From the NCBI RefSeq assembly GCF_000015045.1, contig NC_008609.1, positions 1,541,001-1,605,000 of the forward strand: a stretch of DNA of 64,000 bases. The letters are read 5' to 3'. Below, piece by piece: positions 1-64,000 of the stretch (within the stretch, counting starts at the first letter, position 1; every line of letters begins with the position of its first letter). This DNA comes from Pelobacter propionicus DSM 2379. GTDB taxonomy: Bacteria; Desulfobacterota; Desulfuromonadia; Geobacterales; Pseudopelobacteraceae. The notes under the pieces are model-generated. The model made no database searches and was not told the origin of the DNA. It saw nothing but the letters and a program-made list of their open reading frames with translations. A program made the position numbers and the translations under genes.

Positions 1-763
1 CCACGGTCTTGTTGCGTAGATAGTCGGTCTTCTTGACCTTTCCGGATCCCTTGGTGTAGAGGCTCTCGGTCAGCTCCAGGGTCACTTCCATGCGGGTGAG
101 GGCGTCCCTGCCGATCTGGAGTAGCTCCCTGGCAAGCACGGCGCCGTAGTAGTAGCGGGTGGTGTCGTAGACCACCTGCAGGTCGCTGCGGCGCGCCTCT
201 TCCCTGGCAGCCTTCATCCCCTGCTCGGCCTGGCGGACAACGGCGCTGACCTGGCCGCCGGTGTACAGCGGCAGGGTGGCGTTCAGACTGACAACGAAGT
301 TCTCCCTGTCCATCAGCTTGACCTTCTGTTCGGGTATCTTGTAGCTGCTTGCCGGTATGGAGATCGGCATCGGTCCCAATGGCGTTGTTGCGGTCATGGT
401 GGATGCCGGCATCTGGAACGTTTTTGCGGGAAAGATGAAGTTGGGATCCTCGTCCATGATGCTGTAGTTGGCTTTGGCGTTGATCTGGGGCCAGTAGCCC
501 GACAGGGCCTGGCGGTGCTGGGCCTCGGCGATCTCGATGCCGTAGCGGGAGGCCAGCCTGGAGTGATTCTTTTCCAGGGCCAGATCGATGCACTGCCCCA
601 GAGTCAGGGCGCCGGTGCCCGGTGTGGCTGTCGTGGGGGCTGGAGTTTGCGCGTCTCCGCTGGCCTCCTGCGCCCAGGCCGTGGCAGCGCCAAACAGCCA
701 GCAGACAAGGGTGCAGAGGAACAGCGGCCGCAGTATCCGGGCCGGTGTCATTTTCGCCTTCAT
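1..763 (-). CDS. TolC-family outer membrane efflux protein, N-terminal part (runs off the window)
   Basis: This is the N-terminal part of an outer membrane channel of the TolC/OEP family, which serves tripartite efflux pumps or type I secretion. The start is the ATG at 763, with an AGGAG-type site just upstream. The first ~32 residues form a signal peptide ending near AWAQEA. After that come the family's usual opening, LTLGQCIDLALEKN, and long helical stretches rich in Arg, Glu and Ala. The reading frame stays open to the window edge, so the C-terminus and any pump partners lie outside. Substrate cannot be inferred. Confidence 0.85.
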   Translation of the reverse strand, partial: MKAKMTPARILRPLFLCTLVCWLFGAATAWAQEASGDAQTPAPTTATPGTGALTLGQCIDLALEKNHSRLASRYGIEIAEAQHRQALSGYWPQINAKANYSIMDEDPNFIFPAKTFQMPASTMTATTPLGPMPISIPASSYKIPEQKVKLMDRENFVVSLNATLPLYTGGQVSAVVRQAEQGMKAAREEARRSDLQVVYDTTRYYYGAVLARELLQIGRDALTRMEVTLELTESLYTKGSGKVKKTDYLRNKTV

Positions 764-896
764 GGGGACTCCTTCTCGCGGGACAGAGCCTGGCTGGCGG
801 GATCCGTCATCTCGATGGCAAACAGGTTGTGGAGGTGCGTGTTGCTGGAAGAAATGTCGACTGGCTGGAGTGTTGGCGGATCTTGCCGACGGGCGT

Positions 897-1289
897 CTAC
901 GGGACATCCACGTCAAGGGCCTGGCGGAAGGCGGAGCAGACGGCGGCGAATTCGGTCTCGGCCCGATCCAGCAGGGCCGGCGCGTTGTCAAGGGTCTTGG
1001 CCCGTCCGAGCTGTTCAAGGGAGGAACACTGTTCGGAGAGCGTCGTTGCGCCAAGGCTCATGCTGCTGGATTTGAGGGCATGGGCCGCGTGCATGAGCGC
1101 CTGCCCGTCCAGCGTGGCGACAGAGTTCCTGATTCCCTGCATGAGTTCCGGCGATGAGCTGAGGTAGAGGGACATCAACTGCTTCCGCAGGTCCGGTTTT
1201 CCCGGTTGCTGGAACATCTTCATGCTGTCGAGCACGCTCCAGTCGATGGCTCCCGGCTGGGTGGAAACTTCCGGATCATCATGCTGCAT
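897..1289 (-). CDS. Histidine phosphotransfer (Hpt) domain protein
   Basis: A 130-residue stand-alone Hpt protein that would carry phosphate between a hybrid kinase and a response regulator. The motif HALKSSS around residue 70 matches the HxLKG(S/A)S phosphorylation site, with His70 as the likely phospho-acceptor, inside an all-helical sequence of typical length. The frame extends 18 bases further to a GTG at 1307, but the AAAGGAGCG ribosome site lies between that GTG and the ATG at 1289, so the ATG is preferred. No kinase or receiver is adjacent, so the partners are probably encoded elsewhere. Confidence 0.85.
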   Translation of the reverse strand: MQHDDPEVSTQPGAIDWSVLDSMKMFQQPGKPDLRKQLMSLYLSSSPELMQGIRNSVATLDGQALMHAAHALKSSSMSLGATTLSEQCSSLEQLGRAKTLDNAPALLDRAETEFAAVCSAFRQALDVDVP

Positions 1290-1554
1290 GGCGGTCGCTC
1301 CTTTCACGGATGTTCCTTTCCTGCAAAATATAGTAGTTATTCGGTTCTGAAGGCGGATACTTTAGAGCAAATCCGCCCCTGCCGGAGGTTAGCGTGCCTG
1401 ACGCTTCCTGACGAAACCGAGGCGTCGGCCTCTTTTCGGTCCCGAAAGCGGCTGTGGCGCAATGAATCCGTGGTACCATCTGGGGGACCGGGCGTCGTTG
1501 CCGCCACAGGCTCCCATGCTGGGTACATCCATTCAGGGAAAGGAAGAACCGACC

Positions 1555-2142
1555 ATGATCAGAGGAAGCGAGACACGTAAAGCGGATTATCCCATTGACC
1601 CCCTGTTTCTTGACCGCTGGTCGCCGCGCGCCATGTCCGGCGAGGAGATCCCTGAGCAGGAGCTGATGCTGCTCTTCGAGGCGGCGCGTTGGGCGCCATC
1701 GGCATACAACAACCAGCCCTGGCGGTTTCTGTACGGCAGGTGGGGGAGTGAGCAGTGGCCGCTGTTCTTCGACCTGCTGGTTCCGGGGAACAGGGTCTGG
1801 GCAAAAAACGCAGCGGCACTGGTGCTGATCGTGTCCAAGACCACCTTTGACCACAACGGCAAGCCCTCCATCACCCACTCCTTTGACTGCGGCGCAGCCT
1901 GGGGGGGTCTGGCCCTTCAGGGCACACTCAGGGGCTATGTGGTGCACGGCATGCAAGGGTTCGATTACGAGCGTGCCAGGGTGACACTCGCTATTCCCGA
2001 CGACTTCCGTGTGGAGGCCATGGTTGCCGTGGGCAGGCCGGCTCCCCGGGAAACGCTGCCCGACGAGCTTCAGCAGCGCGAGGCTCCCAGCGACCGCAAG
2101 AAACTGGCGGAGACGGTCTGTGAGGGCAAATTTCGTTTCTGA
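1555..2142 (+). CDS. Nitroreductase-family protein
   Basis: A 195-residue FMN-dependent nitroreductase-like protein. Members reduce nitro compounds, quinones or flavins with NAD(P)H in the cytoplasm. The N-terminal RWSPRAMSG and EAARWAPSAYNNQPWRF segments match the FMN-phosphate-binding region of the family, and a second conserved block lies near FDCGAAWGGLALQ. The ATG at 1555 follows GGAAAGGAAG; the frame is open further upstream but without a ribosome site. It is followed by a terminator hairpin and stands as a single gene. The physiological substrate is unknown. Confidence 0.85.
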   Translation: MIRGSETRKADYPIDPLFLDRWSPRAMSGEEIPEQELMLLFEAARWAPSAYNNQPWRFLYGRWGSEQWPLFFDLLVPGNRVWAKNAAALVLIVSKTTFDHNGKPSITHSFDCGAAWGGLALQGTLRGYVVHGMQGFDYERARVTLAIPDDFRVEAMVAVGRPAPRETLPDELQQREAPSDRKKLAETVCEGKFRF

Positions 2143-2145
2143 ATG

Positions 2146-2181
2146 CCATGCTCCCGCCCGCTCGGGGGGGAGCATGGTTTT
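2146..2181 (+). terminator. Rho-independent terminator after the nitroreductase gene
   Basis: Perfect 10-bp stem CCATGCTCCC / GGGAGCATGG (2146-2155 with 2168-2177) followed by TTTT, three bases after the stop codon. Confidence 0.75.
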
Positions 2182-2193
2182 CGCTGCCAGTAT

Positions 2194-2229
2194 GGACGGA
2201 CGGCGCCGTAACTACGGCGCCGTCCGTCC
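2194..2229. repeat. Perfect 17-bp inverted repeat with 2-base centre
   Basis: Positions 2194-2210 are the exact reverse complement of 2213-2229, separated by AC. The arms contain GGACGG and GGCGCC. It lies between the nitroreductase terminator and the MFS gene. No T-run follows on either side, so it is not an obvious terminator. It could be a protein-binding palindrome or an mRNA-stability hairpin. Confidence 0.8.
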
Positions 2230-2338
2230 GCTGCCAATGAATAAATATACCCTCCCTGCCGGCAACAGGGCTTGAGCCTTTTCATGATTTGCGCTATTGC
2301 TTGTGGGTAATGCAGATCCTCCGGCGAAAACCTGAACC

Positions 2339-3589
2339 ATGAACGACCTCTCCCTTTCTCCCTCCGCAACCGGCCTGGGCCAGATCAAGAGCGGCAGCGG
2401 AACCTACCACCGCGCCAACCTGGCCTTCTTTGCCGCCGGCTTTGTCACCTTCGTGACTCTCTACGACATGCAGCCGCTGCTGCCGGAGTTTGCCCGCGAG
2501 TTCAGGGTCTCTCCTGCCCTGAGCAGCCTGCCGCTCTCCGTGGCCACCGCCACGCTCTCCATCGCCATGCTGTTCGCCGGCACCCTGTCGGAGACCCTGG
2601 GCCGCAAGCAGGTGATGACCGCCGCGCTTTTCTTGAGTTCCCTGCTGACGATGCTGACCTCCGTCTGCCACGATTTCGGCGCCCTGCTTGGGCTACGGCT
2701 CTTGCAGGGGGCGGTGCTGGCCGGGCTGCCGGCCGTGGCCATGGCCTACCTGAGCGAAGAGATGGAGACCTCGGCGCTGGGGGCTGCCATGGGACTCTAC
2801 ATCAGCGGCAATGCCGTGGGAGGCATGGCCGGTCGGCTCTACACCGCGGCGGCCACCGACCTGTGGAACTGGCAATCGGCACTGGCCAGCATCGGCGTCT
2901 TTTGCCTCGCCCTGAGCTGCTTCTTCGTCAAGAGCCTGCCCCCTTCCCACCTGCGTAAGCGCCCCTTCGAGTTCCGCTACCTGTTCAGCTCTCTTGCCAG
3001 GCACCTGGGGGACCCGCTGCTGCTCTGCCTCTACGGCATAGCATTCATGGTGATGGGCAGTTTCGTGACCCTGTTCAACTACCTCACCTTCCGGCTGCTG
3101 GCTCCCCCCCATGGCCTCAGCCAGAGCCAGGTCAGCCTGGTCTTCCTGGTCTATCTGCTGGGCTCCCTGAGCGCCTCCCTGGCGGGGCGGATGGTGAACC
3201 GCTTCGGCCGCCGGGCCATTATCCGTGTTTCCCTGCTGGCCATGGCCGCCGGTGTGCTGGTGACCCTGGCCGGCTCGCTGTTGGGGATCGTTAGCGGGGT
3301 GGGCATATTCACCATCGGTTTCTTTGGCGTCCATTCGGTGGCTTCCAGTTGGGTGGGGAGACGCGCCTCAACGGCCAAGGCCCAGGCCTCGGCCCTGTAC
3401 CTCTTCTTCTATTATCTGGGATCGAGTATTTCCGGGACAGCTGGCGGGATATTCTGGCTGCATTGGGGCTGGTGGGGCGTGGTGGGGCTGATTGTCCTCC
3501 TGGTGCTGCTGGCTATGATTCTGTTGGTGCCGCTCTCCCGGTTGCAGGGGAGGGGTGGGGCGGGGGCCGAGAAGTGCTCTCCAATTTGA
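2339..3589 (+). CDS. MFS transporter, YnfM/arabinose-efflux type
   Basis: A 416-residue inner membrane major facilitator transporter with about 12 hydrophobic segments. The GTLSETLGRKQVM loop after TM2 matches the MFS signature G-x3-D/E-x2-G-R-K/R, and a related loop (GRMVNRFGRRAI) follows TM8, as expected from the duplicated halves. The hydrophilic N-terminus is about 28 residues. Its closest characterised look-alikes are YnfM/AraJ-type drug or sugar exporters. The gene is monocistronic: terminator and inverted repeat upstream, convergent xdh-family operon downstream. Substrate unknown. Confidence 0.88.
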   Translation: MNDLSLSPSATGLGQIKSGSGTYHRANLAFFAAGFVTFVTLYDMQPLLPEFAREFRVSPALSSLPLSVATATLSIAMLFAGTLSETLGRKQVMTAALFLSSLLTMLTSVCHDFGALLGLRLLQGAVLAGLPAVAMAYLSEEMETSALGAAMGLYISGNAVGGMAGRLYTAAATDLWNWQSALASIGVFCLALSCFFVKSLPPSHLRKRPFEFRYLFSSLARHLGDPLLLCLYGIAFMVMGSFVTLFNYLTFRLLAPPHGLSQSQVSLVFLVYLLGSLSASLAGRMVNRFGRRAIIRVSLLAMAAGVLVTLAGSLLGIVSGVGIFTIGFFGVHSVASSWVGRRASTAKAQASALYLFFYYLGSSISGTAGGIFWLHWGWWGVVGLIVLLVLLAMILLVPLSRLQGRGGAGAEKCSPI

Positions 3590-3606
3590 AAGAGGGGGGG
3601 TGACGA

Positions 3607-4449
3607 CTAACGGAGCCCCAGCAGAAACCGCTCCAAAAGCCCCAGGGCCACGTCTCTGCGGTACTCCCGGGTGGAGCGCTGGTCGTCGATAGGGGTGATC
3701 AGGGGGGCGTAGCAGGCCTTCACCTGTTCCACTCGCCCGGGTAGGTGTGCCGCCTCTGTCCTGGCCAACAGGGCCTCGGCCTCCCGGTTCCTGACCACGG
3801 TGGGAGCCACCGCACCGAAGGCAACCCGTACCTCCTCAACCCTGGGGCCGCTTATCCTGGCCACGACATACAGGGAGAGCTTGGCAATGCTGTTGGCGCG
3901 GCGGCCGGCCACCTTTTCGAACAGCAGGTGGGTGAACTGTGCCAGGGGGATATGGATGCGGGTGAGGATCTGGTCGTCCTCAAGTATCGTCCTGCCCGGC
4001 CCGCCGATGAAGTCTGCCACATCCACCTCTTCCGTGTGGGAGCATGATCGCAGCTCCAGGCGGGCGTCCAGGGCGTAGAGCATGGGCAGGCTGTCGCCGG
4101 CCGGCGAGGCGTTGGCGATATTGCCCCCCAGGGTGGCGATGGCGCGGATGGATGGGGAGGCCATGCGGCTTAAGGGGAGCCTGACGTAGTCCGGGACGGC
4201 GGGATGGCCGAGTATCTCCCCCAGGGTGGCGCAGGCGCCGATGCGGAGCGTGTCACCATCGGCACTGATGTTCCGCAACTCCTCAATATGGCCGATCATC
4301 AGCGCCGGAGCGGGCAGGGCAGGGGGGATGCCGCTCCAGCTGCGGTGCCTGACCATCAGGTCGCTGCCGCCGGCAAAGAGGGTCGTCATGCGGCTGCCCC
4401 GAATGTCCAGCGCCTGCTGCAGGGTCTGTGGTCTGAATGCTCCTACCAT
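3607..4449 (-). CDS. FAD-binding subunit of a xanthine dehydrogenase-family molybdoenzyme
   Basis: A 280-residue subunit of the CoxM/XdhB type, which passes electrons from the Fe-S centres to FAD and then to an acceptor such as NAD+. The segments ATLGGNIANASPAGD and LFAGGSDLM match the two FAD-contacting loops of the VAO-type fold, and a CO-dehydrogenase flavoprotein C-terminal domain follows. It is the third gene of a minus-strand operon and overlaps the Fe-S subunit gene by 7 bases, implying translational coupling. Confidence 0.9.
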   Translation of the reverse strand: MVGAFRPQTLQQALDIRGSRMTTLFAGGSDLMVRHRSWSGIPPALPAPALMIGHIEELRNISADGDTLRIGACATLGEILGHPAVPDYVRLPLSRMASPSIRAIATLGGNIANASPAGDSLPMLYALDARLELRSCSHTEEVDVADFIGGPGRTILEDDQILTRIHIPLAQFTHLLFEKVAGRRANSIAKLSLYVVARISGPRVEEVRVAFGAVAPTVVRNREAEALLARTEAAHLPGRVEQVKACYAPLITPIDDQRSTREYRRDVALGLLERFLLGLR

Positions 4450-4919
4450 AATCCGTCCCCCTCTTGTGCCGCCAGCATGATTCCATCCACGATCATGTTA
4501 TACCCGGTGCAGCGGCAGAGATTCCCCGTCAACCCCTCCCGCACCTGTTCTTCCGTGGGATGGGGAGTGCGTCGCAGCAGGGCCTCGGCGGCCATGACCA
4601 TGCCCGGCGTGCAGAAGCCGCACTGCACGCTCCCGGCCCGGGCAAAAGCCTTGCTCAAGACTGCGAAACGCTCCGTCTCCCGGTACCCCTCGATGGTCAG
4701 CACGCTCTTTCCCTCCAGGGAAGCCGCCGCTATCAGGCAGGCGTTGACCAAGTGCCGGTCCAGCAGCACGGCGCAGGCCCCGCACTCCCCTTCGCCGCAC
4801 CCCTCCTTGGTTCCGGTGAGCCGCAGGTCATCCCGCAAGATGTCCAGCAGACGCCGCAGGGGATGGGTGGTGATGGTGACGGTTTTGCCATTCAGCTCAA
4901 AGGTAACATCAATCAGCAC
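4443..4919 (-). CDS. [2Fe-2S] subunit of a xanthine dehydrogenase-family molybdoenzyme
   Basis: A 158-residue iron-sulfur subunit (CoxS/XdhC type) binding two [2Fe-2S] clusters. The N-terminal plant-ferredoxin-type cluster is seen as CGEGECGACAVLLD. The C-terminal four-helix cluster domain is seen as CGFCTPGMVMA and NLCRCTGY. All eight expected cysteines appear to be present. The gene overlaps both neighbours (11 bases with the molybdopterin subunit, 7 with the FAD subunit). Confidence 0.93.
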   Translation of the reverse strand: MLIDVTFELNGKTVTITTHPLRRLLDILRDDLRLTGTKEGCGEGECGACAVLLDRHLVNACLIAAASLEGKSVLTIEGYRETERFAVLSKAFARAGSVQCGFCTPGMVMAAEALLRRTPHPTEEQVREGLTGNLCRCTGYNMIVDGIMLAAQEGDGLW

Positions 4920-7053
4920 GTTGCATTGCCTCCCGTATCAGTTCCGGCGTGACCGGCAGCTGGCGTAGGTCGCGGCCGATGGCGTTTTGCACCGCCAAGG
5001 CCAGGGCCGGCGCTGCCCCGATCAGGGTCAGTTCACCCAGGCCGCGGGCGCCGAAGGGGCCGTCGTCAAAGGGGTTGTCGATCAGCCTGCTCTCGATCCT
5101 GGGGACGTCAAGGGCTGTGGGGATGAGATAGTCGGCCAGACTGGTCTGCTGCAGCGCGCCGTCTCTCGTGGTAAGCCGCTCCATGCCGCCGTAGGCCAGC
5201 CCCTGCACGAGGCCCCCCTGGATCTGGCCTCGCACGATGGTGTCGTCGATGGGCGTTCCGATGTCGTACGTCGCCCAGGCCCCCAGCACCTCGACCTGGC
5301 CGGTGACCGGGTCCACCTCCACCTCCACCAGGTTGCCCCCCCAGGAATACTCCGGATAGGCGTTGCCCCTGAACGTGTCGTTGTCCCAGCTCAGGTGGTC
5401 GGGGAAGTGGAAGACCCGCTGGATATCGCAGGTCTCCTCATGCCACCTCTCCTTCATCTCCCTGGCCGCATCCTGGAGCAGTTTGCCCACGATCACGACC
5501 GTGCGTGAAGCCACCGTGGGGCCGGAGTTGGGGCAGTGGTCGCTGTCGGGATAGTCGTGCCGGATCCGCTCAATGGGGATCTCCAGGGTGTGGGCCACGA
5601 TCTTGCGCAGGGTAGTCAGCACTCCCTGGCCGATCTCGGCGCTGGAAACGAAGATCTGCACGCTGTCGTCGGCGTATTTCTTCAGCCGTACCCTGGCCCT
5701 GATCAGCAGATCCTCGCCACTGCCGGTGAATCCGCAGCCGTGGTAGAAGAAGGAGCAGCCGATGCCCCGCAGCATGCCTGGCCTCCCCTCTGCCCGGTGG
5801 CTCCGTTTCTCGCCATATGAGGAGATGCGCTCCAGGGTTTCGGCGATCTCATCCAGCCGTATGTCGTAGTGGAACTCTCCAGCGGTGGAGGAGCTGTCCC
5901 CCCGGTGCAGGAAGTGGCTGCGCCTGAAGGCTATGGAATCAAGCTTCAGGTTGCGGGCGATGTTCTCCATGTGCATCTCCACGGCGAAGAAGGCCTGTGG
6001 CCCGCCGAAGCCGCGGAAGGCGCCGCTGACGATGTTGTTGGTGGCATATGCCGTTCCGCTGATCTTCAGGTGGGGAACATCGTAGACGCCGTTGCTGGAG
6101 AACATCATCCGCTGCAGCACCACGCTGGAGAGCCCGGCATAGGCGCCGCCATCGGTCTTGACATCGATTTCCCGGCCGATGATGCGGTTGCGTGCATCAA
6201 GGTAGCTTTTGATCCTGATGATGGCCGGGTGCCGCTTGGTGGTGCAGAGCATGTCCTCATGGCGATCGAAGACCAGCTGCACCGGGCGTCGCGACTTGAT
6301 GGCGGCCAGGCCGGCATGGACGCCGGGTAGGGATGGGTACTCCTCCTTGCCGCCGAAGCCGCCACCGGTGGGGAGCTGGATGACCCGCACCCGCTCATCC
6401 GGCCACCCCAGGGCCTGCATGAGCGCCTCCTTAACATAGTAGGGGCACTGCATGGAACCGGAGACCGTGATGCGTCCCTCCTCGTAGACGCCGATAAAGC
6501 CCTGGGTTTCCAGATACACGTGCTCCTGGTAGCCGGTGCGGAATTCGTCCTCGAAGACCCGTGCGGCCCGGGTTATGGTCTGGGAGATGTCTCCCTTGCC
6601 GCATTCGTAGGAGACGAAGAAGGGTTTGTCGCCGCAGATGAAGTTGTCCGTGGCCTGTTCCGCCTCGGCGATGCTCAGGATGGGCGGCAGATCCTCGTAG
6701 CTGACGCTGATGCGGCTGAGCAGTTCCAGGATGGTTCCCTTGTCGGGACCCACCACCAGCAGGATCGGCTCGCCGATGTAGTTGACCAGATCCCGGGCGA
6801 AGAATGGCTGGTCGTCGTACACGATGGGGACCAGGTTCCTGCCGGGTATGTCGCCGGCATCCACGGTATAGTACCCCTCGGGAAGGGGGGGGACGTGGAT
6901 GGAGAGTATCCTGGCTCTGGCCCTGGTTGAACGGAGGGTTTTGGCGTACAGCAGGCCGTCGTATCTCCTGTCAGCGCAGAAGTCCGCCCTGCCGGAGATC
7001 TTCTCGTTGAAATCAAAACGCCTGATGGGGCGGCTTATCGGTTCCAATGGCAT
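4909..7053 (-). CDS. Molybdopterin-binding catalytic subunit of a xanthine dehydrogenase-family enzyme
   Basis: The large subunit (about 714 residues from this start) of a CoxL/XdhA-type hydroxylase that inserts water-derived oxygen into an aromatic heterocycle or related substrate. GGGFGGKEEYPS matches the molybdenum-cofactor-contacting loop, and ARGLGELTLIGAAPA near the C-terminus carries the conserved active-site Glu of the family. The start is uncertain. AGGAGG ends two bases before the ATG at 7053, which is tight, while a TTG at 7047 has ideal 8-base spacing. The frame is open to 7182 without a good ribosome site. The substrate cannot be read from sequence; purine, nicotinate and others are possible. 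The operon is large subunit, Fe-S, FAD. Confidence 0.88.
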   Translation of the reverse strand: MPLEPISRPIRRFDFNEKISGRADFCADRRYDGLLYAKTLRSTRARARILSIHVPPLPEGYYTVDAGDIPGRNLVPIVYDDQPFFARDLVNYIGEPILLVVGPDKGTILELLSRISVSYEDLPPILSIAEAEQATDNFICGDKPFFVSYECGKGDISQTITRAARVFEDEFRTGYQEHVYLETQGFIGVYEEGRITVSGSMQCPYYVKEALMQALGWPDERVRVIQLPTGGGFGGKEEYPSLPGVHAGLAAIKSRRPVQLVFDRHEDMLCTTKRHPAIIRIKSYLDARNRIIGREIDVKTDGGAYAGLSSVVLQRMMFSSNGVYDVPHLKISGTAYATNNIVSGAFRGFGGPQAFFAVEMHMENIARNLKLDSIAFRRSHFLHRGDSSSTAGEFHYDIRLDEIAETLERISSYGEKRSHRAEGRPGMLRGIGCSFFYHGCGFTGSGEDLLIRARVRLKKYADDSVQIFVSSAEIGQGVLTTLRKIVAHTLEIPIERIRHDYPDSDHCPNSGPTVASRTVVIVGKLLQDAAREMKERWHEETCDIQRVFHFPDHLSWDNDTFRGNAYPEYSWGGNLVEVEVDPVTGQVEVLGAWATYDIGTPIDDTIVRGQIQGGLVQGLAYGGMERLTTRDGALQQTSLADYLIPTALDVPRIESRLIDNPFDDGPFGARGLGELTLIGAAPALALAVQNAIGRDLRQLPVTPELIREAMQRAD

Positions 7054-7369
7054 CACCTCCTGATCTGTGCCGAAGGGCACTGGATGTGGTGGATCGCTGT
7101 GCATGGGGCTTTTTTTGGAGAAGGGTGCGTGATTGCCTGATTCAGGCACCATAGCAGAAAGCTCTTCCCCCGTCATCCGCAAAGGATTTCTCCTGGCGCG
7201 CCCGTTCGGCGGCCTATTTGTCCGGCAGGCGGAACATAGCGCGCTGCTTTGGCCGGAACTGAAACGGGAAGCGGGAATGTGCGTCGGACAGGCGTTACCT
7301 TCGTTTTTTTTGTGTCATTTTACCGCGTTGAATGTATAGTCACACAACTGTGCGGGAGGTGGGCTGGAT

Positions 7370-7948
7370 ATGGGACAAATCATACAGAATCTGCTCATGT
7401 TTTACGCGTTGATGGAGTACTCCTCCGACTCCATCGTGTTCAAGGAATACTTCAGGGATGAAAAGGGCGGCTTTACGGGGGGGCAGTTCGTCTCTGTCAG
7501 CAACGAAAAGGCCAGACACTACGGATTGACCGCTGCCCAGATGAAGGGGAAGACCGACCGGGACCTGCTTCCGCCCAAGGAAGCGGCCAAATCGCTGTGC
7601 GACGACTTGTGGGTCATGACCAACAGGCGTGCCATCCGCGATATCCGCGAAACGATCACCCATCCCGACGGCAAGAGCGTGTCGGTGTCCGTCACCAAAT
7701 TCCCCTGGTTTGACCAGGGTGGAGACATTTTTGGCGTGATCTGCGTTGCGCGCGATATTTCCAGGCGTGTCGAGGCTGAACAGCAGTCGGACCAGTTGAG
7801 CGAATTCATGGTACGAGACCTGTTCAAACCGCTGGCAGCCCTTGGCCGACGCATGGAAAAACTCGAATCATCCGCGGAGAATGACCGGATCAAAAAGGAG
7901 TTTTCGCGTATTCTGGCTAAACTGAAGCAGAAGGTCGGCAGCTCGTAA
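7370..7948 (+). CDS. PAS-domain sensor protein without an output domain
   Basis: A 192-residue protein with one PAS/PAC domain (about residues 12-130). The sequence between FVSVSNEKARHYGLT and GDIFGVICVARDISRR follows the PAS core and PAC end typical of sensor kinases. A charged helical tail (residues ~135-190) resembles a dimerisation helix but has no H-box and no kinase domain. It may therefore act by protein-protein contact, possibly with the coiled-coil protein encoded next. GGGAGG lies about 10 bases before the ATG. Confidence 0.7.
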   Translation: MGQIIQNLLMFYALMEYSSDSIVFKEYFRDEKGGFTGGQFVSVSNEKARHYGLTAAQMKGKTDRDLLPPKEAAKSLCDDLWVMTNRRAIRDIRETITHPDGKSVSVSVTKFPWFDQGGDIFGVICVARDISRRVEAEQQSDQLSEFMVRDLFKPLAALGRRMEKLESSAENDRIKKEFSRILAKLKQKVGSS

Positions 7949-8104
7949 TGGCGCCGGCCCACACACCGCTTCCCGATTTCATCCCGCTCCTCGGCCGCCA
8001 AGGCGGATGGGGGGCGCGACTCCGTCATAAGCCGGCCACCGGTTCCGCGGCCAGCATGGCCGGGAACGGTCTGTTCCATACCCCGCATGAAAGAGGTCTG
8101 CCCT

Positions 8105-8467
8105 ATGCATGATCGACCCCGTGAAACCGTTTCGACACTGCAAACGAACGATGTGGAGGAACTTCAGGCGGTGCTTACGATCAAGAATCAGTTGATACAG
8201 TCGCTGACCTACGAGCGCGATGACCTGGAGCAACGGTTCAAGGAGATCGGTCAGAAATATCTGGACCTGCTGGGGCGCCACGAGGCTCTGCGCCAGGAAG
8301 TGGCGCGCATGCCCAGCCTGGAGGAACTGGTGAAACTGCAGACGACGATCATGAATCTGGAACAGCAACTCAAGCTGTGCAGACGCAGGGCAGGCGCGCA
8401 GCCGGTCTGCGACAACCGGAGTGTGGGGTGCGATACCCCGCAGATGGAGAGTACGGACAAGGCCTGA
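8105..8467 (+). CDS. Coiled-coil protein of unknown function
   Basis: A 120-residue, highly charged, almost entirely helical protein. Residues ~14-95 show heptad-like spacing of Leu and Ile (EELQAVLTIKNQLIQSL, then LEQRFKEIGQKYLDLL). The tail is Cys/Arg-containing. The ATG at 8105 follows AAAGAGG with 8-base spacing; the upstream in-frame ATG at 8087 overlaps that ribosome site and is less likely. It lies between the PAS protein and the DeoR regulator on the same strand. I do not recognise a family. Confidence 0.6.
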   Translation: MHDRPRETVSTLQTNDVEELQAVLTIKNQLIQSLTYERDDLEQRFKEIGQKYLDLLGRHEALRQEVARMPSLEELVKLQTTIMNLEQQLKLCRRRAGAQPVCDNRSVGCDTPQMESTDKA

Positions 8468-8556
8468 GCCGGGCCATTACCAGGGCCGGAGACGGGATAC
8501 ATGCCGGAGGATGAACGCTTTTATAGAAAAAATCGTAAAGGACAGACAACGGAACC

Positions 8557-9372
8557 ATGGACATAGCCGGAAACAGTCAAACGTCCCCCCCCTACGAGAA
8601 CAATAATCTGCTGCCGGCTGAGCGGCATCTGCGCATCCGGGAACTGCTGCGGGAGCGGGTCACCATACGGGTTACGGAATTAAGTGAAAAGCTGGGCGTG
8701 TCGGAGATGACCATCCGCCGCGACCTGGAGGCGCTGGAGCGACAGGGGGCTCTGGAGCGCACCCATGGCGGCGCGGTGTATCGCCATGAGCGCGTGAGCT
8801 ACGAAAACGGCTATGAGAGCCGCCTGAAGGAATTTGTGGATCTGCTGGACCTGGTCGGTCGCAAGGCCGCCTCCCTGATCGCACCCAACGATTCGATCCT
8901 GCTCCATTGCGGCACCACGGCACTGCATCTCCTGCGCTACCTGGATCCGGAGATGCCGGTCAGGATCTACACCAACAACATCGGCGCCATCGACGAGGTG
9001 CGGGGTAAAAAGGCGGAACTTGTGCTGCTGGGGGGAGAACTCCGGCGGGACTCCAACTCCCTGGAGGGGCCGCTGACAATGCAGATGATCCGCCAGATCC
9101 ACCCCACCAGGGCCTTTCTTGCCGCGGACGGGATCAGCATGGCTGAGGGCATTACCAGCTCCTGCTTTGCCGAGGCTGACTTTCAGCGGGCCATGATCGA
9201 GCAGACCAGGGGGCAGGTCGTTGTCATGGCCGGCAACGGCGCATTCGGTCGGGTTGCCGAGGTACAGGTCGCTCCCCTGGAGCGGGCCGACATCCTGATC
9301 CTTGACCGCACCCTGCCCAGGGAACCCCTGCGCGACCTGGAGTTGCTGGGAGTCCAGGTGCTGGTTGCCTGA
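8557..9372 (+). CDS. DeoR/GlpR-family transcriptional regulator
   Basis: A 271-residue repressor of the DeoR family. The N-terminal winged helix is clear: ELSEKLGVSEMTIRRDL as the helix-turn-helix, then LERTHGGAV, the family signature. The C-terminal sugar-phosphate-sensing domain starts around residue 90 (GRKAASLIAPNDSILLHCG, with the TTALHL loop). Family members usually sense phosphorylated sugars and control catabolic operons. No sugar operon is adjacent, so the target is unknown. The ribosome site is weak. Confidence 0.88.
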   Translation: MDIAGNSQTSPPYENNNLLPAERHLRIRELLRERVTIRVTELSEKLGVSEMTIRRDLEALERQGALERTHGGAVYRHERVSYENGYESRLKEFVDLLDLVGRKAASLIAPNDSILLHCGTTALHLLRYLDPEMPVRIYTNNIGAIDEVRGKKAELVLLGGELRRDSNSLEGPLTMQMIRQIHPTRAFLAADGISMAEGITSSCFAEADFQRAMIEQTRGQVVVMAGNGAFGRVAEVQVAPLERADILILDRTLPREPLRDLELLGVQVLVA

Positions 9373-9756
9373 CAGTTGCCTTGTCGCCTGAAATGCTGCC
9401 CGTCTCCCTCTGGGCCCAGCACAGGCCGTTGAATGATCGGGGGGCGTTTTTCGCTAGAACCCGTTTTTGAAGACCGTCCCACCGGAAGGGGGAGTGGATA
9501 TTCAAAATGACAAAGCTCCGTGATCCAGGAGAAGGGGGATCATGGGACTTTGTTCGTTTTGTTTCCATTTGTTGGCCCAGCCCGCCATGACACCCCTTTT
9601 TTTGCCGGGACGCTTTCCTGACCGCTCTTTTCCGCTATACTCTTTCCGGCTGTCTCTCCCAACTCCGTGTCGCTGTCGCATGCCGTACAATCGGACATGG
9701 CTCGTTCCGCCAGGGTGGTGAGAGCTCCGCGAAATTGCTGACGAAAGGAACCTTGT
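9373..9756. other. Intergenic region without a recognisable gene
   Basis: About 380 bases between the DeoR gene and the TupA-type gene. Only short unconvincing frames occur. A TATACT hexamer at about 9635 could be a -10 element for the downstream gene, but no good -35 lies at the right distance. Confidence 0.4.
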
Positions 9757-10614
9757 GTGAAACAATTCAGGATGCTGTTCCGCTTGATCACATTCACGGT
9801 AGCACTGGCCCTTGGCGGGCTTTTGTCCACGGCTCTGGCCTCACCCCCGGGCCTGCTGCTGGCTACCACCACCAGCCTCCAGGACTCCGGGCTGCTGGAT
9901 GTTCTTATCCCGCTTTTCGAGAAGGAGAGCGGCTATGTCGTCAAAACCGTTGCGTTTGGTTCGGGGCAGGCCATGAAAATGGCGCGGAAGGGTGAGGTGG
10001 ATGTGCTCTTGGTGCACTCCCCTGAGGCGGTGAATAGATTCATGGCGGAGGGGGGCGGCAGTGCCAGTCAGCCGGTCATGCATAACGAATTCGTGGTGGT
10101 CGGCCCTGCGTCTGACCCGGCGAGGGTGCGCGGTTCCCGAAACGGTATCGAGGCATTCCGGAAGATCGCGGCCGGCAAGGCGCCCTTCCTCTCCCGTCAC
10201 GACGACTCAGGTACCCATGTCAGGGAGATGGAGCTCTGGAAGGCCGCGGGCGTATCACCCCATGACCGGAAGTGGTATCAGCGAACCACCGGACTCGGCA
10301 TGGGGCAGACCCTCTTCGTCGCTGACGAGAGGAAAGCCTATACCTTGAGCGATCGAGCCACCTACCTGGCGCTGAAAAAGAAACTGGAACTTGTCATTCT
10401 TCTGGAAGGAAATCCCGGCCTACTGAACAGCTATCAGGTGGTCCAGGTCAATGCCGCCAGGTGGCCCCGGGTGAACGCGGCCGGCGCCAAGGCCTTTGCC
10501 GATTTCATGGCATCTCAAAAAACACAGAGAGTCATTGCCGGTTTTGGTATGGAGAGATTCGGCCAGCCGCTTTTTGTACCGGATGCGGGGGAGAAACAAG
10601 GGGAAGGCAACTGA
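9757..10614 (+). CDS. tupA: Tungstate/molybdate-type periplasmic binding protein (TupA family)
   Basis: A 285-residue exported binding protein for an oxyanion ABC importer. A signal peptide covers about residues 1-28 (hydrophobic core FTVALALGGLLS). The mature N-terminus has the TupA hallmark ATTTSLQDSGLLD, and the second anion-binding element SRHDDSGTHVREMELWK is also intact. The start is a GTG at 9757, six bases after GAAAGGAA. No permease or ATPase gene follows; the gene ends in a hairpin, so TupB/TupC must be elsewhere or another importer is used. The neighbouring Mop and MoeA genes support Mo/W use. Confidence 0.88.
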   Translation: MKQFRMLFRLITFTVALALGGLLSTALASPPGLLLATTTSLQDSGLLDVLIPLFEKESGYVVKTVAFGSGQAMKMARKGEVDVLLVHSPEAVNRFMAEGGGSASQPVMHNEFVVVGPASDPARVRGSRNGIEAFRKIAAGKAPFLSRHDDSGTHVREMELWKAAGVSPHDRKWYQRTTGLGMGQTLFVADERKAYTLSDRATYLALKKKLELVILLEGNPGLLNSYQVVQVNAARWPRVNAAGAKAFADFMASQKTQRVIAGFGMERFGQPLFVPDAGEKQGEGN

Positions 10615-10639
10615 CGGGGATTGGCGGGAAGGGGTGAAA

Positions 10640-10668
10640 CCGCCTCCCGAATAGGCTCCGGGAGGCGG
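10640..10668. terminator. Hairpin between convergent tupA-type and mop genes
   Basis: Ten-base perfect stem CCGCCTCCCG / CGGGAGGCGG with a 9-base loop. There is no long T-run on either strand, so it may be a weak bidirectional terminator serving both convergent genes. Confidence 0.55.
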
Positions 10669-10677
10669 TAAGGAGCG

Positions 10678-11106
10678 CTATTCTTTCACGCCAATGATGA
10701 CGCTGGGCGCCTTGAACATGGCGCTGACGGTGCTGCCCACCGTGAGTCCCAGGTTTGTAGCGCTCTCGTTGGTGATGACGGCGGTCAGGACCGTGCCGTT
10801 GCCCACGTCCACGCCCACTTCGGCGCTTACCGGGCCCTCGACCAGTTTGGTTACCTTGCCGCAGAGCAGGTTGCGCGCGCTGATCTTGACGCCCTGCATA
10901 TCCCCACAGATGATGACGTTGCTGGCCTTGATGATGGCGAAAGCCTCTTTACCCTCTTTCAAGCCGAGGCTTTCGGCGCTTGAATTGGTGATAACCGACG
11001 CGATGGAGGAACCGCCCTTCAGGTTGAGGATTACTTCGCTGTTGACCGCGCCCTTTTTTACGCCTGCCACAATTCCTGCCAGACAGTTTCTCGCACTGAT
11101 TTTCAT
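10678..11106 (-). CDS. Di-Mop molybdate-binding (molbindin-type) protein
   Basis: A 142-residue cytoplasmic protein made of two Mop (TOBE-like) repeats. Both start with KISARN: residues ~1-68 and ~73-141, with matching endings ASNVIICG and APSVIIGV. Molbindins of this type assemble into rings that store or buffer molybdate or tungstate. GGGAGA precedes the ATG. It is convergent with the TupA-type gene and adjacent to moeA genes, which fits a role in metal storage or delivery. Confidence 0.9.
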   Translation of the reverse strand: MKISARNCLAGIVAGVKKGAVNSEVILNLKGGSSIASVITNSSAESLGLKEGKEAFAIIKASNVIICGDMQGVKISARNLLCGKVTKLVEGPVSAEVGVDVGNGTVLTAVITNESATNLGLTVGSTVSAMFKAPSVIIGVKE

Positions 11107-11288
11107 GTTCTCTCCCGCAACGTAATAAAATAGTTGATGATGTGTGCCATCACAGACGGAATACCGTACGGCTCTTTCCTTGAAAAAGCAATGGTTTTAA
11201 TAATTGTGTCAAAAATGAACGATTTTGATGGCAGAGCTGTTGTCTGGTGCCCCTTGGGGCCATGTGTTACAGAGAAACGTCAAAGCGC

Positions 11289-13247
11289 CTACCACTGGCC
11301 GGCGATCTCCCCCATGTGGCTGGTGTCGTAGCCGGGCAGTTCGGCAACGGCCCGGCGCAGTTCCTGGCCGTTGATCAGCTCCAGCAGCGGACGGAGCAGG
11401 TCGCTTTCATAGTGGATGCGGGGGATCACCAGGTCGTAGCGCTCCATCTCCAGGGGGATGAAGTCCAGCTCCAGCGCCCGTGCGGCGGCTGCAATGCCGA
11501 GGCCGCAGTCGGCCAACCCCGACTGGACCGCCACGGCAACCGCCATGTGGGTGTACTCCTCCCGTTTGTACCCCAGTATCTGCTGGGGAGCGATTCCCAG
11601 CTTGCCCAGGTGGTAGTCCAGAAGCACCCGCGTGCCTGCACCGCGCTGGCGGTTGACGAAACGCAGTCCCTCCCGCGTCAGATCCGCCAGCCCTCCGATC
11701 CCCTTGGGGTTGCCCGGCGGGACGATCAGCCCCTGCTGGCGGTGCATGAAGGTCAGCAGCACCACCGGCAGACCGGGCAGGTACTGCTGTATGTAGGAGA
11801 CGTTGTAGTCCCCCGTGGCCGGGTCCAGCAGGTGGGCGCCCGCCAGATGGGCGTCCCCGCGTTTCAGCGCCATCAGGCCTCCCAGGCTGCCGGCGTTGGC
11901 ACTGGTGAAGCGGCGGCCGGAATCGGCCAGGTACTGGGCCAACAGGTCCAGGCAGAGGTCGTGGCTGCCGATGTGCACCAGGGTGCGTTCGACCTCGGCC
12001 GGAGTGCGGTAGAGTTCCACCGTAACCTCCTGACCCGCCTCCACCCCTTCGGAAAAGCGCGGTATGCGCACGATCCCGTCGGCGCGAACCAAGGAGGTGA
12101 TCACGCCGGCCCCGCGCGACAGTGGTGCTGCCACGGCCCGCTCGCCCACCCGCCCCACGGTAACGCGCACCGTTTCGTCTTCGCCGATGGGGGAGAGCAG
12201 CTTGCGGGTGATGGAGGCCTGCATCCGGGGCTGCTCCCGTGGCGGCAACCCGAGCCAGTGGGAGATGAGCGGCTCCACAAAGGTCTCTCCGGTCAGCGCG
12301 CAGGAAACCGGATAGCCGGGAATGCCGATCACCGGCCTGTTGAAGCCGGCGATCATGCCGAGAATGACCGGGTGGCCGGGGCGTACCGCAACTCCGTGAA
12401 CCAGCAGTTTTCCCAGCTCCACCACGATACTGGAGGTGAAATCCTCGCTCCCCGCCGACGAGCCGGCATTGACCAGCACCAGGTCGTGCTCGGCGGCCGC
12501 CTCCAGCACCGTTGCCTTGATCAGCTCGTAATCGTCCGGCACCACCGGGTAGCGGGTCGGAATGCCGCCCCACTGGCGCACCTGGGAGGAGAGCACCAGC
12601 GAGTTGTATTCGATGATGTCCCCCGACTTCAGGCCACAGCGGCGGGCCTGCTCCACCGTCACCAGTTCGGTGCCGGTGGGGATGACCGCCACCCGCGGCT
12701 TGCGGCGCACGTTGACGAAGGCGTGACCGCATCCCGCCAGGGCGCCCAGGTCCACCGGTTTCAGCAGATGGTTGGCCGGCAGCACCAGTTCGGTGGCCAC
12801 CATGTCCTCGCCCATGGGCCTGACTGCCGTCCAGGGGGCGACGCCGGCGTGGATCTCGATTGATTCGCCGCCGTCAGGTTCGTCGATGTGCTGGGTCTGC
12901 TCGATCATGATCACGGCATCGGCCCAGGCCGGAATCGGGTCGCCGGTATCCACGTAGGTTGCCGGGCCGGCCGGGCCGATCGCCAGGCGTTTGGGCGCCG
13001 TCTCCATGGCGCCGATGGTATCGGTGGAACGCACGGCATAGCCGTCCATGGCGCTGGCGTGGTAGGCGGGAGAGGAAAGCTCCGCCCAGACCGGTTTGGC
13101 GGTCACGCGGCCCAGGGCCTCGTCGACGGCTACCTCCTCGCCGGGCATCTCGTCCCATGCCCAGACCTCCTCCATGGCCGTGATGAAGCGGCTCCAGGCC
13201 TCGTCCAGCGGTATGTTTTCCAGAAAAAAATTTCTGCTCTTGCTCAT
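11289..13247 (-). CDS. MoeA-type molybdopterin molybdenumtransferase fused to a molybdate-binding-protein-like domain
   Basis: A 652-residue fusion. Residues ~20-420 are MoeA, which inserts Mo or W into molybdopterin-AMP: MDGYAVRSTDT, DAVIMIEQTQHID, VIPTGTELV and VNAGSSAGSEDF are its motifs. Residues ~435-650 form a PBP-like domain of the COG1910 type, with HLLDPATGDYN, RQRGAGTRVLLD and the end ELPGYDTSHMGEI. There is no signal peptide, so the binding domain is cytoplasmic. GGAGA precedes the ATG. It lies downstream of a second, normal MoeA gene in the same direction. One copy may serve Mo and the other W. Confidence 0.9.
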   Translation of the reverse strand: MSKSRNFFLENIPLDEAWSRFITAMEEVWAWDEMPGEEVAVDEALGRVTAKPVWAELSSPAYHASAMDGYAVRSTDTIGAMETAPKRLAIGPAGPATYVDTGDPIPAWADAVIMIEQTQHIDEPDGGESIEIHAGVAPWTAVRPMGEDMVATELVLPANHLLKPVDLGALAGCGHAFVNVRRKPRVAVIPTGTELVTVEQARRCGLKSGDIIEYNSLVLSSQVRQWGGIPTRYPVVPDDYELIKATVLEAAAEHDLVLVNAGSSAGSEDFTSSIVVELGKLLVHGVAVRPGHPVILGMIAGFNRPVIGIPGYPVSCALTGETFVEPLISHWLGLPPREQPRMQASITRKLLSPIGEDETVRVTVGRVGERAVAAPLSRGAGVITSLVRADGIVRIPRFSEGVEAGQEVTVELYRTPAEVERTLVHIGSHDLCLDLLAQYLADSGRRFTSANAGSLGGLMALKRGDAHLAGAHLLDPATGDYNVSYIQQYLPGLPVVLLTFMHRQQGLIVPPGNPKGIGGLADLTREGLRFVNRQRGAGTRVLLDYHLGKLGIAPQQILGYKREEYTHMAVAVAVQSGLADCGLGIAAAARALELDFIPLEMERYDLVIPRIHYESDLLRPLLELINGQELRRAVAELPGYDTSHMGEIAGQW

Positions 13248-13292
13248 TGCCGTCTCCTGCCATTGGATATCATGCCCATTGCACGTTTCTTC

Positions 13293-13320
13293 GCAGCGAC
13301 GCGTTGCAATGCGTCGCTGC
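13293..13320 (-). terminator. Hairpin between the two moeA genes
   Basis: Perfect 10-bp stem GCAGCGACGC / GCGTCGCTGC with an 8-base loop, just downstream of the moeA stop on the minus strand. It lacks a T-run, so it is more likely a partial terminator or mRNA-stabilising hairpin. Confidence 0.5.
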
Positions 13321-13347
13321 GGATCCGATCGTCAACGCATGGCTGAA

Positions 13348-14580
13348 TTAGAACAGCTCAACCTCGACTGTTTCGTCCCGGTACAGTCCGCTGGAGTTGA
13401 GCGGTACGCATACCATGCCATCGGAGTTGATCATGGTGTAGATCAGGTTGGATTTGCCGAAGACCGGTTCGGCCCACAGCCGTCCGTCCCGGTCGGCCAG
13501 CCTGACCTGAACGTAGTCCTCGCGCCCCGGCGCCGAGGGGATGTTGTGGGTGAGCGTCGCTCCCACGCGCCGCCGCAGAGGCGCGTGGCCTACCCCCTGT
13601 ATCCTGCGCAGCAGGGGACCCAGAAACAGGTCAGCCACAACCATGGCGCTGACCGGGTTGCCCGGCAGGCCGATCACCGGCTTGCCGTCGCAGACGCCCA
13701 GGATGGCCGGCTTGCCCGGCCGCAGGGCGATGCCGTGCACCAGCACGCCCGGTGCGCCCAGTCTGTTGATTACATCCGCCGTCAGGTCGCGGGTGGAAAC
13801 CGATGAACCGGCCGAGACCACCAGGCAGTCTGCCTCTTCCAGTGCCGATCTGGCCGCAGAGAGCAGCGCATCGAAGTCGTCGGGGATGATCCCCCGTTGG
13901 AGCGGGATGCCGCCTGCCCGGGAAACCAGGGCCGAGATGGTGTAGCTGTTCACATCCCGTATCTGGCCGGGGGCGGGGCTCCGGTCGGGAGGGATGACCT
14001 CGTCGCCGGTGGAGATGATCGCCACCCGTGGACGGGCAGCCACCTTAAGGCTGGTGATGCCCAGGGCGGTCAGGCCGCCCAGGTCCTGGGGCCTGAGCAG
14101 GTGCCCGGCCTGGAACAGGGAATCTCCCTCCCTGACGTCCTCTCCCACCTCGACCAGGTTTTCGCCCGTTGCCACGGAGCGCAGCACCTCGATGGTGGCA
14201 TCGTCCAGTTTCTGTGTCCGCTCCACCATCACCACCGCATCGGCGCCAGCCGGGAGCATGCCCCCGGTGTAGACGGCGACCGCCTGGCCGGAAGCCACCG
14301 TCAGGGGGCAGGCCCGGCCCATGGGCGCCTCGCCGATCAGGGTCAGGTATGCCGGCAGAGATTCGCTTGCGCCGAAGGTGTCTTCGGCGAGCACGGCATA
14401 GCCGTCCATGGTGCAGCGGGGAAAGGAAGGGAGGGATGAGGGGGCCAGCAGGTTCTCCGCCAGGGCCCGGTCGAGGGCCTCCAGAGTGGAAACCGTTTCC
14501 AGCCGGATCTCCGGGGGGAGTTGGTCGAACAAGAGTCTGAGCGCATCCGCGGGGGGAAGCACCGTAAACATTTCAGGCAT
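13348..14580 (-). CDS. moeA: Molybdopterin molybdenumtransferase MoeA
   Basis: A 410-residue MoeA of normal length, catalysing metal insertion into adenylylated molybdopterin. Visible motifs are MDGYAVLAEDTFG, TGGMLPAGADAVVMVE, STGDEVIP, VVSAGSSVSTRD and PVIGLPGNPVSAM. The ATG at 14580 follows AAGGAG with 5-base spacing. The frame is open upstream to 14880, but those 100 codons do not resemble MoeA. It is the first gene of a two-moeA pair and divergent from the RelA/SpoT-type gene. Confidence 0.92.
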   Translation of the reverse strand: MPEMFTVLPPADALRLLFDQLPPEIRLETVSTLEALDRALAENLLAPSSLPSFPRCTMDGYAVLAEDTFGASESLPAYLTLIGEAPMGRACPLTVASGQAVAVYTGGMLPAGADAVVMVERTQKLDDATIEVLRSVATGENLVEVGEDVREGDSLFQAGHLLRPQDLGGLTALGITSLKVAARPRVAIISTGDEVIPPDRSPAPGQIRDVNSYTISALVSRAGGIPLQRGIIPDDFDALLSAARSALEEADCLVVSAGSSVSTRDLTADVINRLGAPGVLVHGIALRPGKPAILGVCDGKPVIGLPGNPVSAMVVADLFLGPLLRRIQGVGHAPLRRRVGATLTHNIPSAPGREDYVQVRLADRDGRLWAEPVFGKSNLIYTMINSDGMVCVPLNSSGLYRDETVEVELF

Positions 14581-14892
14581 CGGGACTCCTTGCTCCTCGT
14601 GTTCGGGATATCTGGTTCGGGCTGCGCCCCTCCCCGGGAGGCATGGGCGGTGGTTCCGGGTTTCCCGCCCCCTTGAAGCCGGGGGGAGAAGAGGGCGCCA
14701 GATTGTAGCACAGCTGCGTCTGATGCAAAGAATTTTCGTGCCGTAGAGCCGCCATTCCCCGCAGGGCTCATCTGCCGCTGCGCGGGGATCGTTGTTTCCC
14801 TGTCCGCCAAAGGCTTGACTCCGGCTGCCTTCTTTGCAAAAGTGCACGGGAACAACACCCTTCACGGCACATCGCCGCATAAGGAGCCAACC
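14581..14892. promoter_or_regulatory. Divergent intergenic region; possible structured leader of moeA
   Basis: About 310 bases between moeA (minus) and the RelA/SpoT-type gene (plus). Read on the minus strand, 14810-14725 contains ACAGGGAA, a CCCCGC/GCGGGG helix and GGGGAATGG. This is loosely reminiscent of a molybdenum-cofactor riboswitch, but I could not fold or align it, so the call is tentative. Confidence 0.25.
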
Positions 14893-15972
14893 ATGCCTTC
14901 CCTGAATTTTGAACGCGAAAAAGATGCTTTCGAAACATATTATGAAAGCAATCGGAAACTTTTGACTGATGCCAAGAACGCCTATATGCGCATCATCGGT
15001 TCACTGATCAAACGGTCCGATGTGGGCGAGGTTACAAAAATCGAAGGCCGGGTCAAGGACAGAGATGAGTGTATCAAGAAATTTCATCGCAAATACCAGA
15101 GCAGGCTGGAATCCGATGAGCAGCCCTATGAAATCAAGGATTTCATGTCAGACCTGATCGGCGTACGGATTGTCTGCCTCTATGAAGATCAGATTTCCGT
15201 GCTGACGGAACTGTTGCAACGGCATTTCAGGGTCCTCGATATCACCGACAAGATATCGGCCGTGGAGAGCACCGAGGACTACTTCGGCTACAAGGGGTTG
15301 CACATGGATCTGGCCCTGAACGATACAATGGCTGCAAAACCGAAATACCTTCCCTATGCGCGTCTTTCCTTTGAGGTGCAGATCAGGTCATTGATCCAGG
15401 ATGCCTGGAGCGTGCTGGACCACAAGATCAAATACAAAAAATCGATCCCCATTGATCTCAAGCGCAGGATCAATGTCCTCTCCGCCCTGTTTGAACTGGC
15501 CGACCGGGAGTTCAAGGAGATACGCATCGCCACTGCGGAACTGATGCAGGAGGCGACGGTGGCGTTGATAAGCGATCAGGCTGACGGCTCCTCCGATGAG
15601 AGGGGAACGGCTGGGGCAACGTCAAGCCAGAAAGCCGTAAACGCCTTTAGTTTCATGCGTATCGTAGGGCACTTCTTCAGGGATTTCGAATTCGAGGAGC
15701 ATAAGGTCGACGACTTCGTCCATGATATTCTGAAACTGGACAGCAGTTTTCAGAAATCGGATTTGCATACCTGTCTGACCGAGAACCTGAAAACCGTCAG
15801 GGAGTATCGCGACCATTTCATGACTGAGAACCCCGACAAAACCTTCAGCCACTACACCTCCATCAGGCACTGCCTGTATCTCTACGATCAGGAAACCTTC
15901 GTACGTATCCTGTCCAGGGGGGCGAGAGAACGCTTTTCAGTCTGGTTGGACGACATCCGGAGGAAACCGTAG
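14893..15972 (+). CDS. Stand-alone RelA/SpoT-type (p)ppGpp synthetase domain protein
   Basis: A 359-residue protein with a RelA/SpoT nucleotidyltransferase domain at about residues 40-220: IKDFMSDLIGVRIVCLYED, YFGYKGLHMDL and the catalytic FEVQIRSLIQDAWSVLDHK. There is no HD hydrolase, TGS or ACT domain, so it resembles small alarmone synthetases but with a long helical C-terminal extension (~140 residues) I do not recognise. The start at 14893 follows AAGGAG. The gene is monocistronic. Alarmone synthesis is inferred from the domain only. Confidence 0.82.
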   Translation: MPSLNFEREKDAFETYYESNRKLLTDAKNAYMRIIGSLIKRSDVGEVTKIEGRVKDRDECIKKFHRKYQSRLESDEQPYEIKDFMSDLIGVRIVCLYEDQISVLTELLQRHFRVLDITDKISAVESTEDYFGYKGLHMDLALNDTMAAKPKYLPYARLSFEVQIRSLIQDAWSVLDHKIKYKKSIPIDLKRRINVLSALFELADREFKEIRIATAELMQEATVALISDQADGSSDERGTAGATSSQKAVNAFSFMRIVGHFFRDFEFEEHKVDDFVHDILKLDSSFQKSDLHTCLTENLKTVREYRDHFMTENPDKTFSHYTSIRHCLYLYDQETFVRILSRGARERFSVWLDDIRRKP

Positions 15973-16355
15973 ATCACCTGTCGTTTCCGTTTTGTCTTTC
16001 TTGCCGCTGATCCCGCTCTTTGGCGGGAGATGGACGGGGCCTCCGCGGCTGCCGTCCTTTTACACAAAAATTACATTCACGGTGCAGTATTTCTTTCGGT
16101 ACGGCTGTACACTTGATTCTGATAGGGCAGGCGGTGCTCCCTCCCATCACGCGGACAGGCTCGTTCCGCACTTCCCGGGCTTTAGTGCGCTCCAGCCGAA
16201 AACCCTGAAGGGCTTGGATGATACCGGCTGTTCACGCTTCGGTTTCGCCGGGAAGCGCGGCGAAAGAACCCTGATGCGTTCCCTCCACCCCCACCTGCCG
16301 CTTCAAAGTTTGTTACCGGTGACCCCTCGCGTTACCCTGTTACGGGAGTCCACAT
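15973..16355. other. Intergenic region
   Basis: About 380 bases with no convincing gene. It holds a short hairpin (TCCCGC / GCGGGA, about 16010-16027) just after the RelA/SpoT-type gene, possibly its terminator, although no T-run follows. Confidence 0.4.
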
Positions 16356-17870
16356 ATGAAGATTCTCCTCGTGTATCCCCTCTATCCCGACACCTTCTGG
16401 AGCTTCCGCCACGCCCTGAGATTTATCGACAGGAAGGCAAGTTTTCCGCCGTTGGGGCTGCTGACGGTGGCTGCCATGCTCCCCGGAGCGTGGGAAAAGA
16501 GGCTCGTTGATATGAACGTCCGCCCACTTTGCGATGATGACCTGGCATGGGCGGATTGCGTCTTCATCAGCGCCATGTCCATCCAGCGCACATCGGCCCA
16601 GGAGGTAATCGAGCGCTGTCGGCAACGAGGGGTGAAAACCGTTGCCGGCGGCCCCCTCTTTACCGCTTGCCATGAGGATTTCCCCCATGTGGATCATCTT
16701 GTGCTGGGCGAGGCGGAGCTTAGCCTGCCACCCTTTCTGGATGATCTGTCGAGAGGAGAGCCGCGGCATATCTATGCCGACGAACGGCGGGCTGACGTGA
16801 GAGATACTCCCATCCCGCTCTGGAAGCTGGTCGATATCCGGGACTACGCCGCCATGAACGTCCAGTACTCGCGGGGTTGTCCCTTCGACTGCGAGTTCTG
16901 TGACATCACCGCCCTGCTGGGGCGCACGCCGCGCACCAAGCAGCTTCCGCAGTTGCTCGCGGAGCTGGAGAGCCTTTATGTGTGGGGGTGGCGCGGGGCG
17001 ATCTTCTTTGTCGACGACAACTTCATCGGCGACCGGAAGAAACTGAAGCGGGAACTGCTCCCCGCCATGATCGACTGGATGGAGGAACGGGGTCGCCCGT
17101 TCTACTTCTATACCGAGGCGTCCATCGACCTTGCCGATGACGGACAGCTCATGGAACTGATGGTCAGAGCGGGGTTTCAGGAGGTCTTCATCGGCATCGA
17201 AACCCCCCTCGAAGAGGGCCTCGCCGAGAGCGGCAAAGTCCAGAACAGGAACCGCGACCTGCTGGCCTCGGTACAACATATCCAGCGGGCCGGCCTGCAG
17301 GTGCACGGCGGATTTATCGTCGGTTTCGATAGCGACCCGCCGTCGGTTTTCGACCGTCAGATTCGCTTCATCCAGGAGAGCGGCATCGTCACCGCCATGG
17401 TGGGAGTGCTGATCGCCCTGCGCGGCACCAGGCTCTACCAGCGCCTGCAGCGGGAGGGGCGCCTGCTGGGAGAAGCCACCGGCAACAACACGGCAGTCAC
17501 CCTCAATTTCATTCCCCGGATGGAGGTAAAGAAACTCATCGCTGGCTACCGGACCATTCTCGACACCATCTACTCTCCCAGGAACTACTATCAGAGGGTA
17601 ATCAGGCTCTTCAGGGAGTACCGGCCGTTGCCGGGAAAATTCAACCTCCAGCCGGGGTATGTGGGGGCGCTTTTCAAGTCGATCCTCTTGCTGGGGGTGA
17701 TCGGCAAAGAAAGGTACTATTTCTGGAAACTCTTCTTCTGGTCTCTTTTCAGAAAGCCGCGGCTTTTCCCGCTGGCCATAACCTATGCCATTTACGGGTT
17801 CCACTTCAGGAAGGTCGCGGAAAAGATCAGAGGGGCGGAACGTTCGCTGGCGGTGGGACGGCCTGAATGA
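16356..17870 (+). CDS. B12-binding-type radical SAM protein (DUF4070-like C-terminus)
   Basis: A 504-residue protein with an N-terminal Rossmann-like B12-binding-type domain (residues 1-135; MKILLVYPLYP and KTVAGGPLF). It lacks the His-containing DxHxxG motif, as many of this class do. A radical SAM domain follows with CPFDCEFC, giving Cys175, Cys179 and Cys182. The C-terminal ~130 residues have aromatic and basic helices like the DUF4070 extension. Such proteins often methylate or rearrange lipids or natural products. It is a single gene convergent with modC; the substrate is unknown. Confidence 0.8.
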   Translation: MKILLVYPLYPDTFWSFRHALRFIDRKASFPPLGLLTVAAMLPGAWEKRLVDMNVRPLCDDDLAWADCVFISAMSIQRTSAQEVIERCRQRGVKTVAGGPLFTACHEDFPHVDHLVLGEAELSLPPFLDDLSRGEPRHIYADERRADVRDTPIPLWKLVDIRDYAAMNVQYSRGCPFDCEFCDITALLGRTPRTKQLPQLLAELESLYVWGWRGAIFFVDDNFIGDRKKLKRELLPAMIDWMEERGRPFYFYTEASIDLADDGQLMELMVRAGFQEVFIGIETPLEEGLAESGKVQNRNRDLLASVQHIQRAGLQVHGGFIVGFDSDPPSVFDRQIRFIQESGIVTAMVGVLIALRGTRLYQRLQREGRLLGEATGNNTAVTLNFIPRMEVKKLIAGYRTILDTIYSPRNYYQRVIRLFREYRPLPGKFNLQPGYVGALFKSILLLGVIGKERYYFWKLFFWSLFRKPRLFPLAITYAIYGFHFRKVAEKIRGAERSLAVGRPE

Positions 17871-17924
17871 TATGCCGGTCGTGCCGCGCATCGCAGATAC
17901 CCGTGCATGGACGACGGCCAGGCA

Positions 17925-19010
17925 TCAGTCACTATTCCGGCGTGACTCGCAAGAGGACAGTCGCCGGAAGGCCGATGCCTTGAAGGCGGCGTGCACGAGG
18001 CTCCCCTGTCGGATATCCAGCTCCCGGGCAGCCTCGGGAACGATTTCGGCCAGAAGCTTGCCCCCATCGCATTCCAGCTCGATCCCGATCTTGGCCCCGC
18101 TCTCGAACAGGGAGGATACGCGACATTCCAGCAGGTTGCGGGCGCTGATCGCCTCGGGGTGCCGCTTGAAGATGATGATGTCCTTTGACGACAGCTCGAA
18201 CAGGCCGGCAGGGGTATCGCAGTTGCCGCCTGACAGGTATAACTCGCCCCCTGGCCAGCGATAGACGCACAGGCCGTCCCGCTCAACCATCCCCTCCAGT
18301 TCCAACAGGTTGATGAAGCCGACCGGACTCTGCCCCATGCGGTTGCGGGCCAGTTGTTCGCTGGAACTCTGCTCGGCTATGCGCCCCTTTTCCACCACCA
18401 GTACCGTCTCTGTCATCAGGCGCATCTCCACCATTGAGTGGGAGATGAACAGGTAGGGGATGTCGAAGCGCTCGCTGACGCTCTTCAGGTAGGGGATGAT
18501 CTGGAAGCGGAGTGTGTCGTCCAGGGCAGACAGCGGCTCGTCCATCAGCAGCAGGCGCGGATTGGCCAGGATGGCCCGCCCCAGGGCCACCCGCTGCTTC
18601 TCTCCGCCGGACAGGTTGGTTACCCCGCGGTCCAGCAGTTTGTCGATCTTGAGCAGTTTCACCAAGTCGTGGAAGTCGATGGTGCGCAACTCGGACGGGC
18701 AGCGTTTGAAGCCGTAGAGCAGGTTCTTCCTGACGCTTAAGTGGGGGAACAGGCAGTGCTGCTGGAAGACCATGGCGATGCGCCGCCGTTCGGGAGGGAG
18801 GTTGATCTTCCGGGAGGCGCTGAACAGGCAGGTGCCGTCCAGAACGATCTCACCGTCGTCCGGCGTCAGCAGACCGGCCAGCAGATTGACCAGGGTCGAT
18901 TTGCCCCCGCCCGATTTGCCGAAGATGCCGATGCGGTTACCCTCCACGCTGAAATCGGCCGCGAGGGTAAAATCGTTGAGACGCTTTGTTAGCATCATGC
19001 TCAGGTTCAT
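17925..19010 (-). CDS. modC: Molybdate ABC transporter ATP-binding protein ModC
   Basis: A 361-residue ABC ATPase energising molybdate import. Walker A is GKSGGGKST, the signature is LSGGEKQRVALGRAI, and Walker B is LLLMDEP. The last ~140 residues carry the TOBE/Mop-type molybdate-sensing region (SARNLLECRVSSLFE). It begins two bases after the modB stop, so the pair is probably translationally coupled. It is the last gene of the regulator-modA-modB-modC operon. Confidence 0.94.
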   Translation of the reverse strand: MNLSMMLTKRLNDFTLAADFSVEGNRIGIFGKSGGGKSTLVNLLAGLLTPDDGEIVLDGTCLFSASRKINLPPERRRIAMVFQQHCLFPHLSVRKNLLYGFKRCPSELRTIDFHDLVKLLKIDKLLDRGVTNLSGGEKQRVALGRAILANPRLLLMDEPLSALDDTLRFQIIPYLKSVSERFDIPYLFISHSMVEMRLMTETVLVVEKGRIAEQSSSEQLARNRMGQSPVGFINLLELEGMVERDGLCVYRWPGGELYLSGGNCDTPAGLFELSSKDIIIFKRHPEAISARNLLECRVSSLFESGAKIGIELECDGGKLLAEIVPEAARELDIRQGSLVHAAFKASAFRRLSSCESRRNSD

Positions 19011-19011
19011 G

Positions 19012-19695
19012 TCACGACTTCCAGGTCAGTTTTTTACGGATCAGCTCATGCAGGGCAAGGACCGCCAGGGAGAGGACGACTGATACCAGGCAGAGGGAGA
19101 GGGCCATGTCCTCGCTGCTGGGTGAGCTTGCGTATTCGTAGATGGCCAGTGGCAGGGTCTGGGTCACTCCGGGTATGTTGCCGGCCACGATGATGGTGGC
19201 GCCGAACTCCCCCAGGCTGCGGGCGAACATGAGCGACGAGCCGGCCAAAAGTCCCGGCAGCGACAGCGGCAGGATCACGGTCAGCAGGGTGTCGTACCAG
19301 CGTGCCCCCAGGGTTCGCGAGGCCCTGATCAGCTGTGGGTCGATGGACTCCATGCCGATGCGCAGGGAGCGCACCATCAGGGGGAAACCGACCACCGCCG
19401 AGGCGATCATGGCGGCCTTGAGGGTGAAGATGATCCGGATGCCCATAGTGTCCAGCAGGCTCCCCAGCCAGCCGTTTCTGCCCAGGAGCAGCAACAGCAG
19501 ATAGCCCACCACCACCGGCGGAAGGGTAAGGGGGAGGTTGACCAGCACCTCCAGCAGCAGTTTTCCCCTGAATTTGACGAAGGTGATCAGGTAGGCGGCT
19601 ACAAAAGCGAAGGGGAGTGAGAGAAGCGTCGCCGCCACGGCAACCTGGCTGGAGAGGCGGATGGCATCGATGTCCGCCGATGTCAGTGAAAACAT
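19012..19695 (-). CDS. modB: Molybdate ABC transporter permease ModB
   Basis: A 227-residue inner membrane permease with about five hydrophobic segments. The EAA-type loop contacting the ATPase is ASRTLGARWYDTLLTVILP, and SLGEFGATIIVAGN is characteristic of ModB. AAAGGAA precedes the start. A hairpin separates it from modA, which may lower its expression relative to the binding protein. Confidence 0.94.
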   Translation of the reverse strand: MFSLTSADIDAIRLSSQVAVAATLLSLPFAFVAAYLITFVKFRGKLLLEVLVNLPLTLPPVVVGYLLLLLLGRNGWLGSLLDTMGIRIIFTLKAAMIASAVVGFPLMVRSLRIGMESIDPQLIRASRTLGARWYDTLLTVILPLSLPGLLAGSSLMFARSLGEFGATIIVAGNIPGVTQTLPLAIYEYASSPSSEDMALSLCLVSVVLSLAVLALHELIRKKLTWKS

Positions 19696-19720
19696 GAAGT
19701 TCCTTTAGGCGAGGGGAGAA

Positions 19721-19745
19721 GCCGTGACCGGTCACCAGTCACGGC
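19721..19745 (-). repeat. Hairpin in the modA-modB gap, related to two other copies in the window
   Basis: Stem GCCGTGAC / GTCACGGC with a 9-base loop. Read on the minus strand it contains CGTGACTGGTGAC, which recurs exactly near 34468 and with one change near 46937. Its place between modA and modB suits a stability or attenuation hairpin. Confidence 0.6.
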
Positions 19746-19759
19746 CTTTTTTCTTCGGT

Positions 19760-20503
19760 TTACTTTACGTCAAACCCGTACTTGGTCAGGACCGGCTTGG
19801 CGGCTTTGCTCCGCAGGAAATGCAAGAATCCGGCCGCATCTTTGTTCTTCGCGCCGGTCAGGGTCAGGGCCATGGGGTAGGTCACCCGCGGATAGAGATT
19901 CTGGGGGACCGTGAAGAGGATCTTGGCCTGTTTGGCCTGCAGTGCGTCGGTGCGGTAGACGAAGGCGCCGTCAACCTCGCCCCGCTCTGCGTACATCAGG
20001 CATTCGCGCACATCCTTGGCCATGACCAGTTTCTTCTCCAGTTGCTTGTCCAGACCGGCCTTTTTCAGCGCTTCCGTGGCATATTCGCCGGCAGGAACGC
20101 TCTTGGGGCTGCCGATGGCGATCCGGTTCAGTTTGGTTAGATCCTGCAGCGATGATGCCTGGTTCGTTGTTCCGGCGAAGACCAGAGAGTTGTAGGCAAA
20201 GGTGGTCTCACTGGCGCTGTCGACCGTCTGCTTGCCCTTCAGGTATTCCATCCACTTGATGTTGGCAGAGACGTAGAGATCGGCGGGTGCGCCGTTTTCA
20301 ATCTGCTTGGCCAGGGCGCCGGAGGCGCCGTAATTCTTGAGAAACGTCACCCCGGGATGGCTCTTGGCGTAGGTGGCGGACAGTTCGTTGATAACATCCT
20401 TCATGCTGGCTGCCACGGAGAGGTGTACCTCACCGGCCAGGGCCGGAGCGGCCAGCGACAGCAGACAGAGCACAGTCAGACACAGCTTGAACACAGGTTT
20501 CAT
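19760..20503 (-). CDS. modA: Molybdate-binding periplasmic protein ModA
   Basis: A 247-residue exported binding protein with a clean signal peptide (residues 1-23, ending APALA). The mature start VHLSVAASMKDVINEL and the downstream GASGALAKQIENGAPADLYVS segment are the oxyanion-binding signatures of ModA. AAAGAG precedes the ATG. It lies 104 bases after the XRE-type regulator gene and before modBC, in the same direction. Confidence 0.95.
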   Translation of the reverse strand: MKPVFKLCLTVLCLLSLAAPALAGEVHLSVAASMKDVINELSATYAKSHPGVTFLKNYGASGALAKQIENGAPADLYVSANIKWMEYLKGKQTVDSASETTFAYNSLVFAGTTNQASSLQDLTKLNRIAIGSPKSVPAGEYATEALKKAGLDKQLEKKLVMAKDVRECLMYAERGEVDGAFVYRTDALQAKQAKILFTVPQNLYPRVTYPMALTLTGAKNKDAAGFLHFLRSKAAKPVLTKYGFDVK

Positions 20504-20607
20504 CTCTTTTTCTCCTCGTTTCTATGGTGTTGAATATGCCCAAGGGGCGACCATCCTGTCTCTGGCTACGGCTTTCGTTGCCGGTCCCCATTTTCCAGTC
20601 CCGGCCT

Positions 20608-21660
20608 TCAACTCAACTCTCCGGTTGATTTGACATCATACCCCGGCAGTTCTTTCAGCATGTTCTTCAGCGGCGAGGAGCGAACAACATCCACCAGGGC
20701 CCGCACACGGGGGTCGTCTGCCTGCGTCCCTGGGATGCACAGGTCAAAGGCCTCCTCCCGCAGGGAGATGAAGTCCAGTCCGGCCTCGTCCGACACCAGC
20801 CTCACCGAGATGCCAGCCTCTGCCCAGCCGGCGCGGATGGCCTCCACCACTCCCAGGTGATCCCTGGCCATCATGGTCGGGGAGATCTTTCCCCCCTGCA
20901 GCAGGTCATCCAGTACCTGGCGTGCGCCCGATCCGGTTTCACGCCCGATCCAGCGGATGTTGGCCTCCAGGATCTGACGCACGCTGCTCAGCCCCAGTCC
21001 CGGGGCAAGAACCAGTCCCTCCTCCCAGTCGGCCAGGCGCAGCAGGGTGAACGGAACATCCAGGATCTCCCGCGCCGCCTTGCTGTTCTCCTCCGGGCTG
21101 GTGCTTCGTGCCAGGTGCAGGCCGGCCACGTGCACCAGTCCGTCCCTGACCAGCTCCAGTGCAGTGCGGCTTGGCCGGGAGAGCACCAGCATCCGGTAGG
21201 GGGTGGAGCGGGCGTATTCCGCCGCCAGGAGGCCGGCCGCCGGGTCGCAGCTGGCCATGACCAGGGTGCGGTAGGGGTCGCTGAAGGGGTTTTCGAACAG
21301 CCTTCCTTCGCGGAAAACCCCGTCGTGGGGCACCATGCCAAGGGGGGAGTGCTCCACCGGGTAAAGCAGCAGCCTGTTGCTGACCATGGCGCGCCAGCAG
21401 CGGCAGGGCGCCTGCAGGGGAGGCCAGGCCCAGTGCAGTTCCGCCTGTCCGCCCACCTGAAAGAGCTCTTCCACCGGGCAGGCGAATACCTTGGCCAGGG
21501 CCAGGGCAGCCACGGTGGAGGGCACCAGCTTGCCGGTTTCTATGGCGCTGACTCCGGCGCGGGAGAGTCCGGCCCGTTCGGCCAGTTCCTGCTGTGACCA
21601 GCCCCGCTCTTCCCGGAACTTCTTGATGTGATTGCTGAGAGGAATTTCTTCTCTTGACAT
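20608..21660 (-). CDS. XRE-type regulator with C-terminal molybdate-binding-protein-like domain
   Basis: A 350-residue one-component regulator. Residues ~10-65 are an XRE helix-turn-helix (WSQQELAERAGLSRAGVSAIETG). Residues ~85-350 form a PBP-like domain of the COG1910 type (GRETGSGARQVLDD, then IRAGWAEAGISVR, ending ELPGYDVKSTGEL), the same domain as in the fused MoeA. It most likely senses cytoplasmic molybdate or tungstate and controls the modABC genes that follow and the divergent ModE-like gene. The ATG at 21660 has no strong ribosome site, and the open frame extends to 21714. Confidence 0.85.
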   Translation of the reverse strand: MSREEIPLSNHIKKFREERGWSQQELAERAGLSRAGVSAIETGKLVPSTVAALALAKVFACPVEELFQVGGQAELHWAWPPLQAPCRCWRAMVSNRLLLYPVEHSPLGMVPHDGVFREGRLFENPFSDPYRTLVMASCDPAAGLLAAEYARSTPYRMLVLSRPSRTALELVRDGLVHVAGLHLARSTSPEENSKAAREILDVPFTLLRLADWEEGLVLAPGLGLSSVRQILEANIRWIGRETGSGARQVLDDLLQGGKISPTMMARDHLGVVEAIRAGWAEAGISVRLVSDEAGLDFISLREEAFDLCIPGTQADDPRVRALVDVVRSSPLKNMLKELPGYDVKSTGELS

Positions 21661-21675
21661 GATAATAGAGTGTGT

Positions 21676-21751
21676 GACAGTATTCTGTCGCTCCCTGGGT
21701 TTTTGTGACAGCATCGTGACGTGTCTTAGGTTTTTATGACAGTATTCTGTC
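21676..21751. promoter_or_regulatory. Three phased operator-like sites between the XRE-PBP and ModE-like genes
   Basis: GACAGTATTCTGTC occurs at 21676-21689 and 21738-21751, and an imperfect copy GACAGCATCGTGAC at 21707-21720. Start-to-start spacing is 31 bp both times, about three helical turns, so a regulator would bind on one face of the DNA. Spacers share GGTTTTT. The sites fill the divergent promoter region and are probably bound by one of the two flanking regulators. Confidence 0.75.
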
Positions 21752-21780
21752 TATTGCAAGAAAAAAAGAGGAGCGCATCA

Positions 21781-22221
21781 ATGACGCTGCTTTCCCATGA
21801 TGACGCGCAGTCGGGAAAATCGGGAGGAGGTGTGGGGGGACACGCGGTGAGCAGGGAATCAACGCTGCACATTTCTGAAGCCGGTCAGCGGGAAGATGGC
21901 ACTGACCAGGTTGGAGCCGGAGATGAGGCAGACGCTCTCCGTACGACAAACCTTCTTCTGGGGAAAGAGCAGCTCAATCTGATGGTCAGGATTCATGAGC
22001 TTGGCTCCATCGGTATGGCTGCCCGGGAGCTCGGTATCAGCTTCAAGGATGCTTGGGACATGGTCATGGCGATCAATCGCCTCTCTGGTCCGCCGCTGGT
22101 GTACCGCCTGGGTATCGGCACGATGGGCGGTGTCACCCTTCTGAGCGAGGAGGGGAAGATGATCGTCTCCCGACTGATCACGGAAACGAGGGGCGCGGCC
22201 CGGATTACTGATAAAAACTGA
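21781..22221 (+). CDS. ModE-like winged-helix DNA-binding protein (N-terminal domain only)
   Basis: A 146-residue protein whose second half is the ModE/LysR-type winged helix: LNLMVRIHELGSIGMAARELG, then FKDAWDMVMAINRL and VTLLSEEGKMIV. It lacks the C-terminal di-Mop molybdate-sensing part of full ModE. The first ~55 residues are polar and low-complexity. GAGGAG precedes the ATG at 21781. Divergent from the XRE-PBP/modABC operon across the three phased sites. It may need a separate sensor such as the di-Mop protein. Confidence 0.82.
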   Translation: MTLLSHDDAQSGKSGGGVGGHAVSRESTLHISEAGQREDGTDQVGAGDEADALRTTNLLLGKEQLNLMVRIHELGSIGMAARELGISFKDAWDMVMAINRLSGPPLVYRLGIGTMGGVTLLSEEGKMIVSRLITETRGAARITDKN

Positions 22222-22224
22222 ATC

Positions 22225-22327
22225 CGATTAGCGCTCATCTTCAGCTTACTCGAAGCCAATGCTCCCCCCCTTTGAAAAAGGGGAACTTTGCACTGCACCG
22301 CTGCTGGCTGAAGATCAAGGCTAATCG
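22225..22327. repeat. Dispersed palindromic repeat element, copy 1
   Basis: The arms 22225-22245 and 22307-22327 are inverted repeats (18 of 21 bases) with ends CGATTAGC and GCTAATCG. The interior holds a CCCC-TTTGAAAAA-GGGG hairpin and ACTGCACCGCTGCTGG. A related, longer copy lies at 46761-46918. MITE- or REP-like; no coding capacity. Confidence 0.75.
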
Positions 22328-22512
22328 AGAAACTGAATACGAACATCACATGTAATTGTTTGCTCCTGCTTCCCCGTGGCGATGAGGCCACGGGTGGCGG
22401 AGCCGGGGATTTCGCCGAAAACAACGGCATCCCCCCTGATCTGGAAGTTATGAATACCGAGGTTATCCAAGGCCAACGTGTGTCCGACTCCGTTGGCCAT
22501 TTTTGTATCCAC
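22321..22512 (-). pseudogene. Possible C-terminal gene fragment on the minus strand
   Basis: This 63-codon frame has GC-rich third positions, like real genes here, and a plausible beta-rich protein sequence (NFQIRGDAVVFGEIPG, then QEQTITCDVRIQF). It has no ribosome site, is preceded by an in-frame stop near 22534, and its stop codon lies in the right arm of the repeat element. It may be the tail of a decayed gene. No family recognised. Confidence 0.3.
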
Positions 22513-22606
22513 AACGTTTTCAATCGGCGCTCATTGCATGCCGGAGATTACTGCCGGCGAAGCGGGACGAATACCTTTTTCATCTCTCTCTTGCAATGCT
22601 TGACGT

Positions 22607-22638
22607 GGCTGCCGCCTTCCGCGGCGGCAGCCTTTTTT
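22607..22638 (+). terminator. Strong Rho-independent terminator or attenuator before the FecCD gene
   Basis: Ten-base stem GGCTGCCGCC / GGCGGCAGCC with a 6-base loop followed by six Ts. It ends 65 bases before the permease start and 386 bases after the previous gene, so it may act as an attenuator rather than an ordinary gene terminator. Confidence 0.75.
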
Positions 22639-22703
22639 CCTCCCCTGGGGAAAACAGTAAACCTTTGTGGGACAGTCTTAGGTGCGAAGGACAACGGGAG
22701 ACA

Positions 22704-23723
22704 ATGCAAACCGTGAAAAATACACTCTGGATATCGGGACTCGTACTGTTGCTCTGCCTTACCGTGCTGGTGTCGCTGACCCTGGGCAAATACCCTGTGG
22801 GCCTTGCGGAACTGGGTGATTACCTGCTCTCCCTGTGCGGTGCCGGCTCCCTGGATGGCGAGAGAGCCGCCCTGTTGCGCAATATCCTGGTGGAGATCCG
22901 TCTGCCGCGCATCCTGGCCGCCCTGCTGATCGGTGCGGCCCTGTCCGTTTCCGGTGCCGCGTTCCAGTCAATGTTCATCAACCCCCTGGTCTCTCCCAGC
23001 CTGCTGGGCGTGCTCTCCGGCGCCTCCTTTGGCGCGGCCTTGGGCATGATCGTCTCCGGCGACTGGCTGGTGGTGCAGGTGTCTTCCTTCCTGTTCGGCC
23101 TGCTGGCGGTGCTGCTCTCCGTGGGGGTCGCCCGGCTGTACCATGGCGACCGCATGCTGATGCTGCTCCTGGGGGGCATCATCAGCGGCGCCCTGTTCAC
23201 CTCTTTGCTCTCCGTCGTCAAATACCTGGCCGATCCCTACAACCAGCTTCCCGCCATCGTCTACTGGCTGATGGGAGGACTCAGCATGGTGGACATCAGG
23301 ACGGTGCTGGTGGTCTCGATCCCCATCGGGCTGGGCATACTGGCCATTATCGTCCTCTCCCCCTATCTGAATATCCTCAGCATGGGGGATGACGAGGCCA
23401 CGACCCTGGGTGTCAGGGTCAGCCTGATCCGCATGACCCTGATCTTCTTCGCCACCCTGATCAGCGCCCTGACCGTGGTGCTGGGGGGGATGATCGGCTG
23501 GGTCGGGCTGATCGTGCCGCACATCGCCCGCATGCTCACCGGCCCGGACAATCGCCTGCTGCTGCCGGTGGGGGCGCTTCTGGGCGCCATCTACCTGGTG
23601 GTGGTGGATGATGTCTCCCGGCTGATATTCAGCGTCGAAATCCCCCTGGGAATCGTCACCTCCCTGGTGGGCATTCCCTTCTTCGCGCTGGTGCTGAAAA
23701 ACGCACGGAAAGGATGGGGCTAA
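22704..23723 (+). CDS. FecCD-family ABC transporter permease (metal-chelate/cobalamin type)
   Basis: A 339-residue inner membrane permease with about ten hydrophobic segments, the length and type of FecC/FecD/BtuC. The N-terminal PRILAALLIGAALSVSGAAFQ segment and the LGGMIGWVGLIVPHIARM loop before the ATPase-contact region are family hallmarks. The ATG at 22704 is preceded by GGGAG; the frame is open to 22503 but the extra residues are not permease-like. It is the only permease gene for several binding proteins in the island, so it probably forms a homodimer and is shared. Confidence 0.92.
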   Translation: MQTVKNTLWISGLVLLLCLTVLVSLTLGKYPVGLAELGDYLLSLCGAGSLDGERAALLRNILVEIRLPRILAALLIGAALSVSGAAFQSMFINPLVSPSLLGVLSGASFGAALGMIVSGDWLVVQVSSFLFGLLAVLLSVGVARLYHGDRMLMLLLGGIISGALFTSLLSVVKYLADPYNQLPAIVYWLMGGLSMVDIRTVLVVSIPIGLGILAIIVLSPYLNILSMGDDEATTLGVRVSLIRMTLIFFATLISALTVVLGGMIGWVGLIVPHIARMLTGPDNRLLLPVGALLGAIYLVVVDDVSRLIFSVEIPLGIVTSLVGIPFFALVLKNARKGWG

Positions 23724-23725
23724 TC

Positions 23726-24520
23726 ATGCTGCTTCAGGCTGACAACATCACCTTCAGCTATTCCACGAGGACGGTGCTTCACGACGTTTCCTTCTCAATC
23801 CGCAAAGGCGAGATCGTGTCGCTCCTGGGTCCCAACGGATGCGGCAAGACCACTCTGCTGAAACTCCTGCTGGGGCTGCACCACCCGAAGGAGGGCGGCG
23901 CGGTCCGTTTCGAGGGGAAGAAACTCTCCTCCATCAACCGCAAGACCCTGGCGCGCAGCATCGCCTATGTGCCCCAGTTCCACCGGGCTTCCTTTGCCTA
24001 CCGGGTGATCGACGTGGTGCTGATGGGGAGGATGCCGCACAAGCCCTTTTTTGCCCGTTTCAGTCGGGATGACCTGCGCATGGCGAGGGAGGCGCTGGAG
24101 AAACTTTCCATCCTGCACCTGGAGGATCGGCCCTATACGGAGATCAGTGGCGGCGAACGGCAACTGGCGCTGATCGCCCGGGCCATGACCCAGGGGGCCC
24201 ACACCTTCATCTTCGACGAGCCAGCCAACGGCCTGGATTACGGCAACCAGATCCGGCTTTTGGAGGAGTTGGTCAACCTGAGCAGCGAGGGGTACACCTT
24301 CATAAAATCGACCCATTTCCCCGACCACGCCCTCTGGGTGGCGGACCGGGTGCTGATGATGAAAGAGGGAAACATTATCGCCAACGGCAGTTCGGACGAG
24401 ACCATTACCCGAGAGAACCTGTACTCCCTGTACGGCAGGGAGGTGGACATCCATAGCCTGAAAGAGAACTTCAGGGTATGCGTGCCCAGCAGGCTGGGAG
24501 CGGCCTCGAATACACACTGA
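23726..24520 (+). CDS. FecE-type ABC transporter ATP-binding protein
   Basis: A 264-residue ATPase partnering the upstream permease. Walker A is GPNGCGKTT, the signature is ISGGERQLALIARAM, and Walker B is TFIFDEPANGLD. An alternative ATG at 23714 overlaps the permease stop; the ATG at 23726 lies just before the conserved LLQADNITFSY start. The family imports siderophores, heme or cobalamin from periplasmic FecB/BtuF-type proteins. Confidence 0.92.
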   Translation: MLLQADNITFSYSTRTVLHDVSFSIRKGEIVSLLGPNGCGKTTLLKLLLGLHHPKEGGAVRFEGKKLSSINRKTLARSIAYVPQFHRASFAYRVIDVVLMGRMPHKPFFARFSRDDLRMAREALEKLSILHLEDRPYTEISGGERQLALIARAMTQGAHTFIFDEPANGLDYGNQIRLLEELVNLSSEGYTFIKSTHFPDHALWVADRVLMMKEGNIIANGSSDETITRENLYSLYGREVDIHSLKENFRVCVPSRLGAASNTH

Positions 24521-24562
24521 TTGGCCGACGAACGCGTCAGGCCACGGGAAGGAGAATCATTG

Positions 24563-25135
24563 ATGGTTCAGATTACGGATGTTCATGAGGTGTTGGAGCG
24601 TTGTGTGGAATACCACGGCCACTTTTGCGCCGGCCAGTCCCTGGGGGTGCGCATCGCCAAGAAAGGGCTGGAGCTGATCGGGGCGGAGGATCAGAAGGAT
24701 CTGATCGTCTTCGTTGAAAACGACCGCTGCATCGCCGATGCGGTGCTGATGGCCACCGGCACCCGCCTGGGAAGGCGCAGCCTGAAGTTTGTCGACTACG
24801 GCAAGATGGCGGCCACCTTCATCAACCTGAAGAAGGACCTTGCCTACCGGGTCGGACTTAAACCGGTGGACCATGAGGAGACACCCCCTGAGGGTGAACA
24901 GGATGACATGAAGGATCGGGTTCTGACCCTGGCCGATGAGGAACTGCTCTTCTGGAATCGGGTCAGGGTCAGCCTGAAGAAGGAACAGCTTCCGGGCAAG
25001 CCGGAACGGATCGTCCGCTGTGCGGTCTGCGGCGAGAAGGTGTTCGACGCCAAGGATATCATGGCTGAGGAGGAGAGCGCCGGTCCGCTCTGCGTCTCCT
25101 GTGCCCATGGCGCCTACTACCAGGCGGGGGAATAG
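24563..25135 (+). CDS. FmdE-family protein (formylmethanofuran dehydrogenase subunit E-like)
   Basis: A 190-residue protein with the FmdE domain at about residues 10-120: YHGHFCAGQSLGVRIAKKG carries the conserved His and Cys of the family, and FVENDRCIADAVLMATGT follows. The C-terminus has a zinc-ribbon pair, CAVCGEKVFD and CVSCAHG. FmdE proteins were first seen with the Mo/W enzyme formylmethanofuran dehydrogenase and are proposed to bind metal; the exact role is not established. AAGGAG precedes the ATG at 24563. It is placed between an ABC importer and the TonB energiser. Confidence 0.85.
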   Translation: MVQITDVHEVLERCVEYHGHFCAGQSLGVRIAKKGLELIGAEDQKDLIVFVENDRCIADAVLMATGTRLGRRSLKFVDYGKMAATFINLKKDLAYRVGLKPVDHEETPPEGEQDDMKDRVLTLADEELLFWNRVRVSLKKEQLPGKPERIVRCAVCGEKVFDAKDIMAEEESAGPLCVSCAHGAYYQAGE

Positions 25136-25138
25136 GCT

Positions 25139-25573
25139 ATGGATTGGCTCAAAAATCTCGTGGATTACGGCGTGATTTCGCTTTTGGCGCTGCTGAGCGT
25201 CGTTGCCGTCAGCTGTGCCATCGAACGCTATCTGACCTACCGGCGGATTGAACTGAACGATTATCAGGACAAGAAATCCCTGGAGCTGGAGCTGACCTCG
25301 CGGTTGCACCTGATCGCTACGGTGGGGAGCAACGCCCCCTATCTGGGGCTCTTGGGCACGGTGCTGGGGATCATGCTGACCTTCGCCACCATGGGCAGGG
25401 AGGGGTTCATGGACACCTCCAAGGTCATGGTCGGCCTGGCCCTGGCCATGAAGGCCACCGCGGCCGGGCTGTGCGTGGCCATCCCCTCCACGGTCCTCTA
25501 CAACCTGCTGCTGCGGCGGGTCAAGGTGCTCATGTTCAGATGGGAGATCATGAATGGAAGAAAAGGAATTTGA
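25139..25573 (+). CDS. exbB: ExbB/TolQ-type proton channel protein, short form
   Basis: A 144-residue inner membrane protein, shorter than typical ExbB (over 200 residues) but with the core intact. It has one N-terminal hydrophobic segment ([18 protein letters not shown]) and the two hydrophobic segments of the MotA/TolQ/ExbB domain ([19 protein letters not shown] and [15 protein letters not shown]). The cytoplasmic loop is much reduced. It overlaps exbD by 20 bases. With ExbD and TonB it would convert the proton gradient into force on outer membrane receptors. Confidence 0.88.
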
Positions 25574-25934
25574 CTACATCAACATCATCCCGTTCGTGGA
25601 CATCATGCTGGTGCTCCTGACCATCGTGCTGACCACCTCCACCTTCATCGCCAGCGGCGGCATCCCGGTCAATCTCCCCAAGGCCTCGCGCAGCAATCAG
25701 GAGGTCATCAAGACCAGGACCATCCAGGTGGACGTGAACGGTACCGTCATCTTCGACGGCCATATCCTGACCATGCCTGCGCTGGCTACGGTCTTGCGGC
25801 CGCTTGACCGGGCCACCCCCTTCCTGATCAGGGCCGACCGGGACATCTCCCTGCAGGGATTCGTGGATGTGCTGGACACGGTCAAGAGCTGCGGTTTCAG
25901 CCGGGTCAGCCTACAGACCGAGAGTCGGCAATGA
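25554..25934 (+). CDS. exbD: ExbD/TolR-type protein
   Basis: A 126-residue inner membrane protein with one TM helix near the N-terminus. [14 protein letters not shown] includes the essential membrane Asp of ExbD. The periplasmic domain runs from about residue 45 to 125 ([13 protein letters not shown]). It overlaps exbB upstream and the tonB start downstream by four bases, implying a coupled operon. Confidence 0.92.
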
Positions 25935-26728
25935 ACAGACAGCGGAAGTCTCTCTGCTTGTCGCTCCTGATCCATGGCGCGCTGCTCTCCTCCCTCTATG
26001 CGGTGAGCAGTTCCTCGGCCTGGCAGAGCGCTCCGGTGGTGATCGACTTTGACGTCTCATCGGGAGCTGCTCCTGTCGGTGCTCCTGGCCCATTGCCGGC
26101 AGGGCCAGCCGCGCCGCGGCCGGCCGCACGATCCAACCCGGCGCCCCGGCCCCGGGCAGTGGCGCCTCTGCCGCCTGCCCCTGTCGCACCGCGGTCCGCC
26201 CCCAGGACGGCCCTGGAGCAGAACGGCCCGGCGGCCATCGTCGCACCCCAGAAACGCGAGGCCGTTGCAACAGCCCAGGGCGAGGGGCAGACACGGGCGA
26301 TCGTTCCCGACGGCCCCCCGGGCTCTCCGGGCGGGGTGGGGAGCGTTCCGCCCGGCGGCGGAAGCGGCGGTGGGGGCAATGGAGGCGGCGGTTCGGGGAG
26401 CGAAACCGGAGGGGGCAGCGGTGGCGGAGCAACGGCCGAGCAGTTGCGCAACCGCTACCTGAGGGAGCACTTCGCCTACATCAGGGACCTGATCCAGAAG
26501 AATATCTCCTATCCGGCGCGGGCGCGGAAATTCGGCTGGGCCGGCAAGGTGGTGGTGACCTTCATCATCCACGAATCCGGAAAAGTCAGTAACGAGCGGG
26601 TAGTCGCCAGTTCCGGCCATAACCTTCTGGACAATAACGTGATCGACACCATCAGGGATGTGTCCCCCTTCCCCAGGCCGCCGGTCAAGGCCGAACTGCG
26701 CATCCCCATCGTCTACCGGCTGGATTGA
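25931..26728 (+). CDS. tonB: TonB energy-transducing protein
   Basis: A 265-residue protein with an N-terminal signal anchor (SLLIHGALLSSLYAV, including the His typical of the TonB membrane helix). A periplasmic Pro/Ala and then Gly/Ser-rich linker covers about residues 45-170. The C-terminal TonB domain spans about 175-265 (NISYPARARKFGWAGKVVV, ending IPIVYRLD). It would energise the three TonB-dependent receptors encoded downstream. The glycine-rich stretch is unusually long. Confidence 0.9.
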   Translation: MNRQRKSLCLSLLIHGALLSSLYAVSSSSAWQSAPVVIDFDVSSGAAPVGAPGPLPAGPAAPRPAARSNPAPRPRAVAPLPPAPVAPRSAPRTALEQNGPAAIVAPQKREAVATAQGEGQTRAIVPDGPPGSPGGVGSVPPGGGSGGGGNGGGGSGSETGGGSGGGATAEQLRNRYLREHFAYIRDLIQKNISYPARARKFGWAGKVVVTFIIHESGKVSNERVVASSGHNLLDNNVIDTIRDVSPFPRPPVKAELRIPIVYRLD

Positions 26729-26796
26729 AATGCAAGAGCCGTTCGCACCTCATGCGGATTCTCGAATCGCACACATTTTACGAAAGGAATCAACCA

Positions 26797-27420
26797 ATGC
26801 AGATGGACGTGAATTCATTCGATCAGCTGGCCCGGGAGGTGTTCGCTCCGGTCTATCCCGTTATTGCCTCCCAGGTTGTTCAACACACCGGCATCACCGA
26901 AGGGGTCTGCCTGGATATGGGCTGTGGCGGCGGCTACCTGGGGCTCGCCCTGGCGCGCGTCACCGACCTTCGTTTCCATTTTCTGGACCAGTCCCGGGAG
27001 ATGCTGGAGATCGTACGGGCCAATCTGGCGGCCAACGGCCTGGAAAACAGGGGGGATGTTCTGGAGGGGAATGCGGAGTCAATCCCGCTTCCCGACCGCT
27101 CGGTCAACCTGGTCATCAGCCGCGGCTCGCTCTTCTTCTGGGACCGGGTACCGGCGTTCCGGGAGATATACCGGGTTCTGGCTCCCGGCGGCATGAGCTA
27201 TATCGGCGGCGGCTTCGGATCGCCCGAGCTGAAGGACGAGATCACCCGGCGCATGGAGGCCAGGTCAGGGGATAACGGCCAGTGGCGCGAGAAGGTGGCC
27301 AGGAACCTGGGACCTCAGGCGCCCCGGGCCTTCGAGGATGAGTTGCGTTGTGCCGGGATACCCGATTTCAGGGTAGAACAGAGCGAGGCAGCCGGGCTCT
27401 GGATCATCGTGAGGAAATAG
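26797..27420 (+). CDS. Class I SAM-dependent methyltransferase
   Basis: A 207-residue type 11 methyltransferase. The SAM-binding motif I is LDMGCGGGYLGLAL, the acidic end of beta2 is FLDQSREM, and motif IV/post-I are LPDRSVNLVISRG and REIYRVLAPGG. It lies four bases before the radical SAM-FecB fusion, so the two are probably co-translated. The ATG at 26797 follows AAAGGA; the frame extends to 26725 without a ribosome site. Acceptor unknown; a chelator or cofactor is suggested by context. Confidence 0.88.
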   Translation: MQMDVNSFDQLAREVFAPVYPVIASQVVQHTGITEGVCLDMGCGGGYLGLALARVTDLRFHFLDQSREMLEIVRANLAANGLENRGDVLEGNAESIPLPDRSVNLVISRGSLFFWDRVPAFREIYRVLAPGGMSYIGGGFGSPELKDEITRRMEARSGDNGQWREKVARNLGPQAPRAFEDELRCAGIPDFRVEQSEAAGLWIIVRK

Positions 27421-27423
27421 AAT

Positions 27424-29253
27424 ATGGAAAAGCTGCGTTGCGAAGTGTGCGAGAGGAGCTGTGTCATATCCACCGGCGGCCTGGGGGCGTGCGGGCGCTA
27501 TGGGGAGCAAGATGGCGGTATCGTGGAGCGTTATCCAAACCAGTACCTGGTGGCCTGCCCCATCTCCATCGAAACCATGCCCATGCTCCACTTCCACCCC
27601 CGGTCAAAGTTCCTCCAGATCAGCAGCACCGGTTGCAACTTCGACTGTCCCGGTTGCATCTCCACCGTCATCGTCAAGGAGATGTCCCCTGCCAGCAGTG
27701 CCCTGCAACGGCTGACGCCGGAAGAGGTGGTCTGCAAGGCCCTGGACAACGACTGCGTGGGGATCGCCTTTCTGATGAACGACCCCCTGGCCGGCTTGCC
27801 CAGTTTTATCCAGGTGGCGGCCCTGGCTCGCTCCCACGGCCTGCTCATGGGGTGCTCGACCAACGCCTATTTTACCGAGTCGTCCCTGGCCGCGCTGCTG
27901 CCGCACCTGGATTTCATCAATATCGGCTTCAAGGGCTTTTCCGATCAGGCCTATGCCGCCTGTGGCGCGGCGAGCGTGCAGCCGGTCCTGCGTAACCTGA
28001 AAACTCTCCACGCGGGAGGAGTTCATGTGGAGGTCTCCTGCATCATGCACACCGGCAATATGGAGGAAGTGCGTGATCTGGCCCGCCATCTGGCTGGCAT
28101 CTCGCCGACCATTCCCCTGCAGGTGATGCGCTTCATCCCCCTGGAGGGGGCCGAGATCTCCCGGGAGCCATCCATACGCCAGGCCGAGGAGTTCTGCGCC
28201 GGGCTTAAGGGGATACTGGAGTACGTCTACCTGTTCAACTCACCTGGCACGGAGCTTTTGCACACCCGTTGCCCGGGCTGCGGCGAGATCCTGATCAGGC
28301 GGGACTTCTACGGTCCCATGGGGGCCAAATTTCTCGATGCCTGCCCCGGACTGTCGCCGGATAACCGCTGTCCCCGCTGTCTCCGCCGCCTGGAGATGGT
28401 CGGAGCGCCGGCGGCCACCGTCTACCAGGAGGGGGACTTCGAGGGGGGATACCCGTTCACGCGGGCACTGGAGATCATCGAGGCGATGCTGATCGCCATG
28501 GGGGTGGACCGCAAGGCAACGGTGGTGCGGGCCTGGGAAGATTTCCTTGGCGCCGGTGACATGGGCGGCTTTCACCGGGCCATACAGAAGCCCCGCTGCT
28601 ACATCGACATGGTGCGCCATTTCGGGAGCGTTGCCGGTGTGGCCGAACAGGGCGAGAGGCTGGCCGTCTATCTGGAACGGCAGGTGGCGCGCGTTGAAAA
28701 GGATCTGGCCGGGGTGCGTCATCGACCGAGGGTCTACTATGCCATGGGCACGCCGCTCTTCTACCTGCGCGGCGGTCGCCTGGAGAACCAGCTGGCCGAA
28801 ACAGCGGGCGGGATCAGCGTTAACCGGGCCCTTGAGGCATCCGGCCGCCCCGGCCGAAGCCTTTCCGTGGAGCAGCTCAACGAACTGGACCCGGAGGTTA
28901 TGGTTATCTCCGCCTTTATCTCCAGCAGCGTGGATGATTTTTATGCCGAATGCCTCCGCCTGGGGATAACCGCCCAGGCGGTGCGGAAACGCAGGATCTA
29001 CGCCCATCCGGCGCCCGGTTGGGATTTCGGCACGCCGCGCTGGATACTGGGGCTGCTGTTTTTGGCACACACCCTCCATCCCGAGCTCTGTCGGGTGGAT
29101 GTTATGGCCGAAGCGGAGGAGTTTTACCGCAGGTTCTACGGAACCGGTTTTTCCCCGGCCGGAATGAACCGCTCTTTTGGCAAACCGTCGGCGAACTGGC
29201 AGTGGGGGAGCGGGTCGGTGGAGCAGGCTCTCATGCCGCAAACAGTGCAATGA
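27424..29253 (+). CDS. Radical SAM protein fused to a FecB-like solute-binding domain
   Basis: A 609-residue cytoplasmic fusion with no signal peptide. An N-terminal Cys cluster (Cys6, 9, 13, 23) resembles the AmmeMemoRadiSam/COG1180 group. The radical SAM motif CNFDCPGC gives Cys71, 75 and 78. Next comes a zinc-ribbon-like region (~280-325; CPGCGEI and CPRCLRR). Residues ~435-570 look like a FecB/BtuF-type binding domain: RPRVYYAMGTPLFY, then LDPEVMVISAFISS and the helix LLFLAHTLHPELC. This suggests it binds an imported chelate and acts on it radically. A paralogue lies at 48888-50699. Confidence 0.85.
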   Translation: MEKLRCEVCERSCVISTGGLGACGRYGEQDGGIVERYPNQYLVACPISIETMPMLHFHPRSKFLQISSTGCNFDCPGCISTVIVKEMSPASSALQRLTPEEVVCKALDNDCVGIAFLMNDPLAGLPSFIQVAALARSHGLLMGCSTNAYFTESSLAALLPHLDFINIGFKGFSDQAYAACGAASVQPVLRNLKTLHAGGVHVEVSCIMHTGNMEEVRDLARHLAGISPTIPLQVMRFIPLEGAEISREPSIRQAEEFCAGLKGILEYVYLFNSPGTELLHTRCPGCGEILIRRDFYGPMGAKFLDACPGLSPDNRCPRCLRRLEMVGAPAATVYQEGDFEGGYPFTRALEIIEAMLIAMGVDRKATVVRAWEDFLGAGDMGGFHRAIQKPRCYIDMVRHFGSVAGVAEQGERLAVYLERQVARVEKDLAGVRHRPRVYYAMGTPLFYLRGGRLENQLAETAGGISVNRALEASGRPGRSLSVEQLNELDPEVMVISAFISSSVDDFYAECLRLGITAQAVRKRRIYAHPAPGWDFGTPRWILGLLFLAHTLHPELCRVDVMAEAEEFYRRFYGTGFSPAGMNRSFGKPSANWQWGSGSVEQALMPQTVQ

Positions 29254-29296
29254 ATACATGAAAACATCGGCGTTAGCCGGAAGGGGAGGAAACAGC

Positions 29297-31273
29297 ATGA
29301 GATGGAGCGTAGCGGCGGGGGTGGCCCTGCTCGCCCTGGAGACCACGGTTCAGGCGGGAATGGCGGAGGAGCAAACCGTGGAGGTCGACAGCGTGGAAGT
29401 GACCGGCACGCGTGATCGGGAGCCGGTCTACAGCTCGTTCACCGTGCCGGAGAGCGCGGCGGCCACCGTGGAGGAGTTCAGCCGGGAGGATATCCGTGCC
29501 GTGGCGCCAAGCAGCATCTATGACATCGCGGCGCTCTCCCCCGGGGCACAGGTCACGTTTCAGGGGCGCAAGGGGATGAATGCCCTGCAACTGCGTGGCG
29601 GCGATACCTTGGGCGTTATCCTGGATGGCGTGTATATCCCCTGGTCCCAGGCATCGCGAATGCTGGCCCAGTTTCCGGTTGACGCCATTGAGTCGGTCCG
29701 TGTCGTGCGCGACAGTTCCGCCGTCACCCTGGGGCCGCTGACCCCCTTTTCTCCGGCGGTGAACCACGACAACGCCCCTACCCCCGGCCAGGGAAGTTCG
29801 AACCAGGGCTTCATGGTCATTACCACCAAGCGGGGTAAGGGGTTCGAGGTTGGTGGAATCGCCGAGTACGCCAGCCACAACAGCCGCAACTTCCAGCTCT
29901 ACCACGGCTACAAGAAGGGGCCTCTCTCCTATCGCCTGGTGGGAACCGTCTCCGGTACCGATGGCCGGGACGGCTGGAACAATGCCGCCAGCACCCGCTC
30001 CATCCTGGCCAACGGCAATTACGACGCTACGGACCTGAAGGCGGACTTCATGGTCTACTTCGCCGACTCCCGGCGGGAGATCCAGCGATCCACTAAGGAG
30101 AGCACCACCTCTAACGCGCTTTGGTATTACGATCCGATGAAATCCCTTCAACTCTCCGTCAATCTGCACAAGCCCTGGAACGACGTTCATACCACCTCAC
30201 TCTCCTATGCCCGTGGCCGTGTCACGGCCCACGAAGTGCTGCGCACGACCAAGGCGACCCCCGATGACATCAGCCAGGCCGACCAGAGCGACATGCTGCA
30301 CCTCTGGCATGTGGCCGCCACTGCGAACAACCGTTTCGTGGCCGGCCTGCAGGGATTCCGCTGGGAAAGCCCCACCGGCCAGTTCTTCTACGAGAATATA
30401 GCGCGCAAGGAGGATCTGGTCTCCGGCTATCTCCACGACGAGTATCGCCTGAACGATCGACTGACCCTGGATGGCGGAATCAGGGTGGATGCCAAGTTCA
30501 TCGAAAAGGGGTCGGACAAGTATTCACCGCTTCTGGGCGGCAACAAGATGATCAATGACGAATGGCAGCAACCCGCCATCAGCCTCTCCCTGGGGGGGAG
30601 CTACAAGCTGGATCGTATGCATCGCCTGCTGGCCCGCTTCGGCTACACGCGCCAGGATGCCGATTCTTTTCTGGCGACGGTTGATGGCAAGGACCTGGAT
30701 ACTGAGGAGCGTTTCAAGTACGAGCTGGGGATCGAGGCCAACTACCACCCCGCCTTCAACCCCACGCTCACATTGTTTCTCTACGATATCCGCAAGTTTG
30801 CCTATGCTGCCGCCACCGGCGGAAGCGGCGCCACCGCCTACAATATCTACGACTCCGCCGACGTTATCCGCGAGGGGGTCGAGTTTTCCTGCAAGGGGGC
30901 TCTCCCCTGGGGCTTCGGCTACAACACCGGTTATTCCTATATCACCACCGACCGCGGTGCGACCAACAAGATCAAGCCGCATCACATGGTGAACCTGCGC
31001 CTTTCCCACAAGATCAACGCGGTGGAGAGCAATCTGATCCTGAACTATGTGGGACCCTACGAAAACAACTTCCTCTCCACCGGCAGCGTCTACCGCCCTG
31101 CCGGGGGCTATACACGCCTGGATATGAATGTGAGCTACGCTTTTACGCTGCGTGGCGCCCAAGCCCGGGCAACCCTGTACGGTCGCAACCTGTTGGACGA
31201 CCACTACGTCACCATAGCTGGCTGGCGGGACCAGGGGATGGTCTGGGGCGGCAAGATGGAAGTGGCGTTCTGA
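29297..31273 (+). CDS. TonB-dependent outer membrane receptor 1
   Basis: A 658-residue receptor: signal peptide (MRWSVAAGVALLALE...), plug domain around residues 30-180 (NALQLRGGDTLGVILDGVYI), then a beta barrel ending in an aromatic/hydrophobic strand KMEVAF, as expected for BAM targeting. GGGGAGG precedes the ATG at 29297; the frame is open to 29177 inside the previous gene. It differs clearly from the other two receptors. Ligand unknown; probably the metal chelate handled by the island. Confidence 0.9.
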   Translation: MRWSVAAGVALLALETTVQAGMAEEQTVEVDSVEVTGTRDREPVYSSFTVPESAAATVEEFSREDIRAVAPSSIYDIAALSPGAQVTFQGRKGMNALQLRGGDTLGVILDGVYIPWSQASRMLAQFPVDAIESVRVVRDSSAVTLGPLTPFSPAVNHDNAPTPGQGSSNQGFMVITTKRGKGFEVGGIAEYASHNSRNFQLYHGYKKGPLSYRLVGTVSGTDGRDGWNNAASTRSILANGNYDATDLKADFMVYFADSRREIQRSTKESTTSNALWYYDPMKSLQLSVNLHKPWNDVHTTSLSYARGRVTAHEVLRTTKATPDDISQADQSDMLHLWHVAATANNRFVAGLQGFRWESPTGQFFYENIARKEDLVSGYLHDEYRLNDRLTLDGGIRVDAKFIEKGSDKYSPLLGGNKMINDEWQQPAISLSLGGSYKLDRMHRLLARFGYTRQDADSFLATVDGKDLDTEERFKYELGIEANYHPAFNPTLTLFLYDIRKFAYAAATGGSGATAYNIYDSADVIREGVEFSCKGALPWGFGYNTGYSYITTDRGATNKIKPHHMVNLRLSHKINAVESNLILNYVGPYENNFLSTGSVYRPAGGYTRLDMNVSYAFTLRGAQARATLYGRNLLDDHYVTIAGWRDQGMVWGGKMEVAF

Positions 31274-31388
31274 TAACCGGATGCGAGCTGAAGAGTGGGA
31301 CCAAACGCATGCTCTTTGGCTAACGATATAAACGCAAGGCAACGGAACCATTCAGGCATCCGATACAGCCGATCCGGAAAGGAGAGGA

Positions 31389-32279
31389 ATGAGAAGCAGA
31401 CGTGAAAACGGCGACAGGGGAGGGAGTTCCCGCGTGATCCTGGACGAGGCGGAGCATACCCTGCGTGCACGCTACGGCGCAGGCCTGGACGACCTGGTCG
31501 TGGAGCGGTTGGTGGTGGGGGTCTTCTTCGTGGGGGTGAAGCTCTCCAACGGCTGCGGCGGGGTTGCCTACACCCCTCCCGACGTGGTCAGGAATGCCGG
31601 CAACCGCATCCTGAAGGGGAATGGGAAAACCCCCTTCATCCGCGGCATAGGCGTCACGCAGGTCATGGCCGGCGACGTGCCCGGACCATTCGCGGGAGTC
31701 ATCAGGCTGGCCACCCTGAATGCCCTCTCGGTTCCGTTTCTGGAGGATGGCCGCTATCGCGTGGACGAAACCGGCGACCTGTCCGGCGTGCAGTCCCTGT
31801 TCCGCAACCGGAGAATCTGCATGGTGGGCGCCATCATCCCGCTGCTGAAGAAATTGAAGCACGTCGGCACCGCCGGAGTGTCCATCATCGACCACAAGCA
31901 GGAGACCCGCGCCGAGGCCGGGGAAGGCTACGGAACCTTCGTTTCGCCGGAACGGACCGCCGAGACTCTCTCCCGCTGTGAAACAGCCGTATTCACCGGG
32001 GCCGCCATCGCCAACAACAGCATCCGGGAACTGCTCGGACAGGTTCCCCGCCATGCAGCCATCGCCGTGGCCGGGCCGACGGCCGGATTTGTGCCCGAGC
32101 CGCTCTTCCGGCGCGGGGTGGCCATGGTGGGGACGGTGGTGGTCAGCGACAGCGACCGCGCCCTAGACATCCTGGCCGAAGGGGGCGGGGGGTACCGGTT
32201 GTTCAAGGAGTGCGTGCGCAAGATCAACCTGCTCAATGTGGAGCGCCTGTGCCAGCTGGGATTGGGTGGCGCTTTCTGA
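31389..32279 (+). CDS. DUF364 putative heavy-metal-chelation protein 1
   Basis: A 296-residue cytoplasmic protein with the two-part layout of the family: an N-terminal DUF4213-type domain (VVGVFFVGVKLSNGCGGVAY) and a C-terminal Rossmann-like DUF364 domain (RICMVGAIIPLLKKLKHVG, later VAGPTAGFVPEPLF). The family is annotated as putative heavy-metal chelation from structure and context; biochemical function is not established. It sits between two receptors. AAAGGAGAGGA precedes the ATG. Confidence 0.82.
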   Translation: MRSRRENGDRGGSSRVILDEAEHTLRARYGAGLDDLVVERLVVGVFFVGVKLSNGCGGVAYTPPDVVRNAGNRILKGNGKTPFIRGIGVTQVMAGDVPGPFAGVIRLATLNALSVPFLEDGRYRVDETGDLSGVQSLFRNRRICMVGAIIPLLKKLKHVGTAGVSIIDHKQETRAEAGEGYGTFVSPERTAETLSRCETAVFTGAAIANNSIRELLGQVPRHAAIAVAGPTAGFVPEPLFRRGVAMVGTVVVSDSDRALDILAEGGGGYRLFKECVRKINLLNVERLCQLGLGGAF

Positions 32280-32381
32280 AAAGGACAAGGAACAAGGCGT
32301 GGTTGACCACTGCCCCGGGTACTTCGCGTAACGCGACAATGCACTGCAATGATGCTGTGAACACACCATGAGGAGGAATCA

Positions 32382-34433
32382 ATGAAGAAACAGAAGAGAC
32401 GTTTTTCCGTCAGAATCAAGAAACGGGGTCTGCTGGCACCGGTGCTGGCGGTTTCCCTGCTGTCGACACCAGCCATGGCCGATGACCAGGCGCCGAAGAG
32501 TGACGAAAGCGGCGATGTCTTCACCCTGGGCAACGTGGAGGTTACCGGCAAGGGCGAGAGCATCAAGAACCCGGCCGTGGAGGTGGTCACCAGCGAGGAT
32601 ATGCTCCAGTTCGACACCAAGACCGTGTCCGAAGCAGCCAACCTGGTTCCCGGTGTCACCCTTGCCAAGATGGGGGCGCGCAACGAGTCCACGGTCTACG
32701 TGCGCGGTTTCGACCTCAAACACGCGCCGCTGTTCATGGACGGCATCCCGATCTACGTCCCCTATGACGGCAATGTGGACCTGGGGCGCTTCTTCACCTA
32801 CGACCTGTCGGAGCTGGTCATCTCCAAGGGGTTTGCGTCGGTGCTCTACGGTCCCAACACCATGGGGGGCGCCATCAACATGGTCTCCAAGCGCCCCACC
32901 AAGGAGTTCGAGGGCAGTGCCGGCACCGGTTACAGCTCCGTGGACCAGTACCACGCCTTCGCCAACTTCGGAACCAACCAGGGAAAATGGTACTTCCAGG
33001 GAGGCGGCTCCTGGTTCGACACCAACGGCTTCGAGATGTCGGAGCACTACCACAACACAACCTACGAGAACGGCGGCAAGCGCAACAACGCCTATGCCCA
33101 GGACTGGAAGGTCAGCGGTAAGCTGGGGTTGACCCCCAACAGCACCGACGAGTACGCCCTGAGCTATATCTACCAGAACGGCGAAAAGGGGGTGCCTCCC
33201 TACGCCGGCGACAATCTCACAAACCAGAAAAAGAAGTTCTGGCAGTGGCCCTACTGGAGAAAGCAGAGCCTGTACTTCACCTCCAATACTGCCATCGGCG
33301 AGAAGAGTTATGTGAAGACCCGCGCCTATTATGATCGCTTCAAAAACTCGCTTTTGATCTTCACCAATGACAGCTACAGCACCGTCACGCCCAACAGCGG
33401 CAACAGGAGCTGGTACGACGACTACACCTATGGCGCGTCCATCGAGGCTGGCACCAAACTGATCTCCAACAACGAAATCAAGCTGGCCTTTCTTTTCAAG
33501 GACGATGTCCATCGTGAGGACGATGATGCCACCGGTTCCCCACAGAAACGTTTTGAGGAGCGCATCTTCACCATCGCCCTGGAGGACACGATCAAGCTGA
33601 CCGACAAGCTCTCCGCCATACTGGGGGTCAGCTACGACTTCCAGAATACGGTCCAGGCCCAGGACTACAATCCGATCGTCTCCGGCGGCCCCAATGTGCT
33701 GCACGATTTCGACCGTAAAAACAATAGCGACGTCAATGCCCAGGCAGCGCTGTTCTATGCCTACTCCGACACCGGCAAGGTGCATGCCGCCGTGGCGCGC
33801 AAGAATCGTTACCCTTCCATCAAGGATAAATACTCCTACCGGTTCAAGACCTATGTGCCAAACGAAAATCTGGATCCTGAAGTGTCCAATAACTATGAAA
33901 TCGGTGTCGAGGATACATTTGCCAAAAATATTAGAGTCAAAAGCACCCTGTTTTTTAACGACATATCGAAATATATCCTGGAAGTTAAAAACGTGGAGGG
34001 AACCAAGTCGCAGCTTCAGAACGTTGGCCACGTCCAGCGCTACGGCTACGAACTCGAGGCGAACGCCGCTATTACCGAGAGCCTGGAAGCCGGTATGAAC
34101 TATACCTTCATGTACAACAAGAACAGGACCAGCGATCTGGTAATAACCGATCTTCCCAAGCACAAGTTCTTCGCCTACGGCACGTACTCCCCCATCAAGC
34201 AACTCAAGCTGTTCGCCTCACTGGAGTACGACACCAGGCGCTACAGTTCGTCCGACGGGGTGGATGAGGCGGGTGAGTTTGTGGTCATCAACACCAAGGC
34301 GAGTTACGAGGCGATCAAGGACCTCGTGCTGGAGGCGGGGATCAACAACCTCCTGGACCGGGATTATGAGTTGACCGAGGGCTATCCCGAGGCGGGCCGC
34401 ACCTATTTCGTCCAGGCGCGCTACAAGTGGTGA
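32382..34433 (+). CDS. TonB-dependent outer membrane receptor 2
   Basis: A 683-residue siderophore-type receptor: signal peptide ending PAMA, plug with VYVRGFDLKHAPLFMDGIPI and NTMGGAINMVSKRP, and a barrel ending VQARYKW, the C-terminal aromatic of outer membrane proteins. GAGGAGG precedes the ATG. Closely related to receptor 3 (44692-46740) over its full length, so one arose by duplication within the island. The TCGCG-TAA-CGCGA palindrome at 32324-32336 lies upstream and could be a regulator site. Confidence 0.93.
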   Translation: MKKQKRRFSVRIKKRGLLAPVLAVSLLSTPAMADDQAPKSDESGDVFTLGNVEVTGKGESIKNPAVEVVTSEDMLQFDTKTVSEAANLVPGVTLAKMGARNESTVYVRGFDLKHAPLFMDGIPIYVPYDGNVDLGRFFTYDLSELVISKGFASVLYGPNTMGGAINMVSKRPTKEFEGSAGTGYSSVDQYHAFANFGTNQGKWYFQGGGSWFDTNGFEMSEHYHNTTYENGGKRNNAYAQDWKVSGKLGLTPNSTDEYALSYIYQNGEKGVPPYAGDNLTNQKKKFWQWPYWRKQSLYFTSNTAIGEKSYVKTRAYYDRFKNSLLIFTNDSYSTVTPNSGNRSWYDDYTYGASIEAGTKLISNNEIKLAFLFKDDVHREDDDATGSPQKRFEERIFTIALEDTIKLTDKLSAILGVSYDFQNTVQAQDYNPIVSGGPNVLHDFDRKNNSDVNAQAALFYAYSDTGKVHAAVARKNRYPSIKDKYSYRFKTYVPNENLDPEVSNNYEIGVEDTFAKNIRVKSTLFFNDISKYILEVKNVEGTKSQLQNVGHVQRYGYELEANAAITESLEAGMNYTFMYNKNRTSDLVITDLPKHKFFAYGTYSPIKQLKLFASLEYDTRRYSSSDGVDEAGEFVVINTKASYEAIKDLVLEAGINNLLDRDYELTEGYPEAGRTYFVQARYKW

Positions 34434-34464
34434 GACGGTACTAGCTGAAAGACAAGGGACGTGA

Positions 34465-34524
34465 CTCGTGACTGGTGACTGGGCCAGCCACGAGTCACCA
34501 GCCACGAGTTACGAGTTACGAGTT
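34465..34524. repeat. Inverted repeat plus three tandem 7-base repeats
   Basis: CTCGTGACTGGTGACT (34465-34480) pairs with 34493-34508 in 15 of 16 positions. Directly after it ACGAGTT is repeated three times (34504-34524). The core CGTGACTGGTGAC also occurs at the modA-modB hairpin. It ends 13 bases before a methyltransferase start, so the hairpin could affect its translation. Confidence 0.7.
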
Positions 34525-34537
34525 ACGGGGAGATGCA

Positions 34538-35350
34538 ATGGACAGGATTGAAATCGACTGGAATGCGGCATGGCAGAAGGCGCGGGAGGGGTTCTCACAA
34601 GGAAGCGATTCCTCCTTCTGGGACAAACGGGCGCCCGCCTTTGCCCGGCACGTGAAGGAAACTGACTACGAGAAACGTTTCCTTGATCTGATGCAGCCCG
34701 CCCCCTCCTGGAGCGTGCTGGATTTCGGCTGCGGCGCCGGCACCCTGGCGATTCCGCTGGCCAGACGGGTCGCCTCGGTGACTGCGGTGGACTTCTCCAG
34801 GGTGATGCTGGACCTCTTGCGCCAATCATGCCGGGAAGAGGGGATCACCAACGTCACCCCTCTCCATGGCAGTTGGGACGATGACTGGGAGAGTCTGGGC
34901 ATCGGAAGCCATGACGCGGTGATCGCTTCCCGCTCCCTGGTGGCCCTTGACCTGCGTGAGGCGATCACCAAGCTGGACCGGGCGGCGCGCAGGTCGGTCC
35001 ACATCTCCTCGCTGGTGGGTGATGGCCCCCAGGACCGGCGCATCTACGAGGCGGTGGGCAGGACGCTGGTATCCGGGCCGGATTACATCTACCTCTACAA
35101 CCTGCTGTACCAGATGGGCATCCGGGCCACGATCAACTTCATTACTCACCGGGAGTGGAAGGTCTACGGTAACCTGGACGAGGCGCTGGAGGGGAACTGC
35201 TGGATGCTGAAGGATGTCACCCGGGAAGAGCTGGGACTGCTCCGGCGGTATCTGGCCGCGACCCTGCAGGCCCATGGCAGCGGCTGGCGCATGCCCGAGC
35301 CAAGGGTGGTGCGCTGGGCCCTGATCAGCTGGGAGAAGGATACGGAGTGA
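34538..35350 (+). CDS. Class I SAM-dependent methyltransferase 2
   Basis: A 270-residue methyltransferase with motif I LDFGCGAGTLAIPLARRV, then VTAVDFSRVMLDLL. The C-terminal half (MGIRATINFITHREWKVYG, ARRYLAATLQ-like helix) is not that of a recognised subfamily. The ATG at 34538 follows GGGGAG. It is followed by a radical SAM gene, mirroring the methyltransferase-radical SAM pair at 26797-29253. Substrate unknown. Confidence 0.85.
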   Translation: MDRIEIDWNAAWQKAREGFSQGSDSSFWDKRAPAFARHVKETDYEKRFLDLMQPAPSWSVLDFGCGAGTLAIPLARRVASVTAVDFSRVMLDLLRQSCREEGITNVTPLHGSWDDDWESLGIGSHDAVIASRSLVALDLREAITKLDRAARRSVHISSLVGDGPQDRRIYEAVGRTLVSGPDYIYLYNLLYQMGIRATINFITHREWKVYGNLDEALEGNCWMLKDVTREELGLLRRYLAATLQAHGSGWRMPEPRVVRWALISWEKDTE

Positions 35351-35467
35351 GGAGTGGATGCGCCGTTGTGTGCGGGGCGTGACAACGTTGTCCGGCCGTG
35401 AAATCGCGGTATGTTTGTGAGGCAGGCGGCCGCGGTTGGCCGGGATCGAGTCGAAGGAGGTGCGACC

Positions 35468-36475
35468 ATGCGTTGTCATTACTGTGAGTGGCGCTGCGAA
35501 CTGGGGATGGACAGGTTCGGCGTCTGCAAGATGTACTATTCCGACGGGGAGGCAATCAGGGAACGCTTTCCCCGGCGCTGGTGCAGCTTCGGCGTCATCG
35601 GCATCGAGGCGATTCCCTTCTATCACGTGTATCCCGGCAGCCGCTGCATGACCATCGGCACCAGCAGCTGCAACTTCCACTGCCGCTACTGCGCCAACGC
35701 CTTCATCGCCAAACGGGACCCGGCGGAGATGCAGGACGAGCTCCTGGATCTCACCCCCACAGACATGGTCAAGACGGCACGGAAGCTGGGCTGCCACCAC
35801 ATCGTCTTCAACGTGAATGAGCCGGCCGTGTCGATGGACTCGCTCCGGGAACTGGCCCGGGAGGCACAAAACGCCGGCGTCACCATGGGCTGCCTGACCA
35901 ACGGCTATACGACCCCGGAATCCACGGAGATACTGGCGTCCCTGTTTTCGTTTTTCAACATCAGCCTGAAAGGGCTGTCACCGGAGTTCAACCGGGAATA
36001 CATCGGCATCCCCTCGGTGGAGCCGGTGCTGCGTACCATCAGGCAGCTGGCCGCCATACGCCATGTGGAGGTGGCCACTCCGGTCATCCAGGGGGTGAAC
36101 GACCATGAGCTGGATGAGATGGCCGGGCTGATCGCGGCCATCGACCCGGAAATCCCCTGGCACGTCTTCCGCCTGCTGCCGGAGGACGAGATGCGCGATA
36201 CCCCCTATCCCAACATCGTATCGGTCAACAGTCTGCTGGAGCCGGCGCGCGGGAAGCTGGCCAATGTCTATTTCCATAACTTCGTCGGTTCGGAGTGGGT
36301 CAATACCCTCTGCCCTTCCTGCGGGAGCGTGGCGATCGAACGCTTCAGCCTGGGGTGCGGCGGCGACAAGCTGCAGCGTTTCCTCTGTCCCGGCGCCCGC
36401 TGCTCCTCCTGCGGACACACCATCAGGCTGTTGGGCGACCGGGTGGCCTGGAACGATGGGGGAGGTGCCCAATGA
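35468..36475 (+). CDS. Radical SAM protein, same subfamily as the fusion proteins but without the binding domain
   Basis: A 335-residue protein. Cys3, 6, 10 and 20 form the same N-terminal cluster, and CNFHCRYC gives Cys68, 72 and 75, the same spacing as in the two FecB-fused paralogues. A C-terminal zinc-ribbon-like part holds CPSCGSVAIERF and CSSCGHTI. It ends where the others continue into a FecB-like domain. GAAGGAGG precedes the ATG at 35468. It overlaps the next gene by four bases (ATGA). Confidence 0.87.
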   Translation: MRCHYCEWRCELGMDRFGVCKMYYSDGEAIRERFPRRWCSFGVIGIEAIPFYHVYPGSRCMTIGTSSCNFHCRYCANAFIAKRDPAEMQDELLDLTPTDMVKTARKLGCHHIVFNVNEPAVSMDSLRELAREAQNAGVTMGCLTNGYTTPESTEILASLFSFFNISLKGLSPEFNREYIGIPSVEPVLRTIRQLAAIRHVEVATPVIQGVNDHELDEMAGLIAAIDPEIPWHVFRLLPEDEMRDTPYPNIVSVNSLLEPARGKLANVYFHNFVGSEWVNTLCPSCGSVAIERFSLGCGGDKLQRFLCPGARCSSCGHTIRLLGDRVAWNDGGGAQ

Positions 36476-37608
36476 GCCTGGCGATTGTCGATACCCGTGA
36501 ATGGCAGAACCTGTTCGACCTGAAGAGCGGCGCCAGGATGGAGGCCCATGGGCCGCGGGTGGAGCTGATGAAAAACGTCCTGGCCAGGCATCCCTATCCG
36601 GGAGACATGGCGCCGGACAGCAATCGCTGGGTCTCGGATATCGCCCTGGAGCTGATCCGGGGATACGATCCGCGGTTCGTTTTCATGACCTATGCCCGGC
36701 AGTACTTTTCCCTGCGCTACGAGGTCATGGACGAGGCAGGGCGGAAACAGCTGGTCTCGGAACTGTTTCGGGAGGTGGAACGCTTCATCGCCGAATCTGG
36801 CTTCACCCCCCTGATCGTGGGCAGGGGGGACATGGTCCCGCTGTTGGGATACGTGGACTTAAGCAGACTGGACGGCCTGGCAATCGCGACCCACTGGTCG
36901 GTGAGATATGCCGGTCTGCACAATCCCAGCCAGGCCGACCTGAAGGCGGTTGCCGAGCATCCCCACATCACCAGGGTGGTGAGCCGCGACGAGATGCTGC
37001 GCCTCTTCGGCGGCACCAGCGACGACAGCCGCAGGCTGCCCGACTACCTGCTGGTGGCGGAGCGGGGCTATGCCCTGCGCACCGTGAGCAGCACCATGCG
37101 CAAGCCGGTGATGATCCACGATGCAGCCGAGCATATCCCCCTGTTTTCGCCGTTGGGTGCTGCCCAGGATATCACCGCTATCCGCCGCCTGATAATGGAC
37201 AATCTAGGGGAGCACAGGATCGCCCTGATCATCCTGGATGGCATCGGCATCGACCGCTTTCCCTGGTCCATGACCCCCTGCCGCAATGGCAGGGAGTGGT
37301 ACTCCTATGAGCCGGGTGCGGGCCAGTACCTGGCCATCAGCTCCGGCAGGCACCGGGTTTTCGACTATCCCACGGGCTACAAGTCCTACGACGAGGACGG
37401 TGGCGAGAAGGAGTATCCCCTGTCCGGGTACTTCACCTCCCTTCCTGCTGACACCATCGGCGAGGGGATGCGTGAGCGCAGTATCGCCGTGGGCAACAAC
37501 AGCATGTTCATGCACATGGTCACCGGCGCCGACCTGTGCGTGGAGTGCTTTGCCCGCAACCTGTCCAACCAGGGCGCCCTGGGGGTCATCCATTGCCAGG
37601 ACAAGTAG
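36472..37608 (+). CDS. Protein of unknown function co-translated with a radical SAM protein
   Basis: A 378-residue soluble protein whose ATG overlaps the preceding stop and follows GGGGGAGG. I do not recognise the family. Visible features are a segment RIALIILDGIGIDRFP, slightly like the start of alkaline-phosphatase-superfamily enzymes; conserved-looking Cys near CRNGREW and ADLCVECFARNL; and many charged helices in the first third. Tight linkage to the radical SAM gene and the downstream DUF364 gene suggests a role in chelate processing. Confidence 0.75.
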   Translation: MSLAIVDTREWQNLFDLKSGARMEAHGPRVELMKNVLARHPYPGDMAPDSNRWVSDIALELIRGYDPRFVFMTYARQYFSLRYEVMDEAGRKQLVSELFREVERFIAESGFTPLIVGRGDMVPLLGYVDLSRLDGLAIATHWSVRYAGLHNPSQADLKAVAEHPHITRVVSRDEMLRLFGGTSDDSRRLPDYLLVAERGYALRTVSSTMRKPVMIHDAAEHIPLFSPLGAAQDITAIRRLIMDNLGEHRIALIILDGIGIDRFPWSMTPCRNGREWYSYEPGAGQYLAISSGRHRVFDYPTGYKSYDEDGGEKEYPLSGYFTSLPADTIGEGMRERSIAVGNNSMFMHMVTGADLCVECFARNLSNQGALGVIHCQDK

Positions 37609-37701
37609 TACCAAACTGCGCCGGTGCGGAGGAGTCCGATCGCGGAGACGCATTGGCGGTGACCTCGTGCCGTGCAACTCATACAGTCGAACCCATCGTC
37701 T

Positions 37702-37720
37702 CCTCTCCCTCGGGGAGAGG
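37702..37720. repeat. Short palindromic hairpin of the CTCTCCC-GGGAGAG type
   Basis: Eight-base stem CCTCTCCC / GGGAGAGG with a 3-base loop, in the gap before the second DUF364 gene. It resembles REP-like hairpins widespread in proteobacterial intergenic DNA. Confidence 0.5.
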
Positions 37721-37762
37721 GTGGCTCAGGAAATTGCCGTGTTCAACGAAAGGATAGCTGTC

Positions 37763-38518
37763 ATGTCATTGATAATTCAGAAGAACCTGATTGATTGTCT
37801 GGAACCGCAGTGCGCCGGTTTTTGCATTGCCGACGTGCGCATGGGGCTGGGCTATACCGCCGTGCTGCTGGACAGCGGCAACGCCGGGGTGGCCTGGACT
37901 CCCGCTTCCAACGCCCCCTGCTGCACCCATTTCTCCGCCGCCGGAACCCTGATCGGCCGCCCGGCGGTTGAGATCCTGGGTATGCTGGGAGAACGGAACT
38001 CGGACCTCGGCCGTACCCTGGGGCTGGCCACCGCCAATGCCCTGCTGGCGTCACTCCCCCATCCCCCCTTCTCCCGGGATGAGGTCATCTCCTCCCTCTC
38101 CATCGCTCCCCAGGAGCGGGTGGCCATGGTGGGCTATTTCGGCCCCATCGTGGCCCAGCTGGAGAAAATCGGTTGCACGCTGGAGATCGTCGAGCTGAAT
38201 CCCCACAAGGGGGAGAAAACCCTCACCCCCGAGCAGGGGGAACGCGCCCTGGGTGAGTGTGATGTGGCCATTATCACGGCTACCTCGCTGATCAACGGCA
38301 CCTGCGACGACCTGCTGGCGGCACTGGGAAAACCGCGCGCAGCCGTACTGTTGGGGCCGTCGACCCCCTTCTGTCCCCTGGCATTTTCCGGTACGCCCGT
38401 CACCCATCTGGCCGGCGCCAGGGTGGTGGATGCGGACAGGGTTCTGCAGGTGGTATCCCAGGGGGGAGGCACCATGCGCATGAAGCCGTATCTGAGTTTC
38501 GAACATGCGCGGGTGTAG
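37763..38518 (+). CDS. DUF364 putative heavy-metal-chelation protein 2
   Basis: A 251-residue protein with an N-terminal DUF4213-type domain (FCIADVRMGLGYTAVLL, with CCTHFSAAG) and a C-terminal Rossmann-like DUF364 domain (RVAMVGYFGPIVAQLEKIG, ATSLINGTCDDLL, LLGPSTPFCPLAF). AAAGGA precedes the ATG at 37763. Shorter than DUF364 protein 1 and only distantly similar to it. The frame is open upstream to 37286 inside the preceding gene but that part is not real. Cytoplasmic. Confidence 0.85.
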   Translation: MSLIIQKNLIDCLEPQCAGFCIADVRMGLGYTAVLLDSGNAGVAWTPASNAPCCTHFSAAGTLIGRPAVEILGMLGERNSDLGRTLGLATANALLASLPHPPFSRDEVISSLSIAPQERVAMVGYFGPIVAQLEKIGCTLEIVELNPHKGEKTLTPEQGERALGECDVAIITATSLINGTCDDLLAALGKPRAAVLLGPSTPFCPLAFSGTPVTHLAGARVVDADRVLQVVSQGGGTMRMKPYLSFEHARV

Positions 38519-38807
38519 CGCCCGAAGCCGTGACAGATTTCATTGCGGCTTCCATGTGAACCCTTAACAACCATTCTCGCACGGAGCCACAAAGATCACG
38601 AAGAAAGACAAGCGGTTCCCTCTTTTGTCCCCTTGTGACTCTGCCCTGTTTCCGTTTCAGATCCATCTTCATCCTGATCCCGTGCCTTAGCGGCAACCAG
38701 TTCTCCCTCTTTTTGAAAGGGGGTTTGCCATGGTGTAAGCGCTGCGTCGGCGCGTCGTTGCGTGAATAGAAAACTTTGCTTCCGGCTGTGCCGGATGAGG
38801 AGGATGT

Positions 38808-39845
38808 ATGCTGCGTTCCGTTGCTGTGGCGGTTGTTCTGTTGATCACCCTTGCTTCCACCGTCTCCGCCCGCACCATTACCGACATGAGCGGTCGCCGG
38901 GTCAGTATCCCCGACAGGATCAACAGGGCCGTGGCCCTGTCACCGCCGGCAACCTATCTGCTTTTCTGCATCGCCCCCGAGCTTGTCTGCGGGATCAATT
39001 TCCCGCTCCCGGGCAACGAGAAATTCTACACGGTGGAGCGTTTCAAGAAACTGCCGGTCATTGGCGGCATGGTGGGGGAGGGGAGAACCCTCAATCTGGA
39101 GGTTCTGCTGAAGGTCAAGCCGGATGTGGCTTTTCTCTGGGACCGGAGAGTCGGCGGGACCGCGGCGTTCAACGAACAGTACATACGATCGCTGTCCAAG
39201 CTGGGCATTCCCACGGTGGCGGTGCGGCTGGATACCCTGGAGGATTACCCCGCTGCCCTGCTGTTCATGGGGGACGTGCTGGGCAGGCGTGAGCGGGCAG
39301 CCAGGCTCAACCGCTATGCCGTGACTGCCACGGCGAAAGTCAAGCGGAGTCTGGCCGGACTGCCGGAGTCGAAACGAGTCAGGGTCTACTACGCCGAGGG
39401 AGTGGACGGCCTGGCCACGGAGGGGGAGAGTTCCATGCATACGGAGCTGATCCCCTTGAGCGGTGGTCGGAACGTCTGCCGCATGAAGCCCACCAGCCTG
39501 AACGGCCAGGAGCGGATCTCCATGGAGCAGCTCCTTTTGTACGACCCGGATGTGATTCTGGTCAAGGAGCAGATCTGTTTCCAGCGCATCTGGAAAGATC
39601 CCCGCTGGAAGCGATTGCGCGCCGTACGAAACAAACGGGTCTACCTTGTTCCCCATGTGCCCTTCAACTGGTTCGACCGTCCGCCGTCGTACATGCGGCT
39701 CTTGGGCATCCAGTGGCTGACCAACCTGCTGCACCCCGATCGCTATCCCATGGACATGGTCAGGGAGACCAAGGCCTTCTACCGCCTGTTCGTAGGCTTG
39801 GAACTTTCGGACCGCGAGGCGCGAGAGGTGCTCTGGCCCCGATAA
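38808..39845 (+). CDS. FecB-type periplasmic binding protein 1
   Basis: A 345-residue exported metal-chelate-binding protein. A signal peptide ends near TVSARTI; TDMSGRRVSIPDRINRAVAL is the family opening, and LEVLLKVKPDVAFLW and MEQLLLYDPDVILVKE are the two conserved ligand-domain segments. No lipobox is obvious. GAGGAGG precedes the ATG. It would deliver ligand to the FecCD/FecE importer encoded 15 kb upstream, the only such importer in the window. Confidence 0.9.
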   Translation: MLRSVAVAVVLLITLASTVSARTITDMSGRRVSIPDRINRAVALSPPATYLLFCIAPELVCGINFPLPGNEKFYTVERFKKLPVIGGMVGEGRTLNLEVLLKVKPDVAFLWDRRVGGTAAFNEQYIRSLSKLGIPTVAVRLDTLEDYPAALLFMGDVLGRRERAARLNRYAVTATAKVKRSLAGLPESKRVRVYYAEGVDGLATEGESSMHTELIPLSGGRNVCRMKPTSLNGQERISMEQLLLYDPDVILVKEQICFQRIWKDPRWKRLRAVRNKRVYLVPHVPFNWFDRPPSYMRLLGIQWLTNLLHPDRYPMDMVRETKAFYRLFVGLELSDREAREVLWPR

Positions 39846-39929
39846 ATTCAGTTCCCGGTATTCCTACGTTGTGGAGACGAGGCTGAGTCAACAACAGATT
39901 GCGGCACCAACAGTTGTGGAGGTGAATAC

Positions 39930-41630
39930 ATGGAGTTGAGGCATTGTATCAAAGAGACGAGAGTTGGTGGTGCCATACGGTTTTGCGCGCGTCTGTCACT
40001 GTTCTCACTCCTCGTGCTCCTGGCCCTGAATACAACTGGCCATGCTGCTGAGGGAAGTGTGGGCGAAGTTCAGCCGCCGGATCATCCGGCGGTGGTTATC
40101 CCTACGGCAGATGTTCCTCCCTCGGTCGCCGTGCTGTCGGGAGCCTGGGAGGGGACCTGGAGCAACGGCGCGAAATCCGTGTTGGTGGTCTATCGGCTGG
40201 AGAAGGGCAAAGCCCGGCTACTGCACGCCTTCGGCGAAGGCGACAATCTGCTGGCCTGGCACGAGTGGGCGCGGCCGACGGTGGTTCCCGGAGACAAGCC
40301 GCGGCTGGAGTGGAAAAATGACTGGTCTTCGGTCGCCTTTGAACTCTCCCCCGCCACCGGGGAGCTGTCAGGTGAGCTACGCGAGTTTTCCCGAGATGGT
40401 GGCGGGAAGACATGGCGGGTGGTGATGAGGCACAGGAACATCGAGCGTGTCGCCCCGGAGAAGGTGAAAGCACCTCTCGTATGCCCGGAACTTGCCCGGG
40501 AGTTGCGGCTGATCGAAGAGGAGAGCGATCAGAAACGACGGACCCTTCTCGTCGATGCCCTCATGGGGCGGGCGAAACAGGGTGGAACGCCGCTCACGGA
40601 GCCGGGCGCGACGGCGGGTACGACCTGCGCCACCTTCATCTACCGCGGGGAGGCGAGGGAGGTGGGCATCAGCGGCGACATGAACGGCTGGAGCGAACAG
40701 AAGGAACTCCTCTTCCGGCTGCCGGGTATGGACCTCTTCTACTACTGCGGCGAGTACCCCGCCGACTCCCGTATCGAGTACAACCTGGTGATCGACGGCA
40801 CTGCCGGGCTGGACCCGTTCAATCCGCGGGTATCGCTGTTTAACCGGAAATCCAACTCCGAGGTGCCCATGCCCGGATACCGGCCTCCGCCGGAAGTGGA
40901 ACCGGCGCCGGTTGCGGCCAGAGGCACCGTCGAAGAGATTGCCATCGTTTCCAAACAGCCCGGCATGTCCCGAACGGCAACGGTCTACCTCCCCGTGGGT
41001 TATGCCGGATCAGCGGAGCGCTACCCGGTGCTCTACCTGAACGACGCCTTCGGTGCCCTCAAGTTCGGCAGCATGATCAACGTGCTTGATAACCTGATTC
41101 GCCGAAGGGTCGTTCCCCCCTTGATCGCCGTGCTGCTCCCCTCCGTGGGGGACCGGATGGTCGAGTACAGCATGAATCCGCGCTTTGAGTCGTTTGTTGT
41201 CGAGGCCGTGGTCCCGGCCGTGGACCGCCGCTATCGTACTCGCCCATCCCCGGAATTCCGGGCGGTGGGAGGGATTTCCGCCGGCGCCACTGCGGCGCTT
41301 TCCCTGGCCATCAACCATCCCGACCTGTTTGGTAAGTGCATGGCCCAGTCGACGGCCACGAAACTCGCCCCCCTGATCAAGCTGGCGCGGAGCGGTCCGA
41401 AAGCGCCCATCAGGGTCTACCTGGATGTTGGGCGTTTCGAGTCCGACTATCACGGGAAAGACCTGGTGGAGGCCAGCCATCGCATCCGGGATGCGCTTGT
41501 AGCACATGGCTGCCCGGTCCATCTGCGTGAGGTCAACGAGGGGCATGGCTGGAGAAACTGGCGGGCGCGCATGGGTGAGGCCCTGGAATTCCTGTTCGCG
41601 TCCCTGTCCGCCATGGAGCGGGGAGAATAG
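39930..41630 (+). CDS. Exported enterochelin-esterase-like hydrolase
   Basis: A 566-residue protein. After a signal/anchor segment (~15-39) come an N-terminal region of unknown fold (~55-170), an early-set/CBM48-like domain (~225-300; VGISGDMNGWSE) and an esterase D-type alpha/beta hydrolase (~330-560). The nucleophile is in VGGISAGAT; a likely acid is in LDVGRFESD and the His in EGHGWRNW, giving a full triad. Layout matches Fes/IroE-type siderophore esterases, but export puts it in the periplasm. It lies between two FecB-type genes, so chelate cleavage before import is likely. GGAGG precedes the ATG. Confidence 0.85.
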   Translation: MELRHCIKETRVGGAIRFCARLSLFSLLVLLALNTTGHAAEGSVGEVQPPDHPAVVIPTADVPPSVAVLSGAWEGTWSNGAKSVLVVYRLEKGKARLLHAFGEGDNLLAWHEWARPTVVPGDKPRLEWKNDWSSVAFELSPATGELSGELREFSRDGGGKTWRVVMRHRNIERVAPEKVKAPLVCPELARELRLIEEESDQKRRTLLVDALMGRAKQGGTPLTEPGATAGTTCATFIYRGEAREVGISGDMNGWSEQKELLFRLPGMDLFYYCGEYPADSRIEYNLVIDGTAGLDPFNPRVSLFNRKSNSEVPMPGYRPPPEVEPAPVAARGTVEEIAIVSKQPGMSRTATVYLPVGYAGSAERYPVLYLNDAFGALKFGSMINVLDNLIRRRVVPPLIAVLLPSVGDRMVEYSMNPRFESFVVEAVVPAVDRRYRTRPSPEFRAVGGISAGATAALSLAINHPDLFGKCMAQSTATKLAPLIKLARSGPKAPIRVYLDVGRFESDYHGKDLVEASHRIRDALVAHGCPVHLREVNEGHGWRNWRARMGEALEFLFASLSAMERGE

Positions 41631-41648
41631 ATTGATGGAGGATCGGAT

Positions 41649-42731
41649 ATGAAGCGGTTACTCGTTTGTCTCGTGCTGGTTTTCATGCCGGCGCTGTCTG
41701 CCGGGCCGTGTCATGGGGGGGGAACCAAGCCCGCAGTGATGAAGACCATCACCGACATGGATGACCGGAGAATCCAGGTGCCGGTCAACCCGAAGCGGAT
41801 CGTCTGCATGCATGGCGTCTCTTCGGAGCGAATCATGATTCTCGGCAAAGGGTCCAGCATGACGCTGATGGCAACAAAGCCGTCACCCTGGGCATACCGG
41901 CTGTACCCTGAAATGAAGCAGGTCAGAACTGTGCCGTTTCCGGCTACCCCCAATCTGGAAGATATGGTGAAGGAGAAGGTCGATCTGCTGCTCTATTCGC
42001 CCATACCGGTTGAAACGCGAAAGTACCATGCGGTGGGGATACGGACGGCGTGCGGCTTTTCAGCCGGGAAACGGCCGAGAACCATTCCCGGCTTCACGGA
42101 AAACTTCAAGCGGCAGATCCGTTTCTTCGGTGAACTGCTGGGACCGGAGGCCAGGTTGCGGGCCGACCGGTACTGTCGCTACTTTGACCGGAAAGTCGGT
42201 CAGATCCTTGCCAGGACCTCCAGGATAGCCAGAAAGGACCGGCCGACCGTTTACTATGGCGGCAGGGTTGCCATAGGGGGAGGAGGGGCCAGTCTCCTGG
42301 CCACCCAGGGCAACGGGAGCGTCCTGCACTGGAATGTGGAGGTGGCGGGAGGCAATTACCTGCCCCGGGCGATTGATCAGAATTTTGCCGAAGTGAACCG
42401 GGAACTCCTCCTGACCTGGAATCCGGACCTGATCCTGGTCAGTGGCTGGAAGAATTCGGCTGACGATATCAGGAAAAGCCGTCAGTGGGAGGGGCTCAAG
42501 GCGGTCAGGAACGGGAGTATCTATACCATTCCCCAGGGGGTCTTCGCTTGGGAGTATGCCAGCGGGGAGAGTGTGCTGCTGATGATCTACATGGCCAAGA
42601 TCTTTCACCCCCACCTGTTCCGGGACTGGGACATGAAGCAGGAGATGAGGGAGTTCTACTCCCAAGTATACGGAAAGAACATCACGGACCGTGACGCGGA
42701 GCGGATCCTGCGTAACCTGCCGCCGGCGTGA
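41649..42731 (+). CDS. FecB-type periplasmic binding protein 2
   Basis: A 360-residue exported binding protein: signal peptide at ~1-23, then ITDMDDRRIQVPVNPKRIV as the family opening and LLLTWNPDLILVSGW as the second-lobe segment. Compared with binding protein 1 it is only distantly similar, suggesting a different ligand form. It starts 18 bases after the esterase gene with a GGAGG site, so the two are probably co-expressed. Last gene before the insertion element. Confidence 0.9.
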   Translation: MKRLLVCLVLVFMPALSAGPCHGGGTKPAVMKTITDMDDRRIQVPVNPKRIVCMHGVSSERIMILGKGSSMTLMATKPSPWAYRLYPEMKQVRTVPFPATPNLEDMVKEKVDLLLYSPIPVETRKYHAVGIRTACGFSAGKRPRTIPGFTENFKRQIRFFGELLGPEARLRADRYCRYFDRKVGQILARTSRIARKDRPTVYYGGRVAIGGGGASLLATQGNGSVLHWNVEVAGGNYLPRAIDQNFAEVNRELLLTWNPDLILVSGWKNSADDIRKSRQWEGLKAVRNGSIYTIPQGVFAWEYASGESVLLMIYMAKIFHPHLFRDWDMKQEMREFYSQVYGKNITDRDAERILRNLPPA

Positions 42732-42895
42732 ATATGGGGCGTGCAGTTCCGCGGAAGAAGGGTGTATCCGCTTTTTGAGAAAGGAATCTTTCGGCCAGGT
42801 TGTCGAATATGAATCTTCTCCGGCCCTGAGGTCCGGTTTTACGTCCGGATACGTCCACCGGGCTCTGCCGGAAGGTGCGAGTACGGAGAAAAGAT

Positions 42896-44580
42896 CTAGG
42901 AGTCTGTCGGGCTTAACGCATTCAGCCGTCATCTCCAGGGCGTTTTCAATTGGTTAACCTGCTGTATTTATTGAATAAGTCGTCAGCTTTAGCTTGCGTT
43001 TTCTTGGTGTATCCCGTATATTTGTCCGGTAATATCAACTGGTTAGGTATCGGGGTTGACTATGAAATCAAAGTTTATTGAAGTTGACCGGGAAACACCC
43101 TATCTGCTCCCGCCATCGCTGCAGGATTGGCTACCAGAAAAGCACTTGGCCCGGTTTGTGGTCGAAATTGTCGAACAGCTCGACCTGCGCTCTTTGAAAG
43201 CTACCTATGCCGGCCGAGGCTCGCAGCCCTATAACCCTGAGATGCTGGTAGCATTGTTGTTTTACGGTTATGCGACAGGCGTATTCTCCAGCCGGAAGCT
43301 TGAGCGCAGCACCTACGACTCCGTGGCATTCCGGTTCATAGCGGCAAACAGTCATCCTGACCACGATACCATTGCCACCTTCCGCCGGCGTTTTCTGCCG
43401 CAACTGAACAAGCTGTTTGCCCAGATTCTGCTGATCGCTCATCAGATGGAGGTGCTGAAACTGGGCAACGTTAGTTTGGATGGCAGCAAAATCAAGGCGA
43501 ACGCCTCCAAGCACAAGGCGCTGAGCTATGAGCATGCCTGCAAGCTTGAAGAGCAGATCAAGGCTGAGGTTGGCGAACTGCTCAAAAAGGCCGAGGCAGC
43601 GGACCGTGCCGATATTCCGGACGGCATGAACATCCCCGAAGAACTGGAACGTCGGGAAAAGCGTCTTTCCGCCATTGCCGCAGCCAAGGTCGAGATCGAA
43701 AAACGAGCCGCTGAGCGCCATGCTCGTGAACAGGCCGCTTATGAGAAGAAAGTCGCCGAACGGGCCAAGAAGGAGCAGGCAACGGGCAAGAAGGCCAAGG
43801 GGAAAGAGCCGAAACCGCCCAAATCCGGCCCCACTGCCAAAGATCAGGTCAATCTGACCGATGAAGAGTCGCGGATCATGCCGACCTCCGGTGGCGGATT
43901 CGAGCAGACTTACAACGTCCAGGCCGGTGTGGATACAGCATCAAAGCTCATCGTTTCGGCCCATGTTACCCAGAATCCCAATGACAAACAGGAGCTGACA
44001 CCGACCCTGGAGAACCTGGCGGCGCTGCCTGAGAAGCTTGGCAAGGCAACCGATCTGGTAGCTGACAGTGGCTACTTCAGCGAAACCAATGTAACTGCCT
44101 GTGAGGAGAACGGGATAACTCCCTACATTGCCGTAGACCGGCAGAGTCACAACGTGCCACTGATGGAGCGCTTTGCCGAACCGCCGCCGTTACCCGAAGA
44201 TGCCGATTCCGTGGCCAGAATGAAGCATCGCCTGAAGACACCTTCCGGCAAGGCGATCTACGCCCAGCGAAAAGTCACCTCGGAACCGGTCTTCGGCATC
44301 ATCAAGGCGGTCATGGGATTCAGAAGCTTTCTTCTTCGTGGCTTTGAAGCAGTAAAAGGCGAATGGAACCTCGTCTGCATGGCCTACAACATCAAACGGC
44401 TGCATGTCTTGGCCGGATAGAATGAGAAATAGCGAAAATCAGCCTGTAATAACCGCAGTCATCGCTGAAAGGGCTGAATTAACCAGGTTGCCGGTGGGAA
44501 GACGAACACATACGGAACTTTTTTAATCGGCTTGGCCACAAAAGAGGGCGCCCCTGAGGTCAAGCCCGACAGACTCCTAG
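42896..44580 (+). mobile_element. IS1182-family insertion sequence
   Basis: The ends are perfect inverted repeats: GAGTCTGTCGGGCTT at 42900-42914 and its complement at 44562-44576. Both are flanked by CTAG (42896-42899 and 44577-44580), either part of the repeat or a 4-base target duplication. One intact transposase gene lies inside. The element sits between FecB-type gene 2 and receptor 3, so it may have split an operon or displaced the receptor's promoter. About 100 bases on each inner side are non-coding. Confidence 0.9.
43062..44420 (+). CDS. IS1182-family transposase
   Basis: A 452-residue DDE transposase. The N-terminal DUF772-type region (PYNPEMLVALLFYGYATGV, later HDTIATFRRRF) identifies the family. 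The first catalytic Asp is in VSLDGSKIKANASKHK, the second in ATDLVADSGYFSE, and the Glu region near SEPVFGIIKAVMGFR. A Lys/Ala-rich coiled-coil insertion occupies about residues 160-260. The gene is intact, so the element may still be active. Confidence 0.93.
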   Translation: MKSKFIEVDRETPYLLPPSLQDWLPEKHLARFVVEIVEQLDLRSLKATYAGRGSQPYNPEMLVALLFYGYATGVFSSRKLERSTYDSVAFRFIAANSHPDHDTIATFRRRFLPQLNKLFAQILLIAHQMEVLKLGNVSLDGSKIKANASKHKALSYEHACKLEEQIKAEVGELLKKAEAADRADIPDGMNIPEELERREKRLSAIAAAKVEIEKRAAERHAREQAAYEKKVAERAKKEQATGKKAKGKEPKPPKSGPTAKDQVNLTDEESRIMPTSGGGFEQTYNVQAGVDTASKLIVSAHVTQNPNDKQELTPTLENLAALPEKLGKATDLVADSGYFSETNVTACEENGITPYIAVDRQSHNVPLMERFAEPPPLPEDADSVARMKHRLKTPSGKAIYAQRKVTSEPVFGIIKAVMGFRSFLLRGFEAVKGEWNLVCMAYNIKRLHVLAG

Positions 44581-44691
44581 AGACAATGAATACGCGTAAA
44601 GCATTCTGGCGTGCCGTAGGGATGTGTTTCATAAGAACATGAAATGGTGTTTCTTAACTGCTTGATATTTTATGAGAAGAGGAGAGGAAAC

Positions 44692-46740
44692 GTGAAACAG
44701 CGATGGTGCGCCTGTATGCGCTTACCCAGGAGACCTGGCTTGGTGGCGCCGGTACTGGCGCTGACGATGATGTCGTCGCCGGCCCTGGCTGATGAACAAG
44801 TGACGAAGAGTGAAGAAAACGGTGACGTATTTACCTTGGGCAGGGTAGAAGTGATCGGCACGTCCGAGAGCATCAAACACCCCGCAGTGGAAGTGGTCAG
44901 TAGCGAGGACATGCTCCAGTTTGATACCGAAACCATCTCCGAGGCGGCCAACCTGGTTCCCGGCGTCACGCTTTCCCGAAAGGGGGGGCGGAATGAGTCG
45001 ACGGTCTACGTGCGTGGTTTCGATTTGCGGCGTACCCCCCTCTATCTTGATGGAATCCCGATCTATTTTCCCTACGATGGCTACCCGGACCTGGGACGCT
45101 TCTTTACCTATGATCTGTCGGAACTGGTCATCTCCAAGGGCTTTGCGTCAGTGCTCTACGGCCCCAACACCATGGGGGGCGCCATCAACATGGTTTCCAG
45201 ACGTCCCACCAGGGAGTTCGAGGGGGATGCCGGCGCCGGCTATAGCTCTGTGGACCAGTACCACACGTTCGCAAACTTCGGAACCAGGCAAAAGAACTGG
45301 TATTTCCAGGGGGGCGGCTCTTGGTTCGGCAGCAACGGCTTCGAAATGTCGGAACACTTTCACAACAGAACGTACGAGAACGGAGGCAAGCGCAATAACG
45401 CCTTTCAGGAGGATTGGAAGGTCAGCGGCAAACTGGGGCTGACACCCAACAGCACCGACGAATATGCCCTGACCTACATCTATCAGAACGGTGAAAAGGG
45501 GCAGCCACTCTATACCGGAGACAATCCTGACGAAAAAATCAAGTTCTGGCGCTGGCCCTACTGGAGGAAGCAGAGCCTGTACTTCACCTCGCACACCGCC
45601 ATTGGTGACAAGAGCTACCTCAAGACGCGCACCTATTATGACAAGTTCAAGAACTCATTGGAGTATTTCACCGATTCCACCTACAGCGCACTGGACAAGA
45701 ACATGGGCTACAGGAGCAGATACGACGACTCTACGGTCGGCTGCTCCCTTGAGGTGGGGACGTCCCTGATCGCCAACAATGAACTCAAGATGGCCTTCCA
45801 CTTCAAGGATGATGTTCATCGCGAAGAGACGCTCACTACTCCCCGGCAGCGCTTCGAGGATCGGGTCTACTCATTTGCCTTGGAGGATACCATCCGGTTC
45901 ACCGAAAAACTCTCGGCCATCATCGGAGTCAGTTACGACATCCTGGACGGGGTACAGGCGCATAAATATGACTCAAAAAGCACTGCCTACTTTGACGCGC
46001 CACTTGCCGACGAGGATGCCCTGAATCCCCAGGGAACCCTGATGTATTCCTATTCGGATACCGGGAAGGCGCATGCTTCCGTGGCCATGAAAACCCGCTT
46101 TGCCTCGATGAAAGAGAGAACCACGATGGGGCTTGACGGAACCACTATTCCCAATCCGGACCTGAAACCTGAAACGACCATCAACTACGAACTGGGTGTT
46201 CAGGATGTCATCGCCGGTCTCGTTAAGGTCAAGTCAAGCTTTTTCTTTAACGATATCAGGGACTATATCGAAGGTGTCGTGATCGGCTCCGTGCTCGTCA
46301 ATGGCAAGCCGAAAGATCAGAAGCAGATCCGGAACATCGGCCGGGTTCAGCGCTACGGCTATGAACTGGAGGCGGTAGCGCCCATTAGCGACAGGATCGA
46401 AGCCGGCTTCAACTACACCTTAATGTACAACAAGAACAGGAGCGGTGACGAACCCATAACCGACCTCCCCAAGCACAAATTCTTCGTCTATGGCACGTAC
46501 TCCCCCGTCAAGGCGCTGACTCTGTTGGCCTCGCTGGAGTACGACACCAAGCGCTACGGGGACGCCGGCTATAATGCCGGCGAGTTTGTGGTTATCAATA
46601 CCAAGGCGAGCTACGAACCGCTCAAGGGTGTCATGGTGGAGGTGGGCGTCAATAACCTTCTGGACCGGGATTACGAGCTGGCCGAGGGGTATCCGGAGCC
46701 GGGACGCACCTTTTTCGTTCAGGCACGCTACAAGTGGTGA
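44692..46740 (+). CDS. TonB-dependent outer membrane receptor 3
   Basis: A 682-residue receptor closely similar to receptor 2: signal peptide ending PALA, EDMLQFDTETISEAANL, VYVRGFDLRRTPLYLDG and NTMGGAINMVSRRP in the plug, and barrel end VQARYKW. The start is a GTG at 44692 after GAGGAGAGG. Differences cluster in a few barrel loops (for example around residues 350-470), as expected if the two receptors bind related but distinct chelates. It lies 112 bases after the insertion element. Confidence 0.92.
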   Translation: MKQRWCACMRLPRRPGLVAPVLALTMMSSPALADEQVTKSEENGDVFTLGRVEVIGTSESIKHPAVEVVSSEDMLQFDTETISEAANLVPGVTLSRKGGRNESTVYVRGFDLRRTPLYLDGIPIYFPYDGYPDLGRFFTYDLSELVISKGFASVLYGPNTMGGAINMVSRRPTREFEGDAGAGYSSVDQYHTFANFGTRQKNWYFQGGGSWFGSNGFEMSEHFHNRTYENGGKRNNAFQEDWKVSGKLGLTPNSTDEYALTYIYQNGEKGQPLYTGDNPDEKIKFWRWPYWRKQSLYFTSHTAIGDKSYLKTRTYYDKFKNSLEYFTDSTYSALDKNMGYRSRYDDSTVGCSLEVGTSLIANNELKMAFHFKDDVHREETLTTPRQRFEDRVYSFALEDTIRFTEKLSAIIGVSYDILDGVQAHKYDSKSTAYFDAPLADEDALNPQGTLMYSYSDTGKAHASVAMKTRFASMKERTTMGLDGTTIPNPDLKPETTINYELGVQDVIAGLVKVKSSFFFNDIRDYIEGVVIGSVLVNGKPKDQKQIRNIGRVQRYGYELEAVAPISDRIEAGFNYTLMYNKNRSGDEPITDLPKHKFFVYGTYSPVKALTLLASLEYDTKRYGDAGYNAGEFVVINTKASYEPLKGVMVEVGVNNLLDRDYELAEGYPEPGRTFFVQARYKW

Positions 46741-47150
46741 AGGGGTGACAACAGAAAATCCGATTAGCACTCATCTTTAGCTTGATTGAAACCAATGCTC
46801 CCCCCTTTGAAAAGGGGGACTGGGGGGGATTTATTGGCGGTGGCATCAGAGGCAAATCCCCCTTTTCCAAAGGGGGATTTGCACTGCACCGCTACTGGCT
46901 GAAGATTAACGCTAATCGAGACAGAAAATGAAAGGCCGCGACTGGTGACAGGACTCTTCACGGGTCACGCAGTGGAACCGCAATGAACAGGAGGAAAACG
47001 GTTGCCACGTTATCTCCCCGGGGCTCTGCGGTGCGGAGAGCTTCGGCTATGGAGTATTCCCGGACAGGGATGTGGTAGCGAGGTGCTGCCGAAAACTGAA
47101 CCGCTTTGACGTTGGGACATGGACCAATAAAAATGGGAGGAGTGTTGATA
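46741..47150. other. Intergenic region carrying repeats
   Basis: About 410 bases with no convincing gene. It contains the second copy of the dispersed repeat (46761-46918) and a degenerate copy of the GACTGGTGAC motif (46937-46949). Confidence 0.5.
46761..46918. repeat. Dispersed palindromic repeat element, copy 2
   Basis: The arms 46761-46781 and 46898-46918 are inverted repeats (17 of 21) related to those of copy 1. The interior shares ACTGCACCGCTACTGG and a CCCCC-TTTGAAAA-GGGGG hairpin, and adds a second perfect 12-bp hairpin at 46854-46880. About 55 bases longer than copy 1, so copies differ by an internal module. Confidence 0.75.
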
Positions 47151-48041
47151 ATGTTTTGCAGACTTTTGATTGTACTGTGTGTTTTTTTCTCATGTTCGGC
47201 CTTTGCCGGAGAACAGCTTGCCAAAGATATTCGAACGGAGCGGAAGGTTGTGCGTGTGGCCGTGATCGGCGGCATGTCGGTCACGACCGATTTGTGGAGA
47301 GAAATTTCCAGGATGTTCGAAGCTGATAGCGGCTACAGGGTTGAAGTCGTGGCGGCAGGCCCGAAGCACGGGCTTGCCGATGCGATGCGGCAGGGCAGGG
47401 TGGACCTGCTCACCATGCACTCGAGCGATTCGACCACCGGCCTTGTCGCGGACGGTTACGCGGTCAATATGCGGCCCTGGGCCAGGAACGATCTGGTTAT
47501 CCTGGGTCCGCCTTCCGACCCGGCCAGGATCGCAGGCATGAAGGATGGCGCGCAGGCACTGAGGAAGATTGCCATGGCAAAGGCGAACTATGTGGAGTTG
47601 CAGGGCCTCGGCAAGCGTGAAATGGCGCACACGCTGTGGAAACGGGCCGGGATTGTTCCCAAGGGAAATTGGTACCTCAAGGACGAGAGCGAAGGGCATG
47701 ACGACCTGCTCCGCTTCGCCGCCGCGCATGAAGCTTATGTGATTTTTGGCAGGATTCCGGTCCAGCAGGGCAAGATTGAAAGCCATAATCTTAGAATTCT
47801 GGTCGACAAGGATCCCAGCATGCGCCGGCCGTATATTGTCATGGAGGCCAATCCGGAACTGTTTCACGGCACCAATGTAAAGGGAGCTAGAGCACTCTCC
47901 GATTACCTGCTTTCCGATAATGTACAGAAATTTTTAGGGAGTTTCGGGAAAGAGAAGAACGGCGGCATTCCGTTTTTCCATCCCGTGACCAGCTTTCACC
48001 CCATGGTTAGCGAACCGGTATCCAACGCTATTCGAGAATAG
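47151..48041 (+). CDS. Diverged TupA-like exported binding protein
   Basis: A 296-residue protein with a signal peptide (~1-19, ending SAFAG). It aligns along its length with the TupA-type protein at 9757 (EADSGYRVEVVAAG, then GRVDLLTMHSS, ILGPPSDPARI, TLWKRAGIVP). The oxyanion-binding TTTS-DSG is replaced by IGGMSVTTDL, and DDSGTH by QGLGKRE, so tungstate binding is doubtful and another ligand is likely. The start is ambiguous among ATG 47151 and TTG 47145. It sits in the chelate island between receptor 3 and the second radical SAM fusion. Confidence 0.82.
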   Translation: MFCRLLIVLCVFFSCSAFAGEQLAKDIRTERKVVRVAVIGGMSVTTDLWREISRMFEADSGYRVEVVAAGPKHGLADAMRQGRVDLLTMHSSDSTTGLVADGYAVNMRPWARNDLVILGPPSDPARIAGMKDGAQALRKIAMAKANYVELQGLGKREMAHTLWKRAGIVPKGNWYLKDESEGHDDLLRFAAAHEAYVIFGRIPVQQGKIESHNLRILVDKDPSMRRPYIVMEANPELFHGTNVKGARALSDYLLSDNVQKFLGSFGKEKNGGIPFFHPVTSFHPMVSEPVSNAIRE

Positions 48042-48113
48042 TTGGCTGAAAACGGTATCGGAGAGGGGGGCGCGGCGGAATCCTGTCTGGTTTGTCGTGA
48101 CCATGTCTCTGTG

Positions 48114-48251
48114 ATGAAACGTTTTTTTCGGACCTATCCTTCAAAAGAAGGTATTCGCACATACCACCTCAGTGTAGAGCGGAACCTGAAGCTCTGCCTG
48201 GACAAACAACAGGTCAATGAATTCGGTTACAACCTGAGGAGAAACCATTGA
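48114..48251 (+). CDS. Possible small protein of unknown function
   Basis: A short frame (45 codons from the ATG at 48114; open from 48042) in the gap before the GrpB-type gene. It is rich in charged residues (TYHLSVERNLKLCLDKQQ) and has no strong ribosome site or recognised family. It may be non-coding. Confidence 0.2.
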   Translation: MKRFFRTYPSKEGIRTYHLSVERNLKLCLDKQQVNEFGYNLRRNH

Positions 48252-48313
48252 GTGTCCACGATGTCGTGGCACTCAACAAGTAATATGGATCAATACGCCG
48301 AGGGAGTGGAGCG

Positions 48314-48907
48314 ATGAAGCCGGAGACACTGGACGAGAAAGTCAAGCGGGTGCTGCGCGACAGGATTGAGGTTGTTCCCTATGATGCCTGCTGGCCATTG
48401 CTGTTCGAAGAGGAAAAGGCGTATCTCCTTGCGATGTTTCCCCAGGACCTGATCAGGAGGGTCGAACATTTCGGCAGTACCTCGGTGCCGGGGCTGGCGG
48501 CCAAGCCGGTGATCGACATGCTGATCGAGGTCTCGTCACTTGAAAGGACGAAAGTGGAAATCGCGCAGGTTCTGGAAAGAAAGGGCTACGACTACTTCTG
48601 GCGCGCCAGCCATGGCGAGGAGGTCCCCCCCTTCTACGCCTGGTTCATCAAACGGAACGGACGGGGGGAGCGTACCCACCACCTGCACATGGTGGAGTCC
48701 CATTTCGAACAGTGGGACAGGCTGCTGTTTCGCGATTACCTGAGGAGCCATCCGGAAGAGGCGGCGCGCTATCAGGAGCTGAAACTGTCACTTTGCCGTC
48801 AGTATGGCGACGACCGCATCGCCTACACCAGGGCCAAGACCGGTTTCATCGTCGAGTTGACCAAGAGAGCACAGGGGAGAACTCAACATGCAGTGCGCCA
48901 TATGTGA
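48314..48907 (+). CDS. GrpB/UPF0157-family protein
   Basis: A 197-residue protein of the GrpB family, a nucleotidyltransferase-fold group. RRVEHFGSTSVPGLAAKPVIDMLIEV is split across the diagnostic HxGSTSVPG and KPxID elements, followed by the YFWRASH and THHLHMVE segments. GGGAG precedes the ATG. Its last 20 bases overlap the radical SAM-FecB fusion gene, so the two are likely coupled. GrpB proteins are sometimes linked to CoA or nucleotide chemistry; a role in this island is unknown. Confidence 0.87.
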   Translation: MKPETLDEKVKRVLRDRIEVVPYDACWPLLFEEEKAYLLAMFPQDLIRRVEHFGSTSVPGLAAKPVIDMLIEVSSLERTKVEIAQVLERKGYDYFWRASHGEEVPPFYAWFIKRNGRGERTHHLHMVESHFEQWDRLLFRDYLRSHPEEAARYQELKLSLCRQYGDDRIAYTRAKTGFIVELTKRAQGRTQHAVRHM

Positions 48908-50699
48908 GAACCGATGCCTGATCCCGGAGAACGGGACCGGCATCTGCGGCATGTACACGGTTAACGACGGTATCCAGATGGAGAAGTATCCCGACCAGTA
49001 TCTGGTTGTGGTGCCGTCGGAAATCGAATCCATGCCCATGCTGCACTACCACCCGGGCGGGACGTTCCTGCAACTCTGCACTGTCGGCTGCAACATGCGC
49101 TGCTGCGGTTGCGTCTCCTGGGTTATTACCGAGAGCGTGGACGCAATCCGGGGCGCGCTGCATTCCCTGACTCCTGAAGATGTGGTGGCCAGGGCGCTGG
49201 CCGAGGGGTGCCGGGGGATCATGTTCTGCTTCAACGAACCGGCAGTTTCCTTTCTTACCTTCAAGAGGCTGGCGTCCCGCGCCCGGGAAGGGGGGCTCCT
49301 GGTGGGGTGCGCCAGCAACGGCTGCTTCACCGAAGAGGCGTTCCGGGACCTCTTGCGCCACATCGACTTCATCAACATCGGCATCAAGGGGTCGAGCGAC
49401 GAGACCTACGCCCTGCTGGGCGCCCGCTCCGCGGTCCCCGTCTTTAGAAACCTGCAACTGAGCATTGAAAGTGGGGTGGCCACGGAAGTGGCGGCGGTGT
49501 ACGTGAAGGGGCGTGAGGATGAACTGCGGGAGACGGCGCGGAGGGTGGCCTCGCTCTCGCCGGATATCCCCTTTCAGCTCATGCGCTTCATCCCGCTGGC
49601 CATGGCGGACGGCTCCCAGGAACCCACCGTGCGGGAGGCTGAGACGCTTTGCCGGGAAATCGGGGGGCTGCTCAGCTACGTCTACCTGTTCAACTCTCCC
49701 GGCACGGAGCATCTGCACACCCGCTGCCCGCGGTGTGGAGAGATCATTGTGAGGCGGGGCTTCAACGGCCCCATGTGCGCCCATGTCACCCATTGGCGGG
49801 AGGGGTATGTGTGCTCCTGCGGTTTCACTCCCCCCTTCAGCGGAAGTCCGGAGCGGGACGGCGGCGCCCAGGTGCTGGGTTATTTCGGGGGGTACAAGAC
49901 CATCATGGCCCTGGAGTCGGTCCAGACCGTGCTGGCATTCCTGGGGGAGCGGGAGCCGGCGGTGATCGCCTCGGTGCTGCAGCGCATCCTGGAGTCGGGG
50001 TACATCAAGGGGCTGTATGAGCGGGGCAAGCGGGTTGACTCCTGGCTGGAGATTGTTGACCATTATGCGTTGATTGCCGGCAGGGAAGCGCAGGCCGGCG
50101 AACTGCGGGCGTTCATCCAGCACCATGTCTCTCTGGTGGCGGAAGGTGCCCGAGCAGTTACCCATCGTCCCAGGGTGTACTTCTCGCTGGGACACCCGCT
50201 GATCGCTGTTTTCGGGGACAAGTTCGAGTGCAACCTGGTGGAACTGGCCGGTGGGCACTGTGTCAACGGCGAAATCCGGCGTGACGAAACCCCTGGCATG
50301 ACCATTGCCGCGGAAACGCTGAACCGTCTCGATCCGGAAATCATGCTCAGCGTCGGCGCGCTTGGTTATCCGCCGCAGGATTATCATGCTGTCTGTCTGC
50401 AAGCGGGTCTGGATGTCAGGGCCGTTCGGCAGGGGAGGATTCACTCCCTGGCCCCCTACAACGCGTCGGGCCGGCCGGACTGGATCCTGGGGTTTCTGCA
50501 CATGGCCACCATCATTCATCCCGAGCTGTTCAGTTTTGATATGGAAATGCTGGCCGATGAGTTTTACAGGAAGTTTCTGGGGATTTCCCCGGGACCGGAC
50601 GGTCGGCGCAGGTCCATCGCCCATCCGCGGGTTCTAAAGAGCCGGGTTGCGTTTCGTGAGAATGAGCCGCTTCCCGGTCTTCAGCTGACGTCTGCGTGA
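48888..50699 (+). CDS. Radical SAM protein fused to a FecB-like solute-binding domain, paralogue 2
   Basis: A 603-residue paralogue of the protein at 27424-29253 with the same order of parts. Cys3, 6, 10 and 20 form the N-terminal cluster; CNMRCCGC gives Cys68, 72 and 75; CPRCGEI marks the zinc-ribbon-like part. Residues ~425-565 form the FecB-like domain (RPRVYFSLGHPLIAVFG, LDPEIMLSVGALGYPP, FLHMATIIHPELF). No signal peptide. GGGGAG precedes the ATG. Retention of the fusion in two diverged copies argues that it is functional and not an annotation artefact. Confidence 0.85.
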   Translation: MQCAICENRCLIPENGTGICGMYTVNDGIQMEKYPDQYLVVVPSEIESMPMLHYHPGGTFLQLCTVGCNMRCCGCVSWVITESVDAIRGALHSLTPEDVVARALAEGCRGIMFCFNEPAVSFLTFKRLASRAREGGLLVGCASNGCFTEEAFRDLLRHIDFINIGIKGSSDETYALLGARSAVPVFRNLQLSIESGVATEVAAVYVKGREDELRETARRVASLSPDIPFQLMRFIPLAMADGSQEPTVREAETLCREIGGLLSYVYLFNSPGTEHLHTRCPRCGEIIVRRGFNGPMCAHVTHWREGYVCSCGFTPPFSGSPERDGGAQVLGYFGGYKTIMALESVQTVLAFLGEREPAVIASVLQRILESGYIKGLYERGKRVDSWLEIVDHYALIAGREAQAGELRAFIQHHVSLVAEGARAVTHRPRVYFSLGHPLIAVFGDKFECNLVELAGGHCVNGEIRRDETPGMTIAAETLNRLDPEIMLSVGALGYPPQDYHAVCLQAGLDVRAVRQGRIHSLAPYNASGRPDWILGFLHMATIIHPELFSFDMEMLADEFYRKFLGISPGPDGRRRSIAHPRVLKSRVAFRENEPLPGLQLTSA

Positions 50700-51029
50700 G
50701 GGGAGGAGGGAATATATCGGGCAGGGAAACAGTGGCTGAAAAAGCCAGGCGAGTGCTGAAGGATGGGTTCGATGTCGGGATTCTTGGTCCGGGCTGTTCG
50801 AGTCCCTGTGGCTGGTGTTTCCGACGATTTGGGGTAAGCTTGTGGTGATTCTATCCATCGAGTGGAACAGTGGGACGTGGATAGTTGTTGTGTGGCGCAC
50901 GGTGTCGTTGGGCTGATACTGTCGATGGCTTTCAGCATGTAATGCCGGCTGCGATTGCAGTCGCGCAATTCTGTATCGACGTAAGCGGTGGAATATAAAA
51001 CAGTTGTTGCTATTCCAGGGAGGTGCACC
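50700..51029. other. Intergenic region before the duplicated kinase-like genes
   Basis: About 330 bases without a convincing gene. The last ~60 bases (CGACGTAAGCGGTGGAAT onward) recur before the second kinase-like gene near 52280 and are part of the duplicated unit. Confidence 0.4.
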
Positions 51030-51734
51030 ATGGTTGAAAAGTTGATCGTTCCCACTGTCGAAAAGCGTATCAGCGCCCTTTTCGAGTTTAACCGGAGAAA
51101 AGAGGCAGAGGCACTGTCGAAGGGTAAGACAAGAAAGCCGAAGCTGACGATCACCTTTGCCCGTGAGTTCGGCTGCGAGGCCTACCCTGCCGTGGAGCGT
51201 CTTCAGGCGCTGATGGAAAACAAGACCGGTGAGGCCTGGTTGGCAATGGACAGGGCGCTTCTGCAGGAGGTGGCCCGCAACCATGAGCTTTCCGAAGATG
51301 TGCTGCACAGGCTCGGAGAAAGAACTCAGTTTCTGGACGACATTATCTCCACATTCGCGCCAAGCTGGAAGGGTGACAAAGACTATTTCGAGTTGCTCTG
51401 CAGGCATGTTGTCGCGCTGGCCTCGGCGGGAAATGTGATTCTCATGGGGCGGGGGAGCGCAATTATTACTCAATCCATGAAGAACTGCCGGCACTTCTTC
51501 CTCTACGCGTCTGAGGATTTCAAGGTCCGTTCCATGTGCCGGCGTCTGAGGATCGAACCGAAAGAGGCCAAAAAGCTGATTCAACAGAAGCAGGGTGAGC
51601 GGGACCAGTTTCTCCGCACCGCCCTCGGCCATACTCCCGGTGATATGAGCGTGTACAACCTGGTATTCAACAATGATCGCAACAGTGCGGACAAGATTGC
51701 CCATACCGTTGCGGAGTATGTCATGGAGAGCTGA
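51030..51734 (+). CDS. Cytidylate-kinase-like family protein, copy A
   Basis: A 234-residue protein resembling the Cytidylate_kin2 family. LTITFAREFGCEAYPAVERL takes the place of the P-loop region, and NVILMGRGSAIIT and FRVRSMCRR-like segments match the kinase core. The usual GxxxxGK(S/T) is not obvious, so kinase activity is uncertain. GGGAGG precedes the ATG at 51030. It is first of a tandem pair with the copy at 52338; the two proteins are nearly identical in their first 40 and last 90 residues. Confidence 0.8.
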   Translation: MVEKLIVPTVEKRISALFEFNRRKEAEALSKGKTRKPKLTITFAREFGCEAYPAVERLQALMENKTGEAWLAMDRALLQEVARNHELSEDVLHRLGERTQFLDDIISTFAPSWKGDKDYFELLCRHVVALASAGNVILMGRGSAIITQSMKNCRHFFLYASEDFKVRSMCRRLRIEPKEAKKLIQQKQGERDQFLRTALGHTPGDMSVYNLVFNNDRNSADKIAHTVAEYVMES

Positions 51735-52082
51735 CCAGGGTGGCTGATGGGCTGGATTCAGGCTCTACGAGGGCGCCCCATGCGGGCGCCCTCGTCTGTT
51801 TTGTTCCTTCCCGACAAGGCCTGTTGGCAGATGGTGCCTGACCGGTTCCCGCAACAGTGTCACGCGCGTCATCGGAGAACAGCGGTCCCTGTCTATCGAT
51901 CGTCATGGCAGGATGTTGCGGTTGCCCCCCCCGTTCGTGGATAGTTCCCACACCTTTTACCCGAGAAAGTCCTCCTCTCACAAGTCCCTGACTCCTTCCG
52001 CAAGCAGGCTGTTTGATTGCCTTCCCGCATGGTTTATTGTGTTCATGCATAGAACCAGAGACCACTCTAGAGGAGGGCGACC
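51735..52082. promoter_or_regulatory. Duplicated intergenic region with promoter, copy A
   Basis: About 350 bases. An inverted GAGGGCGCC / GGCGCCCTC hairpin lies just after kinase copy A (about 51768-51792). A likely promoter for the small gene is TTGATT (52013-52018), 16-base spacer, TATTGT (52035-52040). The same arrangement is preserved in copy B. Confidence 0.5.
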
Positions 52083-52265
52083 ATGAGTTACCACAATCAA
52101 AAAATGACAGCTCAGGGCTTAAAAGGCTTCCTTGACCAGATCGTTGCGGAAGCGGCACTGGCAGAACTACAGGCCAGGGGGGCGATCGCCAAGATCATGG
52201 CAGAGGACCCGAAGAACGCGGCGGCGCAGGGATGGGAACAGACACCCGCTCCACGCTGCTCATGA
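52083..52265 (+). CDS. Small protein of the duplicated unit, copy A (short form)
   Basis: A 60-residue protein (MSYHNQKM..., AELQARGAIAKIMAE, AAAQGWEQTPAPR) similar to the first 60 residues of the 85-residue protein at 53399. It ends where copy B continues into a Cys-rich tail, so this copy has lost or never had that tail. GAGGAGG precedes the ATG. Helical; function unknown. Confidence 0.7.
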   Translation: MSYHNQKMTAQGLKGFLDQIVAEAALAELQARGAIAKIMAEDPKNAAAQGWEQTPAPRCS

Positions 52266-52337
52266 CAGCCGTGCGATTCGGCGTCGACGTAGGCGGTGAA
52301 ATGCAAAACATTGGATGCTATTCCAGGGAGGTGCACC

Positions 52338-53042
52338 ATGGTTGAAAAGTTGATCGTTCCCACTGTCGAAAAACGTATCAGCGCCCTTTTCGAATTTAAC
52401 CGGAGAAAAGAAGCCGAGGCCCTCTCAAAGAGCACGGCGACAAAACCGAAGCTGTCGATCACCTTTGCCCGTGAATTCGGCTGCGAGGCCTACCCTGCCA
52501 TGGAGCGTCTTCAGGCACAGATGGAAAACAAGACCGGCGAGGCCTGGTTGGTGCTGGACAAGGCGCTTCTACAGGAGGTGGCCCGCAACCATGAGCTTTC
52601 CGAAGATGTTCTGCGCAGACTTGGGGAAAAACCACAGTTTCTGGACGATATTATCTCCACGTTCGCACCAAGCTGGAAGGGCGATAAGGACTGCTTTCAG
52701 CTGCTCTGCAAGCATGTTGTCGCGCTGGCTTCGGCTGGAAACGTGATTCTGGTGGGACGGGGGAGCGCGTTCATTACTCAATCCATGAAGAACTGCCGGA
52801 ACGTCTTCCTCTACGGCTCTGAAGAGTTCAAGGTCCGCTCCATATGCCGGCGTCTGGGGATCGAACCGAAAGAGGCCAAAAAGCTGATTCAACAGAAGCA
52901 GGGTGAGCGGGACCAGTTTCTCCGCACCTTCCTCGACCGTACCCCCCGCGATCTGAGCGTGTACAACCTGGTCTTCAACAATGATCGCAACACTCCGGAC
53001 CAGATCGCCCATACCGTCGCGGAGTATGTCATGCCGCGCTGA
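52338..53042 (+). CDS. Cytidylate-kinase-like family protein, copy B
   Basis: A 234-residue tandem paralogue of copy A with the same length and ends (MVEKLIVPTVEKRISALFEF, AEYVMPR). Differences are scattered substitutions, concentrated around residues 28-35 and 130-160. Even the ribosome-site region (TTCCAGGGAGGTGCACC) is identical between copies. The same caveats about the missing classical P-loop apply. Confidence 0.8.
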   Translation: MVEKLIVPTVEKRISALFEFNRRKEAEALSKSTATKPKLSITFAREFGCEAYPAMERLQAQMENKTGEAWLVLDKALLQEVARNHELSEDVLRRLGEKPQFLDDIISTFAPSWKGDKDCFQLLCKHVVALASAGNVILVGRGSAFITQSMKNCRNVFLYGSEEFKVRSICRRLGIEPKEAKKLIQQKQGERDQFLRTFLDRTPRDLSVYNLVFNNDRNTPDQIAHTVAEYVMPR

Positions 53043-53398
53043 CCACGCCGACTGATGCGTCGGATTCAGGTATGAAGAGGGCACCCCATGGGGATGCCCT
53101 CGTCGGTTTCAGCTCCCGTCGTGGTCGAGCCTGGTGTCGGACGCTGTCCGGCCAATCCTTGGGCAAAGCGTCACTATCATCAGGGGGCGGTTTATGTCGA
53201 AAAACTGGCATGGCACGGTATGATGCGGTTGACATTCCCTTCCGGGAAAATACCACATGCCTTTTACCCGAAAAAGTCCGCCTCTCACAAGTCCCCGTCT
53301 CCTTCCGCAAGCAGGGTGTTTGATTGAGTTCTCATATGGTTTATTCTTTTAACAGATGGTAAGCACAGAACCATAGACCACTTCAAAGGAGATCGACC
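53043..53398. promoter_or_regulatory. Duplicated intergenic region with promoter, copy B
   Basis: About 355 bases, recognisably related to 51735-52082. A GAGGGCACC / GATGCCCTC hairpin follows kinase copy B. A likely promoter is TTGATT (53320-53325), 16-base spacer, TATTCT (53342-53347). Confidence 0.5.
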
Positions 53399-53656
53399 AT
53401 GAGTTATCACAATCTGAAAGAGAAAGTTCAAGACTTTGAAAATGATCTTGATCAGGTCGTTGCAGAAGCTGAAGAAGCTGATACACAGGCCAGGAATGCT
53501 ATCGGAAAGATCATGGTAAAAAACCGGAATAATGCGGTGGCTCATGGGTGGGAACAGGCTCCGGTCCCACGGTACGTTAATTTTTGCCTCTGCCCTTCGT
53601 GCAGCACTTCATTTGATGACCAGTCAGATTGCATTGATTGCCCTTCTTGCAGGTAG
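53399..53656 (+). CDS. Small protein of the duplicated unit, copy B, with zinc-ribbon-like tail
   Basis: An 85-residue protein: a helical N-terminal ~55 residues (LDQVVAEAEEADTQARNAIG) shared with copy A, and a C-terminal tail with two CxxC pairs (CPSC and CPSC, about 14 residues apart) likely to bind zinc. AAAGGAG precedes the ATG. Function unknown; its linkage to the kinase-like gene is preserved in both copies. Confidence 0.75.
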   Translation: MSYHNLKEKVQDFENDLDQVVAEAEEADTQARNAIGKIMVKNRNNAVAHGWEQAPVPRYVNFCLCPSCSTSFDDQSDCIDCPSCR

Positions 53657-54191
53657 TTTAAATAAACTATTAAATGTATTTGAATTACTTGAAACATGAA
53701 TATACAGTCATCAGGTTCGATAGTGCTCCTCAGTAGATTCAAACAAGTTGATACTGATCATTATTTAAGGCTTCTTCTGGAATCCATGGGGCGGAGCGCT
53801 TGCTGTAGCGCTCCGCCCCATGCCGACTTGGGGTCTATCCACCTTCTATCACCGGGGAAGAGGTGCTGATGTGGGATCCGGGCACGCTCCCCGGCAGTCT
53901 CTAGCCGCCTCGATCTCGCGAGATGCCGGCGTATCCCGACCACTGTTGACGTGAATTCACAAAAAACTACCAGGAAAACAGTTCGTGAGTCCGGCCATTG
54001 TTTTGCAAACAGAGTGTTTGCTTACATTACACGTATGGTTTATGCTCTATCCCTTGCTCTGAGATCAAGCGTGGATGGGGGGCAGGGGAAACGTGAAAGA
54101 AGACTACCAGGGGACTTTTCAGCTGGCCGCTTGTGCGGTCCGGAAAGACCCTATCACCTGTTGTGGGAATTCGGAGGAGATAAAGAGAAAC
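53657..54191. other. Intergenic region upstream of the hydrogenase operon
   Basis: About 535 bases with no convincing gene; the first ~110 are AT-rich. It contains a strong hairpin (53785-53822) and presumably the promoter of the hydrogenase operon. The stretch TTGCTTACATTACACG-TATGGT near 54015 is a weak promoter candidate. Confidence 0.4.
53785..53822. repeat. Perfect 16-bp inverted repeat hairpin
   Basis: CATGGGGCGGAGCGCT (53785-53800) is the exact reverse complement of 53807-53822, with loop TGCTGT. No T-run follows on either strand. Could end transcription of the small gene copy B or be a REP-like element. Confidence 0.7.
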
Positions 54192-54701
54192 ATGTCACCC
54201 TGTACTGAACACGTTGCCGCAACGACTCGAAAATTTCCAGAAGTCGACCTGATTCTGGAAAAGTACGACCACCAGCCTGCCCGGCTGACCCTGATCCTTC
54301 AGGCAATACAGGATGAGTACCGTTATCTGCCGATGGAGGTCCTTTCACACGTCATCGAGGAACTGGACATACCGGCAACAAAGGTGTTCGGTGTTGTTTC
54401 GTTTTATGCGCATTTTACCCTGGAACCGCGCGGCAAATATGTCATTCGGCTGTGTGACGGCACGGCCTGCCATGCCAAGCGTTCGATCCCCATACTGGAA
54501 GCCCTGTATGCAAAACTGGGCCTGAGCAGCAAAAAGGTAACCACCCCTGACATGCTGTTTACCGTTGAGACGGTCACCTGTCTCGGCGCCTGCGGTCTTG
54601 CGCCGGTTATGCTTATCAACGAGGAAGTCTATGGCCGGGTGACTCCCGCCAGCGCGGTGGCGCTGATTGATGAAATCATTGCAAAGGAGGCAAACGCGTG
54701 A
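54192..54701 (+). CDS. hndA: NAD-linked [FeFe] hydrogenase, NuoE-like [2Fe-2S] subunit
   Basis: A 169-residue thioredoxin-like ferredoxin subunit (NuoE/HndA/HydC type). Cys88, Cys93, Cys130 and Cys134 (CDGTACHAK and CLGACGLAP) ligate one [2Fe-2S] cluster. It is the first gene of the hydrogenase operon and overlaps the NuoF-like gene by four bases. AAAGAG precedes the ATG. It passes electrons between the flavin subunit and the rest of the complex. Confidence 0.92.
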   Translation: MSPCTEHVAATTRKFPEVDLILEKYDHQPARLTLILQAIQDEYRYLPMEVLSHVIEELDIPATKVFGVVSFYAHFTLEPRGKYVIRLCDGTACHAKRSIPILEALYAKLGLSSKKVTTPDMLFTVETVTCLGACGLAPVMLINEEVYGRVTPASAVALIDEIIAKEANA

Positions 54702-56410
54702 GTCACGTTAAATCCTCCGTTCAAACGGGCTCAAAGCGGCGCATCATCATCTGTGCCGGCACCGGCTGTGTCTCCAGTGGGGCACTCAAGGTCCATGGGG
54801 CGTTACTAAAAAAACTCTCTGAGCGCAACATGGATATCGATGTAAAACTTGCTCCGGAGAGCCAGAACCTGCACCTCTCCAAAAGCGGTTGCCAGGGGTT
54901 CTGTCAGATGGGGCCACTTGTCACCGTACTTCCCGACAATATCCTCTACTGCAAGGTGACAACGTCCGATGTGGATGACATTGTCGAACAGACCATCCTG
55001 AAAGGCGAGGTTGTCCAGCGTCTGACGTACCTTGACCCTGCCACGAACAAACATTGCACATCGTATGACGAAATCCCCTTTTATACGCGGCAGACACGAT
55101 TCGTTTTAAAGGAATGTGGCTGGATTGATCCTGAAAGCCTGAATGAGTACATTGCGACCGGCGGCTATGGTGGTGCAATAAAGGCTTTCCTGGAAATGAC
55201 CCCCGAAGAAATCTGCAGGGAGGTGATCGCTTCCGGTCTTCGCGGCCGAGGGGGGGGCGGTTTCCCCACCGGCCGCAAATGGGAAATAGCCCGCATGCAG
55301 CCGGCGGAGAAGAAATACGTCATCTGCAATGGCGACGAGGGCGATCCCGGCGCATTCATGAACAGAAGCGTCATGGAGGGGAACCCCCACGCGGTTATCG
55401 AGGGGCTGATGATCGCTGCCCGCGCAATCGGCTCCGATGAGGTATATGTCTATGTCCGTGCCGAGTATCCACTGGCGGTGAAACGGATGAATATGGCGGT
55501 TGAGGATGCCGAGGCCGCGGGGATACTGGGCAACAACATCTTCGGCACCGGCAAGCGGATGAAATGCACCATACTGCCCAGTGCCGGAGCATTTGTGTGC
55601 GGAGAAGAAACCGCCATGCTGGCCTCCATCGAAGGCCTGCGCGGTACGCCCGTCCCCAAACCCCCCTTTCCGGCGCAGTGCGGTCTCAGGGGCAAACCGA
55701 CTATCATCAACAATGTGGAGACCCTTGCCCAGATTCCGCGCATTCTGCTGGCTGGTGCCCAGAGCTTCAAAAAAATGGGGACTCCCGCTTCGCCCGGCAC
55801 CAAGACATTTGCGCTCACCGGCCATGTTGTCAATACCGGCCTGATCGAGGTGCCATTCGGAACGACGCTGCGTGAAATTGTCTTCTCCATCGGTGGCGGC
55901 GTCACCACTGATGAGGGAACCCCCACGGACGGCATGTTCAAGGCCGTTCAGGTGGGCGGCCCCTCCGGTGGATGCCTGCCTCCTGAACTGCTCGATATGC
56001 CGCTGGACTTCGATTCACTGCTGTCGGCGGGCGCCATGGTCGGTTCAGGCGGTCTTGTGGTCATGAATCAGCAGACCTGCATGGTGAGCGTGGCGCGTTT
56101 CTTCATGGAGTTCACCCAGCGGGAATCCTGCGGCAAATGCGTACTCTGCCGCGAGGGGACACGCCAGCTGCTTGTCCTGCTGGACGATGTTATTGAAGGG
56201 CGGGCAACACTGCAAACCCTCGACATCATGGAACTATTGGCAAAGAGTATTAAGCTCGGTTCGCTGTGTGGCCTCGGCAAGACCGCGCCGAACGCCGTGC
56301 TGTCGACGCTCAAATATTTCCGCGCGGAGTTCGAATCCCATGTGGTGGATAAGCAGTGTCCTACCGGCCAGTGCAGTCTTCTCACTAAACCGGACAGGGT
56401 GACTGCATGA
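54698..56410 (+). CDS. hndC: NAD-linked [FeFe] hydrogenase, NuoF-like flavin subunit lacking the C-terminal ferredoxin domain
   Basis: A 570-residue FMN/NAD-binding subunit. An N-terminal thioredoxin-like [2Fe-2S] domain has Cys19, 24, 65 and 69. GLRGRGGGGFPTGRKW and CNGDEGDPGAF form the FMN/NADH sites, and ESCGKCVLCREGT binds the [4Fe-4S] cluster. It stops soon after HVVDKQCPTGQC, where HydB/HndC proteins normally continue into a two-[4Fe-4S] ferredoxin domain. Only 40 bases remain before hydA, so the domain is absent. The start is a GTG after AAAGGAGG. Confidence 0.92.
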   Translation: MSHVKSSVQTGSKRRIIICAGTGCVSSGALKVHGALLKKLSERNMDIDVKLAPESQNLHLSKSGCQGFCQMGPLVTVLPDNILYCKVTTSDVDDIVEQTILKGEVVQRLTYLDPATNKHCTSYDEIPFYTRQTRFVLKECGWIDPESLNEYIATGGYGGAIKAFLEMTPEEICREVIASGLRGRGGGGFPTGRKWEIARMQPAEKKYVICNGDEGDPGAFMNRSVMEGNPHAVIEGLMIAARAIGSDEVYVYVRAEYPLAVKRMNMAVEDAEAAGILGNNIFGTGKRMKCTILPSAGAFVCGEETAMLASIEGLRGTPVPKPPFPAQCGLRGKPTIINNVETLAQIPRILLAGAQSFKKMGTPASPGTKTFALTGHVVNTGLIEVPFGTTLREIVFSIGGGVTTDEGTPTDGMFKAVQVGGPSGGCLPPELLDMPLDFDSLLSAGAMVGSGGLVVMNQQTCMVSVARFFMEFTQRESCGKCVLCREGTRQLLVLLDDVIEGRATLQTLDIMELLAKSIKLGSLCGLGKTAPNAVLSTLKYFRAEFESHVVDKQCPTGQCSLLTKPDRVTA

Positions 56411-56450
56411 GCAGGAGATGGGCAGCACAGTGCGCCAGGGAGTGTGAGTA

Positions 56451-58256
56451 ATGACCAGATTTGCCGATACTACTGTCTACATAAACAATCGACCGGTCGT
56501 TATGGAGGGGGAGCGAAACCTGCTTGAATTGATCCGCAAGACCGGAATCGATCTGCCTACATTCTGCTACCAATCGGATCTGAGCGTTTACGGCTCGTGC
56601 CGTCTCTGCCTGGTGGAGATCGAGGGGCGCGGTATCGTGGGCTCCTGTTCCACCCCGCCGGAAGCCGGCATGAGGGTTCATACCCATACCGAGGAAATCC
56701 GCGAACTCCGAAAGATAGCCATTGAACTGTTTCTTGCAAACCATGACAGCAATTGCCCCACCTGCCTGAAGAGTGACGATTGCCAGTTGCAGAATCTTGC
56801 CCGTCGACTGGGGGTCGATGCGGTTCGTTTTCAGTCGGTGCTGGTCAAAAAGCCGATTGACAACTCTTCGCCAGCCATCATACGGGATCCCAACAAATGC
56901 GTGCTGTGCGGTGACTGCGCCCGCATGTGCTCGGAGATACAGGGCATCGGTGCCATCGATTTTGCCCACCGCGGCCACGATGCCGCCGTATTGCCCGCAT
57001 TCGGCAAAAAGATCGGAGAGGTTGAATGCGTTAATTGCGGCCAGTGCACCATTGTGTGCCCAACCGGTTCACTTTGCCTGAAGCCTGAGATGGAAGAGGT
57101 GTGGAAGTCGCTCACCGATAAGCAAACCTACACCGTGGCGGCAATCGCTCCGGCCGTCCGGGTCGCCATCGGTGAAATATTCGGTATGGAGGCGGGAGCC
57201 GTCTCCACGGGACAGATGCTTGCAGCGTTGAAACTGCTCGGTTTTGACCAGGTGTACGATGTTTCTTTCGCAGCGGATCTCACGACCATCGAAGAGGGCA
57301 GCGAGTTTCTGGAGCGGAGAAGCGCCGGTGTCAGGCTGCCGCACTTTACCTCCTGCTGCCCGGCCTGGGTCAAGTACGTCGAGCATTTTCATCCACACCT
57401 GATCGGGAATCTCTCCACCTGCAAGTCGCCGCTGCAGATGTTCGGCGCGCTGCTGAAAGATCGTCTTCCTGACCTGGTGCAGATACCAAGGGAACGGGTG
57501 AAGGTCGTTTCCATCACCCCCTGTACCGCCAAGAAGTTTGAGGCGAAGAGGCCTGAATTCACCCATGACGGCATCCCGGATATCGACCACGTTATCACGA
57601 CCATAGAACTTGGCAGGATGATCAAGGCTGCCGGCATCCAGTTCAATGATCTGTCTCCCGAATCCTTTGACATGCCATTCGGTTTCTCCACCAGTGCCGG
57701 CGTGATATTCGGCAACTCCGGTGGCGTTACCGAGGCTGTCCTGCGCTTCACCATGGAGAAGCTGAGCAACAAGCCGCTTGCAAAGCTTGATTTTGTGGAA
57801 GTGCGCGGCGAGTCCGGAATCCGCGAGGCGTCATTCGACATTGGCGGCAGCACAATCAGGTTTGCCATCGTCCATGGCCTGAAGAACGCCAAGATGCTGA
57901 TCACTAAAATTGCCGCCGGCAAGTGCGCCTATGACTTTGTTGAAGTCATGGCCTGTCCCCAGGGATGCATCAATGGCGGAGGGCAGCCGGTGAATCACGT
58001 TTACAACTACAAGCAACTTCGTACCAGGGGCCTTTTCACGGCGGGCAAGATGTTCCACCTGCATAAACCGCAGGATAACATCATGGTAAACGAATGCTAT
58101 CAACAGTATCTGGGTGATGTGGGGGGGGCGAAGGCTCAACAGTTGTTGCACACACACTACAAAAACCGTCGTCGGCAAACGGAGGATGGCGTTGCAGCAG
58201 GGGAGGGGGCTGGTGTCGCGCCCACAACCATTGGCAAGGGGCACGAGCAGCAGTGA
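56451..58256 (+). CDS. hndD: [FeFe] hydrogenase catalytic subunit (HydA/HndD type)
   Basis: A 601-residue enzyme making or oxidising H2. In order: plant-type [2Fe-2S] (Cys39, 50, 53, 66), His-ligated [4Fe-4S] (His98, Cys102, 105, 111), two [4Fe-4S] (Cys150-160 and 193-203), then the H-cluster domain. H-cluster motifs are TSCCPAW (300-306), TPCTAKKFE (356-364) and EVMACPQGCINGGG (498-511). Two positions are odd: the usual Met of MPC is Thr356, and GGVMEA reads GGVTEA near 425. The proton-relay Cys302 is retained. Third gene of the operon. Confidence 0.95.
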   Translation: MTRFADTTVYINNRPVVMEGERNLLELIRKTGIDLPTFCYQSDLSVYGSCRLCLVEIEGRGIVGSCSTPPEAGMRVHTHTEEIRELRKIAIELFLANHDSNCPTCLKSDDCQLQNLARRLGVDAVRFQSVLVKKPIDNSSPAIIRDPNKCVLCGDCARMCSEIQGIGAIDFAHRGHDAAVLPAFGKKIGEVECVNCGQCTIVCPTGSLCLKPEMEEVWKSLTDKQTYTVAAIAPAVRVAIGEIFGMEAGAVSTGQMLAALKLLGFDQVYDVSFAADLTTIEEGSEFLERRSAGVRLPHFTSCCPAWVKYVEHFHPHLIGNLSTCKSPLQMFGALLKDRLPDLVQIPRERVKVVSITPCTAKKFEAKRPEFTHDGIPDIDHVITTIELGRMIKAAGIQFNDLSPESFDMPFGFSTSAGVIFGNSGGVTEAVLRFTMEKLSNKPLAKLDFVEVRGESGIREASFDIGGSTIRFAIVHGLKNAKMLITKIAAGKCAYDFVEVMACPQGCINGGGQPVNHVYNYKQLRTRGLFTAGKMFHLHKPQDNIMVNECYQQYLGDVGGAKAQQLLHTHYKNRRRQTEDGVAAGEGAGVAPTTIGKGHEQQ

Positions 58257-58287
58257 GAAGATAACGGGAAAAGCTATCAAAACAGGC

Positions 58288-59361
58288 ATGGAAAAACAGG
58301 AGATTCTTCGCTGGCTGCGTACCACGGGCGAGGATCGGCTCTCACGATTGTGGCAGATGGCTGATCAGGCGCGGCGGCGGCATGTGGGGCAGGATGTTCA
58401 TCTCAGGGGGCTGATCGAAATATCCAACCACTGCTCCCGCAGGTGCGGCTACTGCGGCTTGAACGTGCATAACAGCAGTATCGGGCGTTACCGCATGACG
58501 GATGATGAAATTGTCGCCTGCGCTCATCAGGCGTCAGCCCTTGGCTATGGCACGGTCGTCATGCAGGCCGGTGAGGACCCTGGTATCGGCAAGCAGTGGA
58601 TGCACGACCTGATCCGCCGTATAAAGCGCGAGACGGATCTGGCCGTGACGCTCAGCCTGGGCGAGCGGCCGGATGAAGAGCTTTGCAGCTGGTTTGATGC
58701 CGGTGCTGATCGCTATCTGCTGCGGTTCGAAACCTCCCGGAGGAGCCTGTACGACAGCATCCATCCGCCGTTAGCGGGAACGATGTCCGACCGAATAGCC
58801 CTGCTCCGCAGGCTCAAACTGTTCGGTTATGAAATCGGCAGCGGCGTCATGATCGGCATTCCGGGACAGACCTATGACGATCTTGCCACCGACATCCTCC
58901 TGTTCAAGGAGCTTGACCTGGACATGATCGGAGTCGGCCCGTTCATCCCGCACCAGGCCACGCCGCTGGGCAGGCCCGACCAGGTTGCGTACGCCGTCCC
59001 GGCGGAACAGGTTCCCAACTCCGAAGAGATGACCTACAAGGTGATCGCCCTGAGCCGACTGCTCTGCCTCCGGGCCAACATCCCCAGCACCACCGCCCTT
59101 GCCACCATCAACTCCGAGTCGGGGCGGGAGCTGGGCCTGTCCCGGGGCGCCAACGTTGTCATGCCCAATGTGACCCCTGGAGCGTACCGCGCCCTGTACG
59201 AGATTTACCCCTCAAAAGCCTGTGTCGACGAGACCGCGGCAGACTTCGGATCAGGTCTCGTGCGCAGGATTCGCTCCATGGGCAGAACCATCGGCAGGGG
59301 GCGCGGCGATTCACCCAACCTGTCCGGGCGAAAGAGCCGCACGAGCGAGGTGCTGCCATGA
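58288..59361 (+). CDS. hydE: [FeFe] hydrogenase maturase HydE (radical SAM)
   Basis: A 357-residue radical SAM enzyme acting on the HydG-derived iron synthon during H-cluster assembly. CSRRCGYC gives Cys49, 53 and 56 for the SAM-binding cluster; MQAGEDPG and GSGVMIGIPGQT are typical HydE segments. The optional C-terminal cluster cysteines of some HydE proteins are absent. The ATG at 58288 has a weak ribosome site, 31 bases after hydA. The stop overlaps the hydG start (ATGA). Confidence 0.93.
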   Translation: MEKQEILRWLRTTGEDRLSRLWQMADQARRRHVGQDVHLRGLIEISNHCSRRCGYCGLNVHNSSIGRYRMTDDEIVACAHQASALGYGTVVMQAGEDPGIGKQWMHDLIRRIKRETDLAVTLSLGERPDEELCSWFDAGADRYLLRFETSRRSLYDSIHPPLAGTMSDRIALLRRLKLFGYEIGSGVMIGIPGQTYDDLATDILLFKELDLDMIGVGPFIPHQATPLGRPDQVAYAVPAEQVPNSEEMTYKVIALSRLLCLRANIPSTTALATINSESGRELGLSRGANVVMPNVTPGAYRALYEIYPSKACVDETAADFGSGLVRRIRSMGRTIGRGRGDSPNLSGRKSRTSEVLP

Positions 59362-60779
59362 GTTCCCTGCCATCCATGAAACTGAGCGCAGGCGCCGCCG
59401 ACTTCATCGACGAGGCGTATCTGTTCGGCCTTCTGGGAGGCAAGCGTCCCGAAGCGGCACGGGTTCGCGACATAATCGCCAAGAGCCTTGAAAAGCAGGC
59501 ACTGGGTGTGGAGGAAACCGCGCAGCTTCTGCTGGCGGATACGCCTGAGCTGGTCGAGGAGATCTTTGCCGCGGCCCGCGAACTGAAAGAAAAGGTGTAC
59601 GGAAACAGGATCGTCCTGTTCGCCCCGCTCTACATCGGGAATAAATGTGTGAACGACTGCGCCTACTGCGCCTTCAAGCGGAGCAATGCCAGCGCAATCC
59701 GGCGCACGCTGACCGAAGGCGAGATCCGCGGGCAGGTCGAAGCCCTGGAAAGCAAGGGGCACAAACGGCTGATCCTGGTGTTCGGCGAACACCAGGCCTA
59801 TGATGCCGAGTTCATCGCCCAGAGCGTCAGGACCGTCTACGACACCAGGGGAAAGGGTGAGATCAGGCGGGTGAACATCAATGCCGCCCCCCTTGACCGG
59901 GAGGGGTATGCCATTGTCAAGGCCGCCGGGATCGGCACCTACCAGATCTTTCACGAAACATACCATCACGAAACCTATGCCCGCCTGCATCCGCGGGGCA
60001 CCCGCAAGGCAAACTACCTCTACCGACTGGACGGACTCAACCGGGCCTTTGAGGCCGGCTGCGACGATGTGGGGCTGGGGGTGCTCTTTGGTCTTGTGGA
60101 TTGGAGATTCGAGGTGCTGGGCCTGGTCAGCCACGCCCTTCACCTGCAGCGGCGCTACAATGTGGGTCCCCACACCATCAGTTTTCCGCGCCTGCGGCCT
60201 GCCGCGGGTGTTGCGCTGGACAGGGAGCTCTTGGTTGGCGACCAGGAATTCAAGCGGATCATCGCCATACTCCGTCTGGCTGTGCCCTATACCGGGCTCA
60301 TCCTGACCGCCCGGGAAAATGCCCAGGTACGCCGGGAATGCATCTCCTTAGGCGTTTCCCAGATCGACGCCGGCAGCCGCATCGAGCTGGGCGGCTATAC
60401 CGAGGCCGGGGATGCTCAGGTGATGGAGCGGGAACAGTTCTCACTTGGCGACGTGCGTTCCCTGGACGAGGTCATGGCCGAACTGATGGGAGCTGGCTAT
60501 ATTCCCAGTTTCTGCACCTCCTGCTACCGGGTCGGCAGAACCGGTGAACATTTCATGGAATTCAGCATCCCCGGCTTCATAAAGGAATTCTGCACGCCCA
60601 ATGCCCTGCTGACGCTGCAGGAATACTTGCTGGACTATGCGTCACCGTCCACCAGGGAAATCGGAGACAGGCTGATAGCGGAAGAACTGGCCAAGCTGGT
60701 CGATGGCCATGGTAAACAGGGCGTGGTGCAGAGGCTCAAAGAAATTAGGGAGGGCGCACAACGCGACCACTGTTTCTGA
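59358..60779 (+). CDS. hydG: [FeFe] hydrogenase maturase HydG (tyrosine lyase)
   Basis: A 473-residue radical SAM enzyme that cleaves tyrosine to give the CO and CN ligands of the H-cluster. The SAM cluster is CVNDCAYC (Cys97, 101, 104). The C-terminal dangler-iron cluster motif is a textbook CX2CX22C starting at CTSCYRVGRTGEHF. Translationally coupled to hydE. Full length and all key residues present. Confidence 0.95.
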   Translation: MSSLPSMKLSAGAADFIDEAYLFGLLGGKRPEAARVRDIIAKSLEKQALGVEETAQLLLADTPELVEEIFAAARELKEKVYGNRIVLFAPLYIGNKCVNDCAYCAFKRSNASAIRRTLTEGEIRGQVEALESKGHKRLILVFGEHQAYDAEFIAQSVRTVYDTRGKGEIRRVNINAAPLDREGYAIVKAAGIGTYQIFHETYHHETYARLHPRGTRKANYLYRLDGLNRAFEAGCDDVGLGVLFGLVDWRFEVLGLVSHALHLQRRYNVGPHTISFPRLRPAAGVALDRELLVGDQEFKRIIAILRLAVPYTGLILTARENAQVRRECISLGVSQIDAGSRIELGGYTEAGDAQVMEREQFSLGDVRSLDEVMAELMGAGYIPSFCTSCYRVGRTGEHFMEFSIPGFIKEFCTPNALLTLQEYLLDYASPSTREIGDRLIAEELAKLVDGHGKQGVVQRLKEIREGAQRDHCF

Positions 60780-60811
60780 GCGGTACAAAAAGACGTGGCT
60801 GCGGACAAACC

Positions 60812-62227
60812 ATGAAACCCTTTCGTAGCGAAAAAGACCTCCTGGGAGAACGGGAAATTCCCGTTGATGCGCTGTACGGCATTCACACCCTGCGCGGGAT
60901 GGAAAACTTTCCGCTTGCCCGTCGAACGGTGCATGGAGAGCTGATCCATGCCTATGGCGCCGTCAAGCTGGCCTGCGCACGAACCAATCATGCTCTCGGC
61001 TGGTGGGATCAACCCAAGGCCGATGCCATACAACAGGCCTGCCGGGAAATGATGGCGGGACAACTGGATCGCCATATCATGGTGGATGCCCTGCAGGGCG
61101 GGGCGGGGACCTCCACCAATATGAATGTCAACGAGGTGCTGGCCAACCGTGCCCTGCAGCTGTTAGGCAGGTCACCTGGTGACTACGCAATTATCAGCCC
61201 GCTGGAAGACCTGAATCTGCACCAGTCTACCAACGACACCTATCCCACGGCACTCAAGGTGGCTGCAATCACGCGGCTCAGGGCGCTGGAGCAGGAGCTT
61301 ATCGGGTTGCTGGAAGCGTTTCAGGAACGGGAGCGGGCCTTCAGCCACATCGTCAAGGTGGGACGAACCCAGTATCAGGATGCCGTCCTGACCACATTGG
61401 GACGGTCCATGTCGGCCTATGCCGAAGCGTTCGGTCGCGACCGCTGGCGGGTCTACAAGTGCGAGGAACGCCTGCGGGTCGTGAATCTGGGGGGAACCGC
61501 CATCGGTACCGGCCTGGCCGCACCGCGCCAATATATTTTCCAGGTGGTCGAGCAGTTGCGTGCCATCACCGGGCTGGGGCTGGCACGGGCCGAGAACCTG
61601 GTGGATGCGACCCAGAACACGGACGTCTTTGTGGAAGCCAGCGGCATGCTGAAGGCATGCGCCAGCAACCTGCTCAAGGTGGCGACTGACCTGCGGCTCC
61701 TGTCGTCCGGTCCGGATGCGGGCCTGGGGGAGCTGCGTCTTCCTGCTCGCCAGGCCGGTTCCTCGATCATGCCGGGCAAGGTCAACCCGGTCATACCCGA
61801 GGCCGTGTCCCAGGCGGCCATGAGTGTCATCGCCAATGATCAGGCAATCACCCTGGCCTGCTCCCTGGGCAGTCTGGAGCTGAACGCCTTCCTGCCGCTG
61901 ATCGCCGATGCCCTGCTGGGGAGCCTGGACCTGCTGGTTAATGCCTGCTCCCTGTTCAGCCGTCTGTGCGTGGCAGGGCTGGAGGCAGGGGAGGCCCGCT
62001 GTCTCCGGCATGTGGAAAATGCCACCGCCAGTATCACGGCGCTGGTGGATGCCGTCGGGTATCAGGCTGCCCAGGAGATCGCGGGGGACATGGCGGATGG
62101 GGGAAGTGTCCGTGAGGCCGTGGTTCGGCGCGGCCTGATGACGGCTGAAACCTTTGACGAGCTTGTCTCGGCTGAATCCGTCACGCGGCTTGGTTCACCG
62201 CTGCCGGGGGAGAGGGGACGACAGTGA
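60812..62227 (+). CDS. aspA: Aspartate ammonia-lyase-like protein in the hydrogenase maturation operon
   Basis: A 471-residue member of the aspartase/fumarase superfamily, deaminating aspartate to fumarate and ammonium. The signature GSSIMPGKVNPVIPEA is intact; LHQSTNDTYPTALKV and GRTQYQDAVLTTLG are the other two conserved regions, which favour aspartase over fumarase. It sits between hydG and hydF and overlaps hydF by four bases. The same gene is known in hyd operons of other anaerobes; supply of nitrogen for the dithiomethylamine bridge is a reasonable but unproven role. Confidence 0.9.
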   Translation: MKPFRSEKDLLGEREIPVDALYGIHTLRGMENFPLARRTVHGELIHAYGAVKLACARTNHALGWWDQPKADAIQQACREMMAGQLDRHIMVDALQGGAGTSTNMNVNEVLANRALQLLGRSPGDYAIISPLEDLNLHQSTNDTYPTALKVAAITRLRALEQELIGLLEAFQERERAFSHIVKVGRTQYQDAVLTTLGRSMSAYAEAFGRDRWRVYKCEERLRVVNLGGTAIGTGLAAPRQYIFQVVEQLRAITGLGLARAENLVDATQNTDVFVEASGMLKACASNLLKVATDLRLLSSGPDAGLGELRLPARQAGSSIMPGKVNPVIPEAVSQAAMSVIANDQAITLACSLGSLELNAFLPLIADALLGSLDLLVNACSLFSRLCVAGLEAGEARCLRHVENATASITALVDAVGYQAAQEIAGDMADGGSVREAVVRRGLMTAETFDELVSAESVTRLGSPLPGERGRQ

Positions 62228-63462
62228 AAGCCACACCAAAGGGGAACCGTCTCCACATCGGCCTGTTCGGACGCCGCAATGTGGGCAAATCCTCTCTTCT
62301 GAACTCCCTGACCCGCCAGGATGCAGCCCTTGTTTCGGATGTGGCCGGCACCACCACCGATCCGATTGAAAAACCGATGGAACTCCTGCCCCTCGGGCCG
62401 GTGCTGTTTATCGATACCGCGGGAATCGACGATACGGGCGCACTGGGGGAGTTGCGGGTGCAGCGTACCCGCCAGGTTCTGGACCGGGTGGACGTGGGAC
62501 TGCTTGTCTCCATTGCCGGTGAGTGGGGAGAGTTCGAGGAAGTCATACTCGCCGAACTGGGCGGGCGCGGAATTCCCGTGATTGTCGTATTCAACAAATC
62601 CGATTGCTGTGCCGTGGACGATGGGCGACTTGTCGCACTTCATGAGCGTGGCGCGCTGTGCGTGGTCACGAGCGCACCCCGGGGGGAGGGGCTCCCCGCC
62701 CTGCGCGAAGCTCTCATCCAATGCGCCCCTGACGGGTTTATCACTCCTCCCGCCATACTCGGCGATCTGGTCCCGCCGGGTGAATTGGCGGTTCTGGTGA
62801 TCCCCATTGACCTTGAGGCGCCCAAAGGGAGGCTGATACTGCCCCAGGTGCAGTCGATCCGCGATCTGCTGGACAATGACGCCTATTGCATGGTTGTCAA
62901 GGAGCGGGAGTTGCGTGGTGCCCTGGATCGTCTGAAACGCCCCCCCGCCCTGGTGGTGACCGATTCCCAGGCCTTTCTCAGGGTGGCCGGGGATACACCG
63001 GATGCGGTTCCCCTGACATCGTTTTCCATTCTGTTTGCCCGCTTCAAGGGGGACCTGACGGAATTTGTGGTTGGTGCCCTGGCCATCGACTCCCTGCGGG
63101 CGGGAGACCGTGTCCTGGTCTGCGAGGCCTGCTCCCACCACCCCATTGCTGAGGATATCGGCAGAGTCAAGCTGCCGCGCTGGTTGCGCCAGTATGTGGG
63201 GGGCAGGCTGGAGTTTACCCATCTGCAGGGACACGATTTCCCAGAAGATCTCGGCAGCTACCAGCTTGTTGTTCACTGCGGCGCCTGCATGTGGAACCGT
63301 CGGGAAGTCCTGTCCCGCATCATCCGCTGCCGCCAGGCAGGCGTCCCTATCACCAATTACGGTCTGGCCATAGCCTTTTCCCTGGGTATCTTCCAGCGTG
63401 CGCTCGGGCCGTTCCCTGCTGCGTTGGAAGCATATCGCTCGCATTCGCTGCCACGCTCCTGA
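62224..63462 (+). CDS. hydF: [FeFe] hydrogenase maturation GTPase HydF
   Basis: A 412-residue scaffold protein that completes the two-iron subcluster and delivers it to HydA. P-loop GRRNVGKS at 16-23, switch region VAGTTTDPIEKP, G3 DTAGIDD and NKSD for guanine specificity. The C-terminal [4Fe-4S] motif CxH...HCxxC is seen as CSHHP and HCGACMW about 45 residues apart. The start is a GTG at 62224 overlapping the aspA stop. Last gene of the operon. Confidence 0.95.
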   Translation: MKATPKGNRLHIGLFGRRNVGKSSLLNSLTRQDAALVSDVAGTTTDPIEKPMELLPLGPVLFIDTAGIDDTGALGELRVQRTRQVLDRVDVGLLVSIAGEWGEFEEVILAELGGRGIPVIVVFNKSDCCAVDDGRLVALHERGALCVVTSAPRGEGLPALREALIQCAPDGFITPPAILGDLVPPGELAVLVIPIDLEAPKGRLILPQVQSIRDLLDNDAYCMVVKERELRGALDRLKRPPALVVTDSQAFLRVAGDTPDAVPLTSFSILFARFKGDLTEFVVGALAIDSLRAGDRVLVCEACSHHPIAEDIGRVKLPRWLRQYVGGRLEFTHLQGHDFPEDLGSYQLVVHCGACMWNRREVLSRIIRCRQAGVPITNYGLAIAFSLGIFQRALGPFPAALEAYRSHSLPRS

Positions 63463-63502
63463 CCGTTTCCGGCATGGCAGGAACGACCGTACGAGACGGC
63501 CA

Positions 63503-63544
63503 TTGTTCTTGGCTGCTTGGGGTGAATTAGTGTATACAGTATAC
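63503..63544 (+). promoter_or_regulatory. Possible promoter and palindromic site before the PAS-LytTR gene
   Basis: GTATAC-A-GTATAC at 63532-63544 forms a near-perfect palindrome. TTGGCT (63509-63514) and TATACA (63533-63538), 18 bases apart, could be -35 and -10. The palindrome overlaps the putative -10 and might be an autoregulatory site. Confidence 0.35.
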
Positions 63545-63574
63545 GGGTTCGTGTGGCACGAAAGGAGGTAGCGA

Positions 63575-64000
63575 GTGGGGGTTACTAACGTCCTCAGCAT
63601 CATCGAACAAATTGAGCCGGGAGTCGTGATCCTCAACCAAGATTTGAGCGTGTCCCACATCAACCGGGTGTTCATGCTGCTTTTTTGCGACATTCCCCTG
63701 GAACAGTTGTTCCTGGGGAGTATTCTGGAGATTCATCGCCAGGAGAGTCGCGACAGGGTCAGAGATATGCTCAGGCTCGCGGCGGAGGCGAAACGCCAGG
63801 TGCCAACCACCATCAGGTTCATTCGCAATGACGACAAGGACCGCTACCTCCTGATCAAGCTCGTTCCTCTGGTTGATCGGGAAATGACTGAAGAGAAGAT
63901 CAGCGCCCTGTTCTATGACGTTACCCCCTTTATCACCACCGAGCAGAAGCTGATGCGGGTTCCTGTCAGCTCCCACGGTGAAATCCACCTGCTCAATCCC
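63575..64000 (+). CDS. RcoM-like PAS-LytTR regulator, N-terminal part (runs off the window)
   Basis: The first 142 residues of a regulator: PAS domain (~8-120) followed by the start of a LytTR DNA-binding domain (LMRVPVSSHGEIHLLN). Layout and local sequence (EIHRQESRDRVRDML, LLIKLVPL, FYDVTPFITTE) resemble the heme-based CO sensor RcoM as I recall it. His54 lines up with the heme-ligating His74 of RcoM, but I see no counterpart of the distal Met104. The start is a GTG after AAAGGAGG. It follows hydF in the same direction. Confidence 0.72.
   Translation, partial: MGVTNVLSIIEQIEPGVVILNQDLSVSHINRVFMLLFCDIPLEQLFLGSILEIHRQESRDRVRDMLRLAAEAKRQVPTTIRFIRNDDKDRYLLIKLVPLVDREMTEEKISALFYDVTPFITTEQKLMRVPVSSHGEIHLLNP

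Follow-up and report, generated by a model that had tools for sequence, protein, structure and literature searches.

The window analysed here, a 64,000-nucleotide stretch of the 4.24 Mb genome of Pelobacter propionicus DSM 2379, carries on its plus strand a long run of importer genes that includes a radical SAM enzyme gene fused to part of a class III binding protein. The run opens with a FecCD-type permease (22683..23723; PF01032, E = 1e-76), a FecE-type ATPase (23714..24520; PF00005, E = 7e-31) and an FmdE-family protein (24521..25135; PF02663, E = 1e-27), continues with ExbB, ExbD and TonB (25139..26728), and leads to MT1, a 207-amino-acid class I SAM methyltransferase (26797..27420; Pfam Methyltransf_25/11) encoded 3 bases upstream of the fusion gene, fusion A (27424..29253). 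Downstream follow a TonB-dependent receptor with a Plug domain (29297..31273), a DUF4213/DUF364 protein (31389..32279; PF04016, E = 6e-38), another TonB-dependent receptor (32382..34433), MT2, a second class I methyltransferase (34475..35350), a short radical SAM paralogue lacking the FecB lobe (35411..36475; Pfam, NCBIfam), a protein of 359 amino acids unmatched in Pfam and NCBIfam (36529-37608), whose pairing with the short radical SAM gene is conserved in locus L092, a second DUF364 protein (37667..38518; PF04016, E = 3e-46), the periplasmic class III binding protein FecB1 (38808..39845), an enterochelin-esterase-like protein with an N-terminal hydrophobic segment (39930..41630; PF00756, E = 2e-25; NF007758 at 60.6 of 222 bits, below cut-off) and a second periplasmic class III binding protein, FecB2 (41649..42731). 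The solved relatives of FecB1 are 4pag and 4ovk, followed by MolA (3psa, 78 bits). Upstream of the run lie a minus-strand regulator combining HTH_3 and PBP_like domains (20608..21714), of a type also found beside the fusion in other genomes, and a plus-strand gene for a ModE-like DNA-binding protein without a Mop domain (21736..22221; TIGR00637, E = 6e-16 and 58.3 of 98.5 bits, below cut-off). Also present in the window are a modA gene that passes the cut-off and two TupA-like genes that fall short of it. An earlier note on this DNA, made from the sequence alone, had tied fusion A to metal-chelate import, and the place of the gene within a TonB/ExbBD–FecCDE–FmdE–methyltransferase–DUF364 operon agrees with that link.

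Fusion A starts with ATG and encodes 609 amino acids with no internal stops, and its parts were assigned from the open reading frame, Pfam and NCBIfam profiles, sequence matches to the Protein Data Bank, AlphaFold2 and Foldseek. The protein is a member of the radical SAM superfamily, with residues 67-222 matching Radical_SAM (PF04055) at E = 3e-15 and 57.1 bits against a cut-off of 29.5. Both the radical SAM motif C71xxxC75xxC78 (27634..27657, plus strand) and an N-terminal four-cysteine cluster, C6-C9-C13-C23 (27439..27492, plus strand), are invariant in 53 homologues. A four-cysteine ribbon follows, C283/C286...C316/C319 (28270..28380, plus strand), with weak zinc-ribbon matches; C316 is invariant in the same 53 homologues and C283, C286 and C319 are conserved in at least 90%. 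In the AlphaFold2 model (pLDDT 90.6, pTM 0.90) the radical SAM part pairs with the PflA activase by Foldseek, and MoaA and NifB are structurally near. The best NCBIfam match of residues 2-297 is AmmeMemoRadiSam (TIGR04337, AmrS), which has the N-terminal cysteine cluster and radical SAM layout in common with fusion A; the TIGR04337 model, however, spans 349 positions without a FecB lobe, and fusion A falls outside the family because it scores 110.1 bits where 220 are required. Class III binding proteins are exported to the periplasm or surface, whereas inspection of the fusion A N-terminus, MEKLRCEVCERSC, reveals no visible export signal, in line with the cytoplasmic location that the earlier note had assigned. 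Its reading of the cysteine cluster, the CxxxCxxC motif, the ribbon and a FecB-type region in one frame likewise stands.

At roughly residues 390-580 (28591..29163, plus strand), fusion A has the C-terminal lobe of a class III (FecB/BtuF/MolA) binding protein together with its backbone helix. In fusion A alone the Pfam Peripla_BP_2 match is sub-threshold (E = 0.029, profile positions 95-232 of 235); 48 of 53 relatives match the same profile at E up to 0.1, the best at 4.5e-10, and a profile of the 53 relatives detects solved class III binding proteins with E-values down to 5.5e-19. Foldseek pairs the predicted lobe with FecB-type proteins including MolA (E about 1e-9 to 1e-11), and a separate model of residues 337-609 returns the same FecB-type result, with TM-scores of about 0.6 (query) and 0.5 (target). 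The class III resemblance is far past chance. A different fold of this region would have refuted the earlier note, but AlphaFold2 and Foldseek both give the class III one. Only one lobe is present, however. Residues ~390-580 align with the C-terminal ~60% of solved binding proteins (for example, fusion A 403-579 with 161-334 of 335 in 4hn9), neither the sequence matches nor the predicted model of fusion A contains an N-lobe, and its place is taken by the ribbon and a helical stretch (340-390). Because the N-lobe is missing, the fusion has no two-lobe ligand cleft. A complete FecB domain was ruled out on these grounds, with sequence matches and Foldseek covering the C-lobe only, so that the FecB-type binding domain described earlier survives as a C-lobe and backbone-helix fold and not as a whole domain.

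Alignment of the fused lobes with 67 co-encoded periplasmic proteins reveals a common scaffold with different cleft-face positions. The periplasmic residues E441, S452, H454, R535 and R540, which we take from the known class III fold to face the cleft, are replaced in the fusions by M, R, E, F and W as majority residues, with E454 in all fusions aligned. These replacements are near-invariant from methanogens to Geobacter, and the pattern across the alignment points to a lobe that has been repurposed rather than merely copied from a binding protein. Fusion A is thus not the cytoplasmic copy of a binding protein that had been proposed, since it holds a C-lobe only and the cleft residues of its periplasmic counterparts are replaced; for the same two reasons, absent cleft and replaced residues, capture of a chelate after import cannot rest on FecB-like binding alone. 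The replaced residues also weaken the case for a ligand common to the lobe and the periplasmic proteins. The lost N-lobe and the replaced ligand residues could also be read as signs of a structural or dimerisation remnant with no ligand function, a reading that the near-invariance of the new cleft-face residues makes improbable. Conserved and distinct cleft-face residues, with E454 common to all fusions, argue instead for a working surface.

The window encodes a second full-length paralogue, fusion B (48888..50699, plus strand; open reading frame translation, Pfam and NCBIfam), 42% identical to fusion A. A scan of genome contigs found 70 loci, of which 65 carry the fusion whole or almost whole; this list is not a census because the scan patterns were drawn from the ribbon region. 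Hosts belong to seven bacterial phyla (Bacillota, Thermodesulfobacteriota, Campylobacterota, Deferribacterota, Spirochaetota, Chlorobiota and Myxococcota) and to the methanogens, with the nearest fusion-bearing relatives of the window in Geobacter sp. and Desulfuromonadales. Within the window's own class the distribution is patchy (14 of 277 genomes, 4 of 82 genera). In a tree, one branch with support of 99/99 separates the 67 fused lobes from the rest, and this single clade, spread from Bacillota to methanogens, indicates an old fusion, repeated transfer or both. Computation shows a PflA-like radical SAM domain, a four-cysteine ribbon and a backbone helix with C-lobe joined in an ancient fusion. 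A frameshift or one-genome artefact was ruled out by the intact reading frame, the second copy and the relatives in many genomes; at L065 and L099 the gene is split in two frames or lacks its N-terminus, apparently through frameshift or assembly error. Searches of viral contigs returned no relatives, and those of plasmids no full-length relative, with separate half matches only. The architecture is named in none of the family libraries, and we found no description of the radical SAM/binding-protein fusion or of its molybdenum/tungsten (Mo/W) context in the open-licence literature, as the earlier note had supposed for the layout, so an account elsewhere is possible; a proteome study of M. voltae had no bearing on the family. 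We conclude that the fusion is a real and widespread enzyme of anaerobic bacteria and methanogens, apparently undescribed; we regard it as a new radical SAM subfamily that has gained a new partner domain rather than as a category of its own.

Between FecB2 and fusion B lies a segment (43056-48041) that encodes a transposase, a TupA-like protein and a third TonB receptor resembling that at 32382. The segment looks inserted, because in L092, a record from the same genus, FecB2 and fusion B are direct neighbours. Similar elements at 22222-22330 and 46750-46960 flank the system and resemble a MITE-like mobile repeat, with terminal inverted repeats CGATTAGC...GCTAATCG.

Among the 65 loci, MT1 lies directly upstream of the fusion in 40, usually overlapping it or within 10 bases, and FecB and FecCD are present in 46 and 38, respectively, with many loci cut by contig ends. 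TonB-dependent receptors accompany the importer in Gram-negatives. Methanosarcina has a minimal set of FecB, MT1, fusion, FecCD and FecE only, with no evident exporter. ModA scores above cut-off beside the fusion at six loci (L036, L041, L042, L054, L083 and L088), and Sulfurospirillum L059 encodes ModE with Mop domains next to it. The computed neighbourhoods show the fusion co-encoded with a methyltransferase and a FecBCDE importer, with Mo/W regulators or transporters nearby in many genomes. The earlier reading, partly supported overall, had missed this Mo/W context and the second copy. In two Pelotomaculum loci (L042:11027-11827 and L038:11181-11939) a TrmO_N-FmdE fusion directly follows the fusion gene and may mark a SAM-dependent step.

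These neighbours bear on two further explanations. Siderophore synthesis and uptake genes often lie together, and the combination of two methyltransferases, DUF364 and a radical SAM enzyme looks like a small biosynthetic set. The strongest rival reading is ligand biosynthesis, in which the fusion and MT1, with MT2, DUF364 and FmdE, build a Mo/W chelator or metallophore that FecBCDE re-imports, and the C-lobe serves to sense or retain the finished compound, free or metal-bound; pterin, flavin or siderophore chemistry has been proposed for DUF364 (PMC2954201). We nevertheless consider it unlikely, because no exporter or scaffold-building enzyme recurs in fusion loci, the archaeal set consists of just the five genes above, and a fused binding-protein lobe more naturally signifies recognition of an imported compound. 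The second explanation is maturation or metal insertion, with the fusion modifying a protein or a pterin or Fe-S cofactor intermediate to load Mo/W in the manner of radical SAM maturases. Nearby Mo/W regulators and the structural proximity of the radical SAM domain to PflA activase, MoaA and NifB favour it, but the genes that constantly accompany the fusion encode importer components and a small methyltransferase, not an apo-enzyme target, and we give this reading little weight.

Regulatory RNAs provide a further indication of cargo. We scanned 39 sources (38 loci and the window) with Rfam and detected Moco/Tuco riboswitches (RF01055) in eight (L036, L037, L039, L042, L046, L050, L093 and L095). 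In L036, L037, L050, L093 and L095 the riboswitch lies directly upstream of the fusion operon on the same strand, scoring 63.5-80.8 bits against a gathering threshold of 36, and the operons led in this way include both A-type and B-type fusions. Across 18 genomes, 10 riboswitches were observed at most 10 kb from a fusion where 0.66 would be expected, an enrichment whose p value is not to be taken literally because selected and unselected genomes and related loci are mixed. In nine further genomes of the class no RF01055 occurs within 10 kb of a fusion; independent replication thus failed, and the linkage is lineage-specific. Loci read among these nine contain FecB, FecCD, FecE, FmdE, MT1 and the HTH_3 and PBP_like regulator in varying combinations. 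The P3 stem is absent in all 16 aligned riboswitches of the Geobacter lineage and present in L039 and apparently L050; the P3-less form has been associated with the tungsten cofactor (PMC2408646). Two other riboswitches of the P. propionicus genome stand before genes that, by our reading of their translations, encode tungsten-type aldehyde:ferredoxin oxidoreductases. About 1 kb past the window end, at L113:1036-1149 (G000:C3:1606033-1606149), a Moco/Tuco-type RNA that scores 56 bits by R1 and 31.6 by Rfam lies ~0.9 kb upstream of apparent F-type ATP synthase genes, with no obvious Mo/W gene between.

The window's own operon is preceded by a divergent Moco/Tuco-riboswitch-like leader (22348..22466, plus strand) upstream of fecCD and just downstream of the ModE-like gene, recognised by a lineage-specific covariance model and alignment with relatives. 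RF01055 itself scores 13.2 bits at 22344-22466, below the Rfam gathering threshold. The lineage-specific model, built from 16 relatives with the window site left out, scores 29 bits, with E-values that are rough because calibrations were short (1.5e-6 in the window, 1e-4 genome-wide), and the next site reaches 15.5 bits. The leader RNA folds 3.5 sd better than shuffles. A hairpin followed by a T run (22470..22500, plus strand) is the likely expression platform, on the basis of its fold, the alignment of relatives and a short terminator-like match inside it, and the leader alignment reaches into a terminator-like hairpin common to L036. Because several invariant aptamer bases are missing, we call the leader a divergent or decaying riboswitch. 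A simple pattern search of promoters for ModE boxes of the E. coli-type consensus (CGnTATAT and similar) found none, an uninformative result.

Siderophores, heme or B12 are the usual cargo of class III importers, and the system might instead handle a complex of iron, nickel or cobalt, or a tetrapyrrole, with Mo/W neighbours that are incidental. The nine genomes without riboswitch linkage speak for this reading, which is nonetheless improbable given that cobalamin riboswitches at gathering threshold occur in 0 of 39 sources against 8 of 39 for Moco/Tuco, that ModA or ModE stands beside other fusions, and that no characterised protein is nearer to FecB1 than MolA. A corrinoid or heme system was set aside on the cobalamin count.

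The gene neighbours suggest that the fusion handles Mo or W complexes after import. A Mo/W link of the system is likely, and we place the processing of an imported complex in the cytosol by the fusion at even odds. Our preferred reading, with a probability of roughly 0.48, is that the fusion serves as a cytosolic enzyme of siderophore-like Mo and/or W uptake that processes the imported chelate together with MT1. The importer would bring in an organic or thio-chelate of Mo/W; the half-lobe would pack on the radical SAM domain, and the imported complex or its ligand would sit at the interface between the two rather than in a two-lobe cleft; the 5'-deoxyadenosyl radical and MT1 would modify or break the ligand and free the metal for cofactor synthesis; and the FmdE and DUF364 proteins may receive or further process the products. 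The proximity of FecB1 to MolA among characterised proteins counts for the Mo/W reading. DUF364 (PF04016) has been linked by context to transporters of molybdate, tungstate and other rare metals (PMC2954201), and TonB channels of Pelobacter have been noted in the vicinity of molybdopterin riboswitches or of metal-binding proteins (PMC3543383), both of which agree with this mechanism. Against it count the lack of exporter or chelator-synthesis genes that would prove an organic chelate, the nine riboswitch-less genomes, the missing aptamer bases and the replaced ligand residues.

Several known systems share parts of this arrangement. MolA/MolBCA of Haemophilus influenzae, a class III importer, has the C-lobe fold and Mo/W context in common with the fusion system; MolA is however periplasmic and two-lobed with no enzyme domain, where the fusion system has TonB receptors and cytosolic enzymes, and MolA binds free molybdate or tungstate oxyanion, weakly (PMC4031551). 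The radical SAM methyltransferases HutW, ChuW and HmuW tie cytosolic radical chemistry to chelate import as we propose for the fusion, and anaerobic heme opening by HutW, which frees iron (PMC10035031), may serve as a working analogy for metal release. That analogy extends to the manner of working only, because these enzymes act on heme and iron rather than Mo/W and have no described FecB lobe; no HutW-type family is among the NCBIfam matches of fusion A, in a library that may be without such a model. DUF364 occurs twice in the window operon, and the text that describes its transporter context makes no mention of radical SAM enzymes (PMC2954201).

The conserved enzyme joins radical chemistry to a binding-protein half-lobe reused inside a cytosolic protein. 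To our knowledge, the importers ModABC, TupABC, WtpABC and MolBCA carry bare oxyanions, and how anaerobes acquire Mo/W when sulfide or other ligands tie up the oxyanions is little understood. The fusion beside TonB/FecBCDE and Moco/Tuco riboswitches offers a concrete and testable clue that these metals may be taken up as chelates, a route that would concern methanogens, acetogens, syntrophs and metal reducers. More tentatively, strict anaerobes and methanogens may share a dedicated metallophore system under Mo/W control, composed of a TonB receptor where present, a class III importer, a methyltransferase and the half-lobe radical SAM fusion, which would then be the first known Mo/W chelate-opening enzyme.

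Two further features of the window lie outside the importer run. On the minus strand, 11289-13247 encodes a MoeA with a fused C-terminal PBP_like domain, adjoined by a second MoeA-like open reading frame at 13348-14880, and downstream of fusion B, 50988-51734 and 52296-53042 are near-duplicate open reading frames of 248 amino acids that by eye are cytidylate-kinase-like.
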